This document shows positions 1 through 45,243 of a stretch of 45,243 nucleotides of DNA, one piece after another; position 1 is the stretch's first letter; every line of letters begins with the position of its first letter. Both the position numbers and the translations under genes were made by a program. This DNA is from Clostridia bacterium (GTDB taxonomy: Bacteria > Bacillota > Clostridia > Oscillospirales > CAG-272). The stretch covers positions 1-45,243 of the forward strand of contig JAFQOG010000006.1 in NCBI GenBank assembly GCA_017420755.1. The letters are read 5' to 3'. Under the pieces are notes generated by a model. It was not told the origin of the DNA and did not search any database. It saw nothing but the letters and a program-made list of their open reading frames with translations.

Positions 1-52
1 CTGCAACTGCAACGGTCATACCAACCATTGGGTTGCTACCTGCGCTGATTAA
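1..52 (-). repeat. Displaced 3'-end fragment of a GGGtGRT gene (copy A, cut by window edge)
   Basis: Read on the minus strand this segment encodes LISAGSNPMVGMTVAVA, closely matching the C-terminus of the intact GGGtGRT protein (LIGAGNNPMVGMTVAVA) encoded at 4377-5375. By eye, positions 1-47 differ from copy B (2534-2580) at 3 sites and from the intact gene end (4403-4449) at 4 sites. Two differences change residues (G to S, N to S). The fragment has no upstream coding sequence; similarity stops just beyond position 52. It continues left of the window, so its stop codon and any terminator are not visible. It is best read as a displaced target-gene end or gene relic. Confidence 0.85.
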
Positions 53-77
53 ATCGACAATAATTGGCTGAAAGCAA

Positions 78-106
78 TTGACAGGTTAAATAAAATATAC
101 TATAAT
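78..106 (+). promoter_or_regulatory. Sigma-A promoter for the GH-like/pnuC-like unit
   Basis: TTGACA at 78-83 and TATAAT at 101-106 are separated by exactly 17 bases, a perfect consensus. It lies about 25 bases beyond repeat copy A and reads into the gene at 145, so the unit has its own promoter immediately inside its left boundary. Confidence 0.85.
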
Positions 107-144
107 AAATTTGATATTTGTAGGTTTGTCATAGGAGAATTAAA

Positions 145-1668
145 ATGAAAAAAATCGTATTAAGTCAAGCACATTTGGATAAAAGAAAGCAAAAAAAGCG
201 TTTCGTTTTAAGAGACGATATTTTTTGCACAATATTGCAACAGAAGATGTGCGTGAAGGATTATTTTGATTTTAGTTTTTCATTTCCCGATGAGGTGGAT
301 AAGGTAATCATTGACGGTATGTACTCGGGTGATTGGTATTCCGTGTACGAAAGTGAAATTTTACCGCTTCGCCAAAATCCTATGTTGGCGCGTTTTCGTG
401 ACGCGGGGATAGACATTTTTGATGAATGGATAAAGCATGTTCACGGAAGACAAAAAGAGTGTTGGTTGACATATAGAATTTCAGAGGTTGACGTAGATGA
501 GGATATAAATCCTTTACCGATAAAGGAAGAACACCCCGAATGGTTTATTCCAGCATTTGGATTCACAATGAACAATATGGCTGTGCCGGAAATTCGTGAG
601 CATAAATTAAAGGTAGCCTTAGAAGTGATGAGAAAATACGCTTTTGATGGTTTGGATATTGATTTTGAACGGCACACTCCCATCTTACCAGTTGGCGAGC
701 AATGGGAAAAACGGGAATGCGTAACGGAATTTATAAGAGAATTACGCACGGAGCTTTTAAAAATTGGGAAGGAACAAAACAGAGTTATAATGCTATCCGC
801 ACGAGTACCCGATTGCTTGGACGGATGCCATCAAGATGGTTTAGATGTAGAAAAATGGATAAAAGAAGATTTGGTGGACTGTCTAACCCTTGGCTCACGC
901 TCATTTGATGTTAAAGTGGAAGAGTTTAGGAAGCTTTCAAAGGATGTGCAGCTATATGCGTGCTACGAGCCCTACCATACTGTTGACGGGTACTTTGCTC
1001 CGTCACTTGAAGCACTACGCGGAATTTGGTATTCGCATTTGCAGCGTGGTGCAGATGCGGTAGAATATTTCAACTGGTCAGGGCAAGGGAAAAAGGAAAT
1101 GGTAGCGCATTATGTGAATCTTTATGGGATGGATCCCAAAAAGGAGGATTATGCGCAGTTCGGTAGCGAGGATTTTACGGGTGTAAATGATAAAGAATTT
1201 TTGAAAAAGCAAGATAAAGCTTATGTCATTGATAGGAAGGGTGGCTATCCTTGGGGTATCGGCTACGGTAATTTAAACGCGGATAGACAGCTTCCTTGCG
1301 TAATAGAAAACGACGGACAAGTACGGCTATATGTGGCGGAAAATATAAAGAAAGCGAAAAAGGCAACATTAAAATTGTTGTTTGAAGAGCTTTCACAAAT
1401 TCCCGAAGTGTACTTTAACGGACAAAAATTGTCTTTTTTGTCACAGCCACATCGTGATATGCAGGTGACTGCGGAAAAGATCCCACCTATTTCGGGGCAT
1501 CCAGTAAGCGTACGTCTTGCTTACGGAGAAGATCACAGCAAGAGCTGTACTCTGCTCGAGGCGGATTTGACGGGTATGGAAACCAAAATAGGCTACAACA
1601 TCATAAATGTGTTAACGAAAACACCAGTAAGTCTTGAAAAAGTGGAATTGGAAGTAAAACGAATATGA
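145..1668 (+). CDS. Glycoside-hydrolase-like TIM-barrel protein, cytoplasmic
   Basis: The product is 507 residues, starting at an ATG preceded by AGGAG at 133-137 with good spacing. The core resembles GHL10/GH-like TIM-barrel proteins: residues 168-177 read DGLDIDFERH, an acidic D-x-D-x-E strand end (D171, D173, E175) of the kind that carries catalytic acids, followed by a helix rich in charged residues. A C-terminal beta-rich region of roughly 150 residues may be an accessory domain. No signal peptide or membrane segment is visible, so it should act in the cytoplasm. Its stop overlaps the start of the PnuC-like gene by ATGA, so the two are translationally coupled. Family assignment is by motif and fold impression only; substrate is unknown. 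The gene lies between copies A and B of the GGGtGRT 3' end and is probably horizontally acquired. Confidence 0.6.
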   Translation: MKKIVLSQAHLDKRKQKKRFVLRDDIFCTILQQKMCVKDYFDFSFSFPDEVDKVIIDGMYSGDWYSVYESEILPLRQNPMLARFRDAGIDIFDEWIKHVHGRQKECWLTYRISEVDVDEDINPLPIKEEHPEWFIPAFGFTMNNMAVPEIREHKLKVALEVMRKYAFDGLDIDFERHTPILPVGEQWEKRECVTEFIRELRTELLKIGKEQNRVIMLSARVPDCLDGCHQDGLDVEKWIKEDLVDCLTLGSRSFDVKVEEFRKLSKDVQLYACYEPYHTVDGYFAPSLEALRGIWYSHLQRGADAVEYFNWSGQGKKEMVAHYVNLYGMDPKKEDYAQFGSEDFTGVNDKEFLKKQDKAYVIDRKGGYPWGIGYGNLNADRQLPCVIENDGQVRLYVAENIKKAKKATLKLLFEELSQIPEVYFNGQKLSFLSQPHRDMQVTAEKIPPISGHPVSVRLAYGEDHSKSCTLLEADLTGMETKIGYNIINVLTKTPVSLEKVELEVKRI

Positions 1669-2342
1669 AAATGGGCAACAAGAAAAAAGCGATTTTATTT
1701 GAATACCTACCTATGGCAGTGACGGGGATAATCATACTTGTTTGTGCTATCGTCTTTAAACAAATGTTTATCAAAGTGTTACCATTGTTTTTCTCGCTAC
1801 TTATTATGTTGCTCAATTCTCGGGCAAATCGTATCGGGTTTCTTCTCGGAGCAATCAATAGTTGTATTTACATTATCGGCTACTTGATGGAAGGAGTGTA
1901 CGGCACGGTCGCATCTACTGTCTTTGGCATTGTTATAATGTTAATAACATATTTCAGATGGAAAAGAAACGCTTATGGAAAAGCCACCGTTTTTCGTAGG
2001 TTTAGTGCGCGTGGACGCGTGTTGCTCACTTTGGCTTTGTGCGTGGTGTGGGCAGCGACATCATTTGTTCTCTCGAAAATAGGTGGTACAGCAACAGTAA
2101 TTGACGGCTTGACTATGGTTTTGGGCTTTGCCACAAACATACTAACCATTGTAGCCTATGTGGAAGCTCCATTTTTGAATATTATTAGTGGACTTTGCCA
2201 ATTTGCACTTTGGGTGCAAATCGTATTTATCAACGGAAATTATGCCGCTATAACATATTTAGTGTATAATGTGTATTGTACATATATGATAGTACGCACT
2301 TTTGTTCGTTGGCGCAAGCTCTATAAAGAGCAAAGGTGCTGA
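1665..2342 (+). CDS. PnuC-family nucleoside/vitamin transporter-like membrane protein
   Basis: The product is 225 residues with six to seven hydrophobic segments, for example around residues 13-30, 33-45, 55-90, 115-135, 145-165 and 170-205. The layout and the C-terminal half (an E before an amphipathic loop, then N-G-N-Y and a Y-x-x-Y-x-x-Y-rich last helix ending in R-W-R) resemble PnuC transporters, which move nicotinamide riboside, thiamine or deoxynucleosides by facilitated diffusion with downstream trapping by a kinase. No kinase gene is adjacent. It overlaps the upstream GH-like gene by four bases (ATGA), so both are made from one mRNA and may serve one salvage or uptake route, for example import followed by cleavage of a glycosylated compound. 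The substrate cannot be told from sequence. A hairpin terminator follows at 2389. Confidence 0.7.
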   Translation: MKMGNKKKAILFEYLPMAVTGIIILVCAIVFKQMFIKVLPLFFSLLIMLLNSRANRIGFLLGAINSCIYIIGYLMEGVYGTVASTVFGIVIMLITYFRWKRNAYGKATVFRRFSARGRVLLTLALCVVWAATSFVLSKIGGTATVIDGLTMVLGFATNILTIVAYVEAPFLNIISGLCQFALWVQIVFINGNYAAITYLVYNVYCTYMIVRTFVRWRKLYKEQRC

Positions 2343-2388
2343 CATAATTGTGAAAGCCTCACATTCAAATTTGAATTTAACAAAAAAA

Positions 2389-2436
2389 TGGACACATCAT
2401 CGTGGTTTTACCAAAAATGATGTGTCCAACTTTTTT
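2389..2436. terminator. Bidirectional hairpin terminator, homologous to 3943-3990
   Basis: A 12-bp perfect stem (2389-2400 with 2417-2428, core GACACATCAT) has a 16-base loop and is followed by T6 on the plus strand; A7 before it gives a T-run on the minus strand. The 40-base hairpin aligns without gaps to 3943-3982 with 31 identities. It ends the pnuC-like unit, and on the minus strand it may be the original terminator belonging to GGGtGRT 3'-end copy B. Confidence 0.85.
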
Positions 2437-2507
2437 CATTATTAAATTTTCAGATGTAGATTTTTACAATCTTATCTTGAAGCTAAAAAGTCTTACAAAG
2501 CCTTATA

Positions 2508-2582
2508 TTACTTGCTTGCTTCCTCAACAGCAACTGCAACTGCAACAGTCATACCAACCATTGGGTTGTTACCTGCGCCGAC
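2508..2582 (-). repeat. Displaced 3'-end fragment of a GGGtGRT gene (copy B)
   Basis: On the minus strand this is 24 sense codons plus TAA. The peptide equals the last 24 residues of the intact GGGtGRT protein except the first (V for I). The DNA differs from 4377-4451 at about 8 of 75 positions. Apart from that first codon every change is synonymous, including serine AGC versus TCA, and all four codons of the E-E-A-S tail differ. That pattern points to a diverged homologous gene, not a fresh local duplication. An in-frame TAA lies two codons upstream of the homologous part, so the fragment is not a usable gene. Confidence 0.9.
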
Positions 2583-2602
2583 AACTTAATTCTAAAAATG
2601 TA

Positions 2603-2631
2603 TTTACAAGCAAGTCCAATTGTGATATAAT
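2603..2631 (+). promoter_or_regulatory. Distal promoter for the gpsA-like unit
   Basis: TTTACA at 2603-2608, a 17-base spacer and TATAAT at 2626-2631. It begins about 20 bases beyond repeat copy B, the same arrangement as the promoter next to copy A. Confidence 0.6.
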
Positions 2632-2722
2632 TCAGAGTGCAAAACAAATTTCATAAGTATGTTTACATAATCATATTTTTCCATTGAAACTGTTTGAAAA
2701 ATGTTATTATTTTCTCCACAGA

Positions 2723-2751
2723 TTGAATGCGGAAGGTCTTTTGTGTATAAT
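2723..2751 (+). promoter_or_regulatory. Proximal promoter for the gpsA-like gene
   Basis: TTGAAT at 2723-2728, a 17-base spacer and TATAAT at 2746-2751, 59 bases upstream of the ATG at 2811. The rest of the 468-base gap 2343-2810 holds the terminator, repeat copy B and the distal promoter; I see no further gene in it. Confidence 0.7.
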
Positions 2752-2810
2752 TATTGTATCATACTTTTCGAAGTTTTCAACTCTTATCAATGTTTTTCAC
2801 GGAGGACGAA

Positions 2811-3863
2811 ATGGCAGTCATTACAATTGTTGGTGCGGGCATGATGGGAAGCGCGCTTGCTTTTCCCGCGAGAGAGAATGGGAATGAGGTTCGCTTGGTG
2901 GGAACTCATTTAGACAGAGAAATTATTGAGGAATGCAAGAGGAGTGATAAGCACCCCAAATTCAACAAGGAATTTCCAAAAGGAGTCAAGTATTTTCAGA
3001 TCGAAGAGATTGACGTAGCGATCGAAGGTGCGGATATGATCATCGGCGGTGTATCGAGCTTTGGTGTTGATTGGTTTGGAGAAGTCGTTCTCCCCAAGAT
3101 CCCCGAGAGTGTCCCTGTGCTTACCGTAACCAAGGGACTTATGGATACCGAGGACGGGCAGCTTCTAACATACCCTGAGGTTTGGCGCAGAATGCTTGAG
3201 AAGTCGGGGAAAAAGCTCTCTCTTAATGCGATCGGTGGCCCTTGCACAAGCTATGAACTTGTTGCGCACGATCAAACGGAGGTAGCGTTCTGCGGAGAAG
3301 ATATCGAAATACTTAAGCGGCTTAAGACAATGATGGCTACAGAGTATTACCATATCAGCCTTTCGACCGACGTAGTGGGAATCGAGAGCGCGGTTGCCTT
3401 AAAGAACGGCTATGCTTTGGGAATCGCACTCACCATCGGTCTGAACCAGAAGGAGTTTGGTATTGACAGTGAGCTTCACTTTAATTCTCAAGCCGCGATC
3501 TTCGGTCAGGCGGTCAAAGAAATGTACAAGCTTCTTGACTATCAGGGGGCGGCAACTCTTGAAAATATGAGTGTCGGCTACGGCGATCTATACGTTACGG
3601 TCTACGGCGGCAGAACAAGGCTTGTAGGAATTCTGCTTGGAAGAGGCATGAATATTGATGAAGCGAAGGAAGAACTGAACGGAGTAACCCTGGAATCTCT
3701 TGTTGTTGCCGAACGAGTTGCAAGAGCAATTCGCGTTGCGCATAAACTAGGCAAGCTTGAAATAGGGGCGTTTCCACTTCTTTGTCACGTGGACGATATT
3801 ATCAGCAGAAAGATGAAAGTCAATATTCCTTGGGAAGACTTTACATTCTGCTACAACAAATAA
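2811..3863 (+). CDS. GpsA-like NAD(P)-dependent glycerol-3-phosphate dehydrogenase family protein
   Basis: I chose ATG 2811, with GGAGG at 2801-2805, over an upstream in-frame start that lacks a ribosome binding site; this gives 350 residues, near the usual GpsA length. The N-terminus ITIVGAGMMGSALAF is a Rossmann NAD(P)-binding loop, and ALKNGYALGIALTIGL matches the catalytic-lysine helix of glycerol-3-phosphate dehydrogenases. It would reduce dihydroxyacetone phosphate for phospholipid synthesis, but it is divergent and specificity could differ. Base use differs from its surroundings: two lines counted by hand (3001-3120) give 63 G+C in 120, against 25 in 60 for 541-600. With two private promoters, its own terminator and flanking GGGtGRT end copies, it looks like transferred cargo. 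A housekeeping gpsA may exist elsewhere in the genome. Confidence 0.75.
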   Translation: MAVITIVGAGMMGSALAFPARENGNEVRLVGTHLDREIIEECKRSDKHPKFNKEFPKGVKYFQIEEIDVAIEGADMIIGGVSSFGVDWFGEVVLPKIPESVPVLTVTKGLMDTEDGQLLTYPEVWRRMLEKSGKKLSLNAIGGPCTSYELVAHDQTEVAFCGEDIEILKRLKTMMATEYYHISLSTDVVGIESAVALKNGYALGIALTIGLNQKEFGIDSELHFNSQAAIFGQAVKEMYKLLDYQGAATLENMSVGYGDLYVTVYGGRTRLVGILLGRGMNIDEAKEELNGVTLESLVVAERVARAIRVAHKLGKLEIGAFPLLCHVDDIISRKMKVNIPWEDFTFCYNK

Positions 3864-3942
3864 TGGTTAGGAAAACTAAAATGGGGCATGATTTCATATT
3901 CATTTTCTTCATTGTCAAAAGCCTCCAAATTGTATAAAAATA

Positions 3943-3990
3943 TAGACACATCATTGGGGATTTCTCCAAAATGATGTGTCTTGCTTTTTT
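3943..3990. terminator. Hairpin terminator of the gpsA-like unit, homologous to 2389-2436
   Basis: An 11-bp stem (3944-3954 with 3971-3981, core GACACATCAT) is extended by a second helix in the loop and followed by a T-run at 3985-3990. The 40 bases 3943-3982 align without gaps to 2389-2428 with 31 identities, so it belongs to the repeated architecture and is not a chance terminator. Confidence 0.85.
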
Positions 3991-4004
3991 CTTTAAATAT
4001 AATA

Positions 4005-4083
4005 GGAGGAGCAATTCCTTGCAGGACAGCAACCCTTTTGTCGCAAGCGACATTTCCCCTCGCAGGGGAATCACCTCCCCTAC
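4005..4083. repeat. REP-like palindromic element, long form
   Basis: It starts GGAGGAGCAA and ends CCTCCCCTAC, like the short form at 4297-4320. Inside are two perfect hairpins: TGTCGC-AA-GCGACA at 4039-4052 and TTCCCC-TCGCA-GGGGAA at about 4053-4069. The GGAGG and CCTCC ends can pair as an outer stem. Elements with such ends are frequent in gut Clostridia genomes; no transposase is present. Confidence 0.6.
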
Positions 4084-4105
4084 AAATAATCAAACCTCAG
4101 CGTGA

Positions 4106-4132
4106 AAAAGTGCCACTCAAGGTGGCACTTTT
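4106..4132. terminator. 11-bp hairpin, terminator-like
   Basis: AAAAGTGCCAC (4106-4116) pairs perfectly with GTGGCACTTTT (4122-4132) around a 5-base loop. There is little T-tract beyond the stem on either strand, so it may be a terminator relic or part of the repeat cluster. Confidence 0.5.
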
Positions 4133-4233
4133 AGCGTTTATTAAAGAGGCTTCAGGGCGGAGGAAAAATGCGCGAATAGAGTGAGAGGCGTACTTGCGTA
4201 CGTCGGAGCGATAGTCGCGTATAGAAATCACAT

Positions 4234-4268
4234 AAAAAAAAGAAAAGCACATATCACTGTGCTTTTCT
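4234..4268 (-). terminator. Intrinsic terminator of the NifU-like/GGGtGRT operon
   Basis: AGAAAAGCACA (4241-4251) pairs perfectly with 4258-4268 around a 6-base loop. On the minus strand the stem is followed by about eight T residues (A-run 4234-4241), a strong intrinsic terminator about 110 bases past the GGGtGRT stop codon. Confidence 0.75.
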
Positions 4269-4296
4269 ACCTTAGAATTTCTTCGTTAAATAGAAC

Positions 4297-4320
4297 GGGA
4301 GGAGCAAGCCCCTCCCCTAC
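4297..4320. repeat. REP-like palindromic element, short form
   Basis: GGGAGG (4297-4302) pairs with CCTCCC (4311-4316) across a short loop, and the element ends CCTCCCCTAC like the long form at 4005-4083. It is probably an internally deleted relative. Confidence 0.6.
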
Positions 4321-4376
4321 TATATTAATTCGTTACTATAAGTGTGATTTCGGTTTTACCCGTATCTGACAGCCTC

Positions 4377-5375
4377 TTACTTTGAAGCCTCTTCAACAGC
4401 AACTGCAACAGCAACAGTCATACCAACCATTGGGTTGTTACCTGCGCCGATAAGACCCATCATTTCTACGTGAGCAGGAACGGATGAAGAACCAGCGAAT
4501 TGAGCATCGCCGTGCATTCTACCCATTGTATCAGTCATACCGTAGGAAGCAGGACCAGCAGCCATGTTATCTGGGTGAAGTGTACGACCTGTACCACCAC
4601 CTGATGCAACTGAGAAGTAGTTAACTCCGTTTTCGTTACACCATTTCTTATATGTACCGGCAACTGGGTGTTGGAATCTTGTTGGGTTAGTTGAGTTACC
4701 TGTGATAGATACACCAACGTTTTCAAGTCTCATAATTGCAACGCCTTCCGGAACGCTGTCAGAGCCATAGCACTTAACGTTAGCTCTTGGGCCGTTTGAG
4801 TAAGGTGTTTCAGAGATTACTTTAACTTCTTCAGCATATGGGTCAAACTCTGTTTCAACATATGTAAAGCCGTTGATTCTTGAAATAATCATAGCAGCAT
4901 CCTTGCCAAGACCGTTAAGGATAACGCGAAGTGGCTTTACTCTAACCTTGTTTGCGTTAAGAGCAATTTTAATTGCGCCCTCTGCTGCTGCGAATGATTC
5001 GTGACCTGCGAGGAAGCAGAAGCACTCTGTTTCTTCGGAAAGAAGCATTTTGCCGAGGTTACCGTGGCCAAGACCAACCTTTCTGTTCTCAGCAACTGAA
5101 CCAGGGATACAGAAGGCTTGAAGACCAATACCGATAGCGGCAGCAGCGTCAGCAGCTCTGACGCAGCCCTTCTTAATTGCGATAGCTGCGCCTACTGTGT
5201 AAGCCCAAACTGCGTTTTCAAAGCAGATAGGTTGAGTTTCTCTTACGATTTTATCGCAGTCGATACCCTTAGCGAGTGTAATTTCCTTACACTCCTCGAT
5301 AGAATTGATACCATATTCTTTAAGAGCCGCAAGAATTTTAGCTTCTCTGCGCTCGTATCCTTCAAATAATGCCAT
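4377..5375 (-). CDS. GGGtGRT family protein (function unknown)
   Basis: The product is 332 residues, starting at an ATG with AAGGAGG just upstream. It carries the name-giving motif in VASGGGTGRTLHPDN (about residues 255-270), then glycine/histidine/methionine-rich segments (SYGMTDTMGRMHGDAQF). These proteins are widespread in anaerobic Firmicutes, nearly always beside a NifU-like Fe-S scaffold gene, as here with a 14-base gap. No biochemical activity is established to my knowledge; the glycine-rich loop suggests binding of a nucleotide or phosphate. Its last 24 codons are the target of the 3'-end repeats at 1-52 and 2508-2582. Its alanine/valine-repeat tail (VAVAVAVEEASK) is kept intact. Confidence 0.85.
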   Translation of the reverse strand: MALFEGYERREAKILAALKEYGINSIEECKEITLAKGIDCDKIVRETQPICFENAVWAYTVGAAIAIKKGCVRAADAAAAIGIGLQAFCIPGSVAENRKVGLGHGNLGKMLLSEETECFCFLAGHESFAAAEGAIKIALNANKVRVKPLRVILNGLGKDAAMIISRINGFTYVETEFDPYAEEVKVISETPYSNGPRANVKCYGSDSVPEGVAIMRLENVGVSITGNSTNPTRFQHPVAGTYKKWCNENGVNYFSVASGGGTGRTLHPDNMAAGPASYGMTDTMGRMHGDAQFAGSSSVPAHVEMMGLIGAGNNPMVGMTVAVAVAVEEASK

Positions 5376-5389
5376 TATATTCTACCTCC

Positions 5390-6082
5390 TTATTGCTTTC
5401 TTGGGTCGATATAGTGATCAGCCTCAGCAAATCTACCATATGTGCCCTTAGATTTTTCGTATGCTTCATTTGGCTCCATACCCTTCTTGATGAAGTCAGT
5501 CATTTTGCCGAGTGAAACGAATTCATAACCGATAACTTGGTTGTCCTTATCAAGAGCCATTCTTGTGCAGTAGCCCTCTGTCATTTCGAGGTATCTAACA
5601 CCCTTAGCCTTTGTACCGTACATTGTACCAACCATTGAACGAGCACCCTTACCGAGGTCTTCCATACCAGCACCGATAACAAGACCGCCCTCTGAGAATG
5701 CAGATTGAGTTCTGCCATAAACGATTTGTAGGAAAAGCTCTCTCATAGCTGTGTTGATAGCATCACAAACCAAGTCTGTGTTAAGAGCCTCAAGAAGTGT
5801 TTTGCCTGGGAGAATTTCTGCCGCCATAGCTGCAGAGTGTGTCATACCGGAGCATCCGATAGTTTCAACAAGAGCCTCTTCAATAACGCCATCCTTAACG
5901 TTTAATGAAAGCTTGCAAGCACCTTGCTGTGGTGCGCACCAACCGATACCGTGTGTATAACCTGAGATATCAGTGATTTGCTTTGCTTGTACCCATTTGC
6001 CCTCTTCTGGAATTGGAGCTGGACCGTGCTTTGGTCCCTTGGCAACGGAGCACATTTGTTCTACTTCATGTGAATAAATCAT
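5390..6082 (-). CDS. NifU/IscU-like iron-sulfur cluster assembly scaffold protein
   Basis: The product is 230 residues with AAGGAG upstream of the ATG. It has the cysteine pattern of an IscU-like fold: C49, C56, C77 in IGCSGMTHS and C106 in LVCDAINTAM, which could hold an Fe-S cluster. The fold region (about residues 45-135) is followed by a C-terminal extension of about 90 residues not found in classical IscU, including GLVIGAGMEDLGKGARSMVG and a conserved-looking CTRMAL stretch. It is first in a two-gene operon with the GGGtGRT gene, transcribed from a near-consensus promoter at 6116-6144. No iscS, sufBCD or nif gene is nearby, so the pair may serve a dedicated maturation role. Partner and client are unknown. 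Confidence 0.8.
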   Translation of the reverse strand: MIYSHEVEQMCSVAKGPKHGPAPIPEEGKWVQAKQITDISGYTHGIGWCAPQQGACKLSLNVKDGVIEEALVETIGCSGMTHSAAMAAEILPGKTLLEALNTDLVCDAINTAMRELFLQIVYGRTQSAFSEGGLVIGAGMEDLGKGARSMVGTMYGTKAKGVRYLEMTEGYCTRMALDKDNQVIGYEFVSLGKMTDFIKKGMEPNEAYEKSKGTYGRFAEADHYIDPRKQ

Positions 6083-6115
6083 ATGTATTTCTCCTTATAA
6101 AAATTTTTCGTATAT

Positions 6116-6144
6116 ATTATATCGTATTTAACGACCAAAATCAA
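6116..6144 (-). promoter_or_regulatory. Promoter of the NifU-like/GGGtGRT operon
   Basis: On the minus strand TTGATT (6139-6144), a 17-base spacer and TATAAT (6116-6121) lie 33 bases before the ATG. Confidence 0.8.
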
Positions 6145-6233
6145 CATTTTTATTAAATTTTTTATTTTTTGAAATTAACTTAAAAAAACGAGCAATTTTT
6201 ACGATTTTTTTGGTTATTATTTATAAAATATTA

Positions 6234-6262
6234 TTTACTTTTTATATTATATATGTTATAAT
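6234..6262 (+). promoter_or_regulatory. Promoter of the rsuA-like/PHP/tex operon
   Basis: TTTACT (6234-6239), 17-base spacer, TATAAT (6257-6262), 29 bases upstream of the ATG at 6292. It is divergent to the 6116-6144 promoter. Confidence 0.6.
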
Positions 6263-6291
6263 GTAAGATGAATTTTTTTGGGAGGGATTTT

Positions 6292-6987
6292 ATGCGTCTT
6301 GATAAGCTTCTTTCCGAGCTTGGCAAGGCCACCAGAAGTGAGGGTGGTAAGCTAATTCGCTCGGGCAAGGTTACTGTTAATGGCGAGGTTATAAAAAAGC
6401 CAGACCATAAAATTGACCCTCTAAAGGACGAGGTTTCTCTTCTTGGTGAGGTGCTCACCTACAAAAAATTTACCTACATTATGTTAAATAAGCCCGAGGG
6501 GTACGTCTCTGCAACTGATGACGAAAGGGAGAAAACCGTTTTAGATTTAGTCAGTGACGAGGATAGACGAAAAGGGCTTTTCCCCTGCGGACGGCTCGAC
6601 AAAAACACATTGGGTCTTGTGATTTTGACAAATGATGGTGACGGTGCACATAAGGTGCTTTCCCCTAAGCATCACGTTTCAAAGGTGTATAAGTTTGAAT
6701 CTAAATTCCCTTTGTCGGAGAATGATATTAAGGCACTTGAAAGTGGTGTTGACATTGGTGGCTATTTAACCAAGCCCTGCAAAATTAAATTATATAGTAA
6801 TTTAACGAGTGGCGAAATCACCTTGACTGAGGGCAAATATCATCAAATTAAGCGTATGCTTGAGGCGGTTAATAATAAAATTACTTATCTTGAAAGAATC
6901 AGCTTTGGCGGTATTGTGCTCGACCCTACTCTTAAAAGAGGCGAATGGCGATACCTAACAAGCGAGGAGGAGGTTATATTCAAATGA
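6292..6987 (+). CDS. rsuA: RsuA-family 16S rRNA pseudouridine synthase
   Basis: I chose ATG 6292, with GGGAGG at 6280-6285; an upstream in-frame ATG at 6268 lacks a ribosome binding site. The 231-residue product begins with an S4 RNA-binding domain (MRLDKLLSELGKATRSEG, about residues 1-60) and then the pseudouridine synthase fold. CGRLDKNTLGLVILTNDG holds the catalytic aspartate of the G-R-L-D motif. The length and S4-plus-catalytic layout match RsuA/RluB/RluE enzymes, which convert uridine to pseudouridine in rRNA; RsuA (16S position 516) is the likeliest but the other subfamilies cannot be excluded. The stop overlaps the first PHP gene by ATGA. Confidence 0.85.
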   Translation: MRLDKLLSELGKATRSEGGKLIRSGKVTVNGEVIKKPDHKIDPLKDEVSLLGEVLTYKKFTYIMLNKPEGYVSATDDEREKTVLDLVSDEDRRKGLFPCGRLDKNTLGLVILTNDGDGAHKVLSPKHHVSKVYKFESKFPLSENDIKALESGVDIGGYLTKPCKIKLYSNLTSGEITLTEGKYHQIKRMLEAVNNKITYLERISFGGIVLDPTLKRGEWRYLTSEEEVIFK

Positions 6988-8033
6988 AAAAATTTCTTTT
7001 ACCTGACGGTGTGAATTGGTATCGTGCCAATATGCACTGCCACACAACCGTTTCCGACGGTCACTACTCTCCTGCGGAAATCAAGGAAGCTTACAAAAAT
7101 ATGGGCTACTCTATTGTAGCATATACCGACCATGAAATCATTAAAACCCACAACGATTTGACAGATGACGAGTTTTTGGCAATCACCTCTTCGGAATTTT
7201 CTATCAACGATTCAAAGGCTTGCTTTGAAATTCCCGACGGAAAATATATGGATGGATGGAGAAGCAAAAAGGTAATTCACTTGGGCATTTACTCTAAAGA
7301 CCCGAACAACACCTTCCATCCAGCAACTGATGAAGGCACCTTTAACTATTGGAAAAGTCAGGGCAAGGATATGGCAGGCGCAACGTGTGACGGATATCAA
7401 AGAGTTTACACCGTTGAGAGTATTAACGAAACCATTAAGCGTTTAAATGAAGCGGGCTTTTTAGTTGCACTTAACCATCCAAACTGGTCACTAAACGATA
7501 TGAACGACTATCTTAATTTCGAGGGGCTTTGGTCACTTGAAATTTTGAACTACGCAACTGAGCGCATCTCCGGTGCTGAATACTGCCCCTATATTTACGA
7601 CCATATGATAAGAAATGGAAAGAACAGAAATCTATTCTGCAATATGGGTGACGATAACCACAATCGTGGTGGCTCATTTGACCATTCCTTTGGTGGCTCA
7701 ACAATAATTGGTGCTAAGGAGCTTGAATACGGTCAAGTAATGGAAGCACTTGAAAAGGGCGAATTCTACTGTGCAAGTGGTAAAAATCCACCAAAAATCA
7801 ACGCTCTTTATGTTGAAGATAATATACTGAAAATAGACTGCTCCCCAGCGACTGATATTTTTGTAACCGGCATGGGAAGAAACTTCCGTTATGCAAATAC
7901 AAACGGTGAGGAAATCACCCACGCAGAGTTTAGACTTGATAAGCAGGACATTTTGTTCCGTGTAACTGTTCGCGATAAATATAACAACAATGCACATACA
8001 CATTTTTATAAGGTTAGTGACCTTATAGACTAA
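6984..8033 (+). CDS. PHP-domain metal-dependent hydrolase, tandem paralogue 1
   Basis: The 349-residue start at 6984 is fixed by the ATGA overlap with rsuA, GAGGAGG upstream and alignment with the next two paralogues (all start MKK...NWYRAN). PHP phosphoesterase metal ligands are visible: H18 and H20 (MHCH), D25 (SDG), D49-H50 (YTDH), E71 (SSEF), NHP near residue 160 and GDDNHN near 220. PHP proteins hydrolyse phosphate esters with a di- or trinuclear metal centre (for example histidinol phosphatase, or the TrpH/RNase AM nucleases). The C-terminal 90 residues, GKNPPKINALYVEDNILKI onward, look like a beta domain. No signal peptide. The substrate is unknown; the operon with an rRNA modifier and Tex may hint at RNA or nucleotide metabolism, which is inference. 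Confidence 0.8.
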   Translation: MKKFLLPDGVNWYRANMHCHTTVSDGHYSPAEIKEAYKNMGYSIVAYTDHEIIKTHNDLTDDEFLAITSSEFSINDSKACFEIPDGKYMDGWRSKKVIHLGIYSKDPNNTFHPATDEGTFNYWKSQGKDMAGATCDGYQRVYTVESINETIKRLNEAGFLVALNHPNWSLNDMNDYLNFEGLWSLEILNYATERISGAEYCPYIYDHMIRNGKNRNLFCNMGDDNHNRGGSFDHSFGGSTIIGAKELEYGQVMEALEKGEFYCASGKNPPKINALYVEDNILKIDCSPATDIFVTGMGRNFRYANTNGEEITHAEFRLDKQDILFRVTVRDKYNNNAHTHFYKVSDLID

Positions 8034-8042
8034 GGAAGGCTG

Positions 8043-9098
8043 ATGAAAAAATATATTATTTCTCCAAAGCTTAATTGGTATCGCGCCAATATGCATTGTC
8101 ACACTACCATATCCGACGGGCACTTTTCCCCAGAGGAAATTAAAGAAGTGTACAAGAAAATGGGCTACTCTATTGTGGCATATAGCGACCATGAGCTAAT
8201 TCGCGATCATTCCGATTTGAATGATGATGGCTTTTTGGCAATCACAGCGAGTGAGTTTTCAATTGACGACACATCCCCATCTTTTGCTTTGCCGAATGGT
8301 GAAAGCACCGAGGAATGGTTCGCGCGCAAGGTTATTCACATAGGAGTTTATGCGAAAAATCCACACAACATTTTTCACCCAGCAACCGACAACACCCTTT
8401 TTGATATGTGGTGGCGCGCGCAGGGGCGTGATATTGGCAAAATATCGTGTGACAACTACCATAGGGAGTACACCATCGATAGCATTAACGAAATGGTTAG
8501 AAGGCTTAACGAAAATGGATTTTTAGTCACCTTAAACCATCCAAGCTGGTCGCTTAATGATATGACGGACTACCTTAATATAGATGGGCTTTGGGCACTT
8601 GAAATTTTAAACTACGCAACTGAAAGGTTGACAGGAAGCGAATATTGTCCATATATATACGACCACATGGTAAGACAGGGTATGTATAATCTCTACTGTG
8701 TTATGGGCGATGACAATCACAACACAGATGGCAGCTTACGCGACTCCTTTGGTGGCTCTACATTTATAGGCGCTGAGGGACTTGAATACAGCCAAGTAAT
8801 AGAAGCTCTTGAAAATGGTAATTTCTATTGCGCAAGTGGCAAAAATCCACCAAAAATCAATGCTCTTTATGTGGAAGATAATATCCTCAAAATAGATTGC
8901 TCACCTGCAACGGATATTTTTGTCACAGGTCTTGGCAGAAATCACTGCCACTATCCAAGTGAGGATGAGGAAATTACTCACGCTGAATTCAAGCTTGAGC
9001 CAAAGGATATAATGTTCCGCGTTACTGTAAGAGATAAATACGGAAATAATGCCCATACGCATTATTACAAAGTTGAAGATTATTTAACAAGGAGCTAA
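8043..9098 (+). CDS. PHP-domain metal-dependent hydrolase, tandem paralogue 2
   Basis: The 351-residue product begins 9 bases after the previous stop, with AAGGAAGG as ribosome binding site. It is the closest relative of paralogue 1: the C-terminal run from GKNPPKINALYVEDN through DIFVTG is identical over 30 residues, and the DNA there differs mostly at third positions. All the PHP ligands are kept (MHCH, SDG, YSDHE, ASEFS, NHPSW, GDDNHN). A two-residue difference lies in the NTLFDMWW loop near residue 120. It is likely a duplicate that kept activity, since the metal site is fully conserved; differences concentrate in loops that could shape the substrate pocket. Confidence 0.8.
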   Translation: MKKYIISPKLNWYRANMHCHTTISDGHFSPEEIKEVYKKMGYSIVAYSDHELIRDHSDLNDDGFLAITASEFSIDDTSPSFALPNGESTEEWFARKVIHIGVYAKNPHNIFHPATDNTLFDMWWRAQGRDIGKISCDNYHREYTIDSINEMVRRLNENGFLVTLNHPSWSLNDMTDYLNIDGLWALEILNYATERLTGSEYCPYIYDHMVRQGMYNLYCVMGDDNHNTDGSLRDSFGGSTFIGAEGLEYSQVIEALENGNFYCASGKNPPKINALYVEDNILKIDCSPATDIFVTGLGRNHCHYPSEDEEITHAEFKLEPKDIMFRVTVRDKYGNNAHTHYYKVEDYLTRS

Positions 9099-9102
9099 AT
9101 AT

Positions 9103-10149
9103 ATGAAAAAGTTTCTAATATCACCAGAATTAAATTGGTATAGAGCCAACTTTCACTGCCACACAAAGCATTCTGATGGTGCTTTAACGCCAGAACAGGT
9201 TAAGGAGGCATACAAAAACCACGGCTACTCTATTGTGGCCTACTCAGACCACGATGTGCTTCTTGACCACTCCGACCTAAACGACGAGGGCTTCTTGGCA
9301 CTGACCAGCTCCGAGTATGCAATAAACGACTCAAAGGCTTCATTTCCAAAGCTATTTGACATTGATACAAGCGATTGGGTTCGCAAAAAGTGTGTGCACC
9401 TAAACATATTCTCAAAGGACCCACACAACACCTTTATGCCAGCGACAGCTATTGAGCAAAACTGGATTTTAAAGGAGCGATATCCTGACACCAAGTGCGA
9501 CGGATTTATTCGTGAATTCACCAAAGAAAACATAAATGAGATTATAAAGCGCTGTAACGATGCAGGATTTTTGGTACAGCTCAACCATCCATATTGGTCA
9601 CTCAACGAGCGTGAAGACTATATAAATATGGAAGGGCTATGGGGTCTTGAAATATTGAACTATGCAACTGAGCTTGAAACAGGAAGCGAATATTGCCCAT
9701 ATATTTACGATGATATGGTTAGAAATGGTATGTACAACCTCGTTTGCACAATGGGTGACGACAATCACAACCACGCAGGACTTCGTGAGTCCTTTGGTGG
9801 CTCAACCTTCATTGGCGCTAAGGAATTAAAGTACGATCAAATCATTGAGGCTATGGAAAATGGTAATATTTACTGTGCATCAGGCAGAGATAACCCACCA
9901 CAGTTTAAGGCACTTTATGTTGAGGACAACATGCTCAAAATTGAGTGCACACCAGTTGAAAGCATAATTGTGAATGGCTACTGCCGTTCAGATAGACACA
10001 CAACTCACGATGACGACTCCCCAGGACTAACCCACGACGAGTTTTGGCTACGTGAAAGTGACGTATATTTCCGTGTTACAATCCGTGACAAGTTTGGAAA
10101 TAGCGCACATACACATACTTATTTCGTAAAAGATTATATTGAAAAATAA
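9103..10149 (+). CDS. PHP-domain metal-dependent hydrolase, tandem paralogue 3
   Basis: The 348-residue product starts four bases after paralogue 2, using AAGGAG that overlaps the end of that gene, so translation is probably coupled. Metal-site motifs are present (FHCHTKHSDG, YSDHD, SSEYA, NHPYW, GDDNHNHAG). It is the most diverged of the three: M17 becomes F, the E after YSDH becomes D, and the loops around residues 75-130 and the tail (VNGYCRSDRHTTHDD) differ. This fits an older duplication with altered substrate preference. It is followed after 38 bases by tex with no terminator between, so it is probably in the same operon. Confidence 0.8.
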   Translation: MKKFLISPELNWYRANFHCHTKHSDGALTPEQVKEAYKNHGYSIVAYSDHDVLLDHSDLNDEGFLALTSSEYAINDSKASFPKLFDIDTSDWVRKKCVHLNIFSKDPHNTFMPATAIEQNWILKERYPDTKCDGFIREFTKENINEIIKRCNDAGFLVQLNHPYWSLNEREDYINMEGLWGLEILNYATELETGSEYCPYIYDDMVRNGMYNLVCTMGDDNHNHAGLRESFGGSTFIGAKELKYDQIIEAMENGNIYCASGRDNPPQFKALYVEDNMLKIECTPVESIIVNGYCRSDRHTTHDDDSPGLTHDEFWLRESDVYFRVTIRDKFGNSAHTHTYFVKDYIEK

Positions 10150-10187
10150 ATTTATACCCAAAAGATGCAAAAACGGAGAAACAAAAA

Positions 10188-12350
10188 ATGAACATTATTG
10201 AAACACTCGCAAAAGAATTTTCACTTAAGGTAAGTCAGGTTGAAGCAACCGTTGGACTTATCGACGACGGCAACACCATCCCTTTTATCGCACGTTATAG
10301 AAAAGAAGTTACAGGCTCACTTGATGATACTGTTTTACGTAATCTTGATGACCGTCTTAAATACCTAAGAAACTTAGAGACAAGAAAGGCTGAGGTTGCC
10401 TCTCTTATCGAAGGTCAGGGCAAATTAACACCTGAAATTACAGAGGCTCTTAACAAGGCACAAACAATTACTGAGGTTGAGGATATTTACCGTCCATACA
10501 AGCCAAAGAGAGAGACACGTGCTTCCCTTGCAAGAAAGAAGGGGCTTGAGCCACTTGCTAATCTCATTATGGAGCAAAGAGATTCCTACTCTCCTTCAAT
10601 CGACGAGGTAGCTAAGGACTTTATTACAACCGAAAACGAGGATAAAAAGCTTCACGTTAAAACTGCTGAGGATGCAATCAACGGCGCAAAGGACATCATC
10701 GCTGAGGATATTTCCGACAATGCTGATTTCCGTAAGGCCATAAGAGCATTGACAACTGACCACGGCATGATTGTTTCTAAGCAGGCAAAGGATGAGGACT
10801 CAGTTTACAGCTCATATTATGACTATAACGAAGCAGTTAAAAAGATTCCAGGACATAGAGTTTTGGCTATCAACAGAGGCGAAAAGGAAGAATTCTTAAA
10901 GGTTAGTGTTCAAATCGACTCCGAAATCATACTTAACTATTTATATTCACAATTAATTACAAATTCATCAAGTCCAGCAAAGACTTATATTGCCGAGGCT
11001 ATAACTGACGGATATGACCGTCTTATTGCTCATTCAGTTGAAAGAGAGATTAGAACCTCTCTATTTGACAATGCAAGCGAGGGTGCAATTAAGCTATTCT
11101 CTGACAATTTAAAGAACCTTCTTATGGGCGCACCACTCAAGGGCAAAACTGTTCTTGGCTACGACCCTGGTTATAGAACAGGCTGCAAGCTTGCGGTTGT
11201 TGATAAAACAGGTAAGGTTATTGATACTGCAGTTATTTTCCCAACAAAGCCACGCGAGGACATTGAGGGCTCAAAGGCTATTGTAACAAGACTTATCAAG
11301 AAATATGGTGTTGATGTTGTTGCTATCGGTAACGGTACAGCATCTAAGGAAAGTGAAATCTTCATTGCTGGCGTTTTAAAGGATATCGCAGGCGACAAAA
11401 AATATATTATGGTAAGCGAGGCCGGTGCTTCAGTTTACTCTGCTTCCAAGCTTGGCGCTGAGGAATTCCCTGACTTTGACGTTACACAGCGTTCAGCTGT
11501 TTCTATTGCAAGACGTCTACAAGACCCACTTGCTGAGCTTGTTAAGATTGACCCTAAATCTATTGGTGTTGGTCAATATCAGCACGATATGAAGCAAGCA
11601 AGACTTGACGAGGCGCTTGGTGGCGTTGTTGAGGACTGCGTTAACAAGATTGGCGTTGACGTAAATACAGCCTCATATTCTCTACTTTCCTACATTTCTG
11701 GTATCAATATGACAAGTGCTAAAAACATTGTTAAATACCGTGAGGAAAACGGCGAATTTACTAAGAGAAACGAGCTTCTCAAGGTGCCAAAGATTGGTGC
11801 AAAGGCTTACGAGCAATGCGCAGGCTTCCTTCGTGTGCCAGATTCAAAGGAAATTCTTGATAACACAGGTGTCCATCCGGAATCCTACGAGGCTGCAAAG
11901 AAGCTTCTTGGAAAATTTGAATATACACTTGAATCCGTTGGCTCAGGTCTTTCCGACCTACGTCAGAAATGTGCAAAATATGGCACAAAGAAATTAGCTG
12001 AGGAGCTTGAAATCGGTGAGCCTACGCTTCTTGACATCATCGGTGAGCTTGAAAAGCCAGGTCGTGACGTGCGTGATTCACTTCCACTTCCTATCCTTCG
12101 CGACGACGTTCTTGGCATGGAGGACTTAAAGGAAGGTATGGTTATGACAGGTACTGTTCGTAACGTTATTGACTTCGGTGCTTTTGTTGACATTGGCGTT
12201 CACCAGGATGGTCTTGTTCACATCTCAGAAATTTCTGAAAAATACATCAAGCACCCAAGTGAGGCGCTTAGTGTTGGTGATATTGTAACCGTTAAAATTA
12301 AGGGCGTTGACTTAAACAAAAAGCGCATCAGCCTAACAATGAAAATGTAA
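10188..12350 (+). CDS. tex: Tex family RNA-binding/transcription accessory protein
   Basis: The 720-residue product has the full Tex layout: an N-terminal helical part starting IIETLAKEFSLKVSQVEATV with the DDGNTIPFIARYRKEVTG signature (about residues 27-44), a YqgF/RNase H-like domain (GYDPGYRTGCKLAVVDKTGK, near residue 325), tandem helix-hairpin-helix motifs (SGINMTSAKNIVKYREENG and VPKIGAKAYEQCAGFLRV, about 500-550), and a C-terminal S1 domain (GTVRNVIDFGAFVDIGVHQ, about 645-715). Tex binds nucleic acid and is tied to transcription and ribosome-related functions; its precise role is unsettled. The length is normal and no domain is missing. Confidence 0.95.
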   Translation: MNIIETLAKEFSLKVSQVEATVGLIDDGNTIPFIARYRKEVTGSLDDTVLRNLDDRLKYLRNLETRKAEVASLIEGQGKLTPEITEALNKAQTITEVEDIYRPYKPKRETRASLARKKGLEPLANLIMEQRDSYSPSIDEVAKDFITTENEDKKLHVKTAEDAINGAKDIIAEDISDNADFRKAIRALTTDHGMIVSKQAKDEDSVYSSYYDYNEAVKKIPGHRVLAINRGEKEEFLKVSVQIDSEIILNYLYSQLITNSSSPAKTYIAEAITDGYDRLIAHSVEREIRTSLFDNASEGAIKLFSDNLKNLLMGAPLKGKTVLGYDPGYRTGCKLAVVDKTGKVIDTAVIFPTKPREDIEGSKAIVTRLIKKYGVDVVAIGNGTASKESEIFIAGVLKDIAGDKKYIMVSEAGASVYSASKLGAEEFPDFDVTQRSAVSIARRLQDPLAELVKIDPKSIGVGQYQHDMKQARLDEALGGVVEDCVNKIGVDVNTASYSLLSYISGINMTSAKNIVKYREENGEFTKRNELLKVPKIGAKAYEQCAGFLRVPDSKEILDNTGVHPESYEAAKKLLGKFEYTLESVGSGLSDLRQKCAKYGTKKLAEELEIGEPTLLDIIGELEKPGRDVRDSLPLPILRDDVLGMEDLKEGMVMTGTVRNVIDFGAFVDIGVHQDGLVHISEISEKYIKHPSEALSVGDIVTVKIKGVDLNKKRISLTMKM

Positions 12351-12391
12351 TATCTAATTTTGGATAATTTGAACAAAACAAAAGTCATATT

Positions 12392-12440
12392 TTTGTGCAA
12401 CTTTAAAGATATTTAGCTATTTTTGTTAGAATTGCACAAA
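12392..12440. promoter_or_regulatory. 9-bp inverted repeat upstream of the ugpC-like promoter
   Basis: TTTGTGCAA (12392-12400) and TTGCACAAA (12432-12440) form a perfect dyad separated by 31 bases, about 30 bases upstream of the -35. It could be a looped operator pair or a large weak hairpin; no binding protein is identified. Confidence 0.4.
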
Positions 12441-12471
12441 TGCGACTCGAAAATTTTGTTAAAAAAAGATA

Positions 12472-12500
12472 TTTAATTTTTAAATGGTTTCTGCTATAAT
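12472..12500 (+). promoter_or_regulatory. Extended -10 promoter of the ugpC-like gene
   Basis: TGCTATAAT (12492-12500) is a consensus extended -10; the -35 position (12472-12477, TTTAAT) is weak, as is common with extended -10 promoters. It implies a leader of about 70 bases. Confidence 0.65.
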
Positions 12501-12526
12501 ATTTAATGTAAAATAAGGGATTTGTG

Positions 12527-12544
12527 TCAAAAAGCACTTTTTGA
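12527..12544 (+). promoter_or_regulatory. Leader hairpin upstream of the ugpC-like gene
   Basis: TCAAAAA (12527-12533) pairs perfectly with TTTTTGA (12538-12544) around GCAC. It lies in the predicted mRNA leader, between promoter and ribosome binding site. Confidence 0.4.
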
Positions 12545-12577
12545 TGCAAAAATCGCACATCTAAGGAGAATTTTAAA

Positions 12578-13690
12578 ATGGCAAGTTTGTCTTTGAAGCA
12601 CATCTACAAGAAATACCCCGGTGGCGTTACAGCCGTTTCTGATTTCTGTCTTGAAATTAAAGATAAGGAATTCATTATTTTCGTTGGTCCTTCAGGATGC
12701 GGCAAATCTACAACTCTTCGTATGATTGCAGGTCTTGAGGAAATCACCGAGGGTGAATTATATATTGGCGATAAGCTTATGAACGATATCGCACCTAAGG
12801 ACAGAGATATTGCGATGGTTTTCCAAAACTACGCTCTTTATCCTCATATGACAGTTTACGAAAACATGGCATTTGGCCTTAAGCTTCGTAAAACACCAAA
12901 GGAGGAAATCAAGCGCCGTGTTGAAGAGGCTGCTGAAATCCTCGGCATCACTCACCTTCTCGACAGAAAGCCAAAGGCTATGTCAGGTGGTCAGAAGCAG
13001 CGTGTTGCGCTCGGTCGTGCTATCGTTAGAAATCCTAAGGTATTCTTGCTTGACGAGCCTCTTTCAAACCTTGACGCTAAGCTCCGTGCAACAATGAGAA
13101 CTGAGCTTACAAAGATACATAACCGTGTTGGTACAACATTCGTATACGTAACTCACGACCAGGTTGAGGCTATGACAATGGCTACCCGTATCGTTGTTAT
13201 GAAGGATGGCTTTATCCAACAGGTTGACTCTCCACAAACACTTTACGATAAGCCAGTTAATATGTTCGTTGCAGGCTTTATCGGTACACCTCAAATGAAC
13301 TTTATCAATGCTACACTTGAAAAGAAGGATGACGGAACATACATCTGCTTCGAGGGCAATTCATTAAGACTTCCAGACGAAAAGGCTTCAAACCCAGCGC
13401 TCCAAGAGTATATTGGCAAAGAGGTTGTTGCCGGTATTCGTCCAGAGCTTATCCATGACGAGCCAATCTTCCTTGAAACAATGAAGGAAAACGTTATCGA
13501 CGTTAACGTTGAAATCACCGAGCTTATGGGTGCTGAAATTTACCTTTACATCAATATTGGCGAGCAAAACGCTATTGCTAAGGTTTCATCCCGTTCACAA
13601 GCCCGCGCAGGTGACAAGATTCAAGTTGCTATTGAAGCCGGTAGAATTCACCTCTTCGATAAAGACACACAAAGATACATCATTCACTAA
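12578..13690 (+). CDS. ugpC: UgpC/MsmK-family carbohydrate ABC transporter ATPase (orphan)
   Basis: The 370-residue product is a CUT1-type ATPase: Walker A GPSGCGKST (about 38-46), Q-loop VFQNYALYPHMT, signature MSGGQKQRVALGRA (about 134-147), Walker B VFLLDEPLSNLD, H-loop VTHDQ, and a C-terminal OB/TOBE regulatory domain (AGIRPELI near 288). These ATPases power import of sugars or glycerol-3-phosphate. No permease or binding protein is nearby and the gene is a single transcription unit with promoter and terminator. That fits the multi-system ATPases MsmK/MsmX of Firmicutes that serve several sugar importers. Separating ugpC from msmK or malK by sequence is not safe. Confidence 0.9.
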   Translation: MASLSLKHIYKKYPGGVTAVSDFCLEIKDKEFIIFVGPSGCGKSTTLRMIAGLEEITEGELYIGDKLMNDIAPKDRDIAMVFQNYALYPHMTVYENMAFGLKLRKTPKEEIKRRVEEAAEILGITHLLDRKPKAMSGGQKQRVALGRAIVRNPKVFLLDEPLSNLDAKLRATMRTELTKIHNRVGTTFVYVTHDQVEAMTMATRIVVMKDGFIQQVDSPQTLYDKPVNMFVAGFIGTPQMNFINATLEKKDDGTYICFEGNSLRLPDEKASNPALQEYIGKEVVAGIRPELIHDEPIFLETMKENVIDVNVEITELMGAEIYLYINIGEQNAIAKVSSRSQARAGDKIQVAIEAGRIHLFDKDTQRYIIH

Positions 13691-13699
13691 GATATTAAA

Positions 13700-13727
13700 A
13701 GACAGGCAAAACGCCTGTCTTTTTTTA
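13700..13727 (+). terminator. Intrinsic terminator of the ugpC-like gene
   Basis: AGACAGGC (13700-13707) pairs with GCCTGTCT (13713-13720), followed by T7. Confidence 0.9.
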
Positions 13728-13735
13728 ATTATCTA

Positions 13736-13763
13736 TTGACTTTTAAATTATATTTGATATAAT
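13736..13763 (+). promoter_or_regulatory. Promoter of the Gfo/Idh/MocA gene
   Basis: TTGACT (13736-13741), 16-base spacer, TATAAT (13758-13763), 37 bases before the ATG at 13801. Confidence 0.75.
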
Positions 13764-13800
13764 AGTGATAATGTAATTTTTCTAAAATGCGAGGTACAAA

Positions 13801-14850
13801 ATGAAAAAGAAAATTGCAATTATCGGCTTTGGTGGTATGGGCTCTTGGCACGTTAATCACGCGCAAAAAAGTGATGTTTTAGAGCTTGCCGGAATTTACG
13901 ATATTGATGTAGAAAAGCAAGAAAAGGCTAAGAATTTAGGCATATATTCATACTCATCACTTGATGAGCTTATAAATGATAAAAGCGTTGAGTTAGTTAC
14001 AATAGCTATTCCTAATGACGTGCACCTTGACACGGTTGTAAGATGTCTTTTAGGCGGCAAGCACGTTATTTGTGAAAAGCCTGTTGCTCTTTCATCTTCC
14101 GACCTTGAAAAAATGATTGAGGCATCCAAAAAGAGTGGCAAGCTATTCACTGTTCACCAAAACAGACGTTTTGATGTTGACTATCTTGCTATGCAGCAGC
14201 TTGCTGATTCTGGTGAGATTGGTGCACCATTGAGAATTGAATCAAGGATTCACGGCTCGCGCGGCATTCCATCTGACTGGAGAGGCGAAAAGGAGCACGG
14301 TGGTGGTATGATTCTCGACTGGGGAATCCACTTAATCGACCAGCTTATGCTTATATATAAAAATGAAGAAATCGACACAATCAACTGTGAGGTAACTAAT
14401 ATTACTAACAAAGAGGTTGATGACGGATTTTATCTTACAATCAAATTCAAGAGTGGCAAGGTTGCTTTCGTTGAGGTCGGCACTTACAACTTTATCGCGC
14501 TTCCAAGATTCTATATGAAAGCAGAAAAGGGCTCTGCTCTTATTGTTGACTGGCGCGAAAAGACAAAGGTTGCTAAGTGCAAATATTGGCACGAAAACGA
14601 TGTTTTACCTGTTCAAACCGCTGCAGGTCTTACAAAGACAATGGCTCCACGTGATAGCGTTACACTTGACACATACGAGCTTGAAATTCCAAAGAGCGAC
14701 GTGCACGATTTCTATCGCAACTTCTGTCAAGCTATTGATGGAAAGGCGACCCAGCTTGTTACACACGACGAGATGCGTCTTGATATGAAAATTATGGAAT
14801 ACGCATTCAAGTCCGCAGAGCTTGGACAAACTGTAAAATTTGAAAAATAA
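13801..14850 (+). CDS. Gfo/Idh/MocA-family NAD(P)-dependent oxidoreductase
   Basis: The 349-residue product has an N-terminal Rossmann fold (IAIIGFGGMGSWHVNHAQ, residues 4-21), the CEKPVALS motif with the conserved lysine near residue 97, and the C-terminal domain with GGGMILDWGIHLIDQL (about 163-178), whose D and H match the usual catalytic pair. Members oxidise or reduce sugars, inositols and related polyols. It is a single-gene unit with its own promoter and terminator, downstream of an orphan sugar-import ATPase, which fits carbohydrate use but does not define a substrate. Length and motifs are normal. Confidence 0.85.
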   Translation: MKKKIAIIGFGGMGSWHVNHAQKSDVLELAGIYDIDVEKQEKAKNLGIYSYSSLDELINDKSVELVTIAIPNDVHLDTVVRCLLGGKHVICEKPVALSSSDLEKMIEASKKSGKLFTVHQNRRFDVDYLAMQQLADSGEIGAPLRIESRIHGSRGIPSDWRGEKEHGGGMILDWGIHLIDQLMLIYKNEEIDTINCEVTNITNKEVDDGFYLTIKFKSGKVAFVEVGTYNFIALPRFYMKAEKGSALIVDWREKTKVAKCKYWHENDVLPVQTAAGLTKTMAPRDSVTLDTYELEIPKSDVHDFYRNFCQAIDGKATQLVTHDEMRLDMKIMEYAFKSAELGQTVKFEK

Positions 14851-14851
14851 G

Positions 14852-14876
14852 AAAGGGCTACATTCGTAGCCTTTTT
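14852..14876 (+). terminator. Intrinsic terminator of the Gfo/Idh/MocA gene
   Basis: A roughly 10-bp stem (14852-14861 with 14866-14875, one G-T pair) ends in a T-run. Confidence 0.8.
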
Positions 14877-14887
14877 CTTTTACACAT

Positions 14888-14918
14888 AAAAAGCCACTTC
14901 AAAATTGAGTGGCTTTTT
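14888..14918 (-). terminator. Intrinsic terminator of the discoidin-domain gene
   Basis: AAAAAGCCACT (14888-14898) pairs perfectly with AGTGGCTTTTT (14908-14918). It works in both directions between convergent genes. Confidence 0.85.
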
Positions 14919-14927
14919 ATTATTTAA

Positions 14928-17423
14928 TTATTTTGTTAAGTCTATACCATAGTTCATTGCAAGAACAAGCTCTTCGATTGAAATAAGATATGCATAAGGA
15001 GCAATCAAATTCATATATGGAGCGCGTCCAATTATAGTTCTTTCACCGAAGTTCATAGTTGGATAACGTCCGTGAAGTGTTCTTGTTGATGTGTCAAGCA
15101 TATAGCCATCATATGCGCTATATACCTTTTCACCCGCATAAACCTCAAGCTCCTTGCAATATGGGAAAACCATAGCACTGGATTTGAAAACTATACGAAT
15201 ATCATTGGTTTCTACTGCTTCAAATTCAATAGCAACAACTGGCTTCTTTGTATCTATATCGTATGAAGCGCCTTCACCAACCTTAACGTACTTGCCGTCA
15301 ATAAGTGCTTCAACGTCATATGTCATAACGTGCTTATCGTAATTGCCACCTGTGATAGCATCGTTGAAGTAAAGAACAACCTTAGTGATTTCTTCCGTGT
15401 CCTTCAACTTAACACCACAGTATGTACCCTTTGTAAAGTCATTAGCGAACCATGAGAACGCATCGTCTGTAACTTGACCATCAATCAAGTAGTTAACATC
15501 GGAAACGTTAGCATAGTCGAATGAGGATGAGCAGTAAGCTTCGCCATAGCAAGCCAAGTTACCCTGCGCAGAGGATGAAGCTCTAAAGAAGTCAAGGTAA
15601 GATGAAAGGAATACGCATTGCTTACCATCCATAATAGGAGCACTAACCTCAGTAATACGAGGTTCGACTGGCTCACCATCTAATGTAGAAGATGTGAATT
15701 CAATTTTAACACCGCCAATAGTATCCTCTATTGCAATTTTGGTACGTTGCTCGTCAGTTAAAAGTGTGGAAACTGCGTCTGCCTTTTGATTTTCAGCAAA
15801 CAATGTCCATTCACCGTTTTTCTTAACATATACATTAAACTCATATTTTGAACCAGCATAGCCTTGTGGCATACTACCAAAATCGAATTTAACCTCTTTA
15901 ATTTTGTAGTCCATATCGAAATCAATCCAATAGCTTTGACCCTCATAGTCAGCTGCTTGCCATTGTGTTGTCGATAGCTTATCATTACCAAGGAGTGGGT
16001 ATTGGCTGAGCGCTGATGTTGTTGCACCTGCCATGCCACCAAGAGCCGCATCTGAAACAACCTCTGCTCCCTCTGGAACGTCAAATCTTGGCTTGTTTAC
16101 AGTTTGAAAACCGTTTATTTCTACCTCTTGAACAAGTGGAACAAGCCACCAGTCGTGAGTTGATGCAAGCTTTTGTGTGATTTCTACTTTACCATTTGAA
16201 TCATATTCAAACAAGTATCTATCTCTGTTTTCACTGTGGTAGATAGGATTTCCATCATCATCTTTTTTGCCGGTATCAATAAATGTCTCAGCTTGAACGA
16301 TTGGAAATTCAGCTCCACCGAATTTTTCATTTACTGTGAAAACTAATGGAAGACCGTCTTTTGTCGCATTATATGTAGGAATAGCTGCTTCTTCATCCTT
16401 TGTAACTGGATACTTAACACCCTTGTAGTTAACGTGTGTTACTTCATTTCCTGAATACACAAAGCCAATTTCAGATGTTGTTCCACGTAAAGCGTAAGCG
16501 CCGTACTCGGTAAATTCAACCTTTACATTCTTTGTTGTTGCGTAATCTGTATAAATTGGATTACCGTTTTCATCAACGATAATATCGCCTTCTGCATTAT
16601 AAGCAGGAAGAACCTTATCAAGCTTGATTGTCAAAACAGCAACGTCTTCACCAAGAACCTGGTAGTTCTTGTCTTCGCCTTGAACAACATACTCCATATC
16701 GTTGTTGTAGCCATGACCAGCCTCAATCCATTTACCTTGAACGAGAACCTTTATTGTAAACTTGATATTATTTCTATCGTTGCTAAACTTAAGAACTGGA
16801 GTTTTACAGGTTTTGCATTCTCTATGGTCTACAACAGGTTTAAATGTTGTTGAGTTTACTACGCTAGAGTCAATTTCGTTCATTCCACGATTGTCTTTGT
16901 AGTATTTACCATTATCCTTGTTATAATAAGCATTGAGGTCATTGCCTGCAGCATTCTTATATGTATATACTAAATAAATGCCATCCTTCTTTTGAACATC
17001 ATAGATATCGGAGTTTTGGAGATATCCATCTGCTCTGTTTTCATATCCGCACTTACCACAGAATGCACCATCATATGTACCATACTTATGCGCATAAATG
17101 GTAACTTCATTAAAGGTATAGTAGTTGTTAAATTTCATACCAACATGCTGAACTGTGTCGTCAATACCAGGAGTGTCAGGACGTTCAACAGAACCCGGAC
17201 GCCAGAACTGCCAAGAGCTATAAAGCTGACCGTTGTTTATAAAGCGAGCCGAGCTGTCTTGGTTCCAGTTACTTGACTGGTATGTCTTTCCGTTAGGTGC
17301 GATGTTAGATATAGTCTCGCCATTTGGACCAGTTGCCGCCCCGTCAGCGGCGGATATAATCCAAGTGAAGCAAGGAAGAATCATAAGAACGCACAAAATT
17401 GCAGCTAAAATTTTCTTTTTCAT
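14928..17423 (-). CDS. Secreted discoidin (F5/8 type C)-like multidomain protein
   Basis: The 831-residue product begins with a signal peptide (KKK, then a hydrophobic stretch to about residue 25, cleavage near SAADG) and has AAGGAG before the ATG. At least three beta-sandwich modules resemble F5/8 type C carbohydrate-binding domains: about residues 40-115 with a late strand pair, 455-600 (STTQWQAADYEGQSYWIDFD) and 635-790 (GTYCGVKLKDTEEITKVVLYF). Inserted in the first are two CxxC knuckles (C122/C125 in FCGKCGYENR and C203/C206 in RECKTCKTP) that look like a zinc-ribbon. No LPxTG, S-layer or C-terminal membrane anchor is seen and no enzymatic domain is recognised. It probably binds glycans outside the cell; promoter at 17463-17491. 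Confidence 0.7.
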   Translation of the reverse strand: MKKKILAAILCVLMILPCFTWIISAADGAATGPNGETISNIAPNGKTYQSSNWNQDSSARFINNGQLYSSWQFWRPGSVERPDTPGIDDTVQHVGMKFNNYYTFNEVTIYAHKYGTYDGAFCGKCGYENRADGYLQNSDIYDVQKKDGIYLVYTYKNAAGNDLNAYYNKDNGKYYKDNRGMNEIDSSVVNSTTFKPVVDHRECKTCKTPVLKFSNDRNNIKFTIKVLVQGKWIEAGHGYNNDMEYVVQGEDKNYQVLGEDVAVLTIKLDKVLPAYNAEGDIIVDENGNPIYTDYATTKNVKVEFTEYGAYALRGTTSEIGFVYSGNEVTHVNYKGVKYPVTKDEEAAIPTYNATKDGLPLVFTVNEKFGGAEFPIVQAETFIDTGKKDDDGNPIYHSENRDRYLFEYDSNGKVEITQKLASTHDWWLVPLVQEVEINGFQTVNKPRFDVPEGAEVVSDAALGGMAGATTSALSQYPLLGNDKLSTTQWQAADYEGQSYWIDFDMDYKIKEVKFDFGSMPQGYAGSKYEFNVYVKKNGEWTLFAENQKADAVSTLLTDEQRTKIAIEDTIGGVKIEFTSSTLDGEPVEPRITEVSAPIMDGKQCVFLSSYLDFFRASSSAQGNLACYGEAYCSSSFDYANVSDVNYLIDGQVTDDAFSWFANDFTKGTYCGVKLKDTEEITKVVLYFNDAITGGNYDKHVMTYDVEALIDGKYVKVGEGASYDIDTKKPVVAIEFEAVETNDIRIVFKSSAMVFPYCKELEVYAGEKVYSAYDGYMLDTSTRTLHGRYPTMNFGERTIIGRAPYMNLIAPYAYLISIEELVLAMNYGIDLTK

Positions 17424-17462
17424 ATGTACTCCTTGTACCTTTATAATATTTCTCTATTGTGT

Positions 17463-17491
17463 ATTTTACCATATATTAGACATAAATACAA
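17463..17491 (-). promoter_or_regulatory. Promoter of the discoidin-domain gene
   Basis: On the minus strand TTGTAT (17486-17491), 17-base spacer ending TGG, TAAAAT (17463-17468): an extended -10 arrangement about 40 bases before the ATG. Confidence 0.6.
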
Positions 17492-17552
17492 GTCTTTTTT
17501 GTAAATTTTTCATTAATTGTATAAAATGCGAACGCGCGCATATAATATAAAT

Positions 17553-17617
17553 AAGGTCATTGTAATAGCGCTGACCCCGTTGGGGCGCTGAATCCTTAAG
17601 GATTTTACAACGACCTT
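17553..17617. repeat. Three-way-junction palindromic element
   Basis: Outer arms 17553-17565 and 17605-17617 pair over 13 bp with one G-T wobble. They enclose a GC-rich hairpin (17567-17589: AGCG, a 4-base bulge, CCCC, GTT, GGGG, CGCT) and a perfect 12-base palindrome ATCCTTAAGGAT (17592-17603). On the plus strand a T-run follows. It lies just beyond ribF and could be a terminator, a MITE-like repeat or a small structured RNA. Confidence 0.65.
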
Positions 17618-17619
17618 TT

Positions 17620-18528
17620 TTATATGAAATATTTTTTTGCAGCCTCTGTATCGTTAGCAATTTGATTTTTCAATTTTTCAAGAGAATCAAAGCGCTTCTC
17701 TTCCCTTAAAAACTTATAAAAATTGACTCTTACATATGAGCCATATAGAAGCCCATCATAACCGATTATATAGGTTTCCAAATTTAGCTCGTGCTCATCG
17801 TCAACGCTCGGACGTACACCCACGTTGGTTATTGCAGGATAAACATCCTCACCAATTTCACATTCGGTAATATAAACACCTTTTTTTGGAACAACCTTAT
17901 CGCTTGGGAACCTTTGATTTATTGTCGGAAAACCGATTTTTGTGCCGAGCTGCTTCCCGAACTCAACCCTTGCATAAACACTGTAATTTGAGCCGAAATT
18001 GTAGAGCCTTTCTACCTCACCGTTTTCTAAAAACGAACGCAGAAGCGTGGAGCTGACGGTCTCGTTTTCAATTGTTGCTTTTGGGCAAATAACGACACTC
18101 CCTAAACCAATTTCTGAAAAATATTCATTCAAAGTGCTTGCGTTAGCGCTTGCACCCTTGCCGAATTTATAGTTGTAACCACACGAAGCACCAATGGCGT
18201 TCAACTTACCACAAAGCTCACCTTCAAAGAACTCCTTTGATGTCATATCCTTGATTTTTTCAAAGTCCTCAAGCGCAAGATAATCAATTCCAAGCTTTGA
18301 AATTGCCTTGATTTTTTCTTCAAGAGTGTAAATTTGCTTCGCACCCTTGCGTGGCGTTGATGAAAACGTATAAGCGACTGATTTGACCCCGAGCCTTTTT
18401 GCCTCATAAAACGCATTTGTCAATACCATTTTATGCGCTATATGACAGCCGTCAAATGTGCCGAGGGCAACTATTGTTTTCTCTACTATATCCACTTTTG
18501 CCATCGTTTTAAGGTCGAATATTTCCAT
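17620..18528 (-). CDS. ribF: Bifunctional riboflavin kinase / FAD synthetase
   Basis: The 302-residue product, with AAAGGAGG before the ATG, joins an N-terminal nucleotidyltransferase domain (VALGTFDGCHIAHKMVL, residues 20-36) to a C-terminal flavokinase (YSVYARVEFGKQLGTKIGFP, then PTIN, NVGVRPS, ETYI, FLREEKRF). It makes FMN from riboflavin, then FAD. The N-terminal motif reads GCHIAH where many homologues have G-x-H-x-G-H, so adenylylation should be possible but is slightly atypical. It is a single-gene unit, not beside truB/rbfA as often seen, and no FMN riboswitch precedes it. Promoter at 18569-18597. Confidence 0.9.
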   Translation of the reverse strand: MEIFDLKTMAKVDIVEKTIVALGTFDGCHIAHKMVLTNAFYEAKRLGVKSVAYTFSSTPRKGAKQIYTLEEKIKAISKLGIDYLALEDFEKIKDMTSKEFFEGELCGKLNAIGASCGYNYKFGKGASANASTLNEYFSEIGLGSVVICPKATIENETVSSTLLRSFLENGEVERLYNFGSNYSVYARVEFGKQLGTKIGFPTINQRFPSDKVVPKKGVYITECEIGEDVYPAITNVGVRPSVDDEHELNLETYIIGYDGLLYGSYVRVNFYKFLREEKRFDSLEKLKNQIANDTEAAKKYFI

Positions 18529-18568
18529 TTTGCCCTCCTTTTACTTAAATTCAAGCTTGTACTTTTAT

Positions 18569-18597
18569 ATTATACTATATTTTTTCTAAAATTCCAA
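18569..18597 (-). promoter_or_regulatory. Promoter of ribF
   Basis: On the minus strand TTGGAA (18592-18597), 17-base spacer, TATAAT (18569-18574), about 40 bases before the ATG. Confidence 0.65.
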
Positions 18598-18675
18598 GCA
18601 AAATTATTACAATTTTAACACAAATAGAGTTTTTTGTGATATTATATTATATATCAATTTTAAAAAGGAGGTTAT

Positions 18676-20439
18676 ATGAAAAAAAGCAAGTTTGGTCTTT
18701 TAAAGAGATTTGTTCCTTATTATAAAAAATATAAGTGGATTTTATTCTTGGATCTTTTGTGTGCGGCGCTCACTACCGTTTGTGAAATTGTTTTGCCGCT
18801 GATTGTTGGAAAAATAACCTCTTATGTTGAAGAAAACATCGGTGTCTCATTTGTTAAAGAGGACTTTATTAAATTGATAGTTGCCTGTGGTGTCTTTTAC
18901 ATAATTTTGAGGATTATTGACACCTGTGCGAATTTTTATATGGCATCAGTTGGTCACATTATGGGTACAAAAATCGAAACCGATATGCGCCACGATTTAT
19001 TCTCGCACCTAAACAAGCTCTCTTTCTCTTACTATGATAACACAAAAATAGGAACCTTGATGTCGCGTATGACCTCTGACCTATTTGATATAACAGAATT
19101 TGCGCACCATTGCCCCGAGGAATATTTCATTTCCGGAATCAAGCTCATTTGTGCATTTATAATTCTTTGTACAATCAATGTTCCATTGACTCTTATTATT
19201 TTCGCCTCAATACCATTTATGGTTTTATCGCTTATTTTCTTTAGAAAAAGAATGAAAAACGCATTTAAGGAATCACGTGAGCAAACCGGTCTTATCAACT
19301 CACAAATTGAGGACAGCCTTCTCGGTATAAGAGTTGTAAAGTCCTTTGCAAACGAGGACGTTGAGCAAGCGAAATTTGATAAAAGTAACAAAAAGCTGTT
19401 AAAAATCAAGAGTAAGGCATATTACACAATGGGCGGCTTCCAATCATCCACTCGCCTATCTGATGGTCTTATGTATATTCTTGTTGTGGTTGCGGGCGGT
19501 CTTTTCCTTGCACACAGCAAAATTTCAATCGCTGACTATTCTGTTTACCTACTCTTTGTATCAACCCTATTAACGTCAATACGCAGAATTGTTGAATTCT
19601 CCGAGCAATTTCAGCGTGGAATTACCGGAATTGACCGTTTTGTTGAAATTATGGATATTGAGCCGGAAATCAAAGATTCTAAAAACGCCAAAAAACTTGA
19701 AAATGTAGAGGGACGTGTCGATTTTATCGGTGTAACCTTTAAATATACAAGTGATGGTAAGGATGTTTTAACTGACCTCAATTTAAGCGTTTCTGCTGGT
19801 GAATCAATTGCACTTGTTGGTCCAAGCGGTGGTGGCAAGACCACACTCTGTTCTCTTTTACCTCGATTTTATGAGGTTAACTCCGGAGAAATCAAAATTG
19901 ACGGGACAAGCATAAAGGATGTCACACTTGAATCCTTGCGCGAAAACATTGGTGTTGTAGCACAGGACGTATATCTTTTCTCCGGTAGTGTTAAGGAAAA
20001 CATTATTTATGGAAAAAAGAACGCAACCGACGATGAGGTTATCGTGGCTGCAAAGCTTGCTGGCGCACACGAATTTATCCTTTCTCTGCCAGATGGTTAT
20101 GACACTTATGTTGGTGAGCGCGGCGTTAAGCTTTCCGGTGGACAAAAGCAACGAATTTCAATCGCGCGTGTTTTCTTGAAAAATCCTCCTATTCTTATTT
20201 TAGATGAGGCAACAAGTGCGCTTGACAATGAAAGTGAAAGAATTGTTCAAGCTTCTCTTGAAAAGCTCGCCAAGGGAAGGACAACCTTCACTATTGCTCA
20301 CAGATTGACTACAATCAAAAGCGCAGACAGAATCTTGGTTTTGAGCGAAAATGGAATAGAAGAAAGCGGAACCCATAAGGAGCTTATGGAAAAGAACGGC
20401 AAGTACGCTGATCTATATAAGCTTTATTCACAGGATTAA
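18676..20439 (+). CDS. ABC-type exporter, fused permease and ATPase
   Basis: The 587-residue product follows AAAAAGGAGG. The N-terminal half (to about 320) has six membrane segments of the type I exporter fold. The ATPase half has Walker A VGPSGGGKTT (about 376-385), Q-loop VVAQDVYLFSG, signature KLSGGQKQRISIAR, Walker B ILILDEATSALD and H-loop IAHRLTT. It is a half-transporter that would work as a homodimer; MsbA/LmrA-like lipid or drug export is likely but substrate cannot be assigned. It is monocistronic, divergent from ribF, and ends in a terminator shared with the GIY-YIG gene. Confidence 0.9.
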   Translation: MKKSKFGLLKRFVPYYKKYKWILFLDLLCAALTTVCEIVLPLIVGKITSYVEENIGVSFVKEDFIKLIVACGVFYIILRIIDTCANFYMASVGHIMGTKIETDMRHDLFSHLNKLSFSYYDNTKIGTLMSRMTSDLFDITEFAHHCPEEYFISGIKLICAFIILCTINVPLTLIIFASIPFMVLSLIFFRKRMKNAFKESREQTGLINSQIEDSLLGIRVVKSFANEDVEQAKFDKSNKKLLKIKSKAYYTMGGFQSSTRLSDGLMYILVVVAGGLFLAHSKISIADYSVYLLFVSTLLTSIRRIVEFSEQFQRGITGIDRFVEIMDIEPEIKDSKNAKKLENVEGRVDFIGVTFKYTSDGKDVLTDLNLSVSAGESIALVGPSGGGKTTLCSLLPRFYEVNSGEIKIDGTSIKDVTLESLRENIGVVAQDVYLFSGSVKENIIYGKKNATDDEVIVAAKLAGAHEFILSLPDGYDTYVGERGVKLSGGQKQRISIARVFLKNPPILILDEATSALDNESERIVQASLEKLAKGRTTFTIAHRLTTIKSADRILVLSENGIEESGTHKELMEKNGKYADLYKLYSQD

Positions 20440-20468
20440 AAAAATCGGACGTTATTCGTCCGATTTTT
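20440..20468. terminator. Bidirectional terminator, ABC exporter / GIY-YIG gene
   Basis: AAAAATCGGACG (20440-20451) pairs perfectly with 20457-20468 around a 5-base loop, with T/A tracts on both sides. It overlaps the 3' end of the GIY-YIG gene. Confidence 0.85.
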
Positions 20469-20703
20469 TATTTATTAAACTTAGCTTTTCGTTTCTTGAC
20501 AGCCTTTTGATTCTATATTCTCTTTTTTGCGCTTCGACAGAGCTTTCATGCTCCTCAAGATATACAAGTCTAACAGGCAAACGCGAGCGTGTGTATTTTG
20601 CGCCCTTGCCAGAATTGTGAGCCTTTAGCCTTTTTTCTATATCATTTGTCCAGCCGCAATAGAGTGTGCCGTCGCTACATTCAAGCAAATATACGTAATT
20701 CAT
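20452..20703 (-). CDS. GIY-YIG domain protein, UPF0213 family
   Basis: I prefer ATG 20703 (83 residues, beginning MNYVYLLECSDGTLYCGWTN), the usual start of this family, over an in-frame GTG at 20718. The fold is the minimal GIY-YIG nuclease domain: the YVY...YCG pair takes the place of GIY-YIG, followed by R (EKRLKAHNSG) and a conserved E/K-rich helix (AQKREYRIKRLSR). These small stand-alone proteins are common in Firmicutes; whether they cleave DNA is unclear. The ribosome binding site AGGTGG lies inside an 11-bp hairpin (20711-20738) downstream of aspS. Confidence 0.85.
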   Translation of the reverse strand: MNYVYLLECSDGTLYCGWTNDIEKRLKAHNSGKGAKYTRSRLPVRLVYLEEHESSVEAQKREYRIKRLSRNEKLSLINKKSDE

Positions 20704-20710
20704 TTTTAAA

Positions 20711-20738
20711 TATGCCACCTGTTTTTGCAGGTGGCATA
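20711..20738 (-). promoter_or_regulatory. 11-bp hairpin after aspS overlapping the GIY-YIG ribosome binding site
   Basis: TATGCCACCTG (minus-strand 20738-20728) pairs perfectly with CAGGTGGCATA (20721-20711) around a CAAAAA loop. The second arm holds AGGTGG, 8-10 bases before the GIY-YIG ATG, and only three T residues follow. It can act as a partial terminator or block translation initiation. Confidence 0.6.
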
Positions 20739-20748
20739 CTCCTTTTAA

Positions 20749-22527
20749 TTATTCTTCGGGAATTATAGCAATTCCAAGCTCCTTTAAGTCATCTGGGTTC
20801 GCAAAGGATGGGCATTTTGACATGATTTCTGATGCGTTTTGTGCCTTCGGGAACGCGATAACATCGCGAATATCCTCAAGTCCAAGAAGCAAGGTAACGA
20901 GTCTGTCAAGACCAAATGCAAGTCCGCCGTGTGGTGGAACACCATACTTGAACGCATCAAGCAAGAAGCCAAACTTCTCTTGTGCGTCTTCCTTGGAAAT
21001 GCCAAGAACTGAGAACATATGCTCTTGCATCTCTGTTGTGTTGATTCTGATAGAGCCTCCACCGAGCTCAGTTCCGTTAAGAACGATGTCATACGCGCGC
21101 GCTCTTACTCTGCCCGGGTCGCTGTCGATATATTGATAATCTTCAACCATAGGAGCGGTGAATGGATGATGCATTGCGTAAAATCTGCCATCCTCCTCAC
21201 TATACTCAAAGAGTGGGAATTCAGTAACCCAAAGGAACTTAAAATCAAATGGGTCGCATAGTCCTAAGCGCTTAGCACACTCGCAACGGAGCGCACCAAG
21301 GGTGTCAAAAACAACCTTGTTTTTATCGGCAACAACGAGAATAAGGTCGCCGTTTTCAAGACCGAGTCTTTCATTTATCGCATTGTTTTCTGCCTCGGTT
21401 AAGAATTTAGCATATGACGAGGAAATTTCACCATTATTGTTTTTGAGCCAAGCAAGACCCTTTGCGTGGTAATGCTTTGCTTTTTCTGTTAACTGGTCAA
21501 TTTCTTTTCTTGAGAACTTAGCGCCACCCTTGACATTAATTGCTCTTACAGAGCCACCACCTTGAACTGCGCCACTGAACACCTTAAATTCACTATTTGC
21601 AACTATATCTGAAATGTTATTAAGCTCGAAGCCAAAACGGATATCAGGCTTGTCTGAGCCATATCTTTCCATAGCCTCGTGCCAAGTCATTCTAAGGAAT
21701 GGCGTTTTTAGCTCCTTGCCCATAAAGTTTTTAAAGATATAGGCGAGGAAGCCTTCATTGATTGTCATAATTTCTTCTTCATCAGTGAAGGAAATTTCCA
21801 TATCAATTTGAGTAAACTCTGGTTGACGGTCTGCACGTAAATCCTCGTCACGGAAGCAACGAGCGATTTGAATGTAGCGGTCAAAGCCTGAGTACATAAG
21901 AAGCTGCTTGTAAATTTGTGGAGATTGTGGAAGTGCATAGAAATTGCCCTTATGAACACGGCTTGGAACTAAGTAGTCGCGTGCGCCCTCTGGCGTTGGG
22001 CGAATAAGGTTTGGAGTTTCAACGTCTATAAACCCATTTTCATTAAAATAGTTTCTTGTTAGGTTTGTAATTTTTGAGCGTGCAATGATATTGCCCTGCA
22101 TTGAAGGACGACGAAGGTCTAAATATCTATGCTTCATACGAAGCTCAGCCTTAACATCACCACTATCGGTAATTTCAAATGGTGGTGTTTGAGCCTTGTT
22201 GAGAATTTTAAACTCGTCAACAACAATTTCAATATCACCCGTTGGGATGTTCTTGTTTATTGTCGCTCTTTCACGAACAATGCCCTTTGCCATAAGAACG
22301 AACTCTGCTCTTACAACGAATGCCTTGTCAAAGATTTCCTTCTCTGTGTTTTCATCAAATGCGAGCTGTACAATGCCAGTGCGGTCACGTAGGTCGATAA
22401 AGATGAGTGAGCCCAAGTCTCTTTGCTTTTGAGCCCATCCAAGAACAGTTACTCTTTTACCGATATCGTTTTTAGTTAGCGTGCCACAATAATGTGTGCG
22501 CTTATCATTCTTTTCAAAAATGTCCAT
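20749..22527 (-). CDS. aspS: Aspartyl-tRNA synthetase
   Basis: The 592-residue product has the bacterial layout: N-terminal OB anticodon-binding domain (VTVLGWAQKQRDLGSLIFID), class II motifs 2 (QIARCFRDEDLRADRQPEFT) and 3 (GLAFGLDRLVTLLLG), the bacterial GAD insertion between them (about 285-420), and the RYLDLRR segment. It charges tRNA-Asp. It starts 10 bases after hisS, the common Firmicute hisS-aspS operon. No T-box leader is seen. Whether it is discriminating or also charges tRNA-Asn was not judged. Confidence 0.95.
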   Translation of the reverse strand: MDIFEKNDKRTHYCGTLTKNDIGKRVTVLGWAQKQRDLGSLIFIDLRDRTGIVQLAFDENTEKEIFDKAFVVRAEFVLMAKGIVRERATINKNIPTGDIEIVVDEFKILNKAQTPPFEITDSGDVKAELRMKHRYLDLRRPSMQGNIIARSKITNLTRNYFNENGFIDVETPNLIRPTPEGARDYLVPSRVHKGNFYALPQSPQIYKQLLMYSGFDRYIQIARCFRDEDLRADRQPEFTQIDMEISFTDEEEIMTINEGFLAYIFKNFMGKELKTPFLRMTWHEAMERYGSDKPDIRFGFELNNISDIVANSEFKVFSGAVQGGGSVRAINVKGGAKFSRKEIDQLTEKAKHYHAKGLAWLKNNNGEISSSYAKFLTEAENNAINERLGLENGDLILVVADKNKVVFDTLGALRCECAKRLGLCDPFDFKFLWVTEFPLFEYSEEDGRFYAMHHPFTAPMVEDYQYIDSDPGRVRARAYDIVLNGTELGGGSIRINTTEMQEHMFSVLGISKEDAQEKFGFLLDAFKYGVPPHGGLAFGLDRLVTLLLGLEDIRDVIAFPKAQNASEIMSKCPSFANPDDLKELGIAIIPEE

Positions 22528-22537
22528 ATTTCCTCCA

Positions 22538-23800
22538 TTATTTGCCCATTAAAATTTGGCAAACATTGTCTATTTCAACTTCTTCTTGGCTACTTTCTGC
22601 CATATTTTTTAGCTGTGCCTTACCACTTTCAAGCTCGGAATCGCCTAAAATCAAGGTGTATTTTGCACCAATTTTGTCGGCATATTTCATTTGCGCCTTC
22701 AAGCTTCTTGCGCTTATATCACATTCAGCGTAAATATTTTCGCCTCTTAATTTTGCAACAATTGAAAGTGCCTTCTTTCTTGCATCCTTACCCATAGGTG
22801 CGATATATAAAAGTGGCTTTTTCTCCTCTATATTGGAAGTGCCTGACGCCTCCATTGCCAAGATAAGACGGGTAAGTCCCATTCCAAATCCTATGCCGGG
22901 AAGTGATGGGCCACCGAGCTGCTCCATAAGTCCGTCGTAGCGACCACCACCACAGATGGTGCTTTGTGCGCCTATACTATCGCAAATAAATTCAAATACT
23001 GTTTTTGTGTAATAGTCAAGACCTCTTACAATCTTTGGGTCAACTGTATATTCAATGCCCTGTGCCTCAAGATATCCCTTTAAATCCTCAAAGTGATCAC
23101 TACACTCATCACAAAGGTGGTCTATTGTTTTTGGTGCGCCCTTTGCAAGCTCGGAGCAAATTGGGCTCTTGCAGTCAAGCACGCGAAGTGGGTTTGTTTT
23201 CAATCTTTCTTGACAGGTTGGGCAAAGCTCACTCTCGTGAGATTTAAAATACTCAACCAATGCTTCTCTATACTTTGGACGACAATTTGGACATCCTATT
23301 GAGTTGATATGGAGTGAAACGCCTTTAATTTCAAGTCCATTTATAAGCTCATTAGCAAGGGCGATAACTGTTGCATCAGCACTTGCATCTTGAGTTCCGA
23401 ACATTTCGGTTCCAAATTGGAAAAATTCACGGCTTCTGCCAGCCTGTGGCTTTTCGTAACGGAAGCAGTTTATTAAATAGTAGTAGCGAAGTGGCATAGC
23501 ATCTGAGGTCTTACCGTTTTCGATAATTGAACGAACAACGGAGGCTGTGCCCTCAGGACGAAGTGCAAACACTCTACCCTCTCTATCCTCAAAGGTGTAC
23601 ATTTCCTTTTGAACAACGTCAGTAACCTCGCCAACGCCTCTTTTAAAGAGCGCGAGCTCCTCAAACGTTGGGGTTCTAACCTCACCGAAGCCGTAAAGGG
23701 ATGCGACCTCTCTTGCTTTATTTTCTATTTTCTGCCAAACGAGTGCATCCTTTGGAAAAATATCCATCGTGCCTCTTGGCTTTTGAATTTTAGTTGCCAT
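22538..23800 (-). CDS. hisS: Histidyl-tRNA synthetase
   Basis: I chose ATG 23800 (MATKIQKPRGTMD, 420 residues), preceded by GAGG, over an in-frame start 30 bases upstream. Class II catalytic features are RPEGTASVVRS, YYLINCFRYEKPQAGRSREF and GGGRYDGLMEQLGG, and the C-terminal anticodon-binding domain begins near PLLYIAPMGK. A cysteine-rich insertion (CPNC, CPTC, CKSPIC, CDEC, about residues 175-240) may bind zinc; such insertions occur in Firmicute HisRS. First gene of the hisS-aspS operon, with a near-perfect promoter at 23854-23882. Confidence 0.95.
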   Translation of the reverse strand: MATKIQKPRGTMDIFPKDALVWQKIENKAREVASLYGFGEVRTPTFEELALFKRGVGEVTDVVQKEMYTFEDREGRVFALRPEGTASVVRSIIENGKTSDAMPLRYYYLINCFRYEKPQAGRSREFFQFGTEMFGTQDASADATVIALANELINGLEIKGVSLHINSIGCPNCRPKYREALVEYFKSHESELCPTCQERLKTNPLRVLDCKSPICSELAKGAPKTIDHLCDECSDHFEDLKGYLEAQGIEYTVDPKIVRGLDYYTKTVFEFICDSIGAQSTICGGGRYDGLMEQLGGPSLPGIGFGMGLTRLILAMEASGTSNIEEKKPLLYIAPMGKDARKKALSIVAKLRGENIYAECDISARSLKAQMKYADKIGAKYTLILGDSELESGKAQLKNMAESSQEEVEIDNVCQILMGK

Positions 23801-23853
23801 TTTAACCTCACAGTCCAGCTTTACACGCATAAAATATAATAAGATTACACTAT

Positions 23854-23882
23854 ATTATAGCAATGTTTAACGTTTATGTCAA
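23854..23882 (-). promoter_or_regulatory. Promoter of the hisS-aspS operon
   Basis: On the minus strand TTGACA (23877-23882), 17-base spacer, TATAAT (23854-23859): perfect consensus. The leader to the ATG is about 50 bases, too short for a T-box. Confidence 0.9.
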
Positions 23883-23895
23883 TATTTTGAGGTGA

Positions 23896-23930
23896 GAAAA
23901 TAAAAAATGTCGGTTTTTAGCCGACATTTA
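23896..23930 (-). terminator. Intrinsic terminator of spoVG
   Basis: AAATGTCGG (23905-23913) pairs with CCGACATTT (23921-23929). On the minus strand the stem is followed by a T-run. Confidence 0.85.
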
Positions 23931-23938
23931 ATATCAAA

Positions 23939-24235
23939 TTAAACCTGCGCTTCCTCGATAGCATCGGAAAACTCAGCTGTCTCGAGTCCATCAAAGTATG
24001 CTTTGATGACTGCGCCCTCAAGCTCGCTTCTAAATTCAGCATTGATTGGGTGAACAATGTCTCTGTATGTTCCGTCTGGATTCTTGCGACTTGGCATTAC
24101 GATAAAGAACTTATCTCTTGCATTGATAACCTTGATATCGTGTACTGCAAGTGCTCCATCAAAGGTAACAGAAACAACTGCCTTCATTGGTCCTTCGTTG
24201 AAAAATTTTCTAATTTTAATGTCCGTGATAATCAT
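23939..24235 (-). CDS. spoVG: SpoVG family RNA/DNA-binding regulator
   Basis: The 98-residue product (MIITDIKIRKFFNEGPMKAV...) matches SpoVG through the whole beta-rich core, including FFIVMPSRKNPDGTYRDIVH and NAEFRSELE. In Bacillus SpoVG affects asymmetric septation; in Listeria, Staphylococcus and Borrelia it binds RNA or DNA and acts as a global regulator. Its presence does not prove sporulation. It is a single-gene unit with an extended -10 promoter, a leader hairpin and a terminator. A Bacillus-like sigma-H promoter was not recognised. Confidence 0.95.
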   Translation of the reverse strand: MIITDIKIRKFFNEGPMKAVVSVTFDGALAVHDIKVINARDKFFIVMPSRKNPDGTYRDIVHPINAEFRSELEGAVIKAYFDGLETAEFSDAIEEAQV

Positions 24236-24258
24236 CTTTTTTCTCCTCTTGTGATGTT

Positions 24259-24273
24259 AGGTGAAAGTCACCT
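24259..24273 (-). promoter_or_regulatory. Leader hairpin of spoVG
   Basis: AGGTGA and TCACCT form a perfect 6-bp stem with a 3-base loop, in the mRNA leader about 24 bases before the ATG. A candidate for autoregulation or RNA stabilisation. Confidence 0.45.
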
Positions 24274-24292
24274 TGAATTTTTTGACAATTAA

Positions 24293-24301
24293 ATTATACC
24301 A
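24293..24301 (-). promoter_or_regulatory. Extended -10 promoter of spoVG
   Basis: TGGTATAAT on the minus strand, about 58 bases before the spoVG ATG; no good -35 at the usual spacing. Confidence 0.55.
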
Positions 24302-24361
24302 ATCAAATGTGAACAATTTTAGTACAAAATGAAATAAATTTGTGAAGATGTTAAATAATTT

Positions 24362-24390
24362 TTGTGAAATATTGTAAATTTTAATAAAAT
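24362..24390 (+). promoter_or_regulatory. Putative promoter of murC
   Basis: TTGTGA (24362-24367), 17-base spacer, TAAAAT (24385-24390), close to the ATG at 24409. Confidence 0.4.
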
Positions 24391-24408
24391 TTAGAGGTTT
24401 TTTGTCAT

Positions 24409-25752
24409 ATGGCTCTTCAAAACACTAATTTTTCGCATCAAGAAATTAACGAATTGTTAAAAAAATCCAAACGCATTTTCTTTATCGGCATAGGCGGAAT
24501 CAGTATGAGCAGCTTAGCCACGTATTTGCATTTTAAAGGCGCTAAAATCTATGGATACGACAAGGAAAGAACCGAAGCCTGTCAAAAGCTTGAAGCAATT
24601 GCAGAAATAAAATACTACTCCACTCCAGACCGAGTGCGCGATATGGATTTGATCGTATATTCTCTTGCCATTGACGAAAGCAATTTTGAATATAAAATGG
24701 CAAAAAAGCTAAAAATACCGACACTCTCCCGCGCAAATTTGCTTGGATATATAGCTTCAACATACAAAACAAGCATAGGAATAGCAGGGACACACGGCAA
24801 AAGCACGACAACCTCAATTCTTGGTAAAATTTTCGACTATGCCTGTCTTTCCCCAACCGTATTTTGTGGCGCACATATGAAGGATTTTGGTGGTGCTCTA
24901 CACATGGGACAAGGAAGCGCCTGTATTTTTGAAGCCTGTGAATATATGAATTCCTTTCACTATATGATACCGTGTGAGCTTGCAATATTAAATATTGAGT
25001 ATGACCATCCAGACTTTTTTAAATCCTTTGGCGAGCTGAAGGACTCATTTTCCGAGCTGTCAAAATCCCCCAAAAAGGTATATATAAATGCCGACGACAA
25101 TGCATCAATGGATATAATTAAGCGCGATGTAATTAGCTTTGGAATTGATAACGAAGCTACTTATCAAGCGGTTATAGAAGGTAATGGCTTTTTAGTTAAA
25201 TATCTTGGCAAGGAAATCGCAAAATGCGAGCCAAAATTCAAGGGGAAGCACCTTGTTTATGATTTTTTATGTGCTTTTGCTGTAGCGCACCAGAATGGCA
25301 TTTCGCCATCCGTTATAAGTAGTGCAATTTCCGAATTTGAAGGTGTGAAAAGGCGACTTGAATATATAGGAAAATTAGACACATCCCTGCCTGTTTTTGA
25401 GGATTACGCCCATCATCCAACAGAAATCAAGGCTACTCTTTCATCGCTCAAGGCTATGGGATACAAAAAAATTTTTTGTGTATTTCAGCCCCACACATAC
25501 TCACGAAGCTTTTACTTATATAACGAGTTCGTTTCTTCATTTAAGGAAGCTTATGAGCTTTACTTTTTGCCAACCTTTAAGGCGAGAGAGGAAAACATTT
25601 TTGGTCTTGACGAGGGAAGCTTTGCCAAGGATTCAGGCGCTGTGCTTTTATCCTGCTTTGACGAGTTAAAAGAAAAAGCCAACAAAACCGACGCGGATGT
25701 CATTCTGCTTTTAGGCGCGGGTAATATTACAAATTTTAAAAAATATTTATAA
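24409..25752 (+). CDS. murC: UDP-N-acetylmuramate--L-alanine ligase
   Basis: The 447-residue product has the Mur ligase architecture: an N-terminal UDP-binding Rossmann domain (FFIGIGGISMSSLATYL, about 24-40), ATP P-loop GIAGTHGKSTTT (about 124-135), central-domain motifs (NIEYDHPDFF, YINADDN) and the C-terminal domain (FEDYAHHPTEIKATL, LLLGAGNITNF). It adds the first L-alanine of the peptidoglycan stem peptide. NIEYDHPDFF in place of the commoner EDHLDYY form is a clade variant. It is monocistronic, away from the main mur/dcw genes. Confidence 0.93.
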   Translation: MALQNTNFSHQEINELLKKSKRIFFIGIGGISMSSLATYLHFKGAKIYGYDKERTEACQKLEAIAEIKYYSTPDRVRDMDLIVYSLAIDESNFEYKMAKKLKIPTLSRANLLGYIASTYKTSIGIAGTHGKSTTTSILGKIFDYACLSPTVFCGAHMKDFGGALHMGQGSACIFEACEYMNSFHYMIPCELAILNIEYDHPDFFKSFGELKDSFSELSKSPKKVYINADDNASMDIIKRDVISFGIDNEATYQAVIEGNGFLVKYLGKEIAKCEPKFKGKHLVYDFLCAFAVAHQNGISPSVISSAISEFEGVKRRLEYIGKLDTSLPVFEDYAHHPTEIKATLSSLKAMGYKKIFCVFQPHTYSRSFYLYNEFVSSFKEAYELYFLPTFKAREENIFGLDEGSFAKDSGAVLLSCFDELKEKANKTDADVILLLGAGNITNFKKYL

Positions 25753-25766
25753 TTTTGCGCTTTTTA

Positions 25767-25795
25767 TTTACTTTTTTCTTCGTGTGTGCTATAAT
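25767..25795 (+). promoter_or_regulatory. Promoter of the methyltransferase-hslO unit
   Basis: TTTACT (25767-25772), 17-base spacer ending TGC, TATAAT (25790-25795): an extended -10 type promoter 32 bases before the ATG. Confidence 0.7.
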
Positions 25796-25827
25796 ATGTG
25801 AAAATCTAATTTTCATATGGAGGGCAC

Positions 25828-26583
25828 ATGGAGCAATATTCACAGCTATACAGCGTTTATGATGAATTGAATGAGTCATACGATTATGATTCCTTAGCGC
25901 GTTTTCTTTGCAATACCATCAAGGAAAACGAAAAAACGCCTACCTCTTTGGTTTTAGACCTTGCCTGTGGCACTGGCAAATTGACCTTTAAGCTTCGTGA
26001 ATATGGCTACGATATGACAGGAATTGATCTTTCAAGTGGTATGCTCTCAAAGGCACACGAATACGCAATAAATAACGGCATTGGCGACGTTTTGTTTCTT
26101 TGTCAGGATATGACCGAGTTTGAGCTTTATGGCACGGTTGATGCCTGCGTTTGCACACTTGACAGCATAAACTATTTGACAAAAATAAGCGATGTTAAAA
26201 GGTGCTTCTCTCTTGTCCACAACTACCTTATCCCAGATGGAATTTTTGTTTTTGACATAAATACTCCATTCAGATTTAAGGAAATTTATGGATGTAACGA
26301 CTTCGTTTTAGAAAACGAATCCTCGCTCTGTGCTTGGCAAAATGAATATAACGAAAAGACAAAAATATGCAAGTTTTATTTGAGCATTTTCAAAGAAAAC
26401 GAGGACGGCTCTTACAGTCGTTATGATGAAATTCAAAAGGAAAAATGCTACAAAAAAACGCAAATTGAAAAGGCGCTTTTGGAATGTGGCTTTGAAATTA
26501 TCACCATTTATGGTGACACTGATAAAAAAATTGCAGAAAATACCGATGAAAAGTGGTATTTTGTTGCAAGATGTAAAAAATAA
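25828..26583 (+). CDS. Class I SAM-dependent methyltransferase
   Basis: The 251-residue product has SAM-binding motif I LDLACGTGKLTFKLREYGYD (about 44-63), the acidic loop GIDLSSGML and the post-motif VDACVCTLDSINYL. It belongs to the large Methyltransf_25-type group; the D-S-I-N-Y-L segment is typical of a Firmicute subgroup with unknown substrate. It precedes hslO by 17 bases with no terminator, so the two share a transcript. Confidence 0.85.
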   Translation: MEQYSQLYSVYDELNESYDYDSLARFLCNTIKENEKTPTSLVLDLACGTGKLTFKLREYGYDMTGIDLSSGMLSKAHEYAINNGIGDVLFLCQDMTEFELYGTVDACVCTLDSINYLTKISDVKRCFSLVHNYLIPDGIFVFDINTPFRFKEIYGCNDFVLENESSLCAWQNEYNEKTKICKFYLSIFKENEDGSYSRYDEIQKEKCYKKTQIEKALLECGFEIITIYGDTDKKIAENTDEKWYFVARCKK

Positions 26584-26600
26584 ATTTTAAGAGGTTCTAA

Positions 26601-27485
26601 ATGTCTAAAATTTTACGTGCTATGACAAGAGACGGCAGTGCCCGTGCTTACGTTATAAATTCAACTGATATTGTTAATAAGGCTATTCACTATCATAAAA
26701 CTGCCCCAACCGCCACGGCTCTTCTTGGCAGACTTTTGACAGCTTCCAGCATTATGGGAACTATGCTCCCTGAGGATGGTTGCACAATGACCGTTGCAAT
26801 AAGAGGCAACGGAATTGCCGGCACAACCCTTTGTACATCAGACTACTGGGGTAATGTTAAGGGATATATTCAAAACCCTTATGCCGATTTGCCATTAAAG
26901 CCAAACGGAAAGCTTGATGTTTCCGGAATTGTTGGTGGTGGTATTCTCTCCGTTTCAAAGGACGTTGGGGACGAGGTTCCATTCAATGGAAATGTTGAAT
27001 TGGTTTCTGGCGAGGTTGCTGAGGACATCACAAGCTACTATGCGACAAGCGAGCAAACACCTACACTTTGTGCTCTCGGTGTTTTGGTTGACACCGACTA
27101 CTCCTGTCGTGCATCCGGTGGGGTTATGATTCAGCTCCTTCCATTTGCTGACGAGGAGGTTATTTCTCAGTTAGAAAAGAATGCTCCTCTTTTAAACAAT
27201 GTATCAGCTATGTTTGACAAGGGAATGACTAATGAAGAAATTTTAAAGATTGCATTAACCAATATAGAGTTTGATATTTTTGACGAGCTTGAGGTTGATT
27301 ACAAGTGCAACTGTTCTCGTGAGCGCACCGAAAAGGCGCTAATTTCCATCGGCAAGAGCGAGGCATTAAAGATTTTGAGTGAGCAAGAGGCTGAAGGCAA
27401 GAATTATATTGAGCTTTCCTGTCACTTCTGCGACAGCACCTACAAATTTACAAAAAGCGATATAGATAAGCTATTTGACAACTAA
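26601..27485 (+). CDS. hslO: Hsp33 redox-regulated chaperone
   Basis: The 294-residue product has the Hsp33 N-terminal domain (ATALLGRLLTASSIMGTML; IRGNGIAGTTLCTS) and the C-terminal zinc redox switch, C-x-C (YKCNCSRER) and C-x-x-C (LSCHFCDSTY). Under oxidative stress the cysteines form disulfides, zinc leaves and holdase activity switches on. All four switch cysteines are present. Ends in a terminator at 27485-27514. Confidence 0.95.
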   Translation: MSKILRAMTRDGSARAYVINSTDIVNKAIHYHKTAPTATALLGRLLTASSIMGTMLPEDGCTMTVAIRGNGIAGTTLCTSDYWGNVKGYIQNPYADLPLKPNGKLDVSGIVGGGILSVSKDVGDEVPFNGNVELVSGEVAEDITSYYATSEQTPTLCALGVLVDTDYSCRASGGVMIQLLPFADEEVISQLEKNAPLLNNVSAMFDKGMTNEEILKIALTNIEFDIFDELEVDYKCNCSRERTEKALISIGKSEALKILSEQEAEGKNYIELSCHFCDSTYKFTKSDIDKLFDN

Positions 27486-27514
27486 AAAAGATGAGCGACA
27501 ACGCTCATTTTTTA
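27485..27514 (+). terminator. Intrinsic terminator of hslO
   Basis: ATGAGCG-ACAA-CGCTCAT (27491-27508) has A/T-extended stems and a T-run. It overlaps the hslO stop region. Confidence 0.85.
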
Positions 27515-27537
27515 TCTAAACTAAAAAGGAGGACGTA

Positions 27538-29493
27538 ATGAGCGAATTTGTTTTAAAAAGCAACTACAAGCCAACGGGCGACCAGCCACGTGCAATAAAA
27601 GAGCTAACAGATGGTGTTTTGCGCGGTGAAAAAATGCAGACGCTTCTTGGCGTTACCGGCTCCGGTAAGACATTTACTATGGCAAACGTAATAAAAAATC
27701 TCAACCGTCCTACCATTATTTTAGAGCCGAACAAGACCTTGGCAGCTCAGGTTTGCTCCGAAATGCGCGAGCTTTTCCCCGATTCTGCCGTTGAATATTT
27801 TGTTTCCTATTACGACTACTACCAGCCCGAGGCATATATCCCTGGCAAGGATATGTATATAGAAAAGGATGCCTTGGTTAACGAGGAAATAGACAAGCTT
27901 CGTCACAGTGCGACAAGCGCGCTTTTTGAGCGCCGTGACGTCATTATTGTTGCGAGTGTTTCGTGCATTTACTCCCTTGGTGACCCTAATGAATATCACA
28001 ATATGCTTATAGATTTGCGCGAGGGAATGGAGATTTCTCGCGACAAATTAGTGCGCAAGCTAATCAGCCTAAGCTACGAAAGAAATGACGTTAATTTTGT
28101 GCGTAATAAATTCAGAATACGCGGGGACGTGGTTGAAATTTTCCCATCCTCATCAAGCGATAAGGCTATACGTGTTGAATTTTTTGGCGATGAAATTGAC
28201 AAGCTTTGTGAAATAAACACACTAACAGGTGAGGTTTTAAGACATCTTTCCTACACCGCTATCTTTCCTGCTAACCACTATGTTGTTTCCGACGAAAAAA
28301 GGGAGGCGGCGTTGTCAGAAATTTACGCTGAAATGGTTGAGCGCGTGGAATATTTTAAATCTCAAAACAAGCTCTTAGAGGCTCAAAGAATCGAAGAAAG
28401 AACAAAATATGACATTGAGATGCTAAGAGAAATCGGCTTTTGCTCCGGTGTTGAAAACTATTCACGTATTCTCTCTGGCCGTGAGCCGGGCTCGACCCCT
28501 TACACATTGCTTGATTACTTCCCCGACGATTATATCATGTTTATTGACGAGAGCCACGTTTCAATTCCACAGGTTCGTGGAATGAGCGGTGGCGATCTTG
28601 CAAGAAAGCGTAATCTTATAGATTTCGGCTTCCGTTTGCCATCAGCTTACGACAATAGACCCCTTAATTTTAAGGAGTTTTTATCAAAGCTCAATCAAAC
28701 AATTTTTGTGTCAGCTACTCCTGCCGAATTTGAAAGACAAAACTCAACCTCCTTTGCAGAGCAGCTCATTCGCCCAACTGGTCTTGTTGACCCAACAATC
28801 GAAATTCGTCCAATAAAAACGCAGGTTGATGACGTTATGGGTGAGATAAAATTGCGAGCTGAAAAGGGCGAAAGGGTTCTTGTCACAACCTTGACAACAA
28901 AGATGGCAGAGGATTTGACAGACTTTTTAAATGCAAACAATTTAAAGGCGAAATATATTCACCACAATGTAGATACTATTGAGCGTATGGAGATTATAAG
29001 AAGCCTACGTCTTGGTGAATTTGATGCACTTGTTGGTATCAACCTATTGCGTGAGGGACTTGATATTCCTGAGGTTTCACTCGTTGCGATTTTAGATGCT
29101 GACAAGGAAGGTCTTTTCCACTCTGAAACATCGCTAATTCAGACAATTGGCCGTGCTGCACGTAATGCCGAGGGCAAGGTTATTATGTATGCTGATACGG
29201 TTACTCGCTCGATGGAGCGTGCAATAAATGAAACCGACCGTCGTCGCGACATTCAAATGCGCTACAACGAAGAAAATGGCATCGTGCCAAAGACAATCAC
29301 TAAGGGCGTGCACGACATCATTGACCTTGGTAAAAAGACCGAAAAGACAAAAACCAAAATGTCTAAAGAGGACAAGGAAAAGCTTATTGCAGAGCTTACA
29401 AAGGAAATGCGTTCAGCTTCTGCTAAGCTGGAATTTGAAAAGGCAGCATACCTACGCGACCAAATAAAAGAACTGAGGATTACTAAAAAATAA
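27538..29493 (+). CDS. uvrB: UvrABC excision nuclease subunit B
   Basis: The 651-residue product starts at ATG after AAAGGAGG. It has Walker A GVTGSGKT (about 39-46), the damage-probing beta-hairpin region [19 protein letters not shown]-type FIDESHVS, helicase motifs [23 protein letters not shown] and QTIGRAARN, and the C-terminal UVR/UvrC-binding coiled coil ([18 protein letters not shown], about 628-645). Its final 55 bases (29439-29493) occur again at 29590-29644, just before uvrA. Functionally it verifies damage and loads UvrC. Confidence 0.97.
29439..29493 (+). repeat. uvrB 3'-end direct repeat, copy 1 (in the gene)
   Basis: This 55-base segment encodes the last 17 residues and stop of UvrB. 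It matches 29590-29644 with one difference (CTG versus CTA, both leucine), at a period of 151 bases. Confidence 0.95.
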
Positions 29494-29589
29494 CATTTGA
29501 GTTACACCTCATCCACCGCTTTTGTTTGCTTGCTCTTGTTCATAGCACATCTGTGCGGTCCCCCTTCTCCTACTGGAGAAGGCTCGAAT
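29494..29589. mobile_element. 96-base REP/MITE-like insert between uvrB and uvrA
   Basis: The insert holds two perfect hairpins: GCACA-TC-TGTGC (29545-29556) and CCTTCTCC-TACT-GGAGAAGG (29563-29582), after a CACCTCATCCACCGC lead whose ACCGC can pair with GCGGT. Such CACCTCATCC...GGAGAAGG elements recur in many bacterial genomes as extragenic repeats. Flanking 55-base copies of the uvrB end show it was added together with a copy of that end. No coding capacity. Confidence 0.75.
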
Positions 29590-29644
29590 AAAGGCAGCAT
29601 ACCTACGCGACCAAATAAAAGAACTAAGGATTACTAAAAAATAA
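29590..29644 (+). repeat. uvrB 3'-end direct repeat, copy 2 (before uvrA)
   Basis: Second copy of the uvrB end; its TAA overlaps the uvrA ATG (TAATG). It therefore preserves what looks like the ancestral uvrB-uvrA junction and the uvrA start context. Confidence 0.95.
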
Positions 29645-32478
29645 TGAAGGACAAAATAGAAATCAAAGGTGCAAGAGTTAATAATCTTAAGAATATTGAC
29701 GTTACCATCCCTCGCGATAAGCTCGTTATTTTAACGGGTCTTTCGGGCTCTGGTAAATCTTCTCTTGCGTTCGATACAATTTATGCTGAGGGACACAGGC
29801 GCTTTGTTGAATCACTCTCCTCATATGCGCGTCAGTTTTTAGGTCAGCTTGACAAGCCCGACGTTGACACAATTGAAGGGCTTTCACCTGCTATTTCAAT
29901 CGACCAAAAAACAACCTCGAAAAACCCACGCTCAACTGTTGGGACAGTTACAGAGATTTACGATTATCTAAGACTTTTATATGCGCGCTTGGGCACTGTT
30001 CACTGCCCTGAATGTGGCAAGGTTATTGAGCAGCAAAGCGTTGACCAAATAATTGATAAGATTCTTACCTTGCCTGAAAAAACGCGTTTTTTGGTACTTG
30101 CACCTGTTGTGCGTGGCAAAAAAGGCAGACATGAAAAGGTCATTTCTGACGCACGTAAAAACGGCTACGGTAGGCTTTTTGTAGATGGTGTTACCTATGA
30201 TTTAAGCGAGGATATTGAGCTTGAGCTCACTAAAAAGCATAATATTGATATTGTTGTTGACCGTCTTGTAATGAAAGATGACCTTCGCCCACGTCTTGCT
30301 GACTCTGTTGAAAGTGCATTGCGCGCAAGTGACGGAAAGGTTAATATTTTAACAGTTCCAGCCGAGGGCGAGGGATCATTATATGAGTTTTCAACCAACT
30401 ATGCATGTGAGGAGCATGGAATCAGCTTCCCAGAGCTTGAGCCACGCTCATTCTCGTTCAACAACCCCTTTGGTGCGTGTCCTCACTGCCTTGGCATTGG
30501 TGAGATGAGAAACATTTCTCCTGCAAAAATCATTCCTGACGATTCCCTTTCTTTAAGCGAGGGCGCAATTCAGGTAAATGGCTTTAAAACAATAGACGAG
30601 GAAAGCTGGACTTGGCCTCTTTTCTCTGCTGTTTGTAAAAAGATTGGTGCTTCACTTGACACTCCCGTTAAGGATTTCACAAGTGAGCAATTAAATGCAA
30701 TATTATATGGTACAGGTGACGAATACTACACAATTGACAGATATTTTGCGAAGCAGCATCGCCGTCAAACAGTAAAATTTGAGGGTGTAATAAGGACAAT
30801 TGAGCAAAGAATGGCAATGATGGGCAACGAATATTATGAGCAGTTTATTGAGGAAACGCCTTGCCCTGTTTGTAATGGTCAAAGGCTTAATAAGCAAGCC
30901 TTATCGGTGCGTATCGGTGGTAAAAATATCGATGAATTTTGCCGAATGTCTGTTTCAAATGCGCTTGAATTTGTCGAATCACTACACTTTGTGGGTGGAA
31001 AGGCAGAAATTGCTAAAGAGATTTTAAAGGAGATTCGCGCTCGTCTTGGCTTTATGAAAAGTGTAGGTCTTGAATACCTAACTCTTGCAAGAAAGAGTGC
31101 TACCTTATCAGGTGGTGAGGCGCAAAGAATCCGTTTAGCAACTCAAATTGGCTCATCACTTGTGGGTGTTTTGTATATACTTGACGAGCCATCCATCGGT
31201 CTTCACCAGCGCGACAACTCAAAGCTTATTGCGACTCTAAAGAATCTTCGTGATGTCGGCAACAGCGTTATAGTTGTCGAGCACGATGAGGAAACTATGC
31301 TTGAGTCGGACTATATAATCGACATCGGTCCTGCCGCCGGCGTGCACGGTGGTGAGGTTGTTGCGTGTGGCACTCCAAAGGAAATTATGGAAAGTAAGGA
31401 TTCAATAACCGGTGCTTATCTAAGTGGCAGAAAAAAGATTGAAATTCCTAAAGAAAGGCGCAAGGGTAACGGTACTGAACTTAAAATTTTTGGCGCTCAA
31501 GAAAACAATCTAAAAAATATTGACGTTACTATTCCACTTGGATGCTTTGTTGCTGTCAGCGGTGTTTCCGGTTCAGGCAAATCTTCCTTAATTAACAAAA
31601 TTCTGCTTCAAAGCCTTGCAAAAAAATTGAATCGTGCAGTAACATATCCCGGTAAATGCTCACGCATTGAGGGATATGAAAATCTTGACAAGATAATTGC
31701 GATTGATCAGTCCCCAATTGGACGCACTCCGAGGTCAAATCCAGCCACGTATACGGGTCTTTTTACAGAAATACGTGATTTATTCGCTAAAACTCCAGAC
31801 GCAAAAATGCGTTCGTTTGGCCCCGGCAGATTTTCTTTCAACGTAAAAGGAGGACGCTGTGAGGCTTGCGAGGGAGATGGCGTTAAGAAGATAGAAATGC
31901 ACTTCTTGCCAGATGTTTATGTCAAGTGTGATGTGTGTAAGGGCAAGCGCTACAACAAGGACACCTTAGAGGTAAAATATAAGGGTAAGAGCATCTCAGA
32001 TGTTCTTGAAATGACTGCTGAGGAGGGTACTGTTTTCTTTAGTGAAATCCCATCAATTTCAAAGAAGCTTCAAACAATTTGCGATGTTGGACTTGGTTAC
32101 ATTAAAATCGGTCAATCATCAACAACATTGTCAGGTGGTGAGGCGCAAAGAGTTAAGCTTGCAACCGAGCTTGCAAAGCGCTCGACAGGAAGAACAATTT
32201 ATATCCTTGACGAGCCAACAACCGGTTTGCACACAGACGATGTAAAGAAGCTTATTTATGTTCTTCAAAGATTGGTTGATGGTGGCAACAGCATCATAGT
32301 TATAGAGCATAACTTAGATGTGTTAAAAACTGCTGACTATATTATCGACCTCGGCCCTGAGGGTGGCGACAATGGTGGAACGGTTGTTGCATCAGGTACG
32401 CCTGAGGAGGTTGCAAAAAATCCAAAATCCTATACCGGAATTTATATAAAAAAGGCATTAAACGACTATAAGGACTAA
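29644..32478 (+). CDS. uvrA: UvrABC excision nuclease subunit A
   Basis: The 944-residue product has two ABC ATPase modules: Walker [13 protein letters not shown] (about 31-42) and [14 protein letters not shown] (near 640), signatures [16 protein letters not shown] and [16 protein letters not shown], and Walker [13 protein letters not shown] and [12 protein letters not shown]. Of the zinc fingers, the C-terminal one is complete ([11 protein letters not shown] ... CDVCKGKRY) while the first reads CEEH ... CPHC, with histidine in place of one cysteine. It recognises DNA damage and recruits UvrB. With the added repeat DNA the gap from uvrB is 150 bases; the inferred ancestral arrangement was a TAATG overlap. 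Confidence 0.97.
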
Positions 32479-32488
32479 CAAAAACAAA

Positions 32489-32514
32489 ACGGAGCATTTT
32501 TGCTCCGTTTTTTT
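32489..32514 (+). terminator. Intrinsic terminator of uvrBA
   Basis: ACGGAGCA (32489-32496) pairs with TGCTCCGT (32501-32508), followed by T-rich sequence. Confidence 0.9.
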
Positions 32515-32542
32515 GTATTTTCAGTACCCTGTGTCGATGTTT

Positions 32543-34081
32543 TCAGATTATTAGACTCTTAGGAAGTGATATTTCATCCTTTGAAATTCCGTTTTTTTGT
32601 GCTAAGTTATTAACCGAAATATGATATCTCTTTGCAACATCCCATAAGTTATCGTTTTCTCTTGGGAAGGTCACGTAAACGCAGGCTGAATCCCTTTTAT
32701 ATTCAACATCCTTGTTAATAATTCCCTTATCAAGAACTATATCCTTTGTTCTTTCATAAATAGAATAAGCGGGCATAACCTCGGCTGTTATATAAATACG
32801 TTCATTATCATATCTTGCGCTGAGATTACCTAACAAAAATGTGCACCTTGCTATAATTTCACCGTTTACCTTGCCTAAATCCGCTTCGTATTTAATTGGT
32901 AGCTCATAGGTCTCAGAAAGGTATTCGCACTCCCCTTGCTCATTGGGCTCGGTCTTGCCAACAATTGATGTAAAAAGCTTGCCTAACAAGTTGATTTTGT
33001 TACCCTTAATTTCCGATTTTTCGTACACTGGGTCGGCTATTATCTCAATTATTTTTGAAATTTCAGCCTTTTCGCGCTTCATCGCCTCGCTAATAGTTAC
33101 GGAAGCATTTTGGCTCTTAACTCCCCTATATAAATCTATTTCCTTGTATGCTGTTTCCATCTCGTTCTTAGTTGAATAAGCATCTGTCGTCAAAACAGCC
33201 TCGCTATTTCTTAGCACCTCACCAACAAGCTCACATTCAAGGTCGAAAAACAACTCATTTCCCTCTTGATTTTCAGAATTTGATATTGAAAGTGAAACGC
33301 ATCGAGGAACAACAGACACAAAATCGTTAAGCATTGCCCCCTCTGCCTCGATTTCTTCGACAATTGGCACACTTTTCAACAAGGTCTTTTCTCCCTCAAG
33401 CGACATGCACAAGCACTTTACAGTCGCCTCACCTCTAACAGACACAGAGCCGTTTTGTATTCTTACATCATTTAAAGCCATTGATGCATCACACCAGATG
33501 GGCTTCACGCTTGATAGTCCGGTTGTGTCGATTTTATCGCTCATCCTAATATGCTCAAGGCTTATTGGCAAAACGCTCACCGATTCAACCTCTTTTGTTT
33601 TTCTTTCGATATACATTTCATCAGCACTTGAGCGTGGTGTTATCGTTTCGCCAACTGCTTCCTCGCTAAATCCAAGCACTCTGCTCTTCAGCTTGGTTTT
33701 TATATTCAATTTTCTTTTCGCCATCACCCTTGCATTACAGCTCTCAACCTCTGTGTCAACAAATACACTTCCGTTTGAGGAGATTGGTGTTTTTGCTTCG
33801 TAGGAGCTGTTTAGTGGCAATGCACAAAGCTCCCCGTCCTCGCTTGTGTAAATTACTGAGTATGTTACTGTTCCAGCAATTTCAAGCATTGGAGGCGCTG
33901 ATGTTTGCGAAATATATTTACTTTCGGGCAAGGCACATGCACGCACAACGAGTAGCTTTCTGATTTCAGGCACATAGTCAGGCAAGGAAAATTCCTCACT
34001 CACCTCGTGATTTAATTGGGTATCGTCCGAAATTTTTAAAAGCTTTTCCATATCGCTTCTATCTTTTGTGGAATTTTCCAT
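32543..34081 (-). CDS. SPOCS (DUF3794) and LysM domain protein, probable spore-envelope protein
   Basis: The 512-residue product has no signal peptide. The first part (HEVSEEFSLPDYVPEIRKLL, about 24-43) and a repeated beta-rich region to about residue 460 match the DUF3794/SPOCS layout; the sequence has at least two such units (about 30-130 and 160-260). The C-terminus NDNLWDVAKRYHISVNNLAQ (about 468-487) is a LysM domain that could bind peptidoglycan. In Clostridia this combination marks proteins of the spore coat or cortex interface. It is a single gene convergent with uvrBA; a weak sigma-E-like element lies upstream. Confidence 0.8.
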   Translation of the reverse strand: MENSTKDRSDMEKLLKISDDTQLNHEVSEEFSLPDYVPEIRKLLVVRACALPESKYISQTSAPPMLEIAGTVTYSVIYTSEDGELCALPLNSSYEAKTPISSNGSVFVDTEVESCNARVMAKRKLNIKTKLKSRVLGFSEEAVGETITPRSSADEMYIERKTKEVESVSVLPISLEHIRMSDKIDTTGLSSVKPIWCDASMALNDVRIQNGSVSVRGEATVKCLCMSLEGEKTLLKSVPIVEEIEAEGAMLNDFVSVVPRCVSLSISNSENQEGNELFFDLECELVGEVLRNSEAVLTTDAYSTKNEMETAYKEIDLYRGVKSQNASVTISEAMKREKAEISKIIEIIADPVYEKSEIKGNKINLLGKLFTSIVGKTEPNEQGECEYLSETYELPIKYEADLGKVNGEIIARCTFLLGNLSARYDNERIYITAEVMPAYSIYERTKDIVLDKGIINKDVEYKRDSACVYVTFPRENDNLWDVAKRYHISVNNLAQKNGISKDEISLPKSLII

Positions 34082-34114
34082 TTTATTCTCCTTTTTCTCT
34101 TTGTTTTATGGCAA

Positions 34115-34160
34115 CGCCACTTTTTCTCTACAACTTTATGCAAGAGAACCAAGAATTATT
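34115..34160 (-). promoter_or_regulatory. Possible sigma-E-type promoter of the SPOCS/LysM gene
   Basis: On the minus strand GCATAAAGT (34133-34141) fits the mother-cell sigma-E -10 pattern GCATANNNT, with AATAATT about 13 bases upstream (34154-34160) as a poor -35. No sigma-A promoter is evident. The match is short and could be chance. Confidence 0.3.
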
Positions 34161-34162
34161 AC

Positions 34163-34191
34163 TTGACACCTATAATTTTTAGTGCTATAAT
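34163..34191 (+). promoter_or_regulatory. Promoter of the serS operon
   Basis: TTGACA (34163-34168), 17-base spacer ending TGC, TATAAT (34186-34191): perfect consensus with extended -10, 41 bases before the ATG. No T-box leader fits. Confidence 0.9.
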
Positions 34192-34232
34192 CTTTATATA
34201 TTATTTTACGTGCATTTTATAGGAGAAAAATT

Positions 34233-35516
34233 ATGTTAGACTTGAAATTTTTAAGAGAAAATCCTGAAATTGTAAAACAAAACATCAGAAATAAATTCCA
34301 GGACTCAAAGCTTCCATTAGTTGACGAGGTTATTCAGCTTGACCAAGAATACCGCGCCTACAAAAACGAGGCTGACGCACTTCGTGGTGGCAGAAACAAG
34401 CTCTCAAAGCAAATTGGTATGCTTATGGGACAAGGCAAGCGAGACGAAGCTGAGGAGGTTAAAAAGCAGGTTACTGCTAACGCTCTTCGCTTGGCTGAGC
34501 TTGAAAAGCTTGAAGAGGAATATTTAGAAAAAATCAAAAACATTATGATGATTATTCCTAACATCATCGACCCATCAGTTCCGATTGGTAAGGATGATTC
34601 TGAAAACGTTGAGGTTCAAAAATATGGCGAGCCTTTAGTGCCAGATTTCGAAATTCCATATCACACCGAGATTATGGAGGGCCTTTGTGGCATTGACCTT
34701 GAAAGTGCAAGAAAGGTTGCTGGTAATGGCTTTTATTACCTAATGGGTGATATTGCAAGACTTCACTCAGCTATTATTTCTTATGCACGCGACTTTATGA
34801 TTGACAGAGGCTTCACCTACTGCATTCCTCCTTTCATGATTAGAAGCGAAGTTGTAACTGGAGTTATGTCATTTGCTGAAATGGACGCTATGATGTATAA
34901 AATAGAGGGAGAGGACCTTTATTTAATAGGCACAAGTGAGCACTCTATGATTGGTAAATTTATTGACACCATCATCCCTGAGGAATCCTTGCCTCATACA
35001 TTAACCTCTTATTCTCCTTGCTTCCGTAAGGAAAAGGGCGCACACGGTATTGAGGAACGCGGTGTATATAGAATCCATCAGTTTGAAAAGCAAGAGATGA
35101 TTGTTGTTTGCAAGCCAGAGGAAAGCCCTATTTGGTTTGACAAGCTTTGGCAAAACACTGTTGACCTCTTTAGAACTCTTGATATTCCAGTTAGAACTCT
35201 TGAGTGTTGCTCAGGCGACTTGGCTGACCTTAAGGTTAAGTCAATCGACGTTGAGGCTTGGTCTCCAAGACAGAAGAAATATTTTGAGGTTGGCTCTTGC
35301 TCTAACCTTGGCGATGCGCAAGCGCGCAGACTTCGCATCAGAGTTAACGGAAAGGACAAAAAATATTTCGCGCATACGCTTAATAATACAGTTGTTGCTC
35401 CACCTCGTATGCTTATTGCATTCCTTGAGAACAACCTAAACGCTGACGGCTCAATCAATATTCCTGTTGCTTTGCAGCCATATATGGGTGGCAAAACCAT
35501 AATCACTAAAAAATAA
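34233..35516 (+). CDS. serS: Seryl-tRNA synthetase
   Basis: The 427-residue product has the N-terminal coiled-coil tRNA arm (about 30-105; SKQIGMLMGQGKRDEAEEVK) and the class II core: TSEHSMIGKF, SPCFRKEKGAHGIEERGVYR (motif 2), and the C-terminal NNTVVAPPRMLIAFLENN (motif 3). It charges tRNA-Ser and supplies serylated tRNA-Sec where used. It heads a probable operon with the phosphoribosyltransferase (13 bases) and the acyltransferase (38 bases). Confidence 0.96.
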   Translation: MLDLKFLRENPEIVKQNIRNKFQDSKLPLVDEVIQLDQEYRAYKNEADALRGGRNKLSKQIGMLMGQGKRDEAEEVKKQVTANALRLAELEKLEEEYLEKIKNIMMIIPNIIDPSVPIGKDDSENVEVQKYGEPLVPDFEIPYHTEIMEGLCGIDLESARKVAGNGFYYLMGDIARLHSAIISYARDFMIDRGFTYCIPPFMIRSEVVTGVMSFAEMDAMMYKIEGEDLYLIGTSEHSMIGKFIDTIIPEESLPHTLTSYSPCFRKEKGAHGIEERGVYRIHQFEKQEMIVVCKPEESPIWFDKLWQNTVDLFRTLDIPVRTLECCSGDLADLKVKSIDVEAWSPRQKKYFEVGSCSNLGDAQARRLRIRVNGKDKKYFAHTLNNTVVAPPRMLIAFLENNLNADGSINIPVALQPYMGGKTIITKK

Positions 35517-35529
35517 TTTGAGGGTCACT

Positions 35530-36087
35530 ATGAAATATTATAAAATGAACATCGCAGGGCTTGAGCGCCAATTGCCAATCTGTCGCGTAACCGACGACCT
35601 TTATATTGCTGGCTTTGTTATTTTTGGCGATCCAGAGCTCACTACTGCGTGCGCGCAAAATTTACTTGATAATGCGCCCGAGTACGATTATATGATTACA
35701 GCTGAAGCTAAGGGAATTCCGCTTATTCACGAGATGGCAAGGCTTCAAGGCAACCAAAAATACATGCTCGCGCGTAAAGGTCCAAAGCTTTACATGACAA
35801 ATATTCTTTCCTCTACTGTTAAGTCAATCACCACAGCTAAGGAGCAAACGCTTTACTTAGACGGCAAGGATGCAGATCTTATGAAGGGCAAAAGAATTCT
35901 TATTATTGATGATGTTATCTCAACTGGCGAATCCTTGAAAGCACTCGAGGCACTTGTTAGTGCAGCTGGTGGCACTGTTGTTGGCAGAATGTGTATTCTT
36001 GCCGAGGGTGACGCCATCGACCGCGATGACTTATACTATATTGAGGAGCTTCCACTCTTCAATGCTGACGGCACTGTAAAACAGTAA
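35530..36087 (+). CDS. Phosphoribosyltransferase family protein, Apt/Xpt-like
   Basis: I chose ATG 35530 (185 residues, GAGGG upstream). The PRPP-binding motif ILIIDDVISTGESLKALEAL (about 124-143) and the DYMITAEAKGIPLIHEMARL segment fit type I purine phosphoribosyltransferases, which make nucleotides from free bases and PRPP. The K-R-like flexible loop region (MLARKGPKLYMTN) also fits. Base specificity (adenine, xanthine or other) cannot be read; a regulatory role like PurR is less likely because no winged-helix domain is present. Confidence 0.8.
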   Translation: MKYYKMNIAGLERQLPICRVTDDLYIAGFVIFGDPELTTACAQNLLDNAPEYDYMITAEAKGIPLIHEMARLQGNQKYMLARKGPKLYMTNILSSTVKSITTAKEQTLYLDGKDADLMKGKRILIIDDVISTGESLKALEALVSAAGGTVVGRMCILAEGDAIDRDDLYYIEELPLFNADGTVKQ

Positions 36088-36125
36088 TATAACCATCAAA
36101 CTAATCTTGAAGTAAGGAGGGCTTT

Positions 36126-37523
36126 ATGGAGCTTAATAAGGTAAAGTATAAGAGACACGTAAAGCCTCTTGATACTTCTGAAAAGCCATGTAAATCATGG
36201 CATTTTCTCACTTGGTTTGTAAACAAGCTCAGCCGTCATCTAATGCGTGGCAAGGTTAAAAAGCTTGAAAGAATAGACATGAAAGGCTTAAAGCCGCCTT
36301 TTATTATTCTTTCAAATCACCAAACCTTTAGCGATATGAAGGTTAATGCGATTTTGACATATCCTTATGATTTTCACAGCATAACAAGTCTTGAGGGATA
36401 TTATGGCTTTTGCGGAATTCGTGGCTGGCTAATGAAGCGTGTTGGATGCATTCCAAAAAGAAGATTTACAACCGACCCACACCTTATCTCCTCGTGCGAA
36501 ACGATTCTTAACGAGTATGGTGATATTTTAACTATCTATCCCGAGGCGGCATATTCAAATGTAGGAATTACGGCTGATTTTCCCGATTCATATGGTGCGC
36601 TTATAAAGAAGCTCAAAAAGCCACTTGTTATTGTTGTACATAGAGGAAATTATCTAAGACAGCCATTTTGGGATTGGGAAAGAAAGCGCAAGGTCAAGAC
36701 CTATACTACAATGAAAAAGGTTCTCGATGTCGAGGATATCGAGCGTATGACAAGCGACGAAATTATGGATGTTATTCGCAAGGAGCTATCCTATAACGAA
36801 TACAAATACCAAAAGGAAAACAACATAGTTATTGATGAGCCTTGGCGCGCAGAAGGATTGCACAAGGTTTTATATCAATGCCCACACTGTAAAAAGGAGC
36901 ATCAAATGCTTTCCCGTGGCATCACCCTTTGGTGTATGAACTGTGGCAAGCGTTGGGTAATGACTGAACTTGGCGAATTGCGTGCACAAAACGGAAAAAC
37001 CGAATTCACTCATATTCCAGACTGGTATAACTGGGAAAAGGAAAATGTGCGCAAGGAGGTTGAGGCTGGCGAATATCACTTTGACGACGAGGTTGATGTC
37101 TTCTCTATGCCTAACCCAAAGCAATTTATTCCACTCGGTAAGGGATTTTTAAAGCATTCGCTTGAAAATGGTATGACGCTTGATGGCTTTTATAACAACC
37201 ACAGCTATAAAATTTCCCGTCCATCACGAGGTCTATATAATATTCACATTGAATATAACTATTGCTTTAAGCGCAGAGATCCATGCATACAAATCTCGGT
37301 TGCCGACAACACCTTTGTTTGTTACACAAGCAAGAAGGACGTTGTAACAAAGGTTTATTTTGCTACCCTTGCTATACACGAAAAGTTGATGCGCGAGCGT
37401 ATGGAAAAAAAGCAATTAAGGGCAACGCAAATACCGATTGCCGTTAATGTGCCGAAATCAAACGATGAACCAGTCGCAGAGTCGACAGTTAGCGAAGCAA
37501 GCACAGCCGAAAATAAAAATTAA
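36126..37523 (+). CDS. PlsC-like acyltransferase with C-terminal zinc ribbon
   Basis: The 465-residue product follows AAGGAGGGC. An N-terminal acyltransferase domain has the H-x4-D motif in SNHQTFSD (H65, D70) and the YPEAAYSN block (about 138-145), as in 1-acyl-glycerol-3-phosphate acyltransferases. Beyond about residue 240 it is unusual: a four-cysteine zinc ribbon (C252/C255 in CPHC, C270/C273 in CMNC), then a beta-rich domain and a low-complexity tail (KSNDEPVAESTVSEASTAEN). Typical PlsC proteins are about 200-250 residues, so the extension is a large addition. It is probably membrane-associated and acts in phospholipid or related acyl transfer; the extension's role is unknown. Confidence 0.75.
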   Translation: MELNKVKYKRHVKPLDTSEKPCKSWHFLTWFVNKLSRHLMRGKVKKLERIDMKGLKPPFIILSNHQTFSDMKVNAILTYPYDFHSITSLEGYYGFCGIRGWLMKRVGCIPKRRFTTDPHLISSCETILNEYGDILTIYPEAAYSNVGITADFPDSYGALIKKLKKPLVIVVHRGNYLRQPFWDWERKRKVKTYTTMKKVLDVEDIERMTSDEIMDVIRKELSYNEYKYQKENNIVIDEPWRAEGLHKVLYQCPHCKKEHQMLSRGITLWCMNCGKRWVMTELGELRAQNGKTEFTHIPDWYNWEKENVRKEVEAGEYHFDDEVDVFSMPNPKQFIPLGKGFLKHSLENGMTLDGFYNNHSYKISRPSRGLYNIHIEYNYCFKRRDPCIQISVADNTFVCYTSKKDVVTKVYFATLAIHEKLMRERMEKKQLRATQIPIAVNVPKSNDEPVAESTVSEASTAENKN

Positions 37524-37572
37524 AAAGCACCCGTTAAGATGCTTCGAATGAGCATTTGGGGGGTGCTTTTTT
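37522..37572. terminator. Bidirectional terminator between acyltransferase and Nth-GNAT genes
   Basis: AAAAAGCACCC (37522-37532) pairs with GGGTGCTTTTT (37561-37571). The interval contains an inner ATGCT/AGCAT stem. T-runs follow on both strands. Confidence 0.85.
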
Positions 37573-38644
37573 AATTGCTTTCATATTTCATCGGAGTAAA
37601 AATAACCCCGTTTACATTTTGTTCCTTATCGGTTGGCGAAAAGCCAAGCCGCGTGTAAATTGGAACGCCATATGGCGCTGCATTAACAGTAAATTCCTTT
37701 AAATCATAGTCGCGCATCATTCTTTCAAAAAGCGAACGACCGATGCCTCTTTTATGGTATCTTTTGTCAACGTAAAAATAGCCTATATGATTGTTTTCGC
37801 GCATACCAAGCACACCAACGACCTTTCCATTTGCCAAGGCACCATAGAAGGATATATTTTTCCTTTGGCGTGTTTCCTCTATGATTCTTTTATATTCAGG
37901 TCCACCCTCGGGTGGAAAAACTGGAACCTCAAATTCGGAGAAAACCTGCCAAACGAGGTCAAGACATTCGTCAATGCGCTTTTGACCAAGCTTTTCAATC
38001 TTAATTTCGTCCTTGCAGAGCATTTTTAGGGGACACGTGTCGCATTTTGGACTTTTTGCAGTGCAAAACTCACGTCCAAAAAGCACCATTCTGTGACAGA
38101 AATCACTTTGTTCAGCTGGCTCTATAAGCTCAGACATTATCATTTCCGTTTTCAGGGGATCTTTAACACCCTCCTTATACATTCCAAGACGGCCACAAAT
38201 TCTCATACAATGAGTGTCAGCAACAATTGCCGGCTTTTTATAAAGGTCACCGAGCAAAAGATTGGCGATTTTTCTGCCAACGCCCTCAAAGGTTAGTAGC
38301 TCCTCCATCGTGTCGGGTACAACACCGTCATATTCGTAATGGAGCTTTCTTGATTCCTCCTTTATGCTTTTAGCCTTCATTTTATAGAGCCCACAGGGCT
38401 TTATAATCTCCTCAATGTCGGCAAGAGGTGCATCAGCAAGAGCCTTTGCGTCGGGATATACCTTAAAAAGGTCACGACAGACAATATTTACTCTTTCATC
38501 TGTGCATTGAGCACTCAATCTGCCCATAATCATAAGCTTCCATCCGTCGCCCTCATACTCAAGCGAGCACAGCGCCTGTGGATATTGAATTTTAAGAAGC
38601 TCAACTATCTTTTTCATTTTGGCTTTTTTCTCGTTTTTAGTCAA
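37571..38644 (-). CDS. nth: Endonuclease III-like DNA glycosylase fused to a GNAT acetyltransferase
   Basis: The 357-residue product has two enzymes in one frame. Residues 1-215 are endonuclease III: HhH motif with catalytic lysine (FEGVGRKIANLL, K125), ADTHCMRICGRLG with D143, and the 4Fe-4S loop C194-x6-C201-x2-C204-x5-C210. Residues about 222-357 are a GNAT domain with acetyl-CoA motif YVDKRYHKRGIGRSLFERM (RGIG 299-302). The likely start is TTG at 38644, which has GAGGAG at suitable distance; an ATG nine codons in lacks one. Endonuclease III removes oxidised pyrimidines and nicks abasic sites; why an acetyltransferase is attached is unknown. No stop or frameshift separates the parts. Confidence 0.85.
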   Translation of the reverse strand: MTKNEKKAKMKKIVELLKIQYPQALCSLEYEGDGWKLMIMGRLSAQCTDERVNIVCRDLFKVYPDAKALADAPLADIEEIIKPCGLYKMKAKSIKEESRKLHYEYDGVVPDTMEELLTFEGVGRKIANLLLGDLYKKPAIVADTHCMRICGRLGMYKEGVKDPLKTEMIMSELIEPAEQSDFCHRMVLFGREFCTAKSPKCDTCPLKMLCKDEIKIEKLGQKRIDECLDLVWQVFSEFEVPVFPPEGGPEYKRIIEETRQRKNISFYGALANGKVVGVLGMRENNHIGYFYVDKRYHKRGIGRSLFERMMRDYDLKEFTVNAAPYGVPIYTRLGFSPTDKEQNVNGVIFTPMKYESN

Positions 38645-38677
38645 ATTTCAGACACTCCTCTCGCATTTTTATACTTT

Positions 38678-39244
38678 TTAGTTTAAATTTATACCAAATT
38701 CGTCCCTTAAAATCACCACGAGCTCACACAGTGGTAATCCAACAACATTATAAAAATCTCCGTCGATTTTTTCGACAAATGCGCCTGCCATTTCTTGAAT
38801 TCCATATGCGCCGGCCTTATCAACAGGATTAAAGCGTTCAACATAGGAAAGAATCTCACTGTCTATTAATTTTCTCATCTTAACAGCGGTTGTAACGCTT
38901 GTTGAATATAATTTTTCGTTAGTTTTTATTGCAATTCCACTAACAACATAATGAACTGTTCCGGAAAGTGACCTTAGCATTCTTATAGCATCGTTCTTGT
39001 CAGTTGGCTTCCCCATAATTTCATCACCCAATATAACAACCGTGTCACATCCGATTATAACCTCGTTTTCATATATTGGCGTTGCTTCTGCCTTTCTTTC
39101 GGCAAGAATTTTTGGAACGTCGTACAAATCTATATCAGCGTCGATTTTTTCATCAGCGCCGCTAACACGAATGTCAAAATTTGACGTTACCATTGAAAGA
39201 ATCTCTCGTCTGCGTGGAGATTTTGATGCCAAAACAAGCTTCAT
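38678..39244 (-). CDS. maf: Maf family nucleoside triphosphate pyrophosphatase
   Basis: The 188-residue product begins MKLVLASKSPRRREILSM, the phosphate-binding signature, and has DTVVILGDEIMGKPTDKNDA (about 69-88) and the C-terminal KAGAYGIQEMAGAFVEKIDGD segment. Maf enzymes hydrolyse non-canonical or pyrimidine nucleotides; in Bacillus Maf overexpression blocks septation. It is 7 bases after the U32 gene and 33 before the Nth-GNAT gene, so it belongs to the zapA operon. Confidence 0.95.
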   Translation of the reverse strand: MKLVLASKSPRRREILSMVTSNFDIRVSGADEKIDADIDLYDVPKILAERKAEATPIYENEVIIGCDTVVILGDEIMGKPTDKNDAIRMLRSLSGTVHYVVSGIAIKTNEKLYSTSVTTAVKMRKLIDSEILSYVERFNPVDKAGAYGIQEMAGAFVEKIDGDFYNVVGLPLCELVVILRDEFGINLN

Positions 39245-39251
39245 AATTACC

Positions 39252-41231
39252 TCATTTTATTCTTCTAAAAGTGCCGTTTGGCGCTTTTTTGTTTTTGTAT
39301 GCGTTTATAACCTTTCCGCACTCATCTCTTGTTTCCGAGGAGAAAATAAAGTGGTTTGAAAAATCGCTTATATCTCCTAACTTATCTGCCATATAAACTG
39401 GAACACTATTGTAAATCAAGTTTCGGTGTCCGTATATTCCATGAACAAAAAGCTTAGCCCCCTGTCTATCGGTCATGTACCCCTCGCATTTTTCACAGCC
39501 CACAGTATCCTTTAAAACACACTTATGTGTTGTCATCGCTGGAATATTACCATATGAAATTAAGGAATATCCCTTGAAGCTTCTTGCTTGAGCTAAGGAA
39601 AGCTCAGGGGCTAAAATAATATTTTCTATACCATTTTTAGTCAAAAAATCGACACAGGATGCGTTAAAAACGTTAAAGCGGTAGTCTGCAATAAGCTTAA
39701 ATCCATGCTTTTTTGCTCTTTCAATTTGACCGATATTAGAAATAAGTGCCCACTCTATTCCGCCGCTTTTTGCGTTATCCATCATTTTTTCAATTTCCTG
39801 CCATTCGCTGTCAAATATAACTGGTGGCAGCTGAATTCCATTTGCACGCGAGCCATTTTTGTATTTATCAATTGGCAAGAAAACAACATCGAAATAGTCA
39901 ACGTTTTGTGGGATTTGCTCCTCACATCTAAACACAGCTGTTTTTATCTTTTTTGGCTCCTTTAATTCTGGTCTTTTATATTCCTTAACTTCAAGCTTTC
40001 TTACAACCTCAAAATATTTTTCAACGGCTTGACGGCGCAAGGCGTTGATGCTTGAAACCCTAACCATTATGTTATCAGATTTTAAAACCTCTATTTTGCC
40101 AAGTGAAAATGGAGTTTGACCAAGCTTGGAAAGATTTTTTATAATGTCTTCCCTTGAAATTGGTGCATTTTGCGCTTCTTCAACGATGTCGCCAAGGACT
40201 GTGATTTCCTTCTCTCCCACCTTCAAGGTAAGCTTTGATTCTTTGCCTAAATAAAACTCTGCACAAATATCAACGCTCGGCTTTTGAAGAACAATTTTTT
40301 CTTCAGCCTGTAATTTTGTTGTATCCTTGTTTTCCTGTGTTCGGATTCCGAGCATTGTAGCATCTATTTTTGATTTATAGTAGCCATCGGTAAAGCCTTG
40401 ACGTGAAAAAAGGTCACCCAGTGTCTTAATTTCCTCTTTTTTTGCGTTTCTCTTTTCGTCAATAATTTTGCGCCAAGCCTCAACTGTACCCTTGACGTAA
40501 TCCTCGCTTTTCATTCTTCCCTCAATTTTAAGTGAGGCAACGCCTAAATCTAAAATTTCTTTTGCATTTGATGCAAGAGACATATCCTTTAGGCTGAGAT
40601 GATATGAGCTTTTACCATTGATTGTATATGGCAAACGACATGGCTGAGCACACTCGCCACGGTTTCCACTTCTTCCACCTTGAAAATAGCTCATCAGACA
40701 TTGACCAGACACCGACATGCAATGTGCGCCGTGAACGAAGATTTCCGTTTCGCATTTTGCGTTTTTTGAAACATATTCTATATTTTTCTTGCTTAATTCG
40801 CGAGCCAAAACAACTCTTTTTACTCCAAGAGTATCAACTACAAAATTAGCACCATCTAAATTATGTATTGTCGATTGTGTGCTTGCGTGCACCTCAATTT
40901 CTGGATATGTGGCTTTAATCAGGCTCATTACGCCAAAATCTGCGACAATAAATGCATCAACGCCTAAATTATGAAGCTCACAGGTATACTCAAGCATTTT
41001 TGAAAGCTCTCTGTCGTAAAGCGCAGTGTTTAAGGTTATATAAACCTTAACACCGTGTGCGTGTGCCAAGCGAACAGCTTCCTTTACTGTTTCCATAGTG
41101 AAATTCTTTGCGCGAATTCGTGCATTAAACTCGGAAACGCCAAGGTAAACGGCATCTGCTCCACCATAAATTGCACCCACCAAGGCATCATAGTCTCCAG
41201 CGGGCGCAAGAATTTCTATCTTAGTATTCAT
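39252..41231 (-). CDS. U32 peptidase-family protein (RlhA/TrhP-type) with DUF3656-like C-terminus
   Basis: I chose ATG 41231 (MNTKIEILAPAGDYDALVGA, 659 residues), which overlaps the zapA end by 11 bases. The U32 signature is clear: EIFVHGAHCMSVSGQCLMS (near 160) and GNRGECAQPCR, whose cysteines in characterised relatives help hold an Fe-S cluster. The second half (after about 320, ISREDIIKNLSKLGQTPFSL...INALRRQAVEKY) resembles DUF3656, giving the long form like E. coli RlhA. Such proteins hydroxylate 23S rRNA C2501 or tRNA U34 rather than act as proteases. Assignment between these is open. Confidence 0.88.
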   Translation of the reverse strand: MNTKIEILAPAGDYDALVGAIYGGADAVYLGVSEFNARIRAKNFTMETVKEAVRLAHAHGVKVYITLNTALYDRELSKMLEYTCELHNLGVDAFIVADFGVMSLIKATYPEIEVHASTQSTIHNLDGANFVVDTLGVKRVVLARELSKKNIEYVSKNAKCETEIFVHGAHCMSVSGQCLMSYFQGGRSGNRGECAQPCRLPYTINGKSSYHLSLKDMSLASNAKEILDLGVASLKIEGRMKSEDYVKGTVEAWRKIIDEKRNAKKEEIKTLGDLFSRQGFTDGYYKSKIDATMLGIRTQENKDTTKLQAEEKIVLQKPSVDICAEFYLGKESKLTLKVGEKEITVLGDIVEEAQNAPISREDIIKNLSKLGQTPFSLGKIEVLKSDNIMVRVSSINALRRQAVEKYFEVVRKLEVKEYKRPELKEPKKIKTAVFRCEEQIPQNVDYFDVVFLPIDKYKNGSRANGIQLPPVIFDSEWQEIEKMMDNAKSGGIEWALISNIGQIERAKKHGFKLIADYRFNVFNASCVDFLTKNGIENIILAPELSLAQARSFKGYSLISYGNIPAMTTHKCVLKDTVGCEKCEGYMTDRQGAKLFVHGIYGHRNLIYNSVPVYMADKLGDISDFSNHFIFSSETRDECGKVINAYKNKKAPNGTFRRIK

Positions 41232-41529
41232 ATCCAAGCTTTTCTCGAAGCTCCTCATTTTCCTTCTTTAATCTATTTAGGTTTGCTTGATAAAGAGCGA
41301 TTTGTGTTTCCAAATTTCTAACCTTTACTGAGCTTTCTCCACCCTGACCTAAGTGAGTCATAGCGCAGAAAAGTGCCGCCTCAATCAAGGTGCATCCCTT
41401 TTTGTTTTTTAAGATTTCCATAATCTCGTCTTCAACGTTTTTGGCAACCTCCTCAACATAGGTTCTTCCGTCCTCGCTCAAAATATTGAGCTTAATTCCA
41501 GCAATTTCAACACAAATCTTTTCTTTCAT
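41221..41529 (-). CDS. zapA: Cell division protein ZapA
   Basis: I chose ATG 41529 (MKEKICVEIAG, 102 residues) with AAAGGA upstream; a longer in-frame start would overlap the leader hairpin. The N-terminal globular domain (VEIAGIKLNILSEDGRTYVEEVAKNVEDEI) is followed by a coiled coil to the C-terminus (VRNLETQIALYQANLNRLKK). ZapA binds FtsZ and promotes Z-ring bundling. It heads the zapA-U32-maf-nth operon; the zapA/U32 pairing is common in Firmicutes. Confidence 0.88.
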   Translation of the reverse strand: MKEKICVEIAGIKLNILSEDGRTYVEEVAKNVEDEIMEILKNKKGCTLIEAALFCAMTHLGQGGESSVKVRNLETQIALYQANLNRLKKENEELREKLGYEY

Positions 41530-41548
41530 TTTCCTTTTCCTTTCTAAA

Positions 41549-41574
41549 CCTCTTGCAATTTTCAAATCAAGAGG
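41549..41574 (-). promoter_or_regulatory. Leader inverted repeat upstream of zapA
   Basis: CCTCTTG (41549-41555) pairs with CAAGAGG (41568-41574) around a 12-base loop, about 20 bases before the zapA start. Confidence 0.4.
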
Positions 41575-41658
41575 CTATAATAAGATATAACTTACAAGAT
41601 AATTATATATTATTTTGGGACCATTATCAAGACAAATTTTACTTTTTGGAGCATTATT

Positions 41659-42441
41659 ATGATTAAAAATTGTAAACGAATAGTAATAAAAATCGGCACC
41701 TCTACTCTTACCTATCCTAATGGGTCATTAAACCTTAGAAGAATTGAGGTTTTGGTACAAACTATTGCCGATTTCAAAAATGCCGGACACGAGGTTGTTG
41801 TGGTTAGCTCTGGTGCTGTTGGTGCAGGATATGCTAAGCTTGCACTTTCTGAATATCCAAAAACGCTTGAAGAAAAGCAAGCCTGTGCGGCAGTTGGTCA
41901 AAGCCAGCTAATGAAGATTTACGAAAACTTTTTCGCGAATTATTCGCACACAATCGCTCAAATTTTGATGACAAAGGATGTTGTTGATGACGAGCATCGT
42001 CTATCACTTGTTAAAAACACCTTTAATACACTTTTAAAAATGAACTGTATTCCTATCGTTAACGAAAACGACTCAGTTTCCTGTGATGGTATTCGTTTTG
42101 GCGGTAATGACACGCTCTCTGCATACGTTGCTATCGCTTGCGATGCAGATATTATAATTAACCTTTCCGACATTGATGGCTTATATAACGCAGACCCAAG
42201 AAAGAATCCGAATGCCACTCTTATCAGCAGAGTTGACGAAATTACCGACGAGGTTATTGCATATGCAGGTGGCGCTGGTACTGAGCGTGGCACAGGTGGT
42301 ATGCTAACCAAAATCAAGGCGGCTAAAATCGCAACTGAAAACGGAATTCCTATGATAATTTTGAATGGTGAAAACCCACGTATTCTTTATGATATTTTAG
42401 ATGGCAAGCATGTTGGAACATACTTTGCAAAGAAGAAATAA
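41659..42441 (+). CDS. proB: Glutamate 5-kinase
   Basis: The 260-residue product has an amino acid kinase fold: KIGTSTLTYPNGSLN (residues 10-24), VVSSGAVGAGYAKL, NENDSVSCDGIRFGGNDTLSA and GTERGTGGMLTKIKAA near the C-terminus. It phosphorylates glutamate in the first step of proline synthesis. It lacks the C-terminal PUA domain of E. coli ProB, a normal short form in Firmicutes. proA follows after a 10-base gap. Confidence 0.95.
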   Translation: MIKNCKRIVIKIGTSTLTYPNGSLNLRRIEVLVQTIADFKNAGHEVVVVSSGAVGAGYAKLALSEYPKTLEEKQACAAVGQSQLMKIYENFFANYSHTIAQILMTKDVVDDEHRLSLVKNTFNTLLKMNCIPIVNENDSVSCDGIRFGGNDTLSAYVAIACDADIIINLSDIDGLYNADPRKNPNATLISRVDEITDEVIAYAGGAGTERGTGGMLTKIKAAKIATENGIPMIILNGENPRILYDILDGKHVGTYFAKKK

Positions 42442-42451
42442 AGGTGAAAAT

Positions 42452-43702
42452 ATGACACTACACGAAGAAATAAAGGCTTTATGCCAAGGCGCTGGCGAGG
42501 CTTCCCTAAAAATCGGACTTGCCTCAGCCGACGAAAGAAACAATTTACTTACTAACATTGCCGAAAATTTGCGCAAAAATTGGGAGCCTATTATTGAGGC
42601 TAACAAAATAGATTTAGCTAAGGCTAAGGAAAACGGCATACCCGATGCTATGCTTGATAGACTTATGCTTAATAAGGCTCGAATTGACGCAATTTCTGAC
42701 GCTATTTTGGAAATCGTCAAATTGCCCGACCCTTTGGCAGGATGCGAGGTTACAACACGTCCAAACGGCTTGGTTATTGAAAACCATCGTGTGCCTATTG
42801 GTGTTGTTGGTATGATTTACGAGGCGCGTCCAAATGTAACTCCCGATGCTGCCACCCTTTGCTTAAAGAGTGGCAATGCTGTTGTTTTGCGTGGTGGCAA
42901 GGAGGCTATCAACTCAAACAAATGTATGGTTAAAATCATAGGTGATTCACTTGAAGCGTGTGGATTTGACAGACGTGGTGTTTCACTTATAGAAAACACA
43001 ACACGTGACAGCGCAAATGAGCTTATGGCTATGCGTGGATACATTGACGTTTTGATTCCTCGCGGTGGCAAGGGGCTTATAAGAAACGTTGTTGAAAACT
43101 CACGCGTGCCTGTTATTGAAACTGGCGCCGGCAACTGTCACCTTTACGTTGACTCGGGTGCTGATCTTGATATGGCACTCACCGTTTCCTTAAACGCAAA
43201 ATGCCAACGTCCTTCCGTTTGCAATGCCATTGAAACACTTTTGGTTAATGAAGCTGAGGCGGAAAGATTTTTGCCTATGTTCTATGAGGCGACAAGAAAA
43301 TTCGCACTTGACATTCGTGGTTGTGAAAAGACTTGCGCTATTTTAGAGGGCGCTACCGCTGTAAATTCTGACGACTACAACACCGAATATGACGATTATA
43401 TTATAAGCGTTAAGGTTGTTAAGGACGTATATGAGGCGGTTGAGCATATAAGAAAGTATTCAACCGGTCACAGCGAGGCAATTATTACAAGAAATGATGA
43501 GAACGCAAGCTATTTTGTTCGCGCAATTGACTCAGCAGCTCTTTATGTTAATGCATCAACCCGATTTACTGACGGTGGTGAATTCGGATTGGGCGCTGAA
43601 ATCGGCATTTCCACCCAAAAGCTACACGTGCGCGGTCCTATGGGACTTAGTGCGCTTACCACCCAAAAATATATAATAAAGGGCGAGGGACAAATCAGAT
43701 GA
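42452..43702 (+). CDS. proA: Glutamate-5-semialdehyde dehydrogenase
   Basis: I chose ATG 42452 (MTLHEEIKALCQGAG, 416 residues, AAAGGTG upstream); a longer frame would overlap proB by 41 bases. Visible are the NAD(P)-binding region (IGVVGMIYEARPNVTPDAA), the catalytic-cysteine segment NAKCQRPSVCNAIETLLV (C near residue 254), and FTDGGEFGLGAEIGISTQKLHVRGPMG split across the C-terminal domain. It reduces glutamyl-5-phosphate, the second step in proline synthesis. Its TGA overlaps the thiI ATG. Confidence 0.96.
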   Translation: MTLHEEIKALCQGAGEASLKIGLASADERNNLLTNIAENLRKNWEPIIEANKIDLAKAKENGIPDAMLDRLMLNKARIDAISDAILEIVKLPDPLAGCEVTTRPNGLVIENHRVPIGVVGMIYEARPNVTPDAATLCLKSGNAVVLRGGKEAINSNKCMVKIIGDSLEACGFDRRGVSLIENTTRDSANELMAMRGYIDVLIPRGGKGLIRNVVENSRVPVIETGAGNCHLYVDSGADLDMALTVSLNAKCQRPSVCNAIETLLVNEAEAERFLPMFYEATRKFALDIRGCEKTCAILEGATAVNSDDYNTEYDDYIISVKVVKDVYEAVEHIRKYSTGHSEAIITRNDENASYFVRAIDSAALYVNASTRFTDGGEFGLGAEIGISTQKLHVRGPMGLSALTTQKYIIKGEGQIR

Positions 43703-44898
43703 AGGAAGTAATTCTTTGTAAATACGGTGAGGTCATTTTAAAGGGCGCTAATCGTTCCGATTTTGAAGCAAAAATGCTAAAGCAGCTTCGCCAAAGAGCA
43801 AGACGTATAGGCAACTATAAGATTTATTACTCGCAAAGCACAGTTTACATTGAGCCACTTGACGAGGAAGCAATTGACAATATTGACGAAATGTACTATC
43901 AAGCGAAGCACGTTTTTGGCTTTGTTGGTGTTTCCCGTGCGTTTGCTTGCGAAAAGAATATTGATACCATTTTAGAGGTTGTTAAAACCGAGCTTGCGCC
44001 TAAATTAAGAGGCTATAAAACATTCAAGGCGGAATCCAAGCGCTCAGATAAGCGCTTTCCTATGACATCTCCCGAAATTTCCGGCGAGGTTGGTGGCGCT
44101 GTGCTTTCAAGCGTGCCTGGAATTAAGGTTGATGTGCGCAACCCTGAGGTTATTGTGCGCGTTGAAATACGTGAGCACGAGGCTTTTGTTCACGCAGGTC
44201 AGGAAAAGGGTGCTGGTGGTATTCCTTACGGCTCGAGTGGGCGTGGACTTCTCCTTTTGTCGGGTGGTATTGACTCCCCTGTTGCCGGCTATATGATGGC
44301 TAAGCGAGGGGTACAGCTTGAGGCAATTCACTTTGAAAGCTATCCATACACCTCTGAGCGCGCGAAGGAAAAGGTTTTAGACCTTGCAAAGGCGCTTACT
44401 AATTACACAATGCGCATTCGTGTGCACGTTGTTTCTTTAACCAAAATTCAAGAGCTTCTTCGCGACAACTGCGAGGAGGACTATTTCACCCTTATGCTTC
44501 GTCGTTATATGATGGCAATTTCACTTAAATTAGCGCATGATTACGATTGCGAGGCTATTATCACGGGCGAAAGCTTGGGTCAGGTTGCAAGCCAGACAAT
44601 GAAGGCGATAAACGTAACAAACTCAATGACTGATATTCCGATTTTCCGTCCTCTTATCGGTATGGACAAGGAAGAAATCATTAGAATTGCAAGACAAATT
44701 GGCACCTTTGAGACCTCAACCTTGCCTTTCGAGGATTGCTGTACGGTATTTACCCCACGCCATCCAAAGACAAGACCAGAGCTTGAAAAGGTAATCGAGG
44801 AGCAAAACCATCTGCCATTTGACGAGCTTGTTGAGGAAGCATATAGAACAAAGGAAATTATTGTTGTTAAGCAATTTGGTGAAAACAAATTTGAATAA
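43699..44898 (+). CDS. thiI: tRNA 4-thiouridine synthase ThiI (short form)
   Basis: The 399-residue product has an N-terminal ferredoxin-like/THUMP region (about 1-165), an ATP pyrophosphatase domain with PP-loop LLLSGGIDSPVAGYMMAKRG (about 184-203), and the CCTVFTPRHPKTRPELEKV tail. It makes 4-thiouridine at tRNA position 8. The C-terminal rhodanese domain of E. coli ThiI is absent, as is usual in Firmicutes, where a dedicated cysteine desulfurase often supplies sulfur; none is adjacent here. ATGA overlap with proA couples the genes. Confidence 0.95.
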   Translation: MKEVILCKYGEVILKGANRSDFEAKMLKQLRQRARRIGNYKIYYSQSTVYIEPLDEEAIDNIDEMYYQAKHVFGFVGVSRAFACEKNIDTILEVVKTELAPKLRGYKTFKAESKRSDKRFPMTSPEISGEVGGAVLSSVPGIKVDVRNPEVIVRVEIREHEAFVHAGQEKGAGGIPYGSSGRGLLLLSGGIDSPVAGYMMAKRGVQLEAIHFESYPYTSERAKEKVLDLAKALTNYTMRIRVHVVSLTKIQELLRDNCEEDYFTLMLRRYMMAISLKLAHDYDCEAIITGESLGQVASQTMKAINVTNSMTDIPIFRPLIGMDKEEIIRIARQIGTFETSTLPFEDCCTVFTPRHPKTRPELEKVIEEQNHLPFDELVEEAYRTKEIIVVKQFGENKFE

Positions 44899-44929
44899 AA
44901 AAAGAACCGCGTTTGCGGTTCTTTTTTTG
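44897..44929. terminator. Bidirectional terminator after thiI
   Basis: AAAGAACCGC (44901-44910) pairs perfectly with GCGGTTCTTT around GTTT. A- and T-runs flank it on both sides. Confidence 0.9.
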
Positions 44930-44931
44930 TT

Positions 44932-45243
44932 TTATTCATTTCCTAAGAAATCATTAAATGTGATTGCTTGTGCTGTTTTGCTTATTGCGCCGTCAGTTAG
45001 ATATGAAACCTCACCATTTAAAATAACGTATGTTGCGCAGTATAGGTTTGTTGCAAATGCGCCACTTTTAATTCCGCTAATCTTCATTTCAACGTTTGCG
45101 TACTTTGTACCGTCGAACTTGCACACTGCATAAGTTCCGTTTACTGTACCGTCTGCATTAACTGGAGTTTCTGAGCCTGCGCCACCAACAATTATTCCAT
45201 ATTTAATAGTTTCGCCATTTAATGTATTGTTATATTTTTCAAC
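44932..45243 (-). CDS. C-terminal part of a larger protein, 5' end outside window
   Basis: The minus-strand frame is open without a stop from 45243 down to TAA at 44932, about 103 residues. A GTG at 45126 is probably internal, because the frame stays open upstream with similar composition. The visible part is rich in G, N, T and Y (GGAGSETPVNADGTVNGTY, YCATYVILNGEVSYLTDG), has no membrane anchor, and ends AITFNDFLGNE. It resembles the end of a secreted beta-rich surface protein. No family is recognised. Confidence 0.65.
   Translation of the reverse strand, partial: VEKYNNTLNGETIKYGIIVGGAGSETPVNADGTVNGTYAVCKFDGTKYANVEMKISGIKSGAFATNLYCATYVILNGEVSYLTDGAISKTAQAITFNDFLGNE

What the first reader, a model, noticed from the sequence alone, without database searches (positions are those of the whole stretch)
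1..4451. Cassette-like array built on repeated copies of the 3' end of the GGGtGRT gene
Three same-direction copies of the last ~24 codons of the GGGtGRT gene lie at 1-52, 2508-2582 and 4377-4451; only the last is attached to a whole gene. Between them sit two transferred-looking units on the opposite strand (GH-like plus PnuC-like; GpsA-like). Copy B keeps the peptide but differs by synonymous codons, including Ser AGC versus TCA, which argues for import from a diverged homologue. This is what 3'-end-targeted integration with tandem accretion would leave: each arrival restores the reading frame with its own end and pushes the older end outward. No recombinase is visible, so the units would be mobilised in trans, or are relics. 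A tandem-paralogue deletion model is the main alternative.
Basis: partly seen in the sequence, partly recalled or inferred. Interest (0 to 1): 0.78.

Follow-up and report, generated by a model that had tools for sequence, protein, structure and literature searches.

The report
Mobile gene cassettes stacked behind GGGtGRT
The repeated gene ends look like landing marks left where small mobile DNA units stack up behind one conserved gene in gut Clostridia, and relatives carry a matching integrase gene at the same spot, so this is a real and little-described gene-swapping hotspot.

Summary
In detail: same-direction copies of the GGGtGRT gene end lie at 1-49 (cut by the contig end), 2508-2584 and 4377-4453; only the last belongs to a whole gene. 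Relatives show a mobile-element hotspot. The two window units recur here in congeners with different neighbours, and are more alike between species (90-99% DNA identity) than the adjoining NifU-GGGtGRT genes (86-87%). A Xer-like tyrosine integrase, not found in the own genome or 28 congeners, sits directly behind the gene or its copied tail in 47 of 55 close loci. An occupied site (9 kb element between two identical 98-nt tails) and a same-genus empty site were found. No tandem full-length genes turned up in 145 genomes. Best reading: tandem accretion of integrase-less (cis-mobilizable-like) units at a new target gene. Mobility was not tested; what moves the units in this genus is unknown. Integron-like cassette exchange at the inverted repeat remains open.

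The parts
4377..5375 (-). GGGtGRT gene (PF14057), target gene; its 3' end is the attachment site
   Evidence: Pfam 6.4e-191
4377..4453 (-). gene-borne tail, reference copy (last codons to stop)
   Evidence: repeat family D5
3982..4376 (.). spacer s1 between stop codon and first inverted repeat; looks native to this lineage
   Evidence: 94-97% identical in G001, not alignable to G002
3944..3981 (.). inverted repeat H1 (core 3946-3979); junction of the GpsA unit lies inside it
   Evidence: G000/G001/G002 alignments
2811..3863 (+). cargo 1: GpsA-like dehydrogenase
   Evidence: PF07479/PF01210; unit 99.0% over 914 nt in G002
2508..2584 (-). tail copy B
2390..2427 (.). inverted repeat H2 (core 2392-2425); left boundary of the PnuC-GH unit
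   Evidence: alignment of four genomes
1665..2342 (+). cargo 2b: PnuC-like transporter
   Evidence: PF04973 1.9e-18; TIGR01528 55.7 bits, cut-off 42.45
145..1668 (+). cargo 2a: GH18/GHL10-like protein
   Evidence: PF00704 2.5e-5, below cut-off
1..49 (-). tail copy A, truncated by the contig end; right boundary of the PnuC-GH unit
   Evidence: six-genome alignment

Best explanation
The 3' end of GGGtGRT is the attachment site of a family of small integrative elements. Full elements carry a Xer-like tyrosine integrase next to the gene end, preceded by an inverted repeat H, plus variable genes (about 3-9 kb in all), and end in a copy of the last 23-30 codons of the gene. The window shows an integrase-less stack of such units: gene tail - spacer - H - GpsA - tail - spacer - H - PnuC/GH - tail - native flank. 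Shown by comparison: the site, the integrase family at this site, occupied and empty sites, horizontal spread of both window units, and recurrent boundaries (tail start, stop codon, H). Inferred: that the integrase does the recombination, that integrase-less units are moved in trans or in cis by such elements (in the way of cis-mobilizable elements), and that exchanges happen within the tail-spacer-H joint.
For: (1) PnuC-GH unit at the GGGtGRT end or beside a tail in congeners; GpsA unit behind the gene in G002; 8 of 145 genomes hold PnuC-GH, and of the same 145 only the own genome and G002 hold a close GpsA unit (16 others have 66-73% matches). (2) Transfer: GpsA unit 99.0% (914 nt) and PnuC-GH 95.3% identical to G002 against 87.0% for NifU+GGGtGRT and 75-77% for two flanks; PnuC-GH 93.4% (G003) and 90.0% (G021) against 87.3% and 86.2%. 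(3) Integrase at this gene end: four close hits in 96 genomes, all at GGGtGRT, 47 of 55 loci with integrase identity >=55% have the gene or its tail within 700 nt upstream on the same strand, 6 of the 8 misses have the gene 1.0-6.3 kb upstream, and 50 of 55 have H just before the integrase. (4) Filled versus empty: G391 has two identical 98-nt tails around a 9 kb element; same-genus G483 has GGGtGRT directly followed by the genes that lie beyond the element in G391. (5) Tail starts cluster: codons 303-304 in 26 and 308-310 in 13 of 44 isolated tails. (6) Integrase residues R162, K187, H253, R256, H279, Y288 (catalytic roles recalled) are invariant in nine copies.
Against: No integrase of this family in the own genome or in 28 congeners at E <= 1e-20, so mobility of the window units rests on comparison only. 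The junctions differ: stop codon for integrase elements, H for the GpsA unit, tail for the far end of PnuC-GH; a single crossover point was not pinned down. No relaxase or phage structural family is among the 25 of 41 Pfam families printed for 42 element proteins, so how elements leave a cell is open. Longer gene pieces exist: from codon 264 in G439, codon 279 and codons 127-214 in G242, and about 72 codons in G436 (not fetched). The genomes are drafts, most of those titled being metagenome assemblies.
Confidence: 0.85

Rival explanations
1. Integron-like cassette system: the inverted repeat H is a true recombination site and single-gene cassettes are inserted or swapped at H by the integrase acting in trans, leaving the host's own tail and spacer on both sides.
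For: G000 and G001 agree from gene to H (spacer 94-97%) and then share nothing alignable; G000 and G002 share nothing alignable between tail and H and 99% after it, and H1 looks like a hybrid of the two. PnuC-GH and pho/pst units also begin at H in several genomes. H is nearly confined to this locus: 19 of 21 exact places in 96 genomes lie at a GGGtGRT array or beside a unit known from one (my placing), and its outer pairs are intact in 48 of 48 integrase-adjacent copies. In G334/G384, with a 49% identical integrase, the dyad before the integrase has a different sequence. Cargo is cassette-like: barnase-barstar, TIR, MscS, VanZ.
Against: H is absent from the empty sites seen (G011, G023, G483), so a first insertion would need the tail. 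In integrase elements the spacer travels with the integrase, which puts their junction at the stop codon, not at H. H has A/T tracts on both sides and could simply be a two-way transcription terminator. No integrase found in this genus.
Confidence: 0.3
2. The units spread by ordinary homologous recombination between donor and host copies of the joint and flanks, with no site-specific step for the integrase-less units.
For: Joints are repeats of some 150-500 nt; tails look mosaic in some loci (L243, L188); no integrase found in the genus.
Against: Boundaries fall on short recurrent points (H, 34 nt; tail start in two zones, 39 of 44) although longer homology lies next door; GpsA is 99% identical right up to H and unrelated beyond.
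Confidence: 0.25
3. Tandem duplication of the whole GGGtGRT gene followed by deletions that left the tails.
For: A few longer gene pieces: G439 from codon 264, G242 from codon 279 plus an internal piece, G436 about 72 codons.
Against: 0 of 145 genomes have two full-length genes on one contig; the one genome with two full copies (G331) has them on different contigs. Tail starts are not spread along the gene. A same-genus empty site exists.
Confidence: 0.03

Closest known systems
Dehalococcoides ssrA genomic islands (PMC3146451; passages read)
   Same: Tandem islands behind one conserved gene, each closed by a copy of the gene's 3' end; 15 islands without an integration module, which the authors suggest might be cis-mobilizable elements.
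   Different: There: serine recombinase, tmRNA gene, 20-bp repeat. Here: Xer-like tyrosine integrase, protein gene, repeat of about 70-98 nt, window units of about 1.9 and 2.5 kb with one or two genes, plus a dyad H.
Streptococcal IMEs with tyrosine integrases in 3' ends of rpsI, rplL, rpmE, rpmG, guaA, and CIME accretion (PMC5357655, PMC5704250; passages read)
   Same: Small elements, tyrosine integrase, 3' end of a conserved gene, tandem accretion, decay to integrase-less elements that keep attachment sites.
   Different: GGGtGRT is not among the targets in the passages read; no relaxase family seen here among the families printed.
Integrons (features recalled; integron integrase model TIGR02249 matches P0001 at 48 bits, cut-off 265)
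   Same: Arrays of small gene units, cargo in one orientation in the window, an inverted repeat in each joint of the window.
   Different: No integron-type integrase; the tails are coding sequence of a host gene; the integrase sits inside the mobile units. I did not search for an attI.

Membership tests
Integrative element with tyrosine integrase at a gene 3' end (IME/ICE-like) | Tyrosine integrase adjacent to attachment site | tested here: met
   Met in relatives: 47 of 55 loci directly and 6 more with the gene upstream on the same contig. Not met in the own genome: none found
Integrative element with tyrosine integrase at a gene 3' end (IME/ICE-like) | Direct repeat of the gene end at both borders, empty site in relatives | tested here: met
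   98/98 nt identical tails in G391, empty site in G483
Integrative element with tyrosine integrase at a gene 3' end (IME/ICE-like) | Relaxase or other transfer gene (needed for IME or ICE) | tested here: inconclusive
   None among the 25 of 41 families printed for 42 proteins chosen from ten loci; 16 families not shown
Cis-mobilizable element (CIME) | No integrase or transfer gene but both attachment ends kept | tested here: met
   Window units: cargo only, a tail on each side, the left one cut by the contig end; no integrase of this family in the genome
Cis-mobilizable element (CIME) | Moves when an element with a matching integrase is present | not testable with these tools
   needs a culture
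Integron | IntI-type integrase | tested here: not met
   P0001 scores 48.1 bits on TIGR02249 (cut-off 265); best model NF040815 131.5 bits, also below its cut-off of 220
Integron | Hairpin site in each cassette at which exchange happens | tested here: inconclusive
   H in both window units; junctions inside or at H for three units, but not for integrase elements
Decayed tandem paralogues | Full-length tandem copies in relatives | tested here: not met
   0 of 145 genomes

The most novel reading that the evidence does not exclude
A new integron-like kind of cassette platform: the joint 'GGGtGRT tail - spacer - dyad H' acts as a two-site exchange point, autonomous elements bring the Xer-like integrase, and small cassettes (metabolic genes, barnase-barstar, TIR) are swapped between species at H while each host keeps its own joint.
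Probability: 0.25. Interest if true: 0.82.

Novelty: new variant of a known kind. Interest (0 to 1): 0.62.

Why it matters
It names an insertion hotspot and an integrase clade that my four literature searches did not turn up in print, in uncultured, largely ruminant-gut Clostridia. It gives a simple marker (the GGGtGRT stop codon) to mine for mobile cargo such as restriction-modification, TIR and toxin-inhibitor pairs, and a clean comparative case for how integrase-less gene units spread.

Tried and rejected
Tandem-paralogue decay: rejected. H as the native terminator of GGGtGRT: rejected as native, because the empty sites seen lack it; a terminator role within elements is still possible. A single crossover point in the tail at GGCGCAG: tried by eye, not supported, since tail segments do not follow the integrase. 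Similarity between H and the codon-303 core (ATGATGKGTC): seen by eye, including a matching change in G384/G334, but not tested against chance; left as a lead. Unpaired bases at the second outer position of H as a sign of hybrid sites: 0 of 48 integrase-adjacent against 5 of 43 others, Fisher p = 0.02; decay explains it as well.

Rows dropped: one chance hit (L126:395) was dropped by me (43 to 42); tails within 90 nt of a locus end and pieces scoring above 80 bits were left out by the script; one search then found two such longer pieces that reach the gene end and do not touch a locus edge (G439, G242), which I added (44 in all: 26 at codons 303-304, 13 at 308-310, 5 elsewhere). In one search only loci with more than 400 nt of the gene were used (37; one search had 47). 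Compared loci are related to each other, so the p-values are optimistic. One search sorts H copies by an integrase hit within 130 nt; some 'other' copies may belong to cut or very diverged integrases. 19 of 21 is my placing from contig and position, with two neighbourhoods read.

Literature: GGGtGRT is named in 9 papers (listing only), none with a title on mobile elements; one search gave 0 papers, searches gave listings with no paper on this site in title or abstract start; three papers were read in passages.
Full report
Observation. The window is the whole of contig C53 of a 1.8 Mb draft genome. Three same-direction copies of the GGGtGRT gene end are present at 1-49, 2508-2584 and 4377-4453; only the last is part of a whole gene. 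Between them, on the other strand, lie PnuC plus a GH18-like gene, and a GpsA-like gene. The left copy is cut by the contig end. Contig C5 of the same genome ends in a partial tail next to gpm-, lipase- and deacetylase-like genes (gene names are my reading). The same PnuC-GH unit, tail and gpm-like gene lie on one contig in G002, so C5 very probably continues C53, with the assembly broken in the repeat.

In 96 genomes the exact pattern was found at 21 places. By contig and position I place 19 at a GGGtGRT array or beside a unit known from one. Two are elsewhere: G077:C30, read directly, and G035:C67, a contig without a tail hit.

Distribution. The 77-nt tail hit 44 of 96 genomes, several with two or three same-strand copies a few kb apart. 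Content differs. GGGtGRT is followed by PnuC-GH in G003, G021 and G008, by GpsA in G002, and by pho/pst-like genes in G009 and G026. It is followed by a barnase-barstar pair in G031, an MscS-like channel in G439, a VanZ-like gene in G019 and a TIR protein in G359. G011 and G023 look empty: the gene is followed by gpm- and lipase-like genes, with no H or second tail in the 9 kb mapped.

Horizontal spread. Against G002 the GpsA unit is 99.0% identical over 914 nt and the PnuC-GH unit 95.3%, while NifU plus GGGtGRT is 87.0%, the other flank 77% and gpm 75%. PnuC-GH against G003 and G021 is 93.4% and 90.0%, with 87.3% and 86.2% for NifU plus GGGtGRT. PnuC-GH is in 8 of 145 genomes, all of one genus. 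A close GpsA unit is in two of 145, the own genome and G002, where the contig ends inside it; 16 others have 66-73% matches that I take for ordinary gpsA genes.

The integrase. Right behind GGGtGRT in G090 lies a 318-residue tyrosine recombinase (PF00589, 3.4e-30). Its best NCBIfam model is XerA/integron-integrase-like, below cut-off. In 96 genomes it had four close hits, all at the GGGtGRT end, three of them truncated or broken, plus one distant hit (25% identity); none in the own genome or 28 congeners. In 394 genomes of the order 26 had a hit at E <= 1e-25. The scan of named genomes gave 70 loci and the viral collection one. Of the 55 loci with identity of 55% or more, 54 have titles; 35 of these name a ruminant gut, the other 19 do not name the source. 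Of the 55, 47 have the gene or a tail within 700 nt upstream on the same strand. Of the 8 misses, 6 have the gene 1.0-6.3 kb upstream, one starts at a contig end and one has a partial tail 2.2 kb upstream. H lies just before the integrase in 50 of 55. Of the 16 more distant loci, 14 have neither; L232 has both, and L240 has H with a gene end far upstream at its contig start. Some distant relatives sit at other gene ends: L221 near what looks like rpmE with a 91-nt repeat, L214/L215 behind a YhbY-like gene with 57- and 52-nt repeats (gene names recalled from the protein ends).

Filled and empty. In G391 the element runs from GGGtGRT through spacer, H and integrase to a second tail about 9 kb away; the two tails are identical over 98 nt, and prmA-like and dnaJ-like genes follow. 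In G483 of the same genus GGGtGRT is followed directly by the prmA-like gene (names are my reading).

Where the junctions lie. Over 37 integrase loci the spacer between stop codon and H follows the integrase (rho 0.41) and not the gene body (-0.01); the three tail segments have rho 0.01, 0.08 and -0.06 with the integrase. In L194 and L218 the spacer is near identical from the stop codon on although the gene tails differ up to the last codon. So integrase elements join at about the stop codon and the gene keeps its own end. The far end recurs too: of 44 isolated tails 26 begin at codon 303-304, 13 at codon 308-310 (six of them copies of the PnuC-GH unit) and 5 elsewhere. For the GpsA unit the junction lies inside H: G000 and G001 agree up to H and part after it; G000 and G002 cannot be aligned between tail and H and are near identical after it. 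PnuC-GH begins at H in G000, G003 and G021 (G008 has a reduced H) and ends in the tail in six genomes. Exchanges thus fall within one joint, tail-spacer-H, but not at a single point.

H. Integrase-adjacent copies pair at the first two outer positions in 48 of 48 and at the third in 46 of 48; other copies in 42, 38 and 24 of 43. Among integrase-adjacent copies the outer bases change together, so the dyad seems selected; A/T tracts on both sides fit a two-way terminator, and a protein-binding dyad fits as well.

Against tandem paralogues. PF14057 was found in 109 of 145 genomes; none has two full-length copies on one contig; G331 has two on different contigs. Longer pieces exist in G439, G242 and G436.

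Cargo of integrase elements. Ten stretches from integrase to the next tail measure about 3.3-9.1 kb; four of them have a cut or partial integrase. One carries a type III restriction-modification pair, others serine resolvases, WYL regulators and a SprT-like protein. No relaxase or phage structural family is among the 25 of 41 families printed for 42 chosen proteins. In the phage and plasmid collections only distant relatives were found (4 and 3 records, 25-31% identity).

Verdict. A real mobile-element hotspot: tandem accretion of integrase-less units at the end of GGGtGRT, of the kind described for streptococcal CIMEs and Dehalococcoides ssrA islands (passages), with a new target gene, a distinct integrase clade, very small units and a conserved dyad inside which at least one unit was exchanged. 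Whether the dyad makes it an integron-like exchange system is open.

Noticed in passing
window 6945-10149: Three neighbouring genes of about 350 aa; the first two are 74-82% alike in DNA over most of their length; G002 has a set of three there. They look like PHP-type metal hydrolases (recalled).
   Followed up: no
L040 (G003) 8603-16000; L048, L170, L056: A whole pho/pst-like operon sits behind the GGGtGRT end in four congeners; in G003 it has a tail on each side, so even a 7 kb core-type operon may travel here.
   Followed up: partly
L221, L214, L215, L216: Distant relatives of the integrase have 50-91 nt direct repeats, hairpins nearby and, in three, a gene end just upstream (rpmE-like, YhbY-like): perhaps a wider family of such elements.
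   Followed up: partly
L229, L238, L239 and the PnuC-GH unit (window 50-70): A second class of unit end, GTCGATTTAATC or GTCGATTATC just before the tail, found in the PnuC-GH unit and in more distant loci.
   Followed up: no
L043 (G040) 11356-15208: A proB-proA-proC-like operon lies between a truncated integrase and an H copy at the GGGtGRT end.
   Followed up: no
window 3982-4376: Part of spacer s1 (query 4300-4378) is repeated elsewhere in the genome (contigs C25, C45 and others).
   Followed up: no
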